A DNA stretch of 64,000 bases from Talinum fruticosum (Eukaryota > Streptophyta > Magnoliopsida > Caryophyllales > Talinaceae). A model generated the notes under the pieces. That model had not been told where the DNA came from, searched no databases, and saw only the letters and a list, made by a program, of their open reading frames with translations. The DNA lies in the NCBI GenBank assembly GCA_021018815.1, contig JAITYX010000152.1, positions 62,001 through 126,000 of the forward strand, in the 5' to 3' direction. The position numbers and the translations under genes were made by a program. Below, piece by piece: positions 1 through 64,000 of the stretch. Positions within the stretch are counted from its first letter, which is position 1. Every line of letters starts with the position of its first letter.

Positions 1-1088
1 ATATACCTCTTTGCCAACTTATGGACTTCTCGTTTGTACCTCTCGGTTTGCCAATGGGTTGGTAAAGAGAATAACCATGAAAGTTCAACTCCATAAATAC
101 TCAATTGTTGTTGCTCTTGGCAACTCATCAAACACAATAAGATCCTTTGATCTTCAAAGTAGTAACTCCAACATGTAAGTGTGAATAAGATAGTCAAAAT
201 TCTTTTTGGGCGCTTCACACAATCCGGATATAGTCTTTGGAGATTTCTTTCAACAATAAACACCCAAGTAAATTGTTCAAAAACAATTTTACAATCTTCC
301 AAATGTAAAGGAATAGAACACCTCATAGAAATTGCACTATTTAATTTTTGAGGTTCTCCTTGTTCTATCACTTTTAATTTCATCTCAAGCTCTTCCTCAT
401 GCTCAACTTCATGATCATCATTGTGCAACTTGGGCAGTCCACTCACGGCCAGAATGGGAACAGAAATGGGGAATGGATTTTTGGGAGGAAAATGGTCAAG
501 TGAGGTTAAGGGTTCTTTGGTGATGGAAGGGGTATTTTGTGGGGGCTCAAAGGGCTGGACAGTAGGTGGTTGGTGGCTATTTGGAAGGCTTGGTTTGGTG
601 CTTTGGGGTGGAGAAAGTGGGGGCTGGTTGGTTGGCTTTGGTGGGGAAATGTGGGGGCTCTTTTTGTGGAGTGCTGGGGTATTTTGTGGAGGTGGAGAGG
701 GTTGGGCATTCGGTGTTTTGGAAAGAGAAGAAGGGGCTGAAAGTTTAGGGGAAAGAGAAGACAAACCTTCCTTGTTATGGTGTGTGCTCTCGGTGGGAAG
801 GGAGTTGTATTTGAATGGACAAAATTTCTTTAGCAACTTCCCTCTTAGCTTGCTCCATGTATGCACTCTTTCTTTGCCTCTTGTCTTTCTTCTCACTTTG
901 TAGGTTGTCCACCAAATGAGGGCATGACTCCTCAATTTTGACACAACAATCTCAACCTTCTCATTCTCCATTAAGCTCAAGTTTGCAAAGGCTTCATCAA
1001 CCTTGACAAACCAACTAACAAATTGATTTTGTTGGCCATAGAATTTAGGCACAAGTAGGCTAACTAACTCAAAGTTAGAAGATGTCAT
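1..1088 (-). CDS. Short Gag-like / X polyprotein, N-terminal part, truncated by window
   Basis: The frame begins at the ATG on the complement of 1086-1088 and stays aligned without indels to the intact 736-codon frame at 47254-49464, so about 362 codons are present. It contains the short Gag-like domain (roughly residues 10-95, with a WW pair near 59-60), a proline-rich linker and the first part of the X region beginning near residue 255. No zinc knuckle or protease is visible in this part. Openness is inferred from the collinear alignment with the intact copy rather than from checking every codon. The product would be a structural (Gag) polyprotein of a non-autonomous retrotransposon. The function of X is unknown to me. 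Confidence 0.7.
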   Translation of the reverse strand, partial: MTSSNFELVSLLVPKFYGQQNQFVSWFVKVDEAFANLSLMENEKVEIVVSKLRSHALIWWTTYKVRRKTRGKERVHTWSKLRGKLLKKFCPFKYNSLPTESTHHNKEGLSSLSPKLSAPSSLSKTPNAQPSPPPQNTPALHKKSPHISPPKPTNQPPLSPPQSTKPSLPNSHQPPTVQPFEPPQNTPSITKEPLTSLDHFPPKNPFPISVPILAVSGLPKLHNDDHEVEHEEELEMKLKVIEQGEPQKLNSAISMRCSIPLHLEDCKIVFEQFTWVFIVERNLQRLYPDCVKRPKRILTILFTLTCWSYYFEDQRILLCLMSCQEQQQLSIYGVELSWLFSLPTHWQTERYKREVHKLAKRY

Positions 1089-1272
1089 TTCAGCTCTCCA
1101 AAATCCAAATGTGAAGGGAACGGTGGTGGAGAAAAAAATGGACAGAAAAATATTTTGTGGTTTCTTTTTTTTTTTTTTTGTGGATGAACGGTTTGGGATT
1201 TTTATGGAGCTGGCTGTTTTTGTGTTTTTGGTTTATGGGGAAATGGATACAATCACCCAAGGTTCAGAACTT

Positions 1273-1284
1273 GCTCTGATACCA
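1273..1284 (-). promoter_or_regulatory. Primer-binding site, initiator tRNA-Met
   Basis: On the minus strand this reads TGGTATCAGAGC, the complement of the 3' end of plant initiator tRNA-Met. It lies four bases from the LTR end, as usual for plant LTR elements. Complementarity weakens beyond these 12 bases. Confidence 0.9.
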
Positions 1285-1288
1285 AAAA

Positions 1289-2520
1289 TGATGTGTAGTG
1301 GCGGAAGCAAAGAAAAAGATGGAAAAACCGCAAAACACACAACCGGGCAGAATAGGACCTGCAGGTGCGGTTCTGGGGAAAAGGGTGAAAGGAGGGGTAA
1401 ATGATGGAGTTTTTGGACGAAATTTGGTGGAAGGTTAGTTAACTGGTTGGGGAAGGTTGTGGTAAAATTTGGGCAGCATCCAAGGTCGGGATCACCTTGA
1501 TCCAAACGCAAACAGAAAGCCTCGCTGGGTGGCTGTCCAGAATGAGGTTCTTTGTTTGTTTTTGGTGCTGGGGATGGAGTTCTTCTTGGATTGAGCTGAG
1601 ATTTGGAGGGAATGGACTCAACTCATGTAAGATGAAGTGTGTGAAATTTGGGGAAGAGATGATTCGTGGATTGGGAGATATGATTGATGGAAGTCGCTGG
1701 ATAGAGCCTGGATTCTGGCTTGGATACGAAACACCACCAAGCTGAATCAAGGGGCACTCTTAAAAGGTCCGGATACAGAAACACCACCGGGGCTTAAGAG
1801 ACTCAAAGGACACCACCAAGCTTGCCAAGGCCTGGATACAGCATTGAGGATTCAAAGGGTTGAGAAATCCATCTCACAAGAGCAAAGCTCAAATTCATAT
1901 ATTCATCAAAAAGTGTTTTTACATGAGCTAGGCTTGCTGAATTTATAATGCCTAACATTGGCATTTTACAAAGCTGAAACATAGCTAAAAATTAAAGCAA
2001 AATCAAAACAAAATTAGCCAAGATTCTTTCCCCTCCTCCAAGTTAAGCTAGGAGAAATTTCAGCCAAGTATTTGATGGTTAGGGAACATGTGGCTATGGT
2101 TTGTTTCCCTTTGCCAAGCCTCCTTAATTCTTCTAGAATGCTCTTCATGTGGGCTGCTTTGGATGCTCCCCTTAGGCACCTAGGCATGTTGTAATTGACC
2201 TTGGACCGACCAGAATCAAATACAAATTATTTATGTGCAAAGACATCTTACTTCACGTTTTGTCATGGCCAAAATGCACCTTGCTCTAACATGGAGGATT
2301 TTAGGTTTGCTAGCTGATTCTTCTTGGCTCTCCTTCTTGACTCTTAGGTAAATAATTATTTATGAACAATCATAAAAAGAACACACTCTTGACTTCCCAT
2401 CCTCCGGGATCAAAAATGATAATAAGAAATTCAAGTGTCTTTGGCTGATTTCCATGCATGTTTGATCTCTCTTGATAACTTGTCCTCGGTCCATGATCAA
2501 GGGCTGTCCACTTTCCATCA
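1289..2520 (-). repeat. 5' LTR of the left-edge element
   Basis: The LTR is 1,232 bp with inverted tips TGATG/CATCA. In the element's own sense it starts TGATGGAAAGTGG and ends CCACTACACATCA. A TATA-like motif in the element sense lies near 1941-1951, and the triple stem-loop block follows downstream at 1711-1845. The U5-side sequence contains the 'gatggagttttt' variant also found in the left LTR of 35180-40085. Confidence 0.92.
1711..1845 (-). ncRNA. Triple stem-loop block in LTR leader
   Basis: Read on the minus strand, three successive hairpins occur. The first has arms CCAGGC/GCTTGG. The second has a CCGG/CCGG neck with an outer CTCTTAA arm. The third has GCTTGG/CCAAGC extended by GATTC/GAATC. 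The loops of the second and third are the conserved TGGTGTTTCTGTAT type. The block lies downstream of the TATA motif and so in the transcript leader. It is a predicted cis-acting structure, not an independent gene. Confidence 0.65.
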
Positions 2521-5500
2521 TATCAACTCTCATCCGAGGATCCCTTAACTCTATCCGAAGATCCATCAACTCTCATCCGAAGATCCTCAACTATCATCCG
2601 AAGATCCATCAACTCTCGTCCGAAGATACATCAATTCTCCTCCATACGTGATGGACATGAGCCCAGCAATGATCACATACTACAAACCCAAATCCATCCT
2701 CGACAAGGATGAAATGGGAGAGACCCGTTTTGAGCCTCATTCCAAGTGCTAGAATGTTTCGATCCAGCCGGTGTTTCTAAGGCTGAATATTTTAGCCAAT
2801 TATTCACTCATGTCTTGGCATTTGGACCTCAAACTTTTGCATGGAAGCACCTGCAGCTGTCCTCTATCTAGTCCAATAATGGGCATCTTAGTACTTGGCG
2901 GAAATAATAAATGACGAAGACTTTTTGTTGAAGCGGCAGATTGCTCATCCAGGATGACAGCTGCACTTTGTTTTGATCATATCTCGCTGATCCAGAGCTT
3001 CAACGACAACTCATGATACATGGTTGGAAAGCTAACATCCTAAGCTTTCTATCCATACTAAGAAGAGCTAAATTGGAGCTGTGAATCGAAAGTTATGAGC
3101 AATTTGAAGTTGACTTAGAAAGCTGGAAGTTACAATTCCAGAATGGCGCATGAAGGCCAAATTCAAACGGGTGATCAGTCAACTATGGATTAGTTTTCGG
3201 TCTCCAATTTTCACAAGGGTATTCCTGGACATGTCTACACTAATAGCAAAGTATAGGCAATGTCTTTTTGGCCGGAGATAATAAGGGAAAAGGACCAAGT
3301 TTCAAACCGGGTGTTTTTAGGCACATTCCGGCCGGTTATTTTCAATGTCCAAATGGTCCATGCCTAAGTATTCATCATCCCCTAGTATTTGGCTGGGGGT
3401 ATGAAGTGTTACTCTCTAGTGTCATACGCACATAAATAAAATGATGCATAAAAGGAAAGGAATATTATGTGTTGGATCAATGAGAGTGAAGCTTGCATAA
3501 GGTTTGGCAACCAAGTGGTTTTCTTGTAGGTCTTAGTAAACGAACTCGCTGAAACATTCCATGGCTCGCTTTCTAAGTTGCCCCTTATTGGCTCGATAAG
3601 CGGGGTGAATCTCTTCCTAAGTCAGTTTGGTTCTATCTTGTTACTTCTTCTTGATAGCTGGTTTACAAATGAGAGAGTAAAATCCTTCCTTCCTTCCTTC
3701 CAAACTCTAACTACCAACTTACCTATCGTTCCCTTCCATCCCATTCCCCTAACATGATTTCTTCTCCAATTATTCATCAATTGTTGCGGATATCTACCAC
3801 CACATAAAGCTTCCCATCCCCATATGCCACCGAAGCTTAACTCGGACCCCTGTATGGGTTCTAAGCCAGGTTGGGTGCCATCACCGACTCTAAGAAAGTC
3901 AAATTAGTTACACTCAAGTTGAGGCACCATGTGATGGAGATCTCTATGCTACTACCTTAAACTCAATCACTAAGAATCATTTGGTGGTGGTGAGTCTCAT
4001 CCATCGAAGCTTGGACTCTATCCTCATCCGTCAACTCTCATCCGAAGATCCCTTAACTCTATCCGAAGATCCATCAACTCTCATCCGAAGATCCCTCAAC
4101 TATCATCCGAAGATCCATCAACTCTCGTCCGAAGATACATCAATTCTCCTCCATACGTGATGGACATGAGCCCAGCAATGATCACATACTACAAACCCAA
4201 ATCCATCCTCGACAAGGATGAAATGGGAGAGACCCGTTTTGAGCCTCATTCCAAGTGCTAGAATGTTTCGAGTCCAGTCCGGTGTTTCTAAGGCTGAATA
4301 TTTTAGCCAATTATTCACTCATGTCTTGGCATTTGGACCTCAAACTTTTGCATGGAAGCACCTGCAGCTGTCCTCTATCTAGTCCAATAATGGGCATCTT
4401 AGTACTTGGCGGAAATAATAAATGACGAAGACTTTTTGTTGAAACCGGCGATTGCTCATCCAGGATGACAGCTGCACTTTGTTTTGATCATATCTGCTGA
4501 TCCAGAGCTTCAACGACAACTCATGATACATGGTTGGAAAGCTAACATCCTAAGCTTTCTATCCATACTAAGAAGAGCTAAATTGGAGCTGTGAATCGAA
4601 AGTTATGAGCAATTTGAAGTTGACTTAGAAAACTGGAAGTTACAATTCCGGAATGGCGCATGAAGGCCAAATTCAAACGGGTGATCGATCAACTATGGAT
4701 TAGTTTTCGGTCTCCAATTTTCACAAGGGTATTCCTGGACATGTCTACACTAATAGCAAAGTATAGGCACTGTCTTTTTGGCCGGAGATAATAAGGGAAA
4801 AGGACCAAGTTTCAAACCGGGTATTTTTAGGCACATTCGGCCGGTTATTTTCAATGTCCAAATGGTCCATGCCTAAGTATTCATCATCCCCTAGTATTTG
4901 GCTGGGGTATGAAGTATTACTCTCTAGTGTCATACGCACATAAATAAAATGATGCATAAAAGGAAAGGAATATTATGTGTTGGATCAATGAGAGTGAAGC
5001 TTGCATAAGGTTTGGCAACCAAGTGGTTTTCTTGTAGGTCTTAGTAAACGAACTCTGCTGAAACATTCCATGGCTCGCTTTCTAAGTTGCCCCTTATTGG
5101 CTCGATAAGCGGGGTGAATCTCTTCCTAAGTCAGTTTGGTTCTATCTTGTTACTTCTTCTTGATAGCTGGTTTACAAATGAGAGAGTAAAATCCTTCCTT
5201 CCTTCCTTCCAAACTCTAACTACCAACTTACCTATCGTTCCCTTCCATCCCATTCCCCTAACATGATTTCTTCTCCAATTATTCATCAATTGTTGCGGAT
5301 ATCTACCACCACATAAAGCTTCCTATCCCCATATGCCACCGAAGCTTAACTCGGACCCCCGTATGGGTTCTAAGCCAGGTTGGGTGCCATCACCGACTCT
5401 AAGAAAGTCAAATTAGTTACACTCAAGTTGAGGCACCATGTGATGGAGATCTCTATGCTACTACCTTAAACTCAATCACTAAGAATCATTTGGTGGTGGT

Positions 5501-8500
5501 GAGTCTCATCCATCGAAGCTTGGACTCTATCCTCATCCAGTCAACTCTCATCCGAAGATCTATCAACTCTCATCCGAGGATCCCTTAACTCTATCCGAAG
5601 ATCCATCAACTCTCATCCGAAGATCCCTCAACTATCATCCGAAGATCCATCAACTCTCGTCCGAAGATACATCAATTCTCCTCCATACGTGATGGACATG
5701 AGCCCAGCAATGATCACATACTACAAACCCAAATCCATCCTCGACAAGGATGAAATGGGAAAGACCCGTTTTGAGCCTCATTCCAAGTGCTACAATGTTT
5801 CGAGTCCAGCCCGGTGTTTCTAAGGCTGAATATTTTAGCCAATTATTCACTCATGTCTTGGCATTTGGACCTCAAACTTTTGCATGGAAGCACCTGCAGC
5901 TGTCCTCTATCTAGTCCAATAATGGGCATCTTAGTACTTGGCGGAAATAATAAATGACGAAGACTTTTTGTTGAAACCGGCGATTGCTCATCCAGGATGA
6001 CAGCTGCACTTTGTTTTGATCATATCTCGCTGATCCAGAGCTTCAACGACAACTCATGATACATGGTTGGAAAGCTAACATCCTAAGCTTTCTATCCATA
6101 CTAAGAAGAGCTAAATTGGAGCTGTGAATCGAAAGTTATGAGCAATTTGAAGTTGACTTAGAAAACTGGAAGTTACAATTCCGGAATGGCGCATGAAGGC
6201 CAAATTCAAACGGGTGATCAGTCAACTATGGATTAGTTTTCGGTCTCCAATTTTCACAAGGGTATTCCTGGACATGTCTACACTAATAGCAAAGTATAGG
6301 CACTGTCTTTTAGGCCGGAGATAATAAGGGAAAAGGACCAAGTTTCAAAGCGGGTATTTTTAGGCACATTCTGGCTGGTTATTTTCAATGTCCAAATGGT
6401 CCATGCCTAAGTATTCATCTTCCCCTAGTATTTGGCTGGGGTATGAAGTGTTACTCTCTACTGTCATACGCACATAAATAAAATGATGCATAAAAGGAAA
6501 GGAATTTTATGTGTTGGATCAATGAGAGTGAAGCTTGCATAAGGTTTGGCAACCAAGTGGTTTTCTTCTAGGTCTTAGTAAACGAACCTCGCTGAAACAT
6601 TCCATGGCCTCGCTTTCTAAGTTGCCCCTTATTGGCTCGGTAAGCGGGGTGAATCTCTTCCTAAGTCAGTTTGGTTCTATCTTGTTACTTCTTCTTGATA
6701 GCTGGTTTACAAATGAGAGAGTAAAATCCTTCCTTCCTTCCTTCCAAACTCTAACTACCAACTTACCTATCGTTCCCTTCCATCCCATTCCCCTAACATG
6801 ATTTCTTCTCCAATTATTCATCAATTGTTGCGGATATCTACCACCACATAAAGCTTCCCATCCCCATATGCCACCGAAGCTTAACTCAGCACCCCTGTAT
6901 GGGTTCTAAGCCAGGTTGGGTGCCATCATCGACTCTAAGAAAGTCAAATTAGTTACACTCAAGTTGAGGCACCATGTGATGGAGATCTCTATGCTACTAC
7001 CTTAAACTCAATCACTAAGAATCATTTGGTGGTGGTGAGTCTCATCCATCGAAGCTTGGACTCTATCCTCATCCGAAGATCCATCAACTCTCATCCGAAG
7101 ATCTATCAACTCTCATCCGAGGATCCCTTAACTCTATCCGAAGATCCATCAACTCTCATCCGAAGATCCCTCAACTATCATCCGAAGATCCATCAACTCT
7201 CGTCCGAAGATACATCAATTCTCCTCCATACGTGATGGACATGAGCCCAGCAATGATCACATACTACAAACCCAAATCCATCCTCGACAAGGATGAAATG
7301 GGAGAGACCCGTTTTGAGCCTCATTCCAAGTGCTACAATGTTTCAGTCCAGCCCGGTGTTTCTAAGGCTGAATATTTTAGCCAATTATTCACTCATGTCT
7401 TGGCATTTGGACCTCAAACTTTGCATGGAAGCACCTGCAGCTGTCCTCTATCTAGTCCAATAATGGGCATCTTAGTACTTGGCGGAAATAATAAATGACG
7501 AAGACTTTTTGTTGAAACCGGCAGATTGCTCATCCAGGATGACAACTGCACTTTGTTTTGATCATATCTCGCTGATCCAGAGCTTCAACGACAACTCATG
7601 ATACATGGTTGGAAAGCTAACATCCTAAGCTTTCTATCCATACTAAGAAGAGCTAAATTGGAGCTGTGAATCGAAAGTTATGAGCAATTTGAAGTTGACT
7701 TAGAAAACTGGAAGTTACAATTCCGGAATGGCGCATGAAGGCCAAATTCAAACGGGTGATCGAGTCAACTATGGATTAGTTTTCGGTCTCCAATTTTCAC
7801 AAGGGTATTCCTGGACATGTCTACACTAATAGCAAAGTATAGGCACTGTCTTTTTGGCCGGAGATAATAAGGGAAAAGGACCAAGTTTCAAAGCGGGTAT
7901 TTTTAGGCACATTCTGCTAGGTTATTTTCAATGTCCAAATGGTCCATGCCTAAGTATTCATCTTCCCTAGTATTTGGCTGGGGTATGAAGTGTTACTCTC
8001 TAATGTCATACGCACATAAATAAAATGATGCATAAAAGGAAAGGAATTTTATGTGTTGGATCAATGAGAGTGAAGCTTGCATAAGGTTTGGCAACCAAGT
8101 GGTTTTCTTGTAGGTCTTAGTAAACGAACCTCGTCGAAACATTCCATGGCTCGCTTTCTAAGTTGCCCCTTATTGGCTCGATAAGCGGGGTGAATCTCTT
8201 CCTAAGTCAGTTTGGTTCTATCTTGTTACTTCTTCTTGATAGCTGGTTTACAAATGAGAGAGTAAAATCCTTCCTTCCTTCCAAACTCTAACTACCAACT
8301 TACCTATCGTTCCCTTCCATCCCATTCCCCTAACATGATTTCTTCTCCAATTATTCATCAATTGTTGCGGATATCTACCACCACATAAAGCTTCCCATCC
8401 CCATATGCCACCGAAGCTTAACTCGGACCCCCGTATGGGTTCTAAGCCAGGTTGGGTGCCATCACCGACTCTAAGAAAGTCAAATTAGTTACACTCAAGT

Positions 8501-8945
8501 TGAGGCACCATGTGACGGAGATCTCTATGCTACTACCTTAAACTCAATCACTAAGAATCATTTGGTGGTGGTGAGTCTCATCCATCGAAGCTTGGACTCT
8601 ATCCTCATCCGAAGATCCATCAACTCGTCATCCGAAGATCCATCAACTCTCATCCGAAGATCCCTTAACTCTATCCGAAGATCCATCAACTCTCATCCGA
8701 AGATCCCTCAACTATCATCCGAAGATCCATCAACTCTCGTCCGAAGATACATCAATTCTCCTCTATACGTGATGGACATGAGCCCAGCAATGATCACATA
8801 CTACAAACCCAAATCCATCCTCGACAAGAATGAAATGGGAGAGACCCGTTTTGAGCCTCATTCCAAGTGCTAGAATGTTTCGATCCAGCCCGGTGTTTCT
8901 AAGGCTGAATATTTTAGCCAATTATTCACTCATGTCTTGGCATTT
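2521..8945. repeat. 1.53-kb tandem satellite, left block (about 4.2 monomers)
   Basis: The anchor TTGGTGGTGGTGAGTCTC recurs at 3981, 5490, 7026 and 8562. Spacings are 1,509, 1,536 and 1,536; the short one lacks one 22-bp sub-repeat. Each monomer contains the sub-repeat tract, a CCTT microsatellite, and segments resembling an LTR U3 and Gag code. Short frames inside it are frameshifted between monomers. The block ends with CATTT (8941-8945), the target duplication of the next insertion. Confidence 0.97.
7070..7222. repeat. 22-bp sub-repeat tract inside a satellite monomer (representative)
   Basis: About seven degenerate copies of a 22-bp unit (core ATCCGAAGATCCATCAACTC) stand head to tail. 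Equivalent tracts lie about 45-195 bp after each anchor in every monomer. Because 22 is not a multiple of 3, three repeats make a 22-codon peptide period with no stop, which produces spurious short frames. Three of the eight LTR insertions into satellite fall in this tract. Confidence 0.92.
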
Positions 8946-9798
8946 TGATGTGTAGTGGCGGAAGCAAAGAAAATGATGTGTAGTGGCGGAAGCAAAGAAA
9001 AAGAGGTGAAAACCGCAGGAAACACAACCGGCCGGAATGCAGCCTGCGTGCGCTATCTTGGCAGATTGGGGAAATGGAGGGGCAAAGGTTCTTGGATTTA
9101 GTTAAAAATTGGTGGGAAGGAAGGTAACTGGTGAATGAAGATCGTGACCAAGTTTCGTTGAATTTGGAAAAGGGAAACTTCCTGAACAGATGGCCTGAAG
9201 TTAATGCAACCGGCTGGTCGTTCGGACGGACACCCTTTGTTTGATTTCGGTGTGGAGGATGGAGATGTTCTTGGATGGAGCTGGAAATTGGAGGAATGGT
9301 AGTAGATGGATTGGAAGGATTGTGGTCAAAATATGGAGTGAAATGGCTGGGTAGATTGTGAGATATGAGTTGGTGAAATGAGGGGATAAATCCAAGGTCC
9401 TAGCTCGGATACGTGAAAACACCACCGAGTAAGAACCGAGGGGCGCCTTCAATCTGTCCGGATACAGCAACACCACCGGGAGATTGGAAGGACTCACAGG
9501 ACACCACCTAGCTGCCACACTAGGATACAGCAATGAGAATTTAGAAACGAGCAATCCAGCTCAAGAGTTAAACTCATATATTTCAAAGAAAAGTGTTTTA
9601 CAATGGAGCATAGGTGCTGAATATATAATGCTTCATATGAGCATTTACATAACCGAATCCAAGCTGAAAAATAAAGCAAAACAAAATGATAACTAATTTA
9701 GATGCTTTCCTCCTCTCCAAGTTAAGCTTGAAGAATTTCTAGCCAAGTATTGTTTGATAGGGAACATGTGGCCAAGAGTTGTTGCCCCTTCTCCAAGC

Positions 9799-11080
9799 TG
9801 ATGGAGAGTGGGCAGCTTTCTGTTTTGAGCTGTATGACATTCGTGTTAAGAAGCTTTGTATGTTTAGTGTTCAGCCGGAAACGTTTGCTTATCTTATGAC
9901 CAAGGGAAAAACTCAAAGAACAAGCGCATGATGCTAATAGATTCCGGGGATGATGAGTCCAGATTATCAAGTTCTTATGATGTTGTTCATAAATAAGTAT
10001 TTACCAAATTTAGTTGAGAAGATTAGTAAAAGTAGCCACCTAAAATCTCCATGGTCAAGAAAGAAGGTTTATTCTAATCAAGGCCGGAAATGTTGCTATG
10101 TTATGACTCAAGGTACATAAATAAGTTGGTGCTCACTATGGACGGTCCATGAGGATGCCTAGCCGAATGATGAGCTACAAAAGGAGATGATGACTAATGC
10201 ATTCTAGAAGCATCAAGATTCAAAGAGCTTGGAGAAGGGAAATCAAGGCATAGCCACATGTTCCTAATGTTGAAATACTTGGCTAGAAATCATCCTAGCT
10301 TGGCTTGGAGGGAGGGAAAGGAATATTGTTAGTTAGCATTTTGTTTTTGCATTATTTTCAGCTTGAGTTTGTTACACTTTTAGCTTGCAAATCGGTTATG
10401 TAGAATGCCATAGCTGGGCAATATAAAATCAGCTCATGAGCTTCATTGTAATCAACCCTTGATGAATATATGAATTTGAGCTTTGCTCTTGAGATGGATT
10501 TCTCAACCTTTGGAATTCTCATTGCTGTATCCTAGTGTGGCAGCTAGGTGGTGTCCTGTGAGTCCTTCCAATCTCCCGGTGGTGTTGCTGTATCCGGACA
10601 GATTGAAGGCGCCCTCGGTTCTTACTCGGTGGTGTTTTACGTATCCGAGCTAGGACCTTGGTATTATCCCCTCACTTCATCAATTCACATCTCACAATCT
10701 ACCCAGCCATTTCACTCCAAATTTGAACCACAATCCTTCCTGTCCATCTACTTCCATTCCTCCAATTTTCAGCTCCATCCAAGAACATCTCCATCCTCCA
10801 CACCAAAACCAAACAAAGGGTGTCCGTCATGTACAGCCAGCCGGTTACCTCAACTTCAGGCTATCTGTTCAGGGAGTTCCCCTTATCCAAATTCAACGAA
10901 ACTTGGTCACGATCATCATCTACCAGTTACCAACCTTCCTACCAAATTTCAGCCCAGACCAAGCACTTTTGCCCCTCCATTTCTCCAATCTGCCAAGATT
11001 GCGCAAGCAGGCTGCATTACTGCCGGTTGTGCTTCTTGCGGTTTTCTATCCATTTTCTTTGCTTCCGCCACTACACATCA
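9799..11080 (+). mobile_element. Solo LTR nested in an LTR, plus orientation
   Basis: The 1,282-bp LTR starts TGATGGAGAGTGG and ends CCACTACACATCA, with target duplication CAAGC (9794-9798, 11081-11085). It is the youngest layer of this three-level nest and is opposite in orientation to its hosts. A TATA-like ATATAAAA lies near 10421-10428, with the stem-loop block 100 bp downstream. Confidence 0.94.
10526..10660 (+). ncRNA. Triple stem-loop block in LTR leader (clear example)
   Basis: Hairpin 1 pairs CCTAG (10531-10535) with CTAGG (10544-10548). Hairpin 2 pairs 10564-10579 (CCTTCCAATCTCCCGG) with 10594-10609 around a 14-nt loop TGGTGTTGCTGTAT. Hairpin 3 pairs GGTTCT and CTCGG (10617-10629) with CCGAG and AGGACC (10645-10657). 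The stem sequences differ from other LTR copies but remain complementary. Predicted RNA structure in the element leader. Confidence 0.72.
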
Positions 11081-11539
11081 CAAGCTCTCTTCTAACCACC
11101 TTCCACTAGTGGTAGTGCCTTCTAGAATGCTCTTTAGCTTGGTGTTCTTGGTAGCTCCATGTGATACATGACCTTAACCCTTCGGCTCTCCCTTGGACCG
11201 ACCTATCATGACCTGAAATTATTTATGTTCAAAGCACTTAAGATAATAATACTTGTAACATTGCTTAATTGTACTTGGCCGGTCTCTTCTAGCTTAACCA
11301 TGGAAATTTGGTGAGCTTGATTTCTCAACTATCTTCCTTAACACCTTGATTTATTTATGAACAAATAATCAATGATCATCCTCCCGGCTCAAATGACATT
11401 ACGTGCATGAAAAATACAAGCATTCCCGGTTGTTTTGCATGCACGTTGAGCTGAACATTTTCTCGTCTTTTTACCCATGGTTGGCCATTGTCCATCAATG
11501 TCACACAGCTCAAAACAGAAGGCTGCCCACTCTCCATCA

Positions 11540-11551
11540 TTCTCCCCTTGT
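11540..11551 (-). promoter_or_regulatory. Polypurine tract
   Basis: The minus strand reads ACAAGGGGAGAA directly before the 3' LTR. It would prime plus-strand DNA synthesis. The same motif (ending GAGAG) precedes the 3' LTRs at 36413, 47226 and 52122. Confidence 0.85.
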
Positions 11552-11622
11552 AGGAGAGAATTTGTCCTCAAATTCGCAAACATAGCATGCTCCGGATGTG
11601 AAAAATTCTGATCAGGTTGGAG

Positions 11623-11892
11623 CTAATGTTGAGAACAAAATTGGAGTGTCCTTGTATGCTCATGCAGTCGGTTAGCCGCAGTACAGGCTTCGGCCATGCT
11701 GCCAGCCCGGATGCTCCCGGGTATGCTTATGGTGTAGGGGCTGCCGTGACCATCAAGTAGTTCATCATTAGGTACATTAATCCTCAAGCATTTAGGAAGA
11801 TAAACAACTCCCTTTAACATCAATTCTGCCCTTGGATTTTCTGTTTCCTCTTCCCGGTCAGCTACCCATAAATCATCACCATTGGGATCCAA
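11623..11892 (-). pseudogene. C-terminal tail of the Gag-protease polyprotein, out of frame
   Basis: This frame continues the protease frame after a shift near 11895-11910. It has an acidic stretch rich in D/E, then a KGVVYLPKCLRINVP segment. The corresponding tail of the protease-X element has KGVVLLPKSIRTCVP, in the frame at 51998-52426, so this tail is a family feature although the rest of X is absent here. It ends 83 bp before the polypurine tract. Function unknown. I read the break as decay or a consensus error rather than programmed frameshifting. Confidence 0.6.
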
Positions 11893-13022
11893 ATCAAATT
11901 CGGTCCGGGTAAAACAAATGGCTCTCGGAACAAGGTTTTTTGGCTTGAAAAATGTCTTTGTGGTGGTAAATGGAAGGGAATTTTATGTGGGGGAACAAAG
12001 CTGAACTTGTCATGAGGAATGGTGGAAAGAGGGTGGAATTTTTGTGGCAACTCCTCGGCTATGTATGGAAATGAATGGATGTGTTTGTGGTAAGGCTCAA
12101 ACTCTTTGTGCTTGTCTTTGAGGAGAGGTTCCTTAAGCATAAACAAAAGGTCATTTTGGGAGGAAGAGTTTTGTGGCTTCGGTTTGTGTTGGCTAGGAGA
12201 CAAGGGGGCTAATGTGATTTTCTTTCCATCCTTAGTGAAGGTGTAGGTATTCTTGAAACCATCATGTGTCACCCTTCGGTCATATAGCCAAGGTCTCCCA
12301 AGTAATATATGGCAAGCATCCATAGGAATCACATCACACCACAACTCATCATGGTAGTGCTTACCAATACTAAATGAAAGAAGACAACGAGAGTTAACTT
12401 GAAGTCCTTTACCTTGACTAAGCCATTGGACATTATAGGGGTGAGGGTGGACCGAAGCATGAAGTCCAAGCTTGTCTACCATTGTAGAGGCAGCCACGTT
12501 AGGACAACTACCTCCATCAATGATAATAGAACACACCTTGTCTTGGACCGTACCCCTTGTGTGAAAAATATGCTCACGTTGCTCCTCATTCGGGTCCTTG
12601 AATCCGCTCAAGGTCCTTCTTATCACCAACATTTCTCCTTCATCCGCCTCTCCTACCACTTCCTCTACCTCATCTAGCAAGAGTAGCTCCTTCTCGGTTT
12701 CATGCTCATCCATCAAGGGTTCTTGGTATTCAACCAAAGTAATCACCCTTCGGTTGGGACACTCCGAAGCAATGTGTCCAAAACCGTGACACTTGAAACA
12801 CCTCCTTGGGTCATTTGTTTTTGGCATTGGATTAGGCGGCCTTGGGGTTTGGATGGGCATGGGCTGTTTTGTGGGATTTGGAATTGTTTGTGGTGAAGGT
12901 TGGGGACTCCCTTGTAGAAGGGTTGGCTTCTTTGAGAGGGAAAGATTTTTGGCACTTCTTTTTGACAAGCCGGTTTTTCTTTTGTTGCTCCACTTTGTGT
13001 GCCAAATGACACACCTCATCAA
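11862..13022 (-). pseudogene. Gag zinc knuckle and retropepsin part of Gag-Pro polyprotein
   Basis: The frame carries a basic/proline-rich linker and a CCHC knuckle C75-x2-C78-x4-H83-x4-C88 that would bind element RNA. It then has an aspartic protease domain with IIIDGGS (catalytic D169) and LLGRPW at 240-245. The DGG triplet, rather than DTG or DSG, is usual in this plant Ty3/gypsy protease group, so it is not evidence of inactivity. The Gag core is in a different frame and joins near 12970, so the polyprotein is broken by a frameshift. After the protease comes about 100 residues of charged, low-complexity sequence and then a second shift into the tail. No reverse transcriptase follows. The first methionine listed is arbitrary, because the true start is the Gag ATG at 13722. 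Confidence 0.85.
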
Positions 13023-13722
13023 ATGTGGTAAAATGTTGTAGCTCTACAATTTGAGCATACTTAGCATCCAAACCGCCTAAGTACCTCACAATCGTTTGGT
13101 CCTCATTTTCTTGTAAATCACATTTGATCAACAATTTCTCAAACTCTCTAGTGTATTCTTCCACACTCATATTGCCTTGTTGAAGAGTATAGAGTTGGAG
13201 AAAACTATCTTGGACATAAGTAGGTGGTAGAAAACGAGCTTTGAGCTTAGCTCTCATTTTCTCCCAACTCTTGATTTTAGGCTTTTTGTCCCTTACTCGT
13301 TTGTGCTTCAAATTTTCCCACCAAGTGGAAGCAAAGCCTCTAAGCTTAAGTGCAACAAGCTTCACCTTCTTTTCGTTCGGTACCTCCTTGTAATCAAAAA
13401 TTCTTTCCACGGTCCTCATCCAATCAAGGAATTCATCCGGATGCAATCTTCCTTCAAATTCCGGAATCTCAACTTTGAAGTCTTGGTAGTGTGTTTTGGA
13501 CCGCCTAGAACTTCTTTTTGATTGCCTTTCACTATCCGTGGAGGCAAAAGGATTGCTCTCCTCATCATCTTCATGTAGGCTAGGATTAGAGCGAATTGGA
13601 GGTGATTCACTCCTTAGCTGGTCACGCCTTGCCTTCATGTCACGCCCAAGCTGTTTTCGGAGGTACTCATTCTCCTTCATGAGCATTTCAAACCTCTCTT
13701 CTAGTGTCATACTTGCACTCAT
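12832..13722 (-). CDS. Gag core protein of Ty3/gypsy element (frameshifted at its end)
   Basis: The start is the ATG at 13722, about 100 bp inside the primer site. Residues 5-35 are charged and heptad-like (probable coiled coil) and 40-78 are polar linker. Residues 84-245 form the plant retrotransposon Gag core: EIPEFEG, FLDWMRTVERIF, KKVKLVALKLRG, a WW pair near 134-135, then KMRAKLKARFLP and YLGGL. After about residue 250 the frame runs into unrelated sequence and stops, while the true continuation (knuckle, protease) lies in another frame. Gag would form the virus-like particle in the cytoplasm. Because no polymerase is encoded, Gag may be what this element supplies to others. Confidence 0.88.
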   Translation of the reverse strand: MSASMTLEERFEMLMKENEYLRKQLGRDMKARRDQLRSESPPIRSNPSLHEDDEESNPFASTDSERQSKRSSRRSKTHYQDFKVEIPEFEGRLHPDEFLDWMRTVERIFDYKEVPNEKKVKLVALKLRGFASTWWENLKHKRVRDKKPKIKSWEKMRAKLKARFLPPTYVQDSFLQLYTLQQGNMSVEEYTREFEKLLIKCDLQENEDQTIVRYLGGLDAKYAQIVELQHFTTFDEVCHLAHKVEQQKKNRLVKKKCQKSFPLKEANPSTRESPTFTTNNSKSHKTAHAHPNPKAA

Positions 13723-13804
13723 GGCTGGGCAATTTTATGGCTGGCTATTTTTGTGGTTTTTGATTTTTGTGGGAATGAACACAATCACCCAAGGTTCAGA
13801 ACTT

Positions 13805-13816
13805 GCTCTGATACCA
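13805..13816 (-). promoter_or_regulatory. Primer-binding site, initiator tRNA-Met
   Basis: The minus strand reads TGGTATCAGAGC, with a four-base spacer to the 5' LTR. It is identical to the sites at 1273, 38836 and 49649. Confidence 0.9.
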
Positions 13817-13820
13817 AAAA

Positions 13821-15097
13821 TGATGTGTAGTGGCGGAAGCAAAGAAAAAGAGGTGAAAACCGCAGGAAACACAACCGGCCAGAATGCAGCCTGCGTGCGC
13901 TATCTTGGCAGATTGGGGAAATGGAGGGGCAAAGGTTCTTGGATTTAGTTAAAAATTGGTGGGAAGGAAGGTAACTGGTGAATGAAGATCGTGACCAAGT
14001 TTCGTTGAATTTGGAAAAGGGAAACTTCCTGAACAGATGGCCTGAAGTTAATGCAACCGGCTGGCTGTTCAGACAGACACCCTTTGTTTGATTTCGGTGT
14101 GGAGGATGGAGATGTTCTTGGATGGAGCTGGAAATTGGAGGAATGGTAGTAGATGGATTGGAAGGATTGTGGTCAAAATATGGAGTGAAATGGCTGGGTA
14201 GATTGTGAGATATGAGTTGGTGAAATGAGGGGATAAATCCAAGGTCCTAGCTCGGATACGTAAAACACCACCGAGTAAGAACCGAGGGGCGCCTTCAATC
14301 TGTCCGGATACAGCAACACCACCTGGAGATTGGAAGGACTCACAGGACACCACCTAGCTGCCACACTAGGATACAGCAATGAGAATTTAGAAACGAGCAA
14401 TCCAGCTCAAGAGTTAAACTCATATATTTCAGCAAAAAGTGTTTTACAATGGAGCATAGGTGCTGAATATATAATGCTTCATATGAGCATTTACATAACC
14501 GAATCCAAGCTGAAAAATAAAGCAAAACAAAATGATAACTAATTTAGATGCTTTCCTCCTCTCCAAGTTAAGCTTGAAGAATTTCTAGCCAAGTATTGTT
14601 TGATAGGGAACATGTGGCCAAGAGTTGTTGCCCCTTCTCCAAGCTCTCTTCTAACCACCTTCCACTAGTGGTAGTGCCTTCTAGAATGCTCTTTAGCTTG
14701 GTGTTCTTGGTAGCTCCATGTGATACATGACCTTAACCCTTCGGCTCTCCCTTGGACCGACCTATCATGACCTGAAATTATTTATGTTCAAAGCACTTAA
14801 GATAATAATACTTGTAACATTGCTTAATTGTACTTGGCCGGTCTCTTCTAGCTTAACCATGGAAATTTGGTGAGCTTGATTTCTCAACTATCTTCCTTAA
14901 CACCTTGATTTATTTATGAACAAATAATCAATGATCATCCTCCCGGCTCAAATGACATTACGTGCATGAAAAATACAAGCATTCCCAGTTGTTTTGCATG
15001 CACGTTGAGCTGAACATTTTCTGTCTTTTTACCCATGGTTGGCCATTGTCCATCAATGTCACACAGCTCAAAACAGAAGGCTGCCCACTCTCCATCA
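13821..15097 (-). repeat. 5' LTR of the Gag-protease element
   Basis: Uninterrupted, 1,277 bp. The stem-loop block is at 14243-14376 and the TATA-like motif near 14465-14477. One neck base of hairpin 2 differs from the mate LTR (CCTGG here, CCGGG there). It ends CCATCA at 15097, followed by the duplication GAAAA. Confidence 0.94.
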
Positions 15098-16332
15098 GAA
15101 AAAGATGGAAAAACCGCAAAACACACAACCGGGCAGATTAGGACCTGCAGGTGCGGTTCTGGGGAAAAGGGTGAAAAGAGGGGTAAATGTTCTTGGATTT
15201 GGACGAAACTTGGAGGGGAGTGAGGTAACTGATGGAGGAAGGTTGTGGCCAAGTTTCGTGAATTTTGGATAAGGGGAACTACCTGAACAAATAGCCAGAA
15301 GTTGGTGCTGCTGGCTGGACGTACAGGTTGATACCCTTTGTTTGGTTTTGGTGTGGAGGACGGAGGGGTTCTTGGATGGAGCTGAAAATTGGAGGGATGG
15401 AAGTAGACTTGCTGGAAGGATTGTGGTTAAAATTTGGAGTGAAATGGCTGGGTAGATTGTGAGATATGGAATGGCAAAGTCGCTGGATAGTACCTTGACT
15501 CAAGCTCGGATACGTAAACACCACCGAGTGAATCAAGGGGCGCACCTAAGCGATCCGGATACAGAAACACCACCGGGACTTAAGTGACTCAAAGGACACC
15601 ACCGTGAGGCCAAGCACGGATACAGCTTTGAGGATTCAAAAGGTTGAGAAATCCATCTCAAGAGCAAAGCTCAAATTCATATATTCATCAAAAGTGTCTT
15701 TACAATGAAGCATATGAGCTGAATTTATAAGCAACAAAATAACATTTAGCTAAGCTGAAAATTAAATCTAAAAATAATAAAGATGCTTTCCTCCTCTCCA
15801 AGTTAAGCTAGGATGAATTCTAGCCAAGCATTTGGTGAATTGGGAACATGTGGCCATGGTTTGTTTTCCCTTTTGCAAGCTTCTAACAAACCATCTTCCA
15901 CCATGGTGAGTGCTTCTAGAATGCTCCCCTTTAGGCTCCCTTGAGTGCTCTCCTTAGGCGTGTGACCTTATGCTCTTTTGGACCTTTGGACCGGCCAGAA
16001 CATGCAACAAATTATCCCTTGGACCGGCCGAACATGCATCAAATTATTTATGTTCAAATGACACTTCACGGTTTTGACAAGGCTAATCTCATCTTGCTTC
16101 AACGTGGAGAATTTGGCTAGCTTGATTCTTTTGGGCTATCTTACTTAGCTCCTCGGACGAGCTTTTATTTATGAGCATGAATTCACGAAAGACCAAACTC
16201 TTGACATTTTATCCTCCGGGTTCAAAAATAAACAAAGGAAATTCAAGTGTGGCTAGTTGATTTTCATGTGTGCTTGATCTCATTCGATGACCCGCCTTCG
16301 GTCCATAGTCTAGGGCTGTCCACTTTCCATCA

Positions 16333-16934
16333 CATTTGGACCTCAAACTTTTGCATGGAAGCACCTGCAGCTGTCCTCTATCTAGTCCAATAATGGGCAT
16401 CTTAGTACTTGGCGGAAATAATAAATGACGAAGACTTTTTGTTGAAACCGGCGATTGCTCATCCAGGATGACAGCTGCACTTTGTTTTGATCATATCTCG
16501 CTGATCTAGAGCTTCAAGGACAACTCATGATACATGGTTGGAAAGCTAACATCCTAAGCTTTCTATCCATACTAAGAAGAGCTAAATTGGAGCTGTGAAT
16601 CGAAAGTTATGAGCAATTTGAAGTTGACTTAGAAAACTGGAAGTTACAATTTCGGAATGGCGCATGAAAGCCAAATTCAAACGGGTGATCAGTCAACTAT
16701 GGATTAGTTTTTGGTCTCCAATTTTCACAAGGGTATTCCTGGACATGTCTACACTAATAGCAAAGTATAGGCACTTGTCTTTTTGGCCGGAGATAATAAG
16801 GGAAAAGGACCAAGTTTCAAACCGGATATTTTTAGGCACATTCTCGGCCGGTTATTTTCAATGTCCAAATGGTCCATGCCTAAGTATTCATCTTCCCCTA
16901 GTATTTGGCTGGGTATGAAGTGTTACTCTCTAAT
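16333..16934. repeat. 1.53-kb satellite, short block between two LTR insertions
   Basis: It continues the monomer exactly where 8945 left off (CATTT duplicated) and stops at CTAAT (16930-16934), the duplication of the next solo LTR. It contains the AAGCTTTCTATCC and GGCCGGAGATAATAAGG landmarks and the GCAAAG variant typical of the outer array. Confidence 0.95.
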
Positions 16935-17536
16935 TGATGGAAAGTGGACCATCTTAGACTTTGAGCTGAAAACTATTCATTTTGAAGGACCAAGCACACC
17001 CGGAAATCAACCAAAATGGCTTGAATTTGTTTTAGTTGTTTTTGATCCGGGAGGATGCAAAGCCAAGAGTATGGTCTTTTATGAATTCATGTTCATAAAT
17101 AATTATCTACCTAAAAAGTCAAGAGGTTAGCTAGGAAGAAATCTGCTAGCAATCAAACATCCTCCACGTTAATGCATGAAGAGTTCGGCCATGACAAACC
17201 GAGAAGAGTCAAGCCTTTTGTGCATAAATAACTTGGTGCATTCTTTTGGTCGGTCCAAGGTCCAAGAGCCATATGCTTAAACGTCTACCATGATGCATCA
17301 AAGGAGAAGAATGAAGGCCTTCTAGAACCCTCTTGGAATATGTTGTGTTGGCCAAATTGAAATGAAGCTTGCATAAGGGGAAAAGGCCTCACAACCACAT
17401 GTTCCCAAATGCTCAAATGCTTGGCTAGAATTCACTCTAGCTTAACTTGGAGGAGGGGAAAGAATCTTAGTAGTTTTATTATCATTTTTGCTTTATTTTC
17501 CAGCTTAGTTTCAGCTTGTAAAATGCCATTGTTAGG

Positions 17537-17552
17537 CATTATATATTCAGCT
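17537..17552 (+). promoter_or_regulatory. LTR TATA box region
   Basis: GCATTATATATTCAGC is the conserved TATA-like element. Equivalents occur in every LTR of the window (for example 45081-45090, 54831-54840, 56277-56290, 59881-59890, 61181-61190). Transcription would begin some 30 bp downstream, before the stem-loops. The start site is inferred, not seen. Confidence 0.6.
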
Positions 17553-17645
17553 AGCATAGCTCTTGTAAAAACAACTTTGATGAATATATGAACTTTGAGC
17601 TTTGCTCTTTTGAGATGGATTTCTCAACCCTTTGAATTCTCATTG

Positions 17646-17780
17646 CTGTATCCGAGCCTTGGCAAGCTTGGTGGTGTCCTTTGAGTCTTTACAATCCCCG
17701 GTGGTGTTTCTGTATCCGGCCAGATTGCAAAGTGCCCCTTGATTCAGCTTGGTGGTGTTTCTGTATCCAAGCCAGAATCC
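17646..17780 (+). ncRNA. Triple stem-loop block in LTR leader
   Basis: Hairpin 1 has CCGAGC/GCTTGG (one G-U pair). Hairpin 2 has CTTT-CAATC-CCGG paired to CCGG-GATTG-AAAG. Hairpin 3 has GATTC-GCTTGG paired to CCAAGC-GAATC. Loops of hairpins 2 and 3 are TGGTGTTTCTGTAT. Stems differ from the block at 10526 by compensatory changes. Confidence 0.7.
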
Positions 17781-18201
17781 AGGTTCTATCCAGCGACTTC
17801 CATCAACCATATCTCCCAATCCACGAATCGTCTCTTTCCCAAATTTCACACACTTCATCTTACATGAGTTGAGACCATCTCCACCAAATCTCAGCTTAAA
17901 CCAAGAAGAACTCCGCCCTCCACCCTTGAAACAAACAAAGAGTCTCATCCTGGACAGTCAGCATAGAACCCTGACTTTCAGCTCTGTGTTCAAGGCTTTC
18001 CCGACCTCCAAAAATTCCAATATTTTTACACAACCTTCTTGGCCCAGTTAATAACCATCCTGTCAAATTTCAGCTTCAAATTCATCCATTTGCCCCTCCT
18101 TTTACATTTTCTCCCAGAACCGCACCTGCAGGACCTGTTCTGGCCAGCTTGCTTGTTTGCGGTTTTGCTTATCTTTTTGCTTCCGCTCCCACTACACATC
18201 A

Positions 18202-21200
18202 CTAATGCCATACGCACATAAATAAAATGATGCATAAAAGGAAAGGAATATTATGTGTTGGATCAATGAGAGTGAAGCTTGCATAAGGTTTGGCAACCAA
18301 GTGGTTTTCTTGTAGGTCTTAGTAAACGAACTCGCTGAAACATTCCATGGCCTCGCTTTCTAAGTTGCCCCTTATTGGCTCGGCAAGCGGGGTGAATCTC
18401 TTCCTAAGTCAGTTTGGTTCTATCTTGTTACTTCTTCTTGATAGCTGGTTTACAAATGAGAGAGTAAAATCCTTCCTTCCTTCCTTCCTTCCAAACTCTA
18501 ACTACCAACTTACCTATCGTTCCCTTCCATCCCATTCCCTAACATGATTTCTTCTCCAATTATTCATCAATTGTTGCGGATATCTACCACCACATAAAGC
18601 TTCCCATCCCCATATGCCACCGAAGCTTAACTCGCACCCCCGTATGGGTTCTAAGCCAGGTTGGGTGCCATCACCGACTCTAAGAAAGTCAAATTAGTTA
18701 CACTCAAGTCGAGGCACCATGTGACGGAGATCTCTATGCTACTACCTTAAACTCAATCACTAAGAATCATTTGGTGGTGGTGAGTCTCATCCATCGAAGC
18801 TTGGACTCTATCCTCATCCGAAGATCCATCAACTCTCATTTGAAGATCTATCAACTCTCATCCGAAGATCCCTTAACTCTATCCGAAGATCCATCAACTC
18901 TCATCCGAAGATCCCTCAACTATCATCCGAAGATCCATCAACTCTCGTCCGAAGATACATCAATTCTCCTCCATACGTGATGGACATGAGCCCAGCAATG
19001 ATCACATACTACAAACCCAAATCCATCCTCGACAAGGATGAAATGGGAGAGACCCGTTTTGAGCCTCATTCCAAGTGCTACAATGTTTCGATCCAGCCCG
19101 TGTTTCTAAGGCTGAATATTTTAGCCAATTATTCACTCATGTCTTGGCATTTGGACCTCAAACTTTGCATGGAAGCACCTGCAGCTGTCCTCTATCTAGT
19201 CCAATAATGGGCATCTTAGTACTTGGCGGAAATAATAAATGACGAAGACTTTTTGTTGAAACCGGCAGATTGCTCATCCAGATGACAACTGCACTTTGTT
19301 TTGATCATATCTCGCTGATCCAGAGCTTCAACGACAACTCATGATATATGGTTGGAAAGCTAACATCCTAAGCTTTCTATCCATACTAAGAAGAGCTAAA
19401 TTGGAGCTGTGAATCGAAAGTTATGAGCAATTTGAAGTTGACTTAGAAAACTGGAAGTTACAATTCCGTAATGGCGCATGAAGGCCAAATTCAAACGGGT
19501 GATCAGTCAACTATGGATTAGGTTTCGGTATCCAATTTTCACAAGGGTATTCCTGGACATGTCTACACTAATAGCAGAGTATAGGCACCGTCTTTTAGGC
19601 CGGAGATAATAAGGGAAAAGGACCAAGTTTCAAACCGGGTATTTTTAGGCACATTCTCGCCTGGTTATTTTTCAATGTCCAAATGGTCCAATTCATCTTC
19701 CCTAGTATTTGGCTGGGTATGAAGTGTTACTCTCTAATGTCATATGCACATAAATAAAATGATGCATAAAAGGAAAGGAATATTATGTGTTGGATCAATG
19801 AGAGTGAAGCTTGCATAAGGTTTGGCAACCAAGTGGTTCTCTTCTAGGTCTTAGTAAACGAACTCCGCTGAAACATTCCATGGCCTCGCTTTCTAAGTTG
19901 CCCCTTGTTGGCTCGCAAGCGGGGTGAATCTCTTCCTAAGTCAGTTTGGTTCTATTCTTGTTACTTCTTCTTGATAGCTGGTTTACAAATGAGAGAGTAA
20001 AATCCTTCCTTCCTTCCTTCCAAACTCTAACTACCAACTTACCTATCGCTCCTCCATCCCATTCCCCTAACATGATTTCTTCTCCAATTATTCATCAATT
20101 GTTGCGGATATCTACCACCACATAAAGCTTCCCATCCCCATATGCCACCGAAGCTTAACTCGGACCCTCGTATGGGTTCTAAGCCAGGTTGGGTGCCATC
20201 ACCGACTCTAAGAAAGTCAAATTAGTTACACTCAAGTTGAGGCACCATGTGACGGAGATCTCTATGCTACTACCTTAAACTCAATCACTAAGAATCATTT
20301 GGTGGTGGTGAGTCTCATCCATCGAAGCTTGGACTCTATCCTCATCCGAAGATCCATCAACTCTCATCCGAAGATCTATCAACTCTCATCCGAAGATCCC
20401 TTAACTCTATCCGAAGATCCATCAACTCTCATCCGAAGATCCCTCAACTATCATCCGAAGATCCATCAACTCTCGTCCGAAGATACATCAATTCTCCTCC
20501 ATACGTGATGGACATGAGCCCAAGCAATGATCACATACTACAAACCCAAATCCATCCTCGACAAGGATGAAATGGGAGAGACCCGTTTTGAGCCTCATTC
20601 CAAGTGCTACAATGTTTCAGCCCAGCTCTGTGTTTCTAAGGCTGAATATTTTAGCCAATTATTCACTCATGTCTTGGCATTTGGACCTCAAACTTTGCAT
20701 GGAAGCACCTGCAGCTGTCCTCTATCTAGTCCAATAATGGGCATCTTAGTACTTGGCGGAAATAATAAATGACGAAGACTTTTTGTTGAAACCGGCAGAT
20801 TGCTCATCCAGATGACAGCTGCACTTTGTTTTGATCATATCTCGCTGATCCAGAGCTTCAACGACAACTCATGATACATGGTTGGAAAGCTAACATCCTA
20901 AGCTTTCTATCCATACTAAGAAGAGCTAAATTGGAGCTGTGAATCGAAAGTTATGAGCAATTTGAAGTTGACTTAGAAAACTGGAAGTTATAATTCCGTA
21001 ATGGCGCATGAAGGCCAAATTCAAACGGGTGATCAGTCAACTATGGATTAGTTTTCGGTCTCCAATTTTCACAAGGGTATTCCCGGACGTGTCTACACTA
21101 ATAGCAGAGTATAGGCACCGTGCTTTTAGGCCGGAGATAATAAGGGAAAAGGACCAAGTTTCAAACCGGGTATTTTTAGGCACATTCTGGCCGGTTATTT

Positions 21201-24200
21201 TCAATGTCCAAATGGTCCATGCCTAAGTATTCATCTTCCCCTAGTATTTGGCTGGGTATGAAGTGTTACTCTCTAATGTCATATGCACATAAATAAAATG
21301 ATGCATAAAAGGAAAGGAATATTATGTGTTGGATCAATGAGAGTGAAGCTTGCATAAGGTTTGGCAACCAAGTGGTTCTCTTCTAGGTCTTAGTAAACGA
21401 ACTCCGCCGAAACATTCCATGGCCTCGCTTTCTAAGTTGCCCCTTGTTGGCTCAGTAAGCGGGGTGAATCTCTTCCTAAGTCAGCTTGGTTCTATCTTGT
21501 TACTTCTTCTTGATAACTGGTTTACAAATGAGAGAGTAAAATCCTTCCTTCCTTCCTTCCAAACTCTAACTACCAACTTACCTATCGTTCCCTCCATCCC
21601 ATTCCCTAACATGATTTCTTCTGCAATTATTCATCAATTGTTGCGGATATCTACCACCACATAAAGCTTCCCATCCCCATATGCCACCGAAGCTTAACTC
21701 GCACCCCCGTATGGGTTCTAAGCCAGGTTGGGTGCCATCACCGACTCTAAGAAAGTCAAATTAGTTACACTCAAGTTGAGGCACCATGTGACGGAGATCT
21801 CTATGCTACTACCTTAAACTCAATCACTAAGAATCATTTGGTGGTGGTGAGTCTCATCCATCGAAGCTTGGACTCTATCCTCATCCGAAGATCCATCAAC
21901 TCTCATCCGAAGATCTATCAACTCTCATCCGAAGATCCCTTAACTCTATCCGAAGATCCATCAACTCTCATCCGAAGATCCTCAACTATCATCCGAAGAT
22001 CCATCAACTCTCGTCCGAAGATACATCAACTCTCCTCCATACGTGATGGACATGAGCCCAAGCAATGATCACATACTACAAACCCAAATCCATCCTCGAC
22101 AAGGATGAAATGGGAGAGACCCGTTTTGAGCCTCATTCCAAGTGCTACAATGTTTCAGCCCAGCCCGTGTTTCTAAGGCTGAATATTTTAGCCAATTATT
22201 CACTCATGTCTTGGCATTTGGACCTCAAACTTTGCATGGAAGCACCTGCAGCTGTCCTCTATCTAGTCCAATAATGGGCATCTTAGTACTTGGCGGAAAT
22301 AATAAATGACGAAGACTTTTTGTTGAAACCGGCGATTGCTCATCCAGGATGACAGCTGCACTTTGTTTTGATCATATCTCGCTGATCCAGAGCTTCAACG
22401 ACAACTCATGATACATGGTTGGAAAGCTAACATCCTAAGCTTTCTATCCATACTAAGAAGAGCTAAATTGGAGCTGTGAATCGAAAGTTATGAGCAATTT
22501 GAAGTTGACTTAGAAACCTGGAAGTTACAATTCCGTAATGGCGCATGAAGGCCAAATTCAAACGGGTGATCAGCCAACTATGGATTAGTTTTCGGTCTCC
22601 AATTTTCACAAGGGTATTCCTGGACGTGTCTACACTAATAGCAGAGTATAGGCACCGTGTTTTAGGCCGGAGATAATAAGGGAAAAGGACCAAGTTTCAA
22701 ACCGGGTATTTTTAGGCACATTCTCGCCGGTTATTTTCAATGTCCAAATGGTCCATGCCTAAGTATTCATCTTCCCTAGTATTTGGCTGGGTATGAAGTG
22801 TTACTCTCTAATGTCATATGCACATAAATAAAATGATGCATAAAAGGAAAGGAATATTATGTGTTGGATCAATGAGAGTGAAGCTTGCATAAGGTTTGGC
22901 AACCAAGTGGTTCTCTTCTAGGTCTTAGTAAACGAACTCCGCCGAAACATTCCATGGCCTCGCTTTCTAAGTTGCCCCTTGTTGGCTCAGCAAGCGGAGT
23001 GAATCTCTTCCTAAGTCAGTTTGGTTCTATCTTGTTATTTCTTCTTGATAGCTGGTTTACAAATGAGAGAGTAAAATCCTTCCTTCCTTCCTTCCAAACT
23101 CTAACTACCAACTTACCTATCGCTCCCTCCATCCCATTCCCTAACATGATTTCTTCTCAATTATTCATCAATTGTTGCGGATATCTACCACCACATAAAG
23201 CTTCCCATCCCCATATGCCACCGAAGCTTAACTCGCACCCCGTATGGGTTCTAAGCCAGTTGGGTGCCATCACCGACTCTAAGAAAGTCAAATTAGTTAC
23301 ACTCAAGTTGAGGCACCATGTGACGGAGATCTCTATGCTACTACCTTAAACTCAATCACTAAGAATCATTTGGTGGTGGTGAGTCTCATCCATCGAAGCT
23401 TGGACTCTATCCTCATCCGAAGATCCATCAACTCTCATCCGAAGATCTATCAACTCTCATCCGAAGATCCCTTAACTCTATCCGAAGATCCATCAACTCT
23501 CATCCGAAGATCCTCAACTATCATCCGAAGATCCATCAACTCTCGTCCGAAGATACATCAATTCTCCTCCATACGTGATGGACATGAGCCCAAGCAATGA
23601 TCACATACTACAAACCCAAATCCATCCTCGACAAGGATGAAATGGGAGAGACCCGCTTTGAGCCTCATTCCAAGTGCTACAATGTTTCAGCCCAGCCCGT
23701 GTTTCTAAGGCTGAATATTTTAGCCAATTATTCACTCATGTCTTGGCATTTGGACCTCAAACTTTGCATGGAAGCACCTGCAGCTGTCCTCTATCTAGTC
23801 CAATAATGGGCATCTTAGTACTTGGCGGAAATAATAAATGACGAAGACTTTTTGTTGAAACCGGCAGATTGCTCATCCAGGATGACAACTGCACTTTGTT
23901 TTGATCATATCTCGCTGATCCAGTAGCTTCAACGACAACTCATGATACATGGTTGGAAAGCTAACATCCTAAGCTTTCTATCCATACTAAGAAGAGCTAA
24001 ATTGGAGCTGTGAATCGAAAGTTATGAGCAATTTGAAGTTGACTTAGAAACCTGGAAGTTATAATTCCGTAACGGCGCATGAAGGCCAAATTCAAACGGG
24101 TGATCAGCCAACTATGGATTAGTTTTCGGTCTCCAATTTTCACAAGGGTATTCCTGGACGTGTCTACACTAATAGCAGAGTATAGGCACCGTGTTTTAGG

Positions 24201-27200
24201 CCGGAGATAATAAGGGAAAAGGACCAAGTTTCAAACCGGGTATTTTTAGGCACATTCTGGCCGATTATTTTCAATGTCCAAATGGTCCATGCCAAGTATT
24301 CATCTTCCCTAGTATTTGGCTGGGTATGAAGTGTTACTCTCTAATGTCATATGCACATAAATAAAATGATGCATAAAAGGAAAGGAATATTATGTGTTGG
24401 ATCAATGAGAGTGAAGCTTGCATAAGGTTTGGCAACCAAGTGGTTCTCTTCTAGGTCTTAGTAAACGAACTCGCCGAAACATTCCATGGCCTCGCTTTCT
24501 AAGTTGCCCCTTGTTGGCTCAAGCAAGCGGAGTGAATCTCTTCCTAAGTCAGTTTGGTTCTATCTTGTTACTTCTTCTTGATAGCTGGTTTACAAATGAG
24601 AGAGTAAAATCCTTCCTTCCTTCCTTCCAAACTCTAACTACCAACTTACCTATCGCTCCCTCCATCCCATTCCCTAACATGATTTCTTCTCCAATTATTC
24701 ATCAATTGTTGCGGATATCTACCACCACATAAAGCTTCCCATCCCCATATGCCACCGAAGCTTAACTCGCACCCTCGTATGGGTTCTAAGCCAGTTGGGT
24801 GCCATCACCGACTCTAAGAAAGTCAAATTAGTTACACTCAAGTTGAGGCACCATGTGACGGAGATCTCTATGCTACTACCTTAAACTCAATCACTAAGAA
24901 TCATTTGGTGGTGGTGAGTCTCATCCATCGAAGCTTGGACTCTATCCTCATCCGAAGATCCATCAACTCTCATCCGAAGATCTATCAACTCTCATCCGAA
25001 GATCCCTTAACTCTATCCGAAGATCCATCAACTCTCATCCGAAGATCCTCAACTATCATCCGAAGATCCATCAACTCTCGTCCGAAGATACATCAATTCT
25101 CCTCCATACGTGATGGACATGAGCCCAGCAATGATCACATACTACAAACCCAAATCCATCCTCGACAAGGATGAAATGGGAGAGACCCGTTTTGAGCCTC
25201 ATTCCAAGTGCTACAATGTTTCAGCCCAGCTCGTGTTTCTAAGGCTGAATATTTTAGCCAATTATTCACTCATGTCTTGGCATTTGGACCTCAAACTTTG
25301 CATGGAAGCACCTGCAGCTGTCCTCTATCTAGTCCAATAATGGGCATCTTAGTACTTGGCGGAAATAATAAATGACGAAGACTTTTTGTTGAAACCGGCA
25401 GATTGCTCATCCAGGATGACAACTGCACTTTGTTTTGATCATATCTCGCTGATCCAGAGCTTCAACGACAACTCATGATACATGGTTGGAAAGCTAACAT
25501 CCTAAGCTTTCTATCCATACTAAGAAGAGCTAAATTGGAGCTGTGAATCGAAAGTTATGAGCAATTTGAAGTTGACTTAGAAAACCTGGAAGTTATAATT
25601 CCGTAATGGCGCATGAAGGCCAAATTCAAACGGGTGATCAGCCAACTATGGATTAGTTTTCGGTCTCCAATTTTCACAAGGGTATTCCTGGACGTGTCTA
25701 CACTAATAGCAGAGTATAGGCACTGTGTTTTTAGGCCGGAGATAATAAGGGAAAAGGACCAAGTTTCAAACCGGGTATTTTTAGGCACATTCTCGCCGAT
25801 TATTTTCAATGTCCAAATGGTCCATGCCAAGTATTCATCTTCCCTAGTATTTGGCTGGGTATGAAGTGTTACTCTCTAATGTCATATGCACATAAATAAA
25901 ATGATGCATAAAAGGAAAGGAATATTATGTGTTGGATCAATGAGAGTGAAGCTTGCATAAGGTTTGGCAACCAAGTGGTTCTCTTCTAGGTCTTAGTAAA
26001 CGAACCTCGCCGAAACATTCCATGGCCTCGCTTTCTAAGTTGCCCCTTGTTGGCTCAGCAAGCGGAGTGAATCTCTTCCTAAGTCAGTTTGGTTCTATCT
26101 TGTTACTTCTTCTTGATAGCCGGTTTACAAATGAGAGAGTAAAATCCTTCCTTCCTTCCTTCCAAACTCTAACTACCAACTTACCTATCGTCTCCTCCAT
26201 CCCATTCCCCTAACATGATTTCTTCTCCAATTATTCATCAATTGTTGCGGATATCTACCACCACATAAAGCTTCCCATCCCCATATGCCACCGAAGCTTA
26301 ACTCGCACCCCGTATGGGTTCTAAGCCGTTGGGTGCCATCACCGACTCTAAGAAAGTCAAATTAGTTACACTCAAGTCGAGGCACCATGTGACGGAGATC
26401 TCTATGCTACTACCTTAAACTCAATCACTAAGAATCATTTGGTGGTGGTGAGTCTCATCCATCGAAGCTTGGACTCTATCCTCATCCGAAGATCCATCAA
26501 CTCTCATCCGAAGATCTATCAACTCTCATCCGAAGATCCCTTAACTCTATCCGAAGATCCATCAACTCTCATCCGAAGATCCTCAACTATCGTCCGAAGA
26601 TCCATCAACTCTCGTCCGAAGATACATCAATTCTCCTCCATACGTGATGGACATGAGCCCAAGCAATGATCACATACTACAAACCCAAATCCATCCTCGA
26701 CAAGGATGAAATGGGAGAGACCCGCTTTGAGCCTCATTCCAAGTGCTACAATGTTTCAGCCCAGCTCTGTTTCTAAGTGTCGAATATTTTAGCCAATTAT
26801 TCACTCATGTCTTGGCATTTGGACCTCAAACTTTGCATGGAAGCACCTGCAGCTGTCCTCTATCTAGTCCAATAATGGGCATCTTAGTACTTGGCGGAAA
26901 TAATAAATGACGAAGACTTTTTGTTGAAACCGGCAGATTGCTCATCCAGGATGACAACTGCACTTTGTTTTGATCATATCTCGCTGATCCAGTAGCTTCA
27001 ACGACAACTCATGATACATGGTTGGAAAGCTAACATCCTAAGCTTTCTATCCATACTAAGAAGAGCTAAATTGGAGCTGTGAATCGAAAGTTATGAGCAA
27101 TTTGAAGTTGACTTAGAAACCTGGAAGTTACAATTCCGTAATGGCGCATGAAGGCCAAATTCAAACGGGTGATCAGTCAACTATGGATTAGTTTTCGGTC

Positions 27201-30200
27201 TCCAATTTTCACAAGGGTATTCCTGGACGTGTCTACACTAATAGCAGAGTATAGGCACCGTCTTTTAGGCCGGAGATAATAAGGGAAAAGGACCAAGTTT
27301 CAAACCGGGTATTTTTAGGCACATTCTCGCCGATTATTTTCAATGTCCAAATGGTCCATGCCTAAGTATTCATCTTCCCTAGTATTTGGCTGGGTATGAA
27401 GTGTTACTCTCTAATGTCATATGCACATAAATAAAATGATGCATAAAAGGAAAGGAATATTATGTGTTGGATCAATGAGAGTGAAGCTTGCATAAGGTTT
27501 GGCAACCAAGTGGTTCTCTTCTAGGTCTTAGTAAACGAACCCGCTGAAACATTCCATGGCCTCGCTTTCTAAGTTGCCCCTTGTTGGCTCGCAAGCGGGG
27601 TGAATCTCTTCCTAAGTCAGCTTTGGTTCTATCTTGTTACTTCTTCTTGATAGCCGGTTTACAAATGAGAGAGTAAAATCCTTCCTTCCTTCCTTCCAAA
27701 CTCTAACTACCAACTTACCTATCGTTCCCTCCATCCCATTCCCTAACATGATTTCTTCTCCAATTATTCATCAATTGTTGCGGATATCTACCACCACATA
27801 AAGCTTCCCATCCCCATATGCCACCGAAGCTTAACTCGCACCCCGTATGGGTTCTAAGCCGTTGGGTGCCATCACCGACTCTAAGAAAGTCAAATTAGTT
27901 ACACTCAAGTTGAGGCACCATGTGACGGAGATCTCTATGCTACTACCTTAAACTCAATCACTAAGAATCATTTGGTGGTGGTGAGTCTCATCCATCGAAG
28001 CTTGGACTCTATCCTCATCCGAAGATCCATCAACTCTCATCCGAAGATCTATCAACTCTCATCCGAAAATCCCTTAACTCTATCCGAAGATCCATCAACT
28101 CTCATCCGAAGATCCTCAACTATCGTCCGAAGATCCATCAACTCTCGTCCGAAGATACATCAATTCTCCTCCATACGTGATGGACATGAGCCCAAGCAAT
28201 GATCACATACTACAAACCCAAATCCATCCTCGACAAGGATGAAATGGGAGAGACCCGCTTTGAGCCTCATTCCAAGTGCTACAATGTTTCAGCCCAGCCT
28301 CGTGTTTCTAAGTGCTGAATATTTTAGCCAATTATTCACTCATGTCTTGGCATTTGGACCTCAAACTTTGCATGGAAGCACCTGCAGCTGTCCTCTATCT
28401 AGTCCAATAATGGGCATCTTAGTACTTGGCGGAAATAATAAATGACGAAGACTTTTTGTTGAAACCGGCAGATTGCTCATCCAGGATGACAACTGCACTT
28501 TGTTTTGATCATATCTCGCTGATCCGTAGCTTCAACGACAACTCATGATACATGGTTGGAAAGCTAACATCCTAAGCTTTCTATCCATACTAAGAAGAGC
28601 TAAATTGGAGCTGTGAATCGAAAGTTATGAGCAATTTGAAGTTGACTTAGAAAACCGGAAGTTATAATTCCGTAATGGCGCATGAAGGCCAAATTCAAAC
28701 GGGTGATCAGTCAACTATGGATTAGTTTTCGGTCTCCAATTTTCACAAGGGTATTCCTGGACGTGTCTACACTAATAGCAGAGTATAGGCACTGTCTTTT
28801 AGGCCGGAGATAATAAGGGAAAAGGACCAAGTTTCAAACCGGGTATTTTTAGGCACATTCTCGCCGGTTATTTTCAATGTCCAAATGGTCCATGCCAGTA
28901 TTCATCTTCCCTAGTATTTGGCTGGGTATGAAGTGTTACTCTCTAATGTCATATGCACATAAATAAAATGATGCATAAAAGGAAAGGAATATTATGTGTT
29001 GGATCAATGAGAGTGAAGCTTGCATAAGGTTTGGCAACCAAGTGGTTCTCTTCTAGGTCTTAGTAAACGAACTCGCCGAAACATTCCATGGCCTCGCTTT
29101 CTAAGTTGCCCCTTGTTGGCTCGAGTAAGCGGGGTGAATCTCTTCCTAAGTCAGTTTGGTTCTATCTTGTTACTTCTTCTTGATAGCTGGTTTACAAATG
29201 AGAGAGTAAAATCCTTCCTTCCTTCCTTCCAAACTCTAACTACCAACTTACCTATCGTTCCCTCCATCCCATTCCCCTAACATGATTTCTTCTGCAATTA
29301 TTCATCAATTGTTGCGGATATCTACCACCACATAAAGCTTCCCATCCCCATATGCCACCGAAGCTTAACTCGCACCCCGTATGGGTTCTAAGCCGTTGGG
29401 TGCCATCACCGACTCTAAGAAAGTCAAATTAGTTACACTCAAGTTGAGGCACCATGTGACGGAGATCTCTATGCTACTACCTTAAACTCAATCACTAAGA
29501 ATCATTTGGTGGTGGTGAGTCTCATCCATCGAAGCTTGGACTCTATCCTCATCCGAAGATCCATCAACTCTCATCCGAAGATCTATCAACTCTCATCCGA
29601 AGATCCCTTAACTCTATCCGAAGATCCATCAACTCTCATCCGAAGATCCTCAACTATCATCCGAAGATCCATCAACTCTCGTCCGAAGATACATCAATTC
29701 TCCTCCATACGTGATGGACATGAGCCCAGCAATGATCACATACTACAAACCCAAATCCATCCTCGACAAGGATGAAATGGGAGAGACCCGCTTTGAGCCT
29801 CATTCCAAGTGCTACAATGTTTCGAGCCCAACTCCTGTTTCTAAGGCTGAATATTTTAGCCAATTATTCACTCATGTCTTGGCATTTGGACCTCAAACTT
29901 TGCATGGAAGCACCTGCAGCTGTCCTCTATCTAGTCCAATAATGGGCATCTTAGTACTTGGCGGAAATAATAAATGACGAAGACTTTTTGTTGAAACCGG
30001 CAGATTGCTCATCCAGGATGACAACTGCACTTTGTTTTGATCATATCTCGCTGATCCAGAGCTTCAACGACAACTCATGATACATGGTTGGAAAGCTAAC
30101 ATCCTAAGCTTTCTATCCATACTAAGAAGAGCTAAATTGGAGCTGTGAATCGAAAGTTATGAGCAATTTGAAGTTGACTTAGAAAACCTGGAAGTTATAA

Positions 30201-33200
30201 TTCCGTAATGGCGCATGAAGGCCAAATTCAAACGGGTGATCGAGTCAACTATGGATTAGTTTTCGGTCTCCAATTTTCACAAGGGTATTCCTGGACGTGT
30301 CTACACTAATAGCAGAGTATAGGCACTGTCTTTTAGGCCGGAGATAATAAGGGAAAAGGACCAAGTTTCAAACCGGGTATTTTTAGGCACATTCTCGCCG
30401 GTTATTTTCAATGTCCAAATGGTCCATGCCTAAGTATTCATCTTCCCTAGTATTTGGCTGGGTATGAAGTGTTACTCTCTAATGTCATATGCACATAAAT
30501 AAAATGATGCATAAAAGGAAAGGAATATTATGTGTTGGATCAATGAGAGTGAAGCTTGCATAAGGTTTGGCAACCAAGTGGTTCTCTTCTAGGTCTTAGT
30601 AAACGAACTCCGTCGAAACATTCCATGGCCTCGCTTTCTAAGTTGCCCCTTGTTGGCTCAGTAAGCTGGGTGAATCTCTTCCTAAGTCAGCTTTGGTTCT
30701 ATCTTGTTACTTCTTCTTGATAGCTGGTTTACAAATGAGAGAGTAAAATCCTTCCTTCCTTCCTTCCAAACTCTAACTACCAACTTACCTATCGCTCCCT
30801 CCATCCCATTCCCTAACATGATTTCTTCTCCAATTATTCATCAATTGTTGCGGATATCTACCACCACATAAAGCTTCCCATCCCCATATGCCACCGAAGC
30901 TTAACTCGCACTCCGTATGGTTCTAAGCCGTTGGGTGCCATCACCGACTCTAAGAAAGTCAAATTAGTTACACTCAAGTTGAGGCACCATGTGACGGAGA
31001 TCTCTATGCTACTACCTTAAACTCAATCACTAAGAATCATTTGGTGGTGGTGAGTCTCATCCATCGAAGCTTGGACTCTATCCTCATCCGAAGATCCATC
31101 AACTCTCATCCGAAGATCTATCAACTCTCATCCGAAGATCCTTTAACTCTATCCGAAGATCCATCAACTCTCATCCGAAGATCCTCAACTATCATCCGAA
31201 GATCCATCAACTCTCGTCCGAAGATACATCAATTCTCCTCCATACGTGATGGACATGAGCCCAGCAATGATCACATACTACAAACCCAAATCCATCCTCG
31301 ACAAGGATGAAATGGGAGAGACCCGCTTTGAGCCTCATTCCAAGTGCTACAATGTTTCGAGCCCAGCCCGTGTTTCTAAGGCTCGAATATTTTAGCCAAT
31401 TATTCACTCATGTCTTGGCATTTGGACCTCAAACTTTGCATGGAAGCACCTGCAGCTGTCCTCTATCTAGTCCAATAATGGGCATCTTAGTACTTGGCGG
31501 AAATAATAAATGACGAAGACTTTTTGTTGAAACCGCAGATTGCTCATCCAGGATGACAACTGCACTTTGTTTTGATCATATCTCGCTGATCCAGAGCTTC
31601 AACGACAACTCATGATACATGGTTGGAAAGCTAACATCCTAAGCTTTCTATCCATACTAAGAAGAGCTAAATTGGAGCTGTGAATCGAAAGTTATGAGCA
31701 ATTTGAAGTTGACTTAGAAAACTCGGAAGTTACAATTCCGGAATGGCGCATGAAGGCCAAATTCAAACGGGTGATCAGTCAACTATGGATTAGTTTTCGG
31801 TCTCCAATTTTCACAAGGGTATTCCTCGACGTGTCTACACTAATAGCAGAGTATAGGCACTGTCTTTTAGGCCGGAGATAATAAGGGAAAAGGACCAAGT
31901 TTCAAACCGGGTATTTTTAGGCACATTCTCGCCTGATTATTTTCAATGTCCAAATGGTCCATGCCTAAGTATTCATCTTCCCTAGTATTTGGCTGGGTAT
32001 GAAGTGTTACTCTCTAATGTCATATGCACATAAATAAAATGATGCATAAAAGGAAAGGAATATTATGTGTTGGATCAATGAGAGTGAAGCTTGCATAAGG
32101 TTTGGCAACCAAGTGGTTCTCTTCTAGGTCTTAGTAAACGAACTCCGTCGAAACATTCCATGGCCTCGCTTTCTAAGTTGCCCCTTGTTGGCTCGTAAGC
32201 GGGGTGAATCTCTTCCTAAGTCAGTTTGGTTCTATCTTGTTACTTCTTCTTGATAGCTGGTTTACAAATGAGAGAGTAAAATCCTTCCTTCCTTCCTTCC
32301 AAACTCTAACTACCAACTTACCTATCGTTCCCTCCATCCCATTCCCTAACATGATTTCTTCTCCAATTATTCATCAATTGTTGCGGATATCTACCACCAC
32401 ATAAAGCTTCCCATCCCCATATGCCACCGAAGCTTAACTCGCACTCCGTATGGGTTCTAAGCCGTTGGGTGCCATCACCGACTCTAAGAAAGTCAAATTA
32501 GTTACACTCAAGTTGAGGCACCATGTGACGGAGATCTCTATGCTACTACCTTAAACTCAATCACTAAGAATCATTTGGTGGTGGTGAGTCTCATCCATCG
32601 AAGCTTGGACTCTATCCTCATCCGAAGATCCATCAACTCTCATCCGAAGATCTATCAACTCTCATCCGAAGATCCCTTAACTCTATCCGAAGATCCATCA
32701 ACTCTCATCCGAAGATCCTCAACTATCATCCGAAGATCCATCAACTCTCGTCCGAAGATACATCAATTCTCCTCCATACGTGATGGACATGAGCCCAGCA
32801 ATGATCACATACTACAAACCCAAATCCATCCTCGACAAGGATGAAATGGGAGAGACCCGTTTGAGCCTCATTCCAAGTGCTACAATGTTTCGATCCAGCC
32901 CGTGTTTCTAAGTGCTGAATATTTTAGCCAATTATTCACTCATGTCTTGGCATTTGGACCTCAAACTTTGCATGGAAGCACCTGCAGCTGTCCTCTATCT
33001 AGTCCAATAATGGGCATCTTAGTACTTGGCGGAAATAATAAATGACGAAGACTTTTTGTTGAAACCGGCAGATTGCTCATCCAGGATGACAAGCTGCACT
33101 TTGTTTTGATCATATCTCGCTGATCCAGAGCTTCAACGACAACTCATGATACATGGTTGGAAAGATGACATCCTAAGCTTTCTATCCATACTAAGAAGAG

Positions 33201-35179
33201 CTAAATTGGAGCTGTGAATCGAAAGTTATGAGCAATTTGAAGTTGACTTAGAAAACTGGAAGTTATAATTCCAAAATGGCGCATGAAGGCCAAATTCAAA
33301 CGGGTGATCAGTCAACTATGGATTAGTTTTCGGTCTCCAATTTTCACAAGGGTATTCCTGGACGTGTCTACACTAATAGCAGAGTATAGGCACTGTCTTT
33401 TAGGCCGGAGATAATAAGGGAAAAGGACCAAGTTTCAAACCGGGTATTTTTAGGCACATTCTGGCCGGTTATTTTCAATGTCCAAATGGTCCATGCCTAA
33501 GTATTCATCTTCCCTAGTATTTGGCTGGGTATGAAGTGTTACTCTCTAATGTCATATGCACATAAATAAAATGTTGTGTAAAAGGAAAGGAATATTATGT
33601 GTTGGATCAATGAGAGTGAAGCTTGCATAAGGTTTGGCAACCAAGTGGTTCTCTTCTAGATCTTAGTAAACGAACTCGTCGAAACATTCCATGGCCTCGC
33701 TTTCTAAGTTGCCCCTTGTTGGCTCGGTAAGCGGGGTGAATCTCTTCCTAAGTCAGTTTGGTTCTATCTTGTTACTTCTTCTTGATAGCTGGTTTACAAA
33801 TGAGAGAGTAAAATCCTTCCTTCCTTCCTTCCAAACTCTAACTACCAACTTACCTATCGTTCCCTCCATCCCATTCCCTAACATGATTTCTTCTCCAATT
33901 ATTCATCAATTGTTGCGGATATCTACCACCACATAAAGCTTCCCATCCCCATATGCCACCGAAGCTTAACTCGGACTCCCGTATGGGTTCTAAGCCAGGT
34001 TGGGTGCCATCACCGACTCTTAGAAAGTCAAATTAGTTACACTCAAGTTGAGGCACCATGTGATGGAGATCTCTATGCTACTACCTTAAACTCAATCACT
34101 AAGAATCATTTGGTGGTGGTGAGTCTCGTCCATCGAAGCTTGGACTCTATCCTCATCCGAAGATCCATCAACTCTCATCCGAAGATCTATCAACTCTCAT
34201 CCGAAGATCCCTTAACTCTCATCCGAAGATCCATCAACTCTCATCCGAAGATCCCTCAACTATCATCCGAAGATCCATCAACTCTCGTCCGAAGATACAT
34301 CAATTCTCCTCCATACGTGATGGACATGAGCCCAGCAATGATCACATACTACAAACCCAAATCCATCCTCGACAAGGATGAAATGGGAGAGACCCGTTTT
34401 GAGCCTCATTCCAAGTGCTACAATGTTTCGATCCAGCCTGGTGTTTCTAAGGCTGAATATTTTAGCCAATTATTCACTCATGTCTTGGCATTTGGACCTC
34501 AAACTTTGCATGGAAGCACCTGCAACTGTCCTCTATCTAGTCCAATAATGGGCATCTTAGTACTTGGCGGAAATAATAAATGACGAAGACTTTTTGTTGA
34601 AACCGGCAGATTGCTCATCCAGGATGACAACTGCACTTTGTTTTGATCATATCTCGCTGATCCAGAGCTTCAACGACAACTAATGATACATGGTTGGAAA
34701 GCTAACATCCTAAGCTTTCTATCCATACTAAGAAGCGCTAAATTGGAGCTGTGAATCGAATGTTATGAGCAATTTGAAGTTGACTTAGAAAACTGGAAGT
34801 TACAATTCCTGAATGGCGCATGAAGGCCAAATTCAAACGGGTGATCAATCAACTATGGATTAGGTTTCGGTCTCCAATTTTCACAAGGGTATTCCTGGAC
34901 GTGTCTACACTAATAGCAGAGTATAGGCACTGTCTTTTAGGCCGGAGATAATAAGGGAAAAGGACCAAGTTTCAAACCGGGTATTTTTAGGCACATTCTG
35001 GCCGGTTATTTTCAATGTCCAAATGGTCCATGCCTAAGTATTCATCTTCCTCTAGTATTTGGTCGGGTATGAAGTGTTACTCTCTAATGTCATATGCACA
35101 TAAATAAAATGATGCGTAAAAGGAAAGGAATATTATGTGTTGGATCAATGAGAGTGAAGCTTGCATAAGGTTTGGCAAC
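18202..35179. repeat. 1.53-kb tandem satellite, main uninterrupted block (about 11 monomers)
   Basis: Anchors lie at 18771, 20299, 21838, 23370, 24905, 26439, 27972, 29506, 31041, 32575 and 34110, spaced 1,528-1,539 bp. Monomers 21838-32575 share a one-base deletion in the sub-repeat tract (GATCCTCAAC instead of GATCCCTCAAC). Monomers from 18771 on share GCAGAG where the outer array has GCAAAG, so neighbours are homogenised. No retroelement or gene interrupts it. Short frames (69-89 codons from each anchor, and up to 88 codons starting MDMSPAMITYY) are not conserved in frame. Confidence 0.98.
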
Positions 35180-36412
35180 CGATGTGTAGTGGCGGAAGCA
35201 AAGAAAAAGATGGAAAAACCGCAAAACACACAACCGGGCAGAATAGGACCTGCAGGTGCGGTTCTGGGGAAAAGGGTGAAAGGAGGGGTAAATGATGGAG
35301 TTTTTGGACGAAATTTGGTGGAAGGTTAGTTAATTGGTTGGGGAAGGTTGTGGTAAAATTTGGGCAGCATCCAAGGTCGGGATCACCTTGATCCAAACGC
35401 AAACAGAAAGCCTCGCTGGGTGGCTGTCCAGAATGAGGTTCTTTGTTTGTTTTTGGTGCTGGGGATGGAGTTCTTCTTGGATTGAGCTGAGATTTGGAGG
35501 GAATGGACTCAACTCATGTAAGATGAAGTGTGTGAAATTTGGGAAAGAGATGATTCGTGGATTGGGAGATATGATTGATGGAAGTCGCTGGATAGAACCC
35601 GGATTCCGGCTTGGATACGAAACACCACCAAGCTGAATCAAGGGGCACTCTTAAACGGTCCGGATACAGAAACACCACCGGGGCTTAAGAGACTCAAAGG
35701 ACACCACCAAGCTTGCCAAGGCCTGGATACAGCATTGAGGATTCAAAGGGTTGAGAAATCCATCTCACAAGAGCAAAGCTCAAATTCATATATTCATCAA
35801 AAAGTGTTTTTACATGAGCTAGGCTTGCTGAATTTATAATGCCTAACATTGGCATTTTACAAAGCTGAAACATAGCTAAAAATTAAAGCAAAATCAAAAC
35901 AAAATTAGCCAAGATTCTTTCCCCTCCTCCAAGTTAAGCTAGGAGAAATTTCAGCCAAGTATTTGATGGTTAGGGAACATGTGGCTATGGTTTGTTTCCC
36001 CTTTGCCAAGCCTCCTTAATTCTTCTAGAATGCTCTTCATGTGGGCTGCTTTGGATGCTCCCCTTAGGCGCCTAGGCATGTTGTAATTGACCTTGGACCG
36101 ACCAGAATCAAATACAAATTATTTATGTGCAAAGACACCTTACTTCACGTTTTGTCATGGCCAAAATGCACCTTGCTCTAACATGGAGGATTTTAGGTTT
36201 GCTAGCTGATTCTTCTTGGCTCTCCTTCTTGACTCTTAGGTAAATAATTATTTATGAACAATCTTAAAAAGAACACACTCTTGACTTCCCATCCTCCGGG
36301 ATCAAAAATGATAATAAGAAATTCAAGTGTCTTTGGCTGATTTCCATGCATGTTTGATCTCTCTTGATAACTTGTCCTCGGTCCATGATCAAGGGCTGTC
36401 CACTTTCCATCA
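35180..36412 (-). repeat. 3' LTR of element 35180-40085
   Basis: It is 1,233 bp. Stem-loop block 35602-35733, TATA-like motif near 35830-35841. Its U5-side patch (GGAGTTTTTGGACG) matches the left-edge element rather than its own 5' LTR, which has GGTCTTGGTTTTGG there. Confidence 0.93.
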
Positions 36413-38651
36413 CTCTCCCCTTGTAGAAAAAATTTGTCCTCAAATTTGTGGGGATACCCTTTTCCAAGTTTGAAAAAAATTTGGGTATGTTGAAGCTTGT
36501 GGAAAGTTGAGAAAGGACATGCTCTTTTGTGCTTTTGAAGGCCTCTAGGACCTTTTCTTTCATGCCCGGCCAGAAGTGGTGTTCTTCTAGCAAGCTCACG
36601 ACGTTGTAAGAGCAAACTTGGCCAGCAAAGGCTTTATGATAAAGTATGCAAAACCTAGTGAGATCATTACCCTTTGGAGATAAAGGATCCGGTTCCACAT
36701 ACTCCTTTAAGTCCTCTAGAGCTTCCATGTCCGGCCACAAGGGATTCTCCCTTAACATAGACAAAATCAAGCTTTCACGTTCAGCCCATCCTTCATTGCA
36801 CACTCTAGGCAATTCTTGTGTACCACAATTGGAACTCAAAAACCGGTTGTCTACAATAAGGAAGTCATTTTGCTCAAAGAGACTAAGCACTTTCCATGGA
36901 CTTTCTAGGCCACTAACCATCAACTCTTCAATTTGTTTTTGGGCCTTTTGAACACTTGTGGAGCTTATGTGACATGCGGGTTTGCTGGACAGAAGGGTGT
37001 TTGTGTTTGGGTGGTGTATGGTTTTTTGTGGAGGATGGCCGAATGGGTTTTTATTTGGAGGAGTCCGGGCAGATTTGTTTTGGGGAGTTTCGGTGTGAAA
37101 TTGTGGGTTTTGGGGTAGTGGAATGAGCTCTTGAATGGGGCTAAGCTCAAGTTGCTTTCTCTTGGACAGAATCGCAAGGGCGATAAGAGCATTAAAACAC
37201 CACACAAGTTTGGTTAATACAAGCCAAAACAGATTGGCTTCCATCTTGTCAATTCTAGCTTCATGGACAGATTTGGTGTGGCCCGGAATCAAGGCCTCAT
37301 GGCTGGAAAAATGACATTTTAGGAGGTTAAGAATTTCCTCCTTGGGTCTCAATAACACCATTTGCTTCTTAGGACAAGTAGCAAGGCAGCCATGGTGTAT
37401 AAATTGGAAGAACAAGTCACTAGCTCCGCCATTAGCAAACAATTTTGTTCCCTTGAACAAATTCTCCTCATGCACTAGTGGTTCTCCAAAATCATACTCA
37501 ACACCAAATAAGCACATTAGCTTACAAAAATGGGAAACACAATTTTCCAATGGAGTAAAAGAGATATACCTCTTTGCCAACTTATGGACTTCTCGTTTGT
37601 ACCTCTCGGTTTGCCAATGGGTTGGTAAAGAGAATAACCATGAAAGTTCAACTCCATAAATACTCAATTGTTGTTGCTCTTGGCAACTCATCAAACACAA
37701 TAAGATCCTTTGATCTTCAAAGTAGTAACTCCAACATGTAAGTGTGAATAAGATAGTCAAAATTCTTTTTGGGCGCTTCACACAATCCGGATATAGTCTT
37801 TGGAGATTTCTTTCAACAATAAACACCCAAGTAAATTGTTCAAAAACAATTTTACAATCTTCCAAATGTAAAGGAATAGAACACCTCATAGAAATTGCAC
37901 TATTTAATTTTTGAGGTTCTCCTTGTTCTATCACTTTTAATTTCATCTCAAGCTCTTCCTCATGCTCAACTTCATGATCATCATTGTGCAACTTGGGCAG
38001 TCCACTCACGGCCAGAATGGGAACAGAAATGGGGAATGGATTTTTGGGAGGAAAATGGTCAAGTGAGGTTAAGGGTTCTTTGGTGATGGAAGGGGTATTT
38101 TGTGGGGGCTCAAAGGGCTGGACAAGTAGGTGGTTGGTGGCTATTTGGAAGGCTTGGTTTGGTGATTTGGGGTGGAGAAAGTGGGGGCTGGTTGGTTGGC
38201 TTTGGTGGGGAAATGTGGGGGCTCTTTTTGTGGAGTGCTGGGGTATTTTGTGGAGGTGGAGAGGGCTGGGCATTCGGTGTTTTGGAAAGAGAAGAAGGGG
38301 CTGAAAGTTTAGGGAAAGAGAAGACAAACCTTCCTTGTTATGGTGTGTGCTCTCGGTGGGAAGGGAGTTGTATTTGAATGGACAAAATTTCTTTAGCAAC
38401 TTCCCTCTTAGCTTGCTCCATGTATGCACTCTTTCTTTGCCTCTTGTCTTTCTTCTCACTTTGTAGGTTGTCCACCAAATGAGGGCATGACTCCTCAATT
38501 TTGACACAACAATCTCAACCTTCTCATTCTCCATTAAGCTCAAGTTTGCAAAGGCTTCATCAACCTTGACAAACCAACTAACAAATTGATTTTGTTGGCC
38601 ATAGAATTTAGGCACAAGTAGGCTAACTAACTCAAAGTTAGAAGATGTCAT
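36264..38651 (-). CDS. Short Gag + X polyprotein, 795 codons, with a frame-swapped linker
   Basis: Residues 10-95 form a Gag-like domain (PKFYGQQNQFVSWF, KVEIVVSKLRSHALIWW, WSKLRGKLLKKFCPF), recognisably related to the Gag core at 12832-13722. The second half of Gag, the knuckle and the protease are absent. A proline/histidine-rich linker follows, then the X region from about residue 255 (MRCSIPLHLEDCKIVFEQFTWVF). X contains a hydrophobic stretch at about 472-494 and a C-terminal SPWKVLSLFEQNDFLIVD segment. Compared with the 736-codon copy, a one-base deletion near 38312 and a one-base insertion near 38124 put residues 114-176 in another frame and then restore it. An extra A in a run near 36473 moves the end of the frame through the polypurine tract into the LTR. 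Role of X unknown. Confidence 0.82.
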   Translation of the reverse strand: MTSSNFELVSLLVPKFYGQQNQFVSWFVKVDEAFANLSLMENEKVEIVVSKLRSHALIWWTTYKVRRKTRGKERVHTWSKLRGKLLKKFCPFKYNSLPTESTHHNKEGLSSLSLNFQPLLLFPKHRMPSPLHLHKIPQHSTKRAPTFPHQSQPTSPHFLHPKSPNQAFQIATNHLLVQPFEPPQNTPSITKEPLTSLDHFPPKNPFPISVPILAVSGLPKLHNDDHEVEHEEELEMKLKVIEQGEPQKLNSAISMRCSIPLHLEDCKIVFEQFTWVFIVERNLQRLYPDCVKRPKRILTILFTLTCWSYYFEDQRILLCLMSCQEQQQLSIYGVELSWLFSLPTHWQTERYKREVHKLAKRYISFTPLENCVSHFCKLMCLFGVEYDFGEPLVHEENLFKGTKLFANGGASDLFFQFIHHGCLATCPKKQMVLLRPKEEILNLLKCHFSSHEALIPGHTKSVHEARIDKMEANLFWLVLTKLVWCFNALIALAILSKRKQLELSPIQELIPLPQNPQFHTETPQNKSARTPPNKNPFGHPPQKTIHHPNTNTLLSSKPACHISSTSVQKAQKQIEELMVSGLESPWKVLSLFEQNDFLIVDNRFLSSNCGTQELPRVCNEGWAERESLILSMLRENPLWPDMEALEDLKEYVEPDPLSPKGNDLTRFCILYHKAFAGQVCSYNVVSLLEEHHFWPGMKEKVLEAFKSTKEHVLSQLSTSFNIPKFFSNLEKGIPTNLRTNFFYKGRVMESGQPLIMDRGQVIKRDQTCMEISQRHLNFLLSFLIPEDGKSRVCSF
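36413..36424 (-). promoter_or_regulatory. Polypurine tract
   Basis: The minus strand reads ACAAGGGGAGAG, immediately before the 3' LTR. Here it also lies inside the open polyprotein frame, which continues into the LTR. Confidence 0.85.
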
Positions 38652-38835
38652 TTCAGCTCTCCAAAATCCAAATGTGAAGGGAATGGTGGTGGAGAAAAAA
38701 ATGGACGAGAAAAATATTTTGTGGTTTCTTTTTTTTTTTTTTGTGGATGAACGGTTTGGGATTTTTATGGAGCTGGCTGTTTTTGTGTTTTTGGTTTATG
38801 GGGAAATGGATACAATCACCCAAGGTTCAGAACTT

Positions 38836-38847
38836 GCTCTGATACCA
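38836..38847 (-). promoter_or_regulatory. Primer-binding site, initiator tRNA-Met
   Basis: TGGTATCAGAGC on the minus strand, four bases from the 5' LTR. Confidence 0.9.
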
Positions 38848-38851
38848 AAAA

Positions 38852-40085
38852 TGATGTGTAGTGGCGGAAGCAAAGAAAAAGATGGAAAAACCGCAAAACA
38901 CACAACCGGGCGAGAATAGGACCTGCAGGTGCGGTTCTGGGGAAAAGGGTGAAAGGAGGGGTAAATGGTCTTGGTTTTGGACGAAATTTGGTGGAGAGGT
39001 AGTTAACTGGTTGGGAAAGGTTATGGTAAAATTTGGGCAGCATCCAAGGTCGGGATCACCTTGATCCAAACGCAAACAGAAAGCCTCGCTGGGTGGCTGT
39101 CCAGAATGAGGTTCTTTGTTTGTTTTTGGTGCTGGGGATGGAGTTCTTCTTGGATTGAGCTGAGATTTGGAGGGAATGGACTCAACTCATGTAAGATGAA
39201 GTGTGTGAAATTTGGGAAAGAGATGATTTGTGGATTGGGAGATATGGTTGATGGAAGTCGCTGGATAGAACCTGGATTCTGGCTTGGATACGAAACACCA
39301 CCAAGCTGAATCAAGGGGCACTCTTAAACGGTCCGGATACAGAAACACCACCGGGGCTTAAGAGACTCAAAGGACACCACCAAGCTTGCCAAGGCCTGGA
39401 TACAGCATTGAGGATTCAAAGGGTTGAGAAATCCATCTCACAAGAGCAAAGCTCAAATTCATATATTCATCAAAAAGTGTTTTTACATGAGCTAGGCTTG
39501 CTGAATTTATAATGCCTAACATTGGCATTTTACAAAGCTGAAACATAGCTAAAAATTAAAGCAAAATCAAAACAAAATTAGCCAAGATTCTTTCCCCTCC
39601 TCCAAGTTAAGCTAGGAGAAATTTCAGCCAAGTATTTGATGGTTAGGGAACATGTGGCTATGGTTTGTTTCCCCTTTGCCAAGCCTCCTTAATTCTTCTA
39701 GAATGCTCTTCATGTGGGCTGCTTTGGATGCTCCCCTTAGGCGCCTAGGCATGTTGTAATTGACCTTGGACCGACCAGAATCAAATACAAATTATTTATG
39801 TGCAAAGACACCTTACTTCACGTTTTGTCATGGCCAAAATGCACCTTGCTCTAACATGGAGGATTTTAGGTTTGCTAGCTGATTCTTCTTGGCTCTCCTT
39901 CTTGACTCTTAGGTAAATAATTATTTATGAACAATCTTAAAAAGAACACACTCTTGACTTCCCATCCTCCGGGATCAAAAATGATAATAAGAAATTCAAG
40001 TGTCTTTGGCTGATTTCCATGCATGTTTGATCTCTCTTGATAACTTGTCCTCGGTCCATGATCAAGGGCTGTCCACTTTCCATCA
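38852..40085 (-). repeat. 5' LTR of element 35180-40085
   Basis: It is 1,234 bp. Stem-loop block 39275-39406, TATA-like motif near 39503-39513. It is largely identical to the 3' LTR but carries a different short patch at the U5 end, evidence of exchange between family members. Confidence 0.94.
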
Positions 40086-43000
40086 GCAACCAAGTGGTTC
40101 TCTTCTAGGCCTTAGTAAACGAACCTCGCTGAAACATTCCATGGCCTCGCTTTCTAAGTTGCCCCTTATTGGCTCGGTAAGCGGGGTGAATCTCTTCCTA
40201 AGTCGGTTTGGTTCTATCTTGTTACTTCTTCTTGATAGCTGGTTAACAAATGAGAGAGTAAATTCCTTCCTTCCTTGCTTCCAAACTCTAACTACCAACT
40301 TACCTATCGTTCCCCTCCATCCCATTCCCCTAACATGATTTCTTCTGCAATTATTCATCAATTGTTGCGGATATCTACCACCACATAAAGCTTCCCATCC
40401 CCATATGCCACCGAAGCTTAACTCGGACCCTCGTATGGGTTCTAAGCCGGGTTGGGTGCCATCACCGACTCTAAGAAAGTCAAATTAGTTACACTCAAGT
40501 TGAGGCACCATGTGACGGAGATCTCTATGCTACTACCTTAAACTCAATCACTAAGAATCATTTGGTGGTGGTGAGTCTCATCCATCGAAGCTTGGACTCT
40601 ATCCTCATCCGAAGATCCATCAACTCTCATCCGAAGATCTATCAACTCTCATCCGAAGATCCCTTCACTCTATCCGAAGATCCATCAACTCTCATCCGAA
40701 GATCCCTCAACTATCATCCGAAGATCCATCAACTCTCGTCCGAAGATACATCAATTCTCCTCCATACGTGATGGACATGAGCCCAGCAATGATCACATAC
40801 TACAAACCCAAATCCATCCTCGACAAGGATGAAATGGGAGAGACCCGTTTTGAGCCTCATTCCAAGTGCTACAATGTTTCGATCCAGCTCGGTGTTTCTA
40901 AGGCTGAATATTTTAGCCAATTATTCACTCATGTCTTGGCATTTGGACCTCAAACTTTGCATGGAAGCACCTGCAGCTGTCCTCTATCTAGTCCAATAAT
41001 GGGCATCTTAGTACTTGGCGGAAATAATAAATGACGAAGACATTTTGTTGAAACTGGCAGATTGCTCATCCAGGATGACAGCTGCACTTTGTTTTGATCA
41101 TATCTGCTGATCCAGAGCTTCAACGACAACTCATGATACATGGTTGGAAAGCTAACATCCTAAGCTTTCTATCCATACTAAGAAGCGCTAAATTGGAGAT
41201 GTGAATCGAAAGTTATGAGCAATTTGAAGTTGACTTAGAAAACTGGAAGTTACAATTCCGGAATGGCGCATGAAGGCCAAATTCAAACGGGTGATCAGTC
41301 AACTATGGATTAGGTTTCGGTCTCCAATTTTCACAAGGGTATTCCTGGACGTGTCTACACTAATAGCAGAGTATAGGCACTGTCTTTTAGGCCGGAGATA
41401 ATAAGGGAAAAGGACCAAGTTTCAAACCGAGTATTTTTAGGCACATTCTGGCCGGTTATTTTCAATGTCCAAATGGTCCATGCCTAAGTATTCATCTTCC
41501 CCTAGTATTTAGCTGGGTATGAAGTGTTACTCTCTAATGTCATATGCACATAAATAAAATGATGCGTAAAAGGAAAGGAATATTATGTGTTGGATCAATG
41601 AGAGTGAAGCTTGCATAAGGTTTGGCAACCAAGTGGTTCTCTTCTAGGTCTTAGTAAACGAACCTCGCTGAAACATTCCATGGCCTGCTTTCTAAGTTGC
41701 CCCTTATTGGCTCGGTAAGCGGGGTGAATCTCTTCCTAAGTCAGTTTGGTTCTATCTTGTTACTTCTTCTTGATAGCTGGTTTACAAATGAGAGAGTAAA
41801 ATCCTTCCTTCCTTGCTTCCAAACTCTAACTACCAACTTACCTATCGTTCCCCTCCATCCCATTCCCTAACATGATTTCTTCTCCAATTATTCATCAATT
41901 GTTGCGGATATCTACCACCACATAAAGCTTCCCATCCCCATATGCCACCGAAGCTTAACTCGGACCCCGTATGGGTTCTAAGCCGGTTGGGTGCCATCAC
42001 CGACTCTAAGAAAGTCAAATTAGTTACACTCAAGTTGAGGCACCATGTGATGGAGATCTCTATGCTACTACCTTAAACTCAATCACTAAGAATCATTTGG
42101 TGGTGGTGAGTCTCGTCCATCGAAGCTTGGACTCTATCCTCATCCGAAGATCCATCAACTCTCATCCGAAGATCTATCAACTCTCATCCGAAGATCCCTT
42201 AACTCTATCCGAAGATCCATCAACTCTCATCCGAAGATCCTCAACTATCATCCGAAGATCCCTCAACTCTCGTCCGAAGATACATCAATTCTCCTCCATA
42301 CATGATGGACATGAGCCCAGCAATGATCACATACTACAAACCCAAATCCATCCTAGACAAGAATGAAATGGGAGAGACCCGTTTTGAGCCTCATTCCAAG
42401 TGCTAGAATATTTCAGTCCAGCCCGGTGTTTCTAAGGCTGAATATTTTAGCCAATTATTCACTCATGTCTTGGCATTTGGACCTCAAACTTTGCATGGAA
42501 GCACCTGCAGATGCCCTCTATCTAGTCCAATAATCGGCATCTTAGTATTCGGCGGAAATAATAAATGACGAAGACTTTTTGTTGAAACCGGCGGATTGCT
42601 CATCCAGGATGACACCTGCACTTTGTTTTGATCATATCTGCTCATCCAGAGCTTCAACGACAACTCATGATACATGGTTGGAAAGCTAACATGCTAAGCT
42701 TTCTATCCATACTAAGAAGAGCTAAATTGGAGCTGTGAATCGAAAGTTATGAGCAATTTGAAGTTGACTTAGAAAACTGGAAGTTACAATTCCGGAATGG
42801 CGCATGAAGGCCAAATTCAAACGGGTGATCGAGTCAACTATGGATCAGCTTTTGGTCTCCAATTTTCACAAGGGTATTCCTGGACATGTCTATACTAATA
42901 GCAAAGTATAGGCATTGTCTTTTAGGCCGGAGATAATAAGGGAAAAGGACCAAGTTTCAAACCGGGTATTTTTAGGCACATTCTGGCCTGGTTATTTTCA

Positions 43001-44046
43001 ATGTCCAAATGGTCCATGCCTAAGTATTCATCTTCCCTAGTATTTGGCTGGGTATGAAGTGTTACTCTCTAATGTCATATGCACATAAATAAAATGATGC
43101 ATAAAAGGAAAGGAATATTATGTGTTGGATCAATGAGAGTGAAGCTTGCATAAGGTTTGGCAACCAAGTGGTTTTCTTCTAGGTCTTAGTAAACGAACCT
43201 CGCTGAAACATTCCATGGCTTGTTTTCTAAGTTGCCCCTTATTGGCTCGGTAAGCGGGGTGAATCTCTTCCTAAGTCACTTTGGTTCTCTCTTGTTACTT
43301 CTTCCTGATAGCTGGTTTACAAATGAGAGAGTAAAATCCTTCCTTCCTTCCAAACTCTAACTACCAACTTACCTATCGTTCCCTTCCATCCCATTCCCAC
43401 AACATGATTTCTTCTCCAATTATACATCAATTGTTGCGGATATCTACCACCACATAAAGCTTCCCATCCCCATATGCCACCGAAGCTTAACTCGGACCCC
43501 CGTATGGGTTCTAAGCCAGGTTGGGTGCCATCACCGACTCTAAGAAAGTCAAATTAGTTACACTCAAGTTGAGGCACCATGTGATGGAGATCTCTATGCT
43601 ACTACCTTAAACTCAATCACTAAGAATCATTTGGTGGTGGTGAGTCTCGTCCATCGAAGCTTGGACTCTATCCTCATCCGAAGATCCATCAACTCTCATC
43701 CGAAGATCTATCAACTCTCATCCGAAGATCCCTTAACTCTATCCGAAGATCCATCAACTATCATCCGAAGATCCCTCAACTCTCGTCCGAAGATACATCA
43801 ATTCTCCTCCATACATGATGGACATGAGCCCAGCAATGATCACATACTACAAACCCAAATCCATCCTAGACAAGAATGAAATGGGAGAGACCCGTTTTGA
43901 GCCTCATTCCAAGTGCTAGAATATTTCGATCCAGCCCGGTGTTTCTAAGGCTGAATATTTTAGCCAATTATTCACTCATGTCTTGGCATTTGGACCTCAA
44001 ACTTTGCATGGAAGCACCTGCAGATGCCCTCTATCTAGTCCAATAA
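40086..44046. repeat. 1.53-kb tandem satellite, third block
   Basis: Anchors are at 40562, 42097 and 43631 (spacings 1,535 and 1,534). From 42097 rightward the monomers carry CCTAGACAAGAATG and GCAGATGCCCTC variants shared with 58195-64000. It ends with AATAA (44042-44046), the duplication of the next insertion. Confidence 0.97.
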
Positions 44047-45740
44047 TGATGGAAATTTCTATCCATACTTAACTTTCAAGAGTCAAGGGGTCTCTCAAGT
44101 TAAAGCATAAAAGGAGTCAAACTTATTTTTACATCAAAAACTCCTATGCTAGTCCAAAAGTGCAAGCCAAGCCAAGGATGGAAGAGATCGTTAAAGGCCT
44201 TGAGAATTGTCATTCAAAGACAATTAGCACATAAATAAATGTTGCCAAACGAGTAAAGCAAGATATGCATCAAAGACGGTCCAAAAATACCTAAAGGGTA
44301 TTTTAGGCACATTTTGTTCATGCTGAATTTTATGGCCGAAAATGTCATGCTTGGTCAAGAGTCAATGGCCGGACCTTCAAGGTTCAAGAAGACATTCTAG
44401 AAGCCTCCTAGAATATGATGTGTTGGCCAAATAGAAATGAGGCTTGGGAAAGGGGAAACCAATGATGGAAAGTGGACTGCCCGAGCATTTTGAGCTAAGA
44501 AATATCCCTCCTAAAGAGTTTTGCATGATTAAGGAAGAACCGGGAATATTTGATATATCCATGGTTTCAAGCCTTTTGATGATGGATCCCGGAGGTTGAT
44601 TAGATAAGGAGATTAAAACCCTTATGTTCTTGTTTATAAATAAATGTTCATCGATGGAGACATGAACGAGAGTTAGTAAAGTTACAAGCTAGCCACCAAA
44701 AGTCCTTTCATGTTTGAGCAAGGATGAACCTGGCCGGGAGTTATTCCAAGTGCTACTATTTTTGCCATGTCCATAAATAATGACCAAGGGACGGTCCAAG
44801 GGCTAAGATGAATGTCCATGCACTTAAGGGAAGCATCCAAAGACATATTTCAAGGAGCATTCTAGAAGCACTAACCATAATGGGAGTTGGTTAGAAGGAT
44901 GCTTGGCAAAGGGGAAATTCAACCACATCCACATGTTCCCAAATGCCCAAATACTTGGCTAGGATTTATCCAAGCTTAACTTGGAGAGGAGGAAAGCATC
45001 TAATTAGTTAGCATTTTGTTTTGCTTTAATTTTCAGCTTTGTTAATTTCAATTTCCAGCATGGTTAGTTGTATTGGCGGCTCTATATATTCAGCATGCAC
45101 ACTCCTTGTAAAAGCACTTTTTGATGAATATACAAACCTTGAGTGTTATACTCTTTTCGGGATGGATTTCTCGAGCCTCTAAATCCTCAAAGCTGTATCC
45201 TAGGTTGGCATCTAGGTGGTGTCCTTTGAGTCTCCCAAACCCGGTGGTGTTTACGTATCCGGACCGTTTGAGAGCGCCCCTGATTCGGCTTGGTGGTGTT
45301 TACGTATCCAAGCCAGAATCCAGGTTCTATCCAGCGACTTCCATCAACCATATCTCCCAATCCACGAATCATCTCTTTCCTAAATTTCACACACTTCATC
45401 TTACATGAGTTGAGTCCATTCCCTCCAAATCTCAGCTCAATCCAAGAAGAACTCCATCCCCAGCACCAAAAACAAACAAAGAACCTCATTCGGATAGCCA
45501 CCCAGCGAGGCTTTCTGTTTGCATTTGGCTCAAGGTGATCCCGACCTTGGATGCTGCCCAAATTTTACCACAACCTTCTCCAACCAGTTAATTAACCTTC
45601 CACCAAATTTCGTCCAAAAACTCCATCATTTACCCCTCCTTTCACCTTTTTCCCCAGAACCGCACCTGCAGGTCCTGTTACGCCTGATTGTGTGTTTTGC
45701 GGTTTTCCATCTTTTTCTTTGCTTCCGCCACTATACATCA
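44047..45740 (+). mobile_element. Chimeric solo LTR: 416 bp of one LTR joined to a complete second LTR
   Basis: Flanked by AATAA (44042-44046, 45741-45745). At 1,694 bp it is too long for one LTR. Positions 44047-44462 are a U3 start of distinct sequence, with CACATAAATAAATG and GGGTATTTTAGGCACATT. A second LTR tip, TGATGGAAAGTGGACTGCC, begins at 44463 and runs 1,278 bp to the single end at 45740. The flank ACCAA before 44463 has no partner. The simplest history is a nested insertion followed by recombination between the two like-oriented LTRs. Confidence 0.9.
45193..45320 (+). ncRNA. Triple stem-loop block in LTR leader
   Basis: Hairpin 1 CCTAG/CTAGG. Hairpin 2 CTC-CAAAC-CCGG paired to CCGG-GTTTG-GAG. 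Hairpin 3 is a perfect 12-bp stem (GATTCGGCTTGG side, then CCAAGCC and GAATC with one bulged A). Loops are TGGTGTTTACGTAT. Confidence 0.72.
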
Positions 45741-45860
45741 AATAATCGGCATCTTAGTATTCGGCGGAAATAATAAATGACGAAGACTTTTTGTTGAAAC
45801 TGGCAGATTGCTCATCTAGGATGACACTCGCACTTTGTTTTGATCATATCTCGCTCATCC
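45741..45860. repeat. Satellite remnant, 120 bp, between two LTR insertions
   Basis: Continues the monomer from AATAA to the CATCC duplication (45856-45860) of the 12.3-kb nest, in phase with both sides. Confidence 0.95.
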
Positions 45861-45967
45861 TGATGTGTAGTGGCGGAAGCAAAGGAAAAGATGGAAAAAC
45901 CGCAAAACACACAACCGGGCAGAATAGGACCTGCAGGTGCGGTTCTGGGAAAAAGGTGAAAGGAGGG

Positions 45968-47225
45968 TGATGTGTAGTGGGAGGCGGAAGCAAAAGGAAG
46001 CAAAACCGCAAGAAAACCAAGCTGGCCAGAATAGGACCTGCAGGTGCGGTTACTGGGGAAAAGGGTGAAAGGAGGGGTAAATGGTCTTGGTTTTGGACGA
46101 AATTTGGTGGAGAGGTAGTTAACTGGTTGGGAAAGGTTGTGGTAAAATTTGGGCAGCATCCAAGGTCGGGATCACCTTGAGCCAAACGCAAACAGAAAGC
46201 CTCACTGGGTGGCTGTCCAGAATGAGGTTCTTTGTTTGTTTTTGGTGTCTGGGGATGGAGTTCTTCTTGGATTGAGCTGAGATTTGGAGGGAATGGACTC
46301 AACTCATCTAAGATGAAGTTTTTGAAATTTGGGAAAGAGATGATTCGTGGATTGGGAGATATGGTTGATGGAAGTCGCTGGATAGAACCTGGATTCTGGC
46401 TTGGATACGTAAACACCACCAAGCTGAATCAAGGGGCACTCTTAAACGGTCCGGATACAGAAACACCACCGGGGCTTAAGAGACTCAAAGGACACCACCA
46501 AGCTTGCCAAGGCTCGGATACAGCAATGAGGATTCAAAGGGTTGAGAAATCCATCTCACAAGAGCAAAGCTCAAATTCATATATTCATCAAAAGTGTCTT
46601 TACAATGGAGCATAGGTGCTGAATATATAATGCCTAACAATGGCATTTTACAAGCTGAAACTAAGCTGGAAAATAAAGTAAAAATGATAATAAAACTACT
46701 AAGATTCTTTCCCTTCCTCCAAGTTAAGCTAGAGTGAATTCTAGCCAAGTATTGCAAAATTGGGAACATGTGGTTGTGGCTTGTTTTCCCCTTTCCCAAG
46801 CTTCTCAATTAGTTGCTTCTAGACTTCCTTGTAATGCTCTTCCTTTGTTGCTCTCTTTCCGGCCTAGGTAGCATCATATGACAATATGGACCGACCATAT
46901 TTAAGCACTAAATTATTTATGAACATGAGCTGGATAAGGACACGGCTGGACAAGGCCACGACTGGACAAGGCTGAATCCACTTGCTTTAACATGGAGGAA
47001 TTTAGGTGGCTAGCTTTGGCTAGCTTTGATTCTTCTTCTAGGCTCTTAGGTAAATAATTATTTATGAACATAAGGCCATAAAAAATCACTTCGCCGGTTG
47101 CTCATCCTCCGGGATAAAAAATGAATAAGGGAAATTCAAGTGTTTTCGGTTCATTGCCATGCTTGTTTGATCTCTCTTGATGATTAATCTTCGGTCCATG
47201 ACCAAGGGCTGTCCACTTTCCATCA
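45968..47225 (-). repeat. 3' LTR of element 45968-50922
   Basis: It is 1,258 bp and starts with the TGATGTGTAGTGGGAGGCGG variant (extra bases after GTGG). Stem-loop block 46391-46525. Small differences from its mate include GACACGGCTGGAC here versus GACACGTGCTGGAC there, a CG-associated indel. Confidence 0.94.
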
Positions 47226-47237
47226 CTCTCCCCTTGT
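47226..47237 (-). promoter_or_regulatory. Polypurine tract
   Basis: ACAAGGGGAGAG on the minus strand, adjoining the 3' LTR. The polyprotein stops 28 bp before it. Confidence 0.85.
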
Positions 47238-47253
47238 AGAAAAAAATTTGTCC

Positions 47254-49464
47254 TCAAATTTGTGGGGATACCCTTTTCCAAGTTTGAAAAAATTTGGGTA
47301 TGTTGAAGCTTGTGGAAAGTTGAGAAAGGACATGCTCTTTTGTGCTTTTGAAGGCCTCCAGGACCTTTTCTTTCATGCCCGGCCAGAAGTGGTGTTCTTC
47401 TAGCAAGCTCACGACGTTGTAAGAGCAAACTTGGCCAGCAAAGGCTTCATGATAAAGTATGCAAAACCGAGTGAGATCATTACCCTTTGGAGATAAAGGA
47501 TCCGGTTCCACATACTCCTTTAAGTCCTCTAGAGCTTCCATGTCCGGCCACAAGGGATTCTCCCTTAACATAGACAAAATCAAGCTTTCACGTTCAGCCC
47601 ATCCTTCATTGCACACTCTAGGCAATTCTTGTGTACCACAATTGGAACTCAAAAACCGGTTGTCTACAATAAGGAAGTCATTTTGCTCAAAGAGACTAAG
47701 CACTTTCCATGGACTTTCTAGGCCACTAACCATCAACTCTTCAATTTGTTTTTGGGCCTTTTGAACACTTGTGGAGCTTATGTGACATGCGGGTTTGCTG
47801 GACAAAAGGGTGTTTGTGTTTGGGTGGTGTATGGTTTTTTGTGGAGGAAGGCCGAATGGGTTTGTATTTGGAGGAGTCCGGGCAGATTTGTTTTGGGGAG
47901 TTTCGGTGTGAAATTGTGGGTTTTGGGGTAGTGGAATGAGCTCTTGAATGGGGCTAAGCTCAAGTTGCTTTCTCTTGGACAGATTCGCAAGGGCGGTAAG
48001 AGCATTAAAACACCACACAAGTTTGGTTAATACAAGCCAAAACAGATTGGCTTCCATCTTGTCAATTCTAGCTTCATGGACAGATTTGGTGTGGCCCGGA
48101 ATCAAGGCCTCATGGCTGGAAAAATGACATTTTAGGAGGTTAAGAATTTCCTCCTTGGGTCTCAATAACACCATTTGCTTCTTAGGACAAGTAGCAAGGC
48201 AGCCATGGTGTATAAATTGGAAGAACAAGTCACTAGCTCCGCCATTAGCAAACAATTTTGTTCCCTTGAACAAATTCTCCTCATGCACTAGTGGTTCTCC
48301 AAAATCATACTCAACAACAAACAAGCACATTAGCTTATAAAAATGGGAAACACAATTTTCCAATGGATTAAAAGAGATATACCTCTTTGCCAACTTATGG
48401 ACTTCTTGTTTGTACCTCTCGGTTTGCCAATGGGTTGGTAAAGAGAATAACCATGAAAGTTCAACTCCATAAATACTCAATTGTTGTTGCTCTTGGCAAC
48501 TCATCAAACACAATAAGATCCTTTGATCTTCAAAGTAGTAACTCCAACATGTAAGTGTGAATAAGATAGTCAAAATTCTTTTTGGGCGCTTCACACAATC
48601 CGGGTATAGTCTTTGGAGATTTCTTTCAACAATAAACACCCAAGTAAATTGTTCAAAAACAATTTTACAATCTTCCAAATGTAAAGGAATAGAACACCTC
48701 ATAGAAATTGCACCATTTAATTTTTGAGGTTCTCCTTGTTCTATCACTTTAAATTTCATCTCAAGCTCTTCCTCATGCTCAACTTCATGATCTTCATTGT
48801 GCAACTTGGGCAGTCCACTCACGGCCAGAATGGGAACAGAAATGGGGAATGGATTTTTGGGAGGAAAATGGTCAAGTGAGGTTAAGGGTTCTTTGGTGAT
48901 GGAAGGGGTATTTTGTGGGGGCTCAAAGGGCTGGACAGTAGGTGGTTGGTGGCTATTTGGAAGGCTTGGTTTGGTGCTTTGGGGTGGAGAAAGTGGGGGC
49001 TGGTTGGTTGGCTTTGGTGGGGAAATGTGGGGGCTCTTTTTGTGGAGTGCTGGGGTATTTTGTGGAGGTGGAGAGGGCTGGGCATTCGGTGTTTTGGAAA
49101 GAGAAGAAGGGGCTGAAAGTTTAGGGGAAAGAGAAGACAAACCTTCCTTGTTATGGTGTGTGCTCTCGGTGGGAAGGGAGTTGTATTTGAATGGACAAAA
49201 TTTCTTTAGCAACTTCCCTCTTAGCTTGCTCCATGTATGCACTCTTTCTTTGCCTCTTGTCTTTCTTCTCACTTTGTAGGTTGTCCACCAAATGAGGGCA
49301 TGACTCCTCAATTTTGACACAACAATCTCAACCTTCTCATTCTCCATTAAGCTCAAGTTTGCAAAGGCTTCATCAACCTTGACAAACCAACTAACAAATT
49401 GATTTTGTTGGCCATAGAATTTAGGCACAAGTAGGCTAACCAACTCAAAGTTAGAAGATGTCAT
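47254..49464 (-). CDS. Short Gag + X polyprotein, 736 codons, best intact copy
   Basis: The start ATG at 49464 lies 185 bp inside the primer site. Residues 10-95 are Gag-like, with a WW pair at 59-60. About 110-240 is a proline-rich linker (PSPPPQNTP, ISPPKPTNQPP). From about 255 comes the X region (MRCSIPLHLEDCKIVFEQFTWVFIV, NLQRLYPDCVKRPK). A hydrophobic run LFWLVLTKLVWCFNALTAL at about 472-494 could cross a membrane or form a buried helix. X is shared with the protease-X frame at 52306-54186 (MRCSFPLHLEECKIVVEQFTWVF). I do not recognise X as any polymerase, integrase, protease or known envelope domain. The length equality of internal regions with 35180-40085 suggests a mobile lineage. Probable role: particle or RNA-binding protein acting with a partner's enzymes. 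Confidence 0.87.
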   Translation of the reverse strand: MTSSNFELVSLLVPKFYGQQNQFVSWFVKVDEAFANLSLMENEKVEIVVSKLRSHALIWWTTYKVRRKTRGKERVHTWSKLRGKLLKKFCPFKYNSLPTESTHHNKEGLSSLSPKLSAPSSLSKTPNAQPSPPPQNTPALHKKSPHISPPKPTNQPPLSPPQSTKPSLPNSHQPPTVQPFEPPQNTPSITKEPLTSLDHFPPKNPFPISVPILAVSGLPKLHNEDHEVEHEEELEMKFKVIEQGEPQKLNGAISMRCSIPLHLEDCKIVFEQFTWVFIVERNLQRLYPDCVKRPKRILTILFTLTCWSYYFEDQRILLCLMSCQEQQQLSIYGVELSWLFSLPTHWQTERYKQEVHKLAKRYISFNPLENCVSHFYKLMCLFVVEYDFGEPLVHEENLFKGTKLFANGGASDLFFQFIHHGCLATCPKKQMVLLRPKEEILNLLKCHFSSHEALIPGHTKSVHEARIDKMEANLFWLVLTKLVWCFNALTALANLSKRKQLELSPIQELIPLPQNPQFHTETPQNKSARTPPNTNPFGLPPQKTIHHPNTNTLLSSKPACHISSTSVQKAQKQIEELMVSGLESPWKVLSLFEQNDFLIVDNRFLSSNCGTQELPRVCNEGWAERESLILSMLRENPLWPDMEALEDLKEYVEPDPLSPKGNDLTRFCILYHEAFAGQVCSYNVVSLLEEHHFWPGMKEKVLEAFKSTKEHVLSQLSTSFNIPKFFQTWKRVSPQI

Positions 49465-49648
49465 TTCAGCTCTCCAAAATCCAAATGTGAAGGGTACGGT
49501 GGTGGAGAAAAAAATGGACAGAAAAATATTTTGTGGTTTCTTTTTTTTTTTTTTTGTGGATGAACGGTTTGGGATTTTTGTGGAGCTGGCTGTTTTTGTG
49601 TTTTTGGTTTATGGGGAAATGGATACAATCACCCAAGGTTCAGAACTT

Positions 49649-49660
49649 GCTCTGATACCA
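49649..49660 (-). promoter_or_regulatory. Primer-binding site, initiator tRNA-Met
   Basis: TGGTATCAGAGC on the minus strand, four bases from the 5' LTR at 49665. Confidence 0.9.
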
Positions 49661-49664
49661 AAAA

Positions 49665-50922
49665 TGATGTGTAGTGGGAGGCGGAAGCAAAAGGAAGCAA
49701 AACCGCAAGAAAACCAAGCTGGCCAGAATAGGACCTGCAGGTGCGGTTCTGGGGAAAAGGGTGAAAGGAGGGGTAAATGGTCTTGGTTTTGGACGAAATT
49801 TGGTGGAGAGGTAGTTAACTGGTTGGGAAAGGTTATGGTAAAATTTGGGCAGCATCCAAGGTCGGGATCACCTTGAGCCAAACGCAAACAGAAAGCCTCA
49901 CTGGGTGGCTGTCCAGAATGAGGTTCTTTGTTTGTTTTTGGTGCTGGGGATGGAGTTCTTCTTGGATTGAGCTGAGATTTGGAGGGAATGGACTCAACGC
50001 ATGTAAGATGAAGTGTGTGAAATTTGGGAGAGAGATGATTCGTGGATTGGGAGATATGGTTGATGGAAGTCGCTGGATAGAACCTGGATTCTGGCTTGGA
50101 TACAGAAACACCACCAAGCTGAATCAAGGGGCACTCTTAAACGGTCCGGATACAGAAACACCACCGGGGCTTAAGAGACTCAAAGGACACCACCAAGCTT
50201 GCCAAGGCTCGGATACAGCAATGAGGATTCAAAGGGTTGAGAAATCCATCTCACAAGAGCAAAGCTCAAATTCATATATTCATCAAAAGTGTCTTTACAA
50301 TGGAGCATAGGTGCTGAATATATAATGCCTAACAATGGCATTTTACAAGCTGAAACTAAGCTGGAAAATAAAGTAAAAATGATAATAAAACTACTAAGAT
50401 TCTTTCCCCTCCTCCAAGTTAAGCTAGAGTGAATTCTAGCCAAGTATTGCAAAATTGGGAACATGTGGTTGTGGCTTGTTTTCCCCTTTCCCAAGCTTCT
50501 CAATTAGATGCTTCTAGACTTCCTTGTAATGCTCTTCCTTTGTTGCTCTCTTTCCGGCCTAGGTAGCATCATATGACAATATGGACCGACCATATTTAAG
50601 CACTAAATTATTTATGAACATGAGCTGGATAAGGACACGTGCTGGACAAGGCCACGTGCTGGATAAGGCTGAATCCACTTGCTTTAACATGGAGGAATTT
50701 AGGTGGCTAGCTTTGGCTAGCTTTGATTCTTCTTCTAGGCTCTTAGGTAAATAATTATTTATGAACATAAGGCCATAAAAAATCACTTCGCCGGTTGCTC
50801 ATCCTCCGGGATAAAAAATGAATAAGGGAAATTCAAGTGTTTTCGGTTCATTGCCATGCTTGTTTGATCTCTCTTGATCATTAATCTTCGGTCCATGGCC
50901 AAGGGCTGTCCACTTTCCATCA
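49665..50922 (-). repeat. 5' LTR of element 45968-50922
   Basis: It is 1,258 bp, equal in length to its mate. Stem-loop block 50087-50220, TATA-like motif near 50316-50326. It is followed by GAGGG and then the resumed outer LTR. Confidence 0.95.
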
Positions 50923-50927
50923 GAGGG

Positions 50928-52121
50928 GTAAATGATCTTGGATTTGGACGAAACTTGGAGGGGAGTGAGGTAACTGATGGAGGAAGGTTGTGGCCAAGTT
51001 TCGTGAATTTTGGATAAGGGGCACTACCTGAACAGAGAGCCAGAAGTTGATGCTGCTGGCTGGATGTACAGATTGATACCCTTTGTTTGGTTTTGATGTG
51101 GAGGACGGAGAGGTTCTTGGATGGGGCTGAAATTTGGAGGAATGGAAGTAGATGGACTGGAAGGATTGTGGTTCAAATTTGGCGAAAAATGGCTGAGGTA
51201 GATTGGGAGATATGGAATTGGCAAAGTCAGGTGGATAGTACCATGATCCAAGCTCGGATACGAAAACACCACCGAGTAAGAATCGAGGGGCGCTCTCAAA
51301 CGGTCCGGATACAGAAACACCACCGGGAGTTTGGGAGACTCACAGGACACCACCTAGATGCCACACCTAGGATACAGCTTTGAGGATTCTAGAGGCTCGA
51401 GAAATCCATCTCGAAAAGAGTACAACACTCAAGTTCGTATATTCATCAAAAGTTGTTTTTACAATGAAGCATATGATGCTGAATTTATAATGCTTCATAC
51501 GAGCATTTACATAACGAATTTAAGCTGAAAAGCATGAAAATTAAATCAAATAAAAATGCTAACTAATTAGATGCTTTCCTCCTCTCCAAGTTAAGCTTGG
51601 ATGAATTCTAGCCAAGCATTTGGTGAATTGGGAACATGTGGCCATGGTTTGTTTTCCCTTTTGCAAGCTTCTAACAAACCATCTTCCACCATGGTGAGTG
51701 CTTCTAGAATGCTCCCCTTTAGGCTCCCTTGAGTGCTCTCCTTAGGCGTGTGACCTTATGCTCTTTTGGACCTTTGGACCGGCCAGAACATGCAGCAAAT
51801 TATCCCTTGGACCGGCCAGAACATGCATCAAATTATTTATGTTCAAATGACACTTCACGGTTTTGACAAGGCTAATCTCATCTTGCTTCAACGTGGAGAA
51901 TTTGGCTAGCTTGATTCTTTTGGGCTATCTTACTTAGCTCCTCGGATGAGCTTTTATTTATGAGCATGAATTCACGAAAGACCAAACTCTTGACATTTTA
52001 TCCTCCGGGTTCAAAAATAAACAAAGGAAATTCAAGTGTGGCTAGTTGATTTTCATGTGTGCTTGATCTCATTCGATGACTTGCCTTCGGTCCATAGTCT
52101 AGGGCTGTCCACTTTCCATCA
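50928..52121 (-). repeat. Outer element 3' LTR, main part (continues from 45861-45967)
   Basis: Together with 45861-45967 it makes about 1,301 bp. Stem-loop block 51246-51378 (CCTAG/CTAGG, GTTTG/CAAAC and CTCGG/CCGAG types). The middle differs from its mate LTR: here GCTTCATACGAGCATTTACATAACG, split as a patch near 51486-51515. The mate has an unrelated AAGCAACAAAATAACATT at that place, so one LTR was converted. Confidence 0.92.
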
Positions 52122-52426
52122 CTCTCCCCTTGTAGAGAAGAATTTGCCCTCAAATTCTCAAAATTGTCATTTTCCAAAATTGGAAAAATTTTGGTCATGT
52201 TGAAGCATGCGGTAGAGTTGGTGATGGAATGCCCTTCCGTTGACATTTCTCTGAAAATGTTTTCAACATTTTCCTTCACATCCGACCAGAATGGGTGCTC
52301 CTCTATCATATTCTTAGTGTAGAAATGGACTTGGTCAACAAAAATTCCAGAGAGAGGTACACAAGTCCGAATACTCTTGGGAAGAAGAACAACTCCCTTT
52401 GGTACCAAAAAATTGGTCCTACACAT
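51998..52426 (-). pseudogene. C-terminal tail of the protease-X polyprotein, shifted frame
   Basis: It continues the 52306-54186 frame after a shift near 52415. The segment has KGVVLLPKSIRTCVP, EEHPFWSDVKENVE and FNMTKIFPILE. These parallel the tails of the 11623-11892 and 47254-49464 frames (EEHHFWPGMKEKVLE, FNIPKFF). It reads through the polypurine tract into the LTR, as the 795-codon copy does. The conserved tail may be the end of X. Function unknown. Confidence 0.6.
52122..52133 (-). promoter_or_regulatory. Polypurine tract of the outer element
   Basis: ACAAGGGGAGAG on the minus strand, adjoining the 3' LTR end at 52121. Confidence 0.85.
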
Positions 52427-54227
52427 GCCTCTAAGAATTGTAGAGCTCCCATGTTCAACTTTAAGGGATGCTCCCTTAACATAGTCATAGTCATGCCGTA
52501 ATGCCCAATAATTCCTTCATTATACAGCTCTCGAATATCACAATGAGATGTGCACAGCCGGCTGTCTACAAGAAGGAAGTCATCTTGCTCGAAGAGACTA
52601 AGCACTTTCCACGGACTGTCTAGGCCACTAACCATCAATTCTGCAATTTGCTTTTGGGCCTCATGAACACCCTTGGAACTTATGTCACATGTAGGTTTAG
52701 GCAAAAGGGTATTTGGATGGGGTAAGGTTCTTTGTGGGGAAAAGCCGAAAGGATTTTTGTTTGGAAGCATTTGGGCAGATTTGGCTTGTGGAGTTTTGGG
52801 TGAAGAATTTTGGGGTAGGCTTAAAACTTGTTTGTATGTAATTTTGGCCTCAAATTCTTCCAAGGTTAAATGAACCTTGATTACCCAACAATTGAAGGCT
52901 CTCATGAATTCCCAAATCATAAGGACAGCAAGAGCATTCAAGCTCCACACAAGTCTAGAAAATACAAGCCAAAACAGATTGGCTTCCAACATTCTTTTCA
53001 CGGTTATAGCTCCTTGGACAGATTTGGTGTGGTGCTTGAACAAAGCCTCATGGCTGGGAAAATGGCATTCTAAGAGGTTGAGAATTCCCTCTTTGGGTTT
53101 CAACAAAATCATTTGCTCCTTACAACAAATAGTAAGGCAGCCATGGTGTGTAGATGGTAAGAACAACTCACTAGCACCACCGTTAGATGTACAAAATTCT
53201 GCTCCCTTGAACAATTTTTCATGCGCCAGCAGCTCTTCAAAATAATGCTCAATACTATAAAACCTCATTAGCTTATAAGCATGGAAGACACAATCCTCAA
53301 ATGGAGTTGATGAATTATACCTCATTGCCACATTGTTGGCTCTTTGGTTACTCCTTTGAATCACAAAGTGGAAGCTCCAACAAGTTGACGAATACATAAA
53401 AACCAAATCTCCTTTTGGCCGCTTCACACATTCCGGGTATAATCTTTGGAGGTTCTTTTCAATAATAAATACCCATGTAAATTGCTCAACAACAATTTTA
53501 CATTCCTCCAAATGTAAAGGAAATGAACACCTCATGGAAAATGTATCATTTGTTTTTTGAGGCTTTCCTTGTCTTACCACTTTGGACATCAACTCAATCC
53601 TTTCCATTGGATAGAACTCACGCTCAACTTCATGCTGCTTGTATAATTCACTCATGGACAGATTATCAACAAGCAAGTGGTATGGAATTTTTGGGACAGA
53701 ATGGTTGAATTTGGCTAAGGTCTCTTTGGTGGTGGAAGGGGTATTTTGAGGCGGACTTTCAGTTTCGGGTGTTGTTAACATGGCTGGCTTTTGAATGGGC
53801 TCATTTGGTTTGGGTCTTGGAAGTTGGCTAGGTGACAAGGGAACCAAGGTGATCCTCTTGCCATCTTTGGTAAAAGTATAAGTGTTCAAGAACCCATCAT
53901 GTATGACTCTCCTATCAAAGAGCCATGGTCTCCCAAGCAACATATGACAAGCATCTATTGGAATGATATCACACCATATCTCATCATAATAATTTTTGCC
54001 AATACTAAATGACACAAGGCATCTAGAATTGACTTGGAGATGTTTCTCCTTGATCTGAACCCATTGAAGGTTGTAAGGATGAGGATGGGGTGACACATGA
54101 AGTCCAAGCTTTTCCACCATAGCCGATGAGGCTATATTCATGCAACTACCACCATCAATAATGATAGAGCATACTTTGTTTTGCACGGTTCCTCTTGTGT
54201 GAAAAACATTTTCACGCTGCTCTTCTT
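52306..54227 (-). pseudogene. Protease + X polyprotein, Gag-less, split by an LTR insertion
   Basis: The frame continues in phase from the ATG at 55541 through a solo LTR insertion (54229-55490). Without the insertion the start reads about 30 codons and then the retropepsin: catalytic D in IIIDGGSC (residue 11 counting from the M at 54186) and LLGRPW at 83-88. X begins near residue 218 (MRCSFPLHLEEC) with a hydrophobic run LFWLVFSRLVWSLNALAVL near 400-424. The Gag core and zinc knuckle seen at 11862-13722 are absent. The few residues before the protease (LSGYQNAKEEQRENVFHT) match the sequence just upstream of the protease there (LSGFKDPNEEQREHIFHT), so Gag was deleted. A late frameshift separates the tail (51998-52426). 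Dead in its present state. Confidence 0.82.
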
Positions 54228-54228
54228 T

Positions 54229-55485
54229 GATGGAAAGTGGACAGCCCTAGACTATGGACCGAAGGCAGGTCATCGAATGAGATCAAGCACACATGAAAAT
54301 CAACTAGCCACACTTGAATTTCCTTTGTTTATTTTTGAACCCGGAGGATAAAATGTCAAGAGTTTGGTCTTTCGTGAATTCATGCTCATAAATAAAAGCT
54401 CGTCCGAGGAGCTAAGTAAAATAGCCCAAAAGAATCAAGCTAGCCAAATTCTCCACGTTGAAGCAAGATGAGATTAGCCTTGTCAAAACCGTGAAGTGTC
54501 ATTTGAACATAAATAATTTGATGCATGTTCTGGCCGGTCCAAGGGATAATTTGCTGCATGTTCTGGCCGGTCCAAAGGTCCAAAAGAGCATAAGTTCACA
54601 CGCCTAAGGAGAGCACTCAAGGGAGCCTAAAGGGGAGCATTCTAGAAGCACTCACCATGGTGGAAGATGGTTTGTTAGAAGCTTGCAAAAGGGGAAAACA
54701 AACCATGGCCACATGTTCCCAATTCACCAAATGCTTGGCTAGAATTCATCCTAGCTTAACTTGGAGAGGAGGAAAGCATCTTTATTATTTTTAGATTTAA
54801 TTTTCAGCTTAGCTAAATGTTATTTTGTTGCTTATAAATTCAGCTCATATGCTTCATTGTAAAGACACTTTTGATGAATATATGAATTTGAGCTTTGCTC
54901 TTGAGATGGATTTCTCAACCTTTTGAATCCTCAAAGCTGTATCCGTGCTTGGCCTCACGGTGGTGTCCTTTGAGTCACTTAAGTCCCGGTGGTGTTTCTG
55001 TATCCGGATCGCTTAGGTGCGCCCCTTGATTCACTCGGTGGTGTTTCGTATCCGAGCTTGAGTCAAGGTACTATCCAGCGACTTTGCCATTCCATATCTC
55101 ACAATCTACCCAGCCATTTCACTCCAAATTTTAACCACAATCCTTCCAGCAAGTCTACTTCCATCCCTCCAATTTTCAGCTCCATCCAAGAACCCCTCCG
55201 TCCTCCACACCAAAACCAAACAAAGGGTATCAACCTGTACGTCCAGCCAGCAGCACCAACTTCTGGCTATTTGTTCAGGTAGTTCCCCTTATCCAAAATT
55301 CACGAAACTTGGCCACAACCTTCCTCCATCAGTTACCTCACTCCCTCCAAGTTTCGTCCAAATCCAAGAACATTTACCCCTCTTTTCACCCTTTTCCCCA
55401 GAACCGCACCTGCAGGTCCTAATCTGCCCGGTTGTGTGTTTTGCGGTTTTTCCATCTTTTTCTTTGCTTCCGCCACTACACATCA
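54229..55485 (+). mobile_element. Solo LTR inside the protease-X frame, plus orientation
   Basis: It is about 1,257 bp with target duplication TCTTT (54224-54228, 55486-55490). The first base of the expected TGATGG tip is missing or shared with the duplication. TATA-like CTTATAAATT at 54831-54840. It restores the host reading frame exactly when removed with one duplication. Confidence 0.92.
54938..55066 (+). ncRNA. Triple stem-loop block in LTR leader
   Basis: Hairpin 1 CCGTG/CACGG. Hairpin 2 CACTTAAG-CCGG paired to CCGG-CTTAGGTG (one G-U). Hairpin 3 TTGATTCA-CTCGG paired to CCGAG-TGAGTCAA (one G-U). All three stems differ in sequence from those at 45193 yet pair equally well. Confidence 0.72.
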
Positions 55486-55490
55486 TCTTT

Positions 55491-55541
55491 TGCATTTTGA
55501 TATCCGCTCAAATACCTTGTCAAAAACAAGCTGACGTTCAT
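55491..55541 (-). pseudogene. N-terminal stub of the Gag-less protease-X frame
   Basis: The ATG at 55541 opens 17 codons (MNVSLFLTRYLSGYQNA) that join in frame to 54227 when the solo LTR is removed. It stands where a Gag start would be, 87 bp inside the primer site, so translation would go almost directly into protease. Confidence 0.6.
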
Positions 55542-55627
55542 GGCTGGGAAATTTTGAGGTGCTGGCTGTTTTTTTGGATTTTTTTGTTTATGGGGAAATG
55601 AACACAATCACCCAAGGTTCGGAACTT

Positions 55628-55638
55628 GCTCGATATCA
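55628..55638 (-). promoter_or_regulatory. Degenerate primer-binding site of the outer element
   Basis: The minus strand reads TGATATCGAGC, one base shorter and one base changed from the intact TGGTATCAGAGC of the other copies. It still lies four bases from the LTR. Priming would probably be impaired. Confidence 0.7.
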
Positions 55639-55653
55639 AAAATGATGTGTAGT

Positions 55654-56934
55654 TGATGGACATTTCCAAAGGCTACAACATACTTGTTCATGATCTCCTT
55701 ACATGCCATTAAGCCAAGAGCCATGAGTTCATGTCAAAGCTACAAAAGGAGCTCAAACCGAAAGGAGATCATATTTTAGCACCTAATCTGGTTCAACTTT
55801 TGCTTGATGAACTAGAGCTTGGTTTATGGTGAAGAATTATATTTTATGTCTTTTGTTATATAAATAATTATTGTTCAAGAGTTGGAGCAAGATAAATCCA
55901 CAAGAGAAGGTCCAAAGCGCCAAGGGAACTCAAACCGTGCACTAAGCGCACAAGCTGGCCGGTTATCACCAAGGACCAAAAGGTGGATGTCTTATGCCTT
56001 AGCCGAATGGGTCATGTGTGGACAGCAACAAGGAGGATTCTAGAAGCATTTCCAAGCATCATCCCTAGTGGAAGAATCTATGTGTTGGACCTATGACAAG
56101 CTTTCTTGCACAAGGGGTAGGAAATACTTGGCTAGGATTAACTTTCATATTAGCCACATGTTCCCAAATTGGCTTGGACAAGGGGCTAACATATCTTAGG
56201 CCATTGATCTTGTAATCTTTCTTTTAGGCCTTAGATTATGTTTTAGTTTTGATTAATTTTCAGCATGTTTTATTTCCTTATAAATAGCCTAGCATTCAGC
56301 CATGTAAAAGTTAGACTTGATGAATATATGAACTTTGCGCTTTGCTCTTTTGAGATGGATTTCTCAACCCCTTGAATTCTCATTGCTGTATCCGAGCCTT
56401 GGCAAGTTTGGTGGTGTCCTTACAATCCCCGGTGGTGTTTCCGTATCCGGATAGATTGCAAGGTGCCCCTCGGTTCAACTTGGTGGTGTTTACGTATCTA
56501 GGCCAGAACCCAGGAACTATCCAGCGACTTTATCATCCCATATCTCCCAATCCACAAATCCTTTCTTCCCCAAATTTCACCCACACCATCCTACACGGGT
56601 TGAGTCCAGTACCACCAAATTTCAGCTCAATCCAAGAAGTATCCCGTCCTCGGCACCAAAAACAAACAAAGGACCTCATCCTGGACAGCCGCCCAGCGTG
56701 ACTTTCTGTTTGGCTTTGGTTCAAGGTGATCCCGACCTTGGATGCTTCCCATATTTTTACCAGCCCTTCCTAACATCCCAAATAACCTTCCCTCCAATTT
56801 TTAGCCAAAACCAAGAACATTTGACCCTCCTTTCACCCTTTTCCCTAGACCCGCACTCTGCAGACCCTATTCTGTCCGGTTGCATTTTCTTGGGTTTTTC
56901 CTTCTTCTTTTGCTTCCGCTCCCACTACACATCA
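55654..56934 (+). mobile_element. Solo LTR nested 11 bp inside an LTR end, plus orientation
   Basis: It is 1,281 bp with target duplication GTAGT (55649-55653, 56935-56939). Its U3 begins TGATGGACATTTCCAAAGG and is unlike the other LTRs over about 600 bp, whereas the stem-loop and U5 parts are clearly the same family. TATA-like CCTTATAAATAGCC at 56277-56290. Confidence 0.93.
56386..56510 (+). ncRNA. Triple stem-loop block with compensatory changes
   Basis: Hairpin 2 has CCTT-CAATC paired to GATTG-AAGG, where 17646 has CTTT/AAAG. Hairpin 3 has outer arms GGTTC/GAACC where 17646 has GATTC/GAATC. Each is a two-sided change that keeps the pair. The hairpin 3 neck is weaker (ACTTGG / CTAGG). Confidence 0.72.
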
Positions 56935-58194
56935 GTAGTGGCAGAAGCAAAGGAAAAGATGGAAAAACCGCAAAACACACAACCGGGCAGAATAGGACCT
57001 GCAGGTGCGGTTCTGGGAAAAAGGTGAAAGGAGGGGTAAATGATCTTGGATTTGGACGAAACTTGGAGGTGAGTGAGGTAACTGATGGAGGAAGGTTGTG
57101 GCCAAGTTTCGTGAATTTTGGATAAGGGGCACTACCTGAAAAGATAGCCAGAAGTTGATACTCGCTGGCTGGATGTACAGATTGATACCCTTTGTTTGGT
57201 TTTGATGTGGACGACGGAGGGGTTCTTGGATGGGGCTGAAATTTGAAGGAATGGAAGTAGATGGACTAGAAGGATTGTGGTTAAAATTTGGCGAAAAATG
57301 GCTGAGGCAATTGGGAGATATGGAATGGCAAAGTCGCTGGATAGTACCTTGACCCAAGCTCGGATACGAAACACCACCGAGTGAATCAAGGGCGCTCTCA
57401 AACGATCCGGATACAGAAACACCACCGGGGTTTGGGAGACTCAAAGGACACCACCTAGATGCCAACCTAGGATACAGCTTTGAGGATTTAGAGGCTCGAG
57501 AAATCCATCCCGAAAAAGAGTATAACACTCAAGGTTTGTATATTCATCAAAAAGTGTTTTTACAATGAAGCATATGAGCTGAATTTATAAGCAACAAAAT
57601 AACATTTAGCTAAGCTGAAAATTAAATCTAAAAATAATAAAGATGCTTTCCTCCTCTCCAAGTTAAGCTAGGATGAATTCTAGCCAAGCATTTGGTGAAT
57701 TAGGAACATGTGGCCATGGTTTGTTTTCCCCTTTTGCAAGCTTCTAACAAACCATCTTCCACCATGGTGAGTGCTTCTAGAATGCTCCCCTTTAGGCTCC
57801 CTTGAGTGCTCTCCTTAGGCGTGTGACCTTATACTCTTTTGGACCTTTGGACCGGCCAGAACATGCAGCAAATTATCCCTTGGACCAGCCGGAACATGCA
57901 TCAAATTATTTATGTTCAAATGACACTTCACGGTTTTGACAAGGCTAATCTCATCTTGCTTCAACGTGGAGAATTTGGCTAGCTTGATTCTTTTGGGCTA
58001 TCTTACTTAGCTCCTCGGATGAGCTTTTATTTATGAGCATGAAATCATGAAAGAAAAAACTCTTGACATTTTATCCTCCGGGTTCAAAAATAAACAAAGG
58101 AAATTCAAGTGTGGCTAGTTGATTTTCATGTGTGCTTGATCTCATTCGATGACTTGCCTTCGGTCCATAGTCTAGGGCTGTCCACTTTCCATCA

Positions 58195-59291
58195 CATCCA
58201 GAGCTTCAACGACAACTCATGATACATGGTTGGAAAGCTAACATGCTAAGCTTTCTATCCATACTAAGAAGAGCTAAATTGGAGCTGTGAATCGAAAGTT
58301 ATGAGCAATTTGAAGTTGACTTAGAAAACTGGAAGTTACAATTCCAGAATGGCGCATGAAGGCCAAATTCAAACGGGTGATCAGTCAACTATGGATCAGC
58401 TTTTGGTCTCCAATTTTCACAAGGGTATTCCTGGACATGTCTATACTAATAGCAAAGTATAGGCATTGTCTTTTAGGCCGGAGATAATAAGGGAAAAGGA
58501 CCAAGTTTCAAACCGGGTATTTTTAGGCACATTCTGGCCGGTTATTTTCAATGTCCAAATGGTCCATGCCTAAGTATTCATCTTCCCCTAGTATTTGGCT
58601 GGGTATGAAGTGTTACTCTCTAATGTCATATGCACATAAATAAAATGATGCATAAAAGGAAAGGAATATTATGTGTTGGATCAATGAGAGTGAAGCTTGC
58701 ATAAGGTTTGGCAACCAAGTGGTTTTCTTCTAGGTCTTAGTAAACGAACCTCGCTGAAACATTCCATGGCTTGTTTTCTAAGTTGCCCCTTATTGGCTCG
58801 AGTAGCGGGGTGAATCTCTTCCTAAGTCACTTTGGTTCTCTCTTGTTACTTCTTCCCGATAGCTGGTTTACAAATGAGAGAGTAAAATCCTTCCTTCCTT
58901 CCAAACTCTAACTACCAACTTACCTATCGTTCCCTTCCATCCCATTCCCACAACATGATTTCTTCTCCAATTATTCATCAATTGTTGCGGATATCTACCA
59001 CCACATAAAGCTTCCCATCCCCATATGCCACCGAAGCTTAACTCGGACCCCTGTATGGGTTCTAAGCCAGGTTGGGTGCCATCACCGACTCTAAGAAAGT
59101 CAAATTAGTTACACTCAAGTTGAGGACACCATGTGATGGAGATCTCTATGCTACTGCCTTAAACTCAATCACTAAGAATCATTTGGTGGTGGTGAGTCTC
59201 GTCCATCGAAGCTTGGACTCTATCCTCATCCGAAGATCCATCAACTCTCATCCGAGGATCTATCAACTCTCATCCGAAGATCCCTTAACTC
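58195..59291. repeat. 1.53-kb satellite between the nest and a solo LTR
   Basis: Anchor at 59183. With the insertions removed, the distance from anchor 43631 is about 1,514 bp, one monomer. It carries the right-side variants (GCAAAG, TCTATACTAATAG, GTCTCGTCC). It ends with AACTC (59287-59291). Confidence 0.96.
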
Positions 59292-60542
59292 GATGGAAAG
59301 TGGACAGCCCTACATTTTGAGCTGGAAGATATTCATCCTAAGGAAGCTAGCATATCCGGAAATATCCCAAAATTACTTGAATTTGTTTTAATTATTTTTG
59401 ATCCGGGAGGATGCAAAGCCAAGGGTGTGTTATTTTATGACTTTATGTTCATAAATAAAAGCTCGTCCAACGAGCCAAGAAAGATAGCAAGAAGAATCAA
59501 AGCTAGCCATCAAAATCCTCCATATTAGCGCAAGGTGAAGTTCGGCCAAGATAAACCGTGAAGTGTTAAGCCTTTTGCACATAAATAACTTGGTGCATAT
59601 TTTAGTCGGTCCAAAGGTCCAAATGCAAGATGATTAGGCGCCTAAAGTGATGCACCAAAGGGGAGGAAAGAAGGCCTTCTAGAAGCCTCTTGGAATATGT
59701 TGTGTTGGCCAAATGGAAATGAAGCTTGCATAAGGGGAAAAGGCCTCACAACCACATGTTCCCAAGTCTCAAAATGCTTGGCCAAAATTCAACCTCACTA
59801 ACTTGGAGAGGAGGAAAGCATCTAATTAGTTAGCATTTTGTTTTGCTTTAATTTTCAGCATGGTTAGTTGTAATGGTAGGTCTATATATTCAGCACCTAT
59901 GCTCTATTGTAAACAACTTTGATGAATATATGAACTTTGAGCTTTGCTCTTTTGAGATGGATTTCTCAACCCCTTGAATTCTCATTGCTGTATCCGAGCC
60001 TTGGCAAGCTTGGTGGTGTCCTTTGAGTCTTTACAATCCCCGGTGGTGTTTCGTATCCGGCCAGATTGCAAAGTGCCCCTTGATTCAGCTTGGTGGTGTT
60101 TCCGTATCCAAGCCAGAATCCAGGTTCTATCCAGCGACTTCCATCAACCATATCTCCCAATCCACGAATCATCTCTTTCCCAAATTTCACACACTTCATC
60201 TTACATGAGTTGAGACCATCTCCACCAAATCTCAGCTTAAACCAAGAAGAACTCCGCCCTCCACCCTTGAAACAAACAAAGAGACTCATCTTGGACAGTC
60301 AGCATAGAACCCTGACTTTCAGCTCTGTGTTCAAGGCTTTCCCGACCTCCAAAAATTCCAATATTTTTACACAACCTTCTTGGCCCAGTTAATAACCATC
60401 CTGTCAAATTTCAGCTTCAAATTCATCCATTTGCCCCTCCTTTCACATTTTCTCCCAGAACCGCACCTGCAGGACCTGTTCTGGCCAGCTTGCTTGTTTG
60501 CGGTTTTGCTTATCTTTTTGCTTCCGCTCCCACTACACATCA
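59292..60542 (+). mobile_element. Solo LTR in the satellite sub-repeat tract, plus orientation
   Basis: It is 1,251 bp with target duplication AACTC (59287-59291, 60543-60547). The first T of TGATGG is missing. TATA-like TCTATATATT at 59881-59890, stem-loop block 59988-60120. It is closely related to the solo LTR 16935-18201 from the TATA box to the U5 end. Confidence 0.94.
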
Positions 60543-60570
60543 AACTCTATCCGAAGATCCATCAACTCTC
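60543..60570. repeat. 28-bp satellite island between two solo LTRs
   Basis: This is sub-repeat sequence (CTATCCGAAGATCCATCAAC), including AACTC of the left LTR and CTCTC (60566-60570) of the right LTR. It shows that two independent insertions hit one 22-bp repeat tract. Confidence 0.93.
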
Positions 60571-61846
60571 TGATGGAAAGTGGCCTGCCCAACATTTTGA
60601 GCTAAGAAATATCCCTCCTAAAGGGTTTTGCATGATTAAGGGAGAACCGGGAATATTTGATATATCCATGATTTCAAGCCTTTTGATGGATCCCGAAGGT
60701 TGATTAGATAAGGAGATCAAAATCCTTATGTTCTTGTTTATAAATAAATGTTCATCAATGGAGACATGAACGAGAAGTTAGTTACAAGTTATTCACCAAA
60801 AAGTCCTTTCATGTTTGAGCAAGGATGAACCTGGCCGAGAGTTATTTCAAGTGCTACTATTTTTGCCATGTCCATAAATAATGACCAAGGGACGGTCCAA
60901 GGGCTAAGATGAATGTCCATGCACATAAGGGAAGCATCCAAAGACATATTTCAAGGAGCATTCTAGAACCACTAACTATAGTGGAGGAAGGTGGTTACTA
61001 GATGCTTGCCCAAGGGGAAATCAAACAATGGCCACATGTTCCCAATTCCCAAATACTTGGCTAGAATTAATCCAAGCTTAACTTGGAGAGGAGGAAAGCA
61101 TCTAATTAGTTAGCATTTTTGTTTTGCTTTATTTTTCATATTTTTCAGCTTGAATTCGGTTATGTAAATGCTCATATGAAGCATTATATATTCAGCTAGC
61201 ATAGCTCTTGTAAAGGGAACCCTTGATGAATATATGAATTTGAGCTTTGCTCTTGAGATGGATTTCTCAACCTTTGGAACTCTCATTGCTGTATCCTAGT
61301 GTGGCAGCTAGGTGGTGTCCTTTGAGTCCTTCCAATCTCCCGGTGGTGTTTTCTGTATCCGGACAGATTGAAGGTGCCCCTCGGTTCTTACTCGGTGGTG
61401 TTTTCACGTATCCGAGCTAGGACCTTGGAATTATCCCCTCACTTCATCAATTCATATCTCACAATCTACCCAGCCATTTCACTCCAAATTTTAACCACAT
61501 TCCTTCCAGTCCATCTACTACCATTCCTCCAATTTTCAGCTCCATCCAAGAACATCTCCATCCTCCACACCGAAATCAAACAGAGGGTGTCTGTCTGTAC
61601 AGCCAGCCGGGTACCTCAACTTCAGGCTATCTGTTCAGGGAGTTCCCCTTATCCAAATTCAACGAAACTTGGTCTCGACCTTCATTTACCAGTTACCATC
61701 CTTCCCACCAAATTTCAGCCAAGACCAAGCACTTTTGCCCCTCCATTTCCTCAATCTGCCAAGGTTGCGCAAACAGGCTGCATTCTGCCCGGTTGTGCTT
61801 CTTGCGATTTTCTATCCATTTTCTTTGCTTCCGCCACTACACATCA
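60571..61846 (+). mobile_element. Solo LTR in the satellite sub-repeat tract, plus orientation
   Basis: It is 1,276 bp with target duplication CTCTC (60566-60570, 61847-61851). The U3 start resembles 44463-44600, while the part from the TATA box to the U5 end resembles 9799-11080, so it is a mosaic. TATA-like GCATTATATA at 61181-61190. Confidence 0.95.
61289..61424 (+). ncRNA. Triple stem-loop block in LTR leader
   Basis: Same stem sequences as 10526-10660: CCTAG/CTAGG; CCTTCCAATCTCCCGG against CCGG and AGATTGAAGG; GGTTCT-CTCGG against CCGAG-AGGACC. Loop lengths vary by one or two bases (TGGTGTTTTCTGTAT) while the stems do not. Confidence 0.7.
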
Positions 61847-64000
61847 CTCTCATCCGAAGATCCCTCAACTATCATCCGAAGATCCCTCAACTCTCGTCCG
61901 AAGATACATCAATTCTCCTCCATACATGATGGACATGAGCCCAGCAATGATCACATACTACGAACCCAAATCCATCCTAGACAAGAATGAAATGGGAGAG
62001 ACCCGTTTTGAGCCTCATTCCAAGTGCTAGAATATTTCAGTCCAGCCCGGTGTTTCTAAGGCTGAATATTTTAGCCAATTATTCACTCATGTCTTGGCAT
62101 TTGGACCTCAAACTTTGCATGGAAGCACCTGCAAATGCCCTCTATCTAGTCCAATAATCGACATCTTAGTATTCGGCGGAAATAATAAATGACGAAGACT
62201 TTTTGTTGAAGCGGCAGATTGCTCATCCAGGATGACACCTGCACTTTGTTTTGATCATATCTGCTCATCCAGAGCTTCAACGACAACTCATGATACATGG
62301 TTGGAAAGCTAACATGCTAAGCTTTCTATCCATACTAAGAAGAGCTAAATTGGAGCTGTGAATCGAAAGTTATGAGCAATTTAAAGTTGACTTAGAAAAC
62401 TGGAAGTTACAATTCCGAGTGGCGCATGAAGGCCAAATTCAAACGGGTGATCGAGTCAACTATGGATCAGCTTTTGGTCTCCAATTTTCACAAGGGTATT
62501 CCTGGACATGTCTATACTAATAGCAAAGTATAGGCATTGTCTTTTAGGCCGGAGATAATAAGGGAAAAGGACCAAGTTTCAAACCAGGGTATTTTTAGGC
62601 ACATTACGGTCGGTTATTTTCAATGTCCAAATGGTCCATGCCTAAGTATTCATCTTCCCCTAGTATTTGGCTGGGTATGAAGTGTTACTCTCTAATGTCA
62701 TATGCACATAAATAAAATGATGCATAAAAGGAAAGGAATATTATGTGTTGGATCAATGAGAGTGAAGCTCGCATAAGGTTTGGCAACCAAGTGGTTTTCT
62801 TCTAGGTCTTAGTAAACGAACCTCGTTGAAACATTCCATGGCTTGTTTTCTAAGTTGCCCCTTATTGGCTCGATAGCGGGGTGAATCTCTTCCTAAGTCA
62901 ATTTGGTTCTCTCTTGTTACTTCTTCACGATAGCTGGTTTACAAATGAGAGAGTAAAATCCTTCCTTCCTTCCAAACTCTAACTACCAACTTACCTATCG
63001 TTCCCTTCCATCCCATTCCCACAACATGATTTCTTCTCCAATTATTCATCAATTGTTGCGGATATCTACCACCACATAAAGCTTCCCATTCCCATGTGCC
63101 ACCGAAGCTTAACTCGGACCCCCTGTATGGGTTCTAAGCCAGGTTGGGTGCCATCACCGACTCTAAGAAAGTCAAATTAGTTACACTCAAGTTGAGGCAC
63201 ACCATGTGATGGAGATCTCTATGCTACTTGCCTTAAACTCAATCACTAAGAATCATTTGGTGGTGGTGAGTCTCGTCCATCGAAGCTTGGACTCTATCCT
63301 CATCCGAAGATCCATCAACTCTCATCCGAGGATCTATCAACTCTCATCCGAAGATCCCTTAACTCTATCCGAAGATCCATCAACTCTCATCCGAAGATCC
63401 CTCAACTATCATCCGAAGATCCCTCAACTCTCGTCCGAAGATACATCAATTCTCCTCCATAAATGATGGACATGAGCCCAGCAATGATCACATACTACAA
63501 ACCCAAATCCATCCTAGACAAGAATGAAATGGGAGAGACCCGTTTTGAGCCTCATTCCAAGTGCTAGAATATTTCGATCCGGCCCGGTGTTTCTAAGGCT
63601 GAATATTTTAGCCAATTATTCACTCATGTCTTGGCATTTGGACCTCAAACTTTGCATGGAAGCACCTGCAGATGCCCTCTATCTAGTCCAATAATCGGCA
63701 TCTTAGTATTCGGCGGAAATAATAAATGACGAAGACTTTTGTTGAAACCGACAGATTGCTCATCCAGGATGACACCTGCACTTTGTTTTGATCATATCTG
63801 CTCATCCAGAGCTTCAACGACAACTCATGATACATGGTTGGAAAGCTAACATGCTAAGCTTTCTATCCATACTAAGAAGAGCTAAATTGGAGCTGTGAAT
63901 CGAAAGTTATGAGCAATTTGAAGTTGACTTAGAAAGCTGGAAGTTACAATTCCGAGTGGCGCATGAAGGCCAAATTCAAACGGGTGATCGAGTCAACTAT
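61847..64000. repeat. 1.53-kb satellite, right-edge block
   Basis: It resumes in the sub-repeat tract and contains anchor 63257. With the two solo LTRs removed, the distance from 59183 is 1,537 bp. It runs off the right edge, so the array continues. Right-side variants (CCTAGACAAGAATG, GCAAAG) are present throughout. Confidence 0.97.

Follow-up and report, generated by a model that had tools for sequence, protein, structure and literature searches.

Packaging signals of retroviruses are consecutive hairpins in the 5' leader. BARE2, a Copia element, and the LTR elements TR-GAG and noaCRR, which lack pol, are non-autonomous. To our knowledge, how the Gag of plant LTR retrotransposons chooses its own RNA, and how helpers mobilise pol-less elements, is largely unknown. 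Structured 5' leaders as such are already known, in retroviruses and in Ty1, where, according to the accessible part of the account, the leader RNA structure of the TIPIRT domain, with a pseudoknot and hairpins whose loop motifs are complementary, is needed for helper-driven transposition of mini-elements (PMC5454406). BARE2, a parasite of BARE1, is said to have conserved dimerization and packaging signals, and the accessible part of that account holds no covariation evidence (PMC3735527). CRM-clade chromoviruses, as portrayed in the accessible text of Neumann et al. (2011, PMC3059260), share TGATG...CATCA ends, a 5-bp target duplication and a tRNA-Met primer site with the elements described below; their LTRs measure 299-1225 bp and, in group A, a reading frame enters the 3' LTR with a CR motif. 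An A-rich stretch of the 5' UTR is mentioned there, hairpins are not, and the words "secondary structure" occur nowhere in the main text. Plant structured-RNA candidates generally show modest covariation, as far as the accessible part of one catalogue goes (PMC12218528), and in its main text no word begins with "transposon" or "LTR". Neither hairpins in CRM leaders nor the UGGUG/GUAU module reported here were found described in the open-access papers searched; the preliminary description of this locus likewise states that no described equivalent is known.

The locus lies in a window of 64,000 nucleotides of Talinum fruticosum DNA (62001-126000 of contig C152), the whole stretch that was analysed, and consists of three hairpins in the leader of an LTR. 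The best explanation is a structured RNA that belongs to the 5' leader of Ty3/Gypsy elements of the CRM (centromeric) type. That the RNA structure itself is real and under selection we regard as close to certain, because tree-aware counts of compensatory change, a bias of G.U over A.C and a divergent family, 20 copies of which lay outside the model, all speak for it; the earlier reading of two-sided changes as the mark of selected RNA structure is upheld on the same three grounds. A scan for GGTGGTGT found the three hairpins in 17/17 leader copies of the window, on both strands (Table 1). All stems named at the outset are present where they had been placed, but the outer stem of hairpin 1 had been overlooked, and the true span of the block is correspondingly that given in the table. 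A TATA box about 100 bp ahead of the block had been ascribed to every LTR: the string TATA[AT]A[AT] stands 90-109 bases ahead in 12 of 17 family representatives, whereas the other five, all of divergent families, have no such string (for one of them, L036, the available flank is only 98 bases).

Table 1. Positions of the block, its parts and copies, and one carrier element within the window (position 1 is the first letter of the window)
Feature	Position	Strand	Description
Block, whole	45186-45324	+	three hairpins in LTR leader
TATA box of LTR	45083..45090	+	ATATATTCAG matched from 45083; 103 bases ahead of block
Hairpin 1	45186..45230	+	outer stem CTCAAAG/CTTTGAG; internal strands CTGTAT and TGGTGTC; inner stem CCTAG/CTAGG; apical loop GTTGGCAT
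Hairpin 2	45232..45274	+	stem CTC..CAAAC/GTTTG.GAG; closing CCGG/CCGG; loop TGGTGTTTACGTAT
Linker between hairpins 2 and 3, CGCC	45275..45278	+	GCC in 107/107 distinct rows (alignment columns 129-141)
Hairpin 3	45279..45324	+	outer stem around CCTGATTC/GAATCCAGG; inner GGCTTGG/CCAAGCC; loop TGGTGTTTACGTAT
LTR element	45968-50922	-	LTRs 1258 bp, start TGATGG, end ACATCA; CCCTC flanks both sides
Primer binding site after 5' LTR of element 45968-50922	49649..49660	-	TGGTATCAGAGC
784-aa frame of element 45968-50922	47254..49608	-	weak gag match, 23.9 bits (cut-off 24.1); RT-like stretch short only
Block copy	1693..1848	-	
Block copy	9378..9537	-	
Block copy	10518..10675	+	
Block copy	14225..14383	-	
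Block copy, structure reference	15479..15632	-	38/38 pairs
Block copy	17639..17797	+	
Block copy	35584..35739	-	
Block copy	39257..39412	-	
Block copy	46374..46530	-	3' LTR of element 45968-50922
Block copy	50069..50225	-	5' LTR of element 45968-50922
Block copy	51227..51384	-	
Block copy	54930..55082	+	
Block copy	56379..56528	+	shortened between hairpins 1 and 2; 26/38 pairs
Block copy	57333..57484	-	
Block copy	59981..60138	+	
Block copy	61282..61442	+	

Each leader carries one two-strand module in three copies, once circularly permuted. At one helix end of every hairpin, GUAU (UAU in some families) enters and UGGUG leaves, and the closing pair is nearly always C-G. Hairpins 2 and 3 present both strands as an apical loop, linked by 4-7 variable bases. 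Hairpin 1 presents them as an internal loop with the reverse connection, and there the other side of the helix is capped by a loop in which GGC is usually found. The hairpin 2 and 3 loops had been called nearly constant, which is correct for UGGUG on the 5' side and GUAU on the 3' side but not for length, which varies from 13 to 16 nt. Among 107 distinct rows (numbers of 19 clusters at 80% in parentheses), UGGUG starts the 3' strand of hairpin 1 in 99 (15), the loop of hairpin 2 in 99 (17) and that of hairpin 3 in 101 (17); GUAU closes the loops of hairpins 2 and 3 in 103 (17) and 101 (16), and UAU closes the 5' strand of hairpin 1 in 102 (15), with the full GUAU there in 72/107. Identity among the 17 family representatives is highest, at 0.70-0.72, in the three 20-nt bins that bear UGGUG; it is 0.31-0.64 in other bins and 0.06 in the first.

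A divergent family (L079-L098) shows the same architecture in 20/20 retrieved copies, with 85.1% of cells paired in a structure-fitted alignment against at most 45.2% when the partners are slid; these copies stood outside both the model and the main tests, in which their relatives L020:4315 and L034:3909 were included. Here GUAU is replaced by UUAU in hairpin 3 (20/20), hairpin 2 likewise has U for that G in 19/20 (UUAU, or UUAC in one copy), and hairpin 1 has CUUAU in 20/20. The concerted change of G to U belongs to hairpins 2 and 3, because hairpin 1 goes without that G elsewhere too. L034:3909 and L020:4315, which group with this family, have UUAU for GUAU in hairpins 2, 3 and 1. Given no structure, RNAalifold recovered hairpins 1 and 3 of the divergent family and hairpin 2 in part, together with one extra helix.

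A covariance model trained on the 17 window rows found 85 matches in 30 sources and then, as sampling of the same 620-Mb genome (264 contigs) grew, 122 in 67 sequences, of which 121 cover the full model length. The sample is not random for the genome: 20 ten-kb stretches were picked around matches to the 45193 leader, 20 short ones by a single loop pattern, and a further 40 because they resembled one of two divergent leaders (20 of 40 relatives listed for one, 20 of 41 for the other), with L008-L017 partly overlapping the ten-kb stretches and identical rows counted once. The loop pattern, GGTGGTGTNNNNNGTATCC, occurs 795 times genome-wide, as compared with 6 for the reversed control, and the whole three-hairpin model was matched by 20/20 retrieved pattern sites, picked mostly for loop diversity from 100 listed of the 795, and likewise by 20/20 retrieved relatives of one divergent leader, taken from 40 listed. 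The larger set used below comprises the 122 rows minus two partial ones (L009:1-120 and L034:1405-1527), that is 120 rows, 107 of them distinct; the smaller comprises 85 rows, 69 distinct, with both partial rows kept. Exact-pattern scans of two collections that contain no plants returned two matches in viral contigs, the flanks of both lacking the block, and five in genome contigs, all in bacteria-titled records; on the pattern and the two viral flanks, the scans gave no sign of a block homologue. At gathering scores, the Rfam covariance models, including hammerhead (retrozyme) and 5S (Cassandra), gave no match in the window.

In the structure-fitted alignment of 69 distinct rows, 91.2% of cells are paired, compared with 25.7-55.7% when the partners are slid, and 33/38 pairs show two-sided change; the 38-pair structure of the reference copy, applied to the 17 window rows, pairs 91.9% of cells against 15.3-52.5%. 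The strongest evidence comes from a tree-aware null, in which the same substitutions are placed randomly among stem columns on the same tree, itself built from unpaired columns. Two-sided, pairing-preserving branch events number 73.2 for the 107 distinct rows, where 8.1 are expected and the maximum of 400 null runs is 17, and 9/38 pairs are singly significant after Bonferroni correction with the null pooled over pairs. The structure-fitted smaller set gives 61 events against 7 expected. The excess is also present in structure-blind MAFFT alignments, with 37.6 events versus 4.1 (null maximum 10 of 300) for the 69 distinct rows, 35 versus 4.1 (maximum 11) for 22 rows at most 90% alike, and 17 versus 2 (maximum 6) for the window rows alone. 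On the 17 window rows RNAalifold, with no structure supplied, recovered the inner stem of hairpin 1 and hairpins 2 and 3, with 10/35 pairs compensated; it did not predict the outer stem of hairpin 1, pairing GGUG of that hairpin with the GCC linker instead. The GGC of the hairpin 1 loop, present in 101/107 rows, and the GCC of the linker, which could be partners in a pseudoknot, are both near invariant and so offer no covariation.

Other measures are less favourable. Shuffling of the 17 window rows left two of five measures unexceptional, the number of pairs with two-sided change being as high in 98/500 shuffles and that of further pair types in 490/500, and 45186-45338 has an unremarkable folding energy (z -1.11, 24/200 shuffles as low). 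An all-against-all G-test with APC detected 1/38 pairs in the 69 distinct rows and later 2/38 at E<0.05, and its two-set version 6/38; in the whole alignment, structure pairs make up 8 of the 20 top-scoring column pairs. We read the weak G-test as low power from few deep lineages, the 107 distinct rows falling into 19 clusters at 80%. As it stands, its result counts against a strict claim of "significant covarying pairs", and the covariance-model check proposed with the preliminary description has a divided outcome: the tree-aware null is exceeded ninefold (73 vs 8), but the conventional test yields 2/38 pairs.

Which strand is selected can be judged from one-sided changes. Among such departures from Watson-Crick pairing, G.U outnumbers A.C by about 61:30 (p 7.6e-4 for a difference from equality). 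Internal branches of one reconstruction give 23:3 (p 1.1e-4), terminal branches 38:26 (internal versus terminal, Fisher p 0.006); transitions in unpaired columns, uncorrected for base composition, stand at roughly 121:110 in the same comparison. Since G.U is tolerable in the sense RNA and A.C is not, with the reverse true of the antisense, the bias indicates selection on the sense RNA and argues against DNA palindromes as the selected object. We read the difference between branches as lineages that spread having kept the sense-RNA fold and dead copies decaying.

The carriers match the CRM clade in the LTR ends TGATG/CATCA, the CCCTC duplication and the primer site TGGTATCAGAGC, which we take to be complementary to tRNA-Met. 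That site follows CATCA closely at four places in the window. In a second window element GTTGC stands at either flank, provided that the final base of the 3' LTR is counted as altered, and the third element compared showed no clear ends; outside the window, LTRs of L026, L034 and L036 end in ACATCA. The 1258-bp LTR is slightly longer than the published CRM range, and the repeat of L078 is at least 551 bp. One non-autonomous element of the window has a frame (36264-38795, minus strand) that crosses the start of the 3' LTR at 36412 by about 150 bp, which may correspond to the arrangement described for group A. The named relatives of the window gag among the 120 matches listed are plant proteins.

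The elements had been described as polymerase-less, which holds for those of the window, where only short RT-like stretches were found (around 11862-13734, gag and protease similarity was found and RT was not), but not for the family at large: the pol-bearing relatives L026, L034, L036 and L078 carry the block. L026:377 combines the block, the LTR end and an exact primer site with gag, zinc knuckle, RT and RNase H (Pfam) and an integrase zinc domain below the cut-off. L036:99 and L034:3909, both interrupted, the latter by an insertion, have the block, the LTR end, an altered primer site and, by similarity, gag, RT and RNase H. L078 has matches to gag, RT, RNase H and integrase domains enclosed by two block-bearing LTRs that are 97.8% alike, and its primer site is altered. 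All four are helper candidates, with broken frames as they stand. At the other extreme, the L021/L037 family, retrieved often because the sample favours it, keeps the block with protease similarity, a short weak RT-like stretch and no Gag capsid match. Its open frames (L037:5292-7421, minus strand, 710 aa; L021:6966-8708, plus strand, 581 aa) have no Pfam match; they resemble the protease part, and briefly the RT, of a pol-bearing element, and the family is non-autonomous. L026:6646 was considered as an autonomous element with a window-type leader and left uncounted; there the LTR end joins gag sequence and no primer site is present.

Judging by the position of the TATA box alone, transcription would start about 30 bases past it, with the block then some 60-80 nt from the 5' end of the genomic RNA. 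All three modules might be read by one protein, for which the nucleocapsid part of Gag, where a zinc knuckle is present, is the likeliest candidate. The RNA would thereby be marked for packaging, and non-autonomous relatives would keep the module so that the Gag of a helper accepts their RNA. Like retroviral packaging signals, as generally known, the block is a series of leader hairpins, with a zinc-knuckle Gag in a pol-bearing relative; it differs in using one module thrice, once inside-out. TR-GAG and noaCRR are comparable as LTR elements without pol, whereas the L021/L037 family is without a Gag capsid match too. We give an even chance to the proposal that the block acts as a packaging signal recognised by Gag, for which the precedents are retroviral (general knowledge) and, in the accessible part of PMC5454406, that of Ty1. 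The loop motifs reported in Ty1 are complementary; here hairpins 2 and 3 resemble each other in their loops, which are not complementary. BARE2 belongs to another element family.

The original suggestion, that a signal for packaging, dimerisation or translation gives polymerase-less elements access to the proteins of a partner, appears plausible in so far as the block is common to pol-bearing and pol-less elements and is kept in the L021/L037 family, where a Gag capsid was not detected, but general dimerisation by kissing loops would not be favoured by the loop sequences. Kissing as a general function was rejected, the palindrome TACGTA being present in 2/107 hairpin 2 loops and at least 27/107 hairpin 3 loops (25 commonest loop forms); at the 45193 copy, where both loops contain it, kissing is possible. 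Also rejected was a G-quadruplex as a conserved feature, since in several families the GG at the closure of the hairpin 2 loop is replaced by AG or UG, and CU or CA compensates on the opposite side. A more specific and more tentative version of the packaging proposal is that GUAU-[C...G]-UGGUG might serve as a recognition code of CRM-type Gag, common to autonomous and non-autonomous elements, with stems drifting freely, and that a lineage could switch the code (GUAU to UUAU) across its copies along with its Gag.

Because the elements examined also encode some frame, translation competes with packaging as the function. In this main rival, unlikely in our estimation, the hairpins would control how ribosomes reach the downstream frame, uORFs ending just before hairpin 1 in a shunt- or reinitiation-like arrangement. 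Such an arrangement, with a uORF ending before the basal stem, is described for shunting in pararetroviral leaders in the accessible part of PMC5902531 and recurs in many copies here: in 59/92 distinct leaders a frame opened by an upstream AUG (within 75 bases) has its stop ending at -15 to +3 of the block. In the examples shown, the stop is mostly three bases ahead of the block, and the AUG is at -24 or -51, in one frame. Over 150 nt counted from the block start, AUG is absent in 75/92. The 59 leaders are, however, related and so non-independent, and their number is a raw count; such a stop is missing in 33/92, and a uORF runs into the block in 56/92. In the same account, stem-arm sequences of the shunt are neither conserved nor essential, and shunting would not call for the conserved loop module, fixed in three copies over several hairpins, that distinguishes the present leaders. 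At 45162-45182 of the window, a short uORF has its stop three bases before hairpin 1. A site for a host RNA-binding protein, serving nuclear export, stability or a centromeric role of the RNA, would also account for a near-fixed motif in three copies and would suit the clustering of pattern matches along contigs (C1, 7.8-9.9 Mb, among the first 100 places listed); the change of the motif in one family would come more easily with a partner encoded by the element, and we think this explanation improbable. Slightly less probable still is a reverse-transcription signal in R/U5, for strand transfer, primer-tRNA annealing or cDNA folding. The block does sit in the LTR between the TATA box and the primer binding site, but its distance to the latter differs between elements, from about 200 nt (L036) to about 600 (L026), whereas that to the TATA box, where one was found, is nearly fixed.

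No selected RNA function at all would be needed if template switching had made or repaired the inverted repeats (quasipalindrome correction), if they were DNA cruciforms or palindromic sites for proteins, or if the signal were an artefact of phylogeny. That would fit the few deep lineages, the weak conventional covariation test and the ordinary folding energy. This we hold to be very improbable: 62/72 runs of two-sided change involve a single pair rather than tracts, the preference for G.U over A.C is meaningful only in sense RNA, the tree-aware null is exceeded, and loops are conserved while stems change. Finally, some leaders are crossed by long open frames, as they would be if the conserved stretch were protein-coding, but loops of 13, 14, 15 and 16 nt occur in both hairpins and shift the frame between copies, and block lengths run from 150 to 161, with one exception of 134, which leaves this explanation a negligible probability.

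If the block is a packaging signal, its 160 nt, with a near-fixed repeated module and many natural stem variants, make the RNA choice of Gag directly testable, and the covariance model could be used for finding pairs of helpers and parasites. Compensatory change of such extent would stand out among plant structured RNAs as presented in the accessible part of PMC12218528.

Several further observations concern the surroundings of the block. Directly upstream, at 45140-45185 of the window and in equivalent places, there are one or two extra small hairpins, GAGC..GCTC or GAGT..ACTC and a stem around TGGATT (GAGA/TCTC, GAGC/GCTC, CGAGA/TCTCG), whose two sides likewise vary from family to family. 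In a search that allowed one mismatch and several loop lengths, 36/55 distinct leaders had a 4-bp stem of full complementarity beside a TGGAT-like loop. In one leader copy (L034:5047-5199, minus strand), the LTR end CACTACACATCA is joined straight to the middle of hairpin 1. Tandem repeats of ~1.53 kb occupy about 2500-44000 and 58000-63900 of the window, with LTR elements in and around them, and on contig C1 all but one of the loop-pattern matches among the first 100 places listed fall in the cluster noted above, as expected of a centromere-seeking family.
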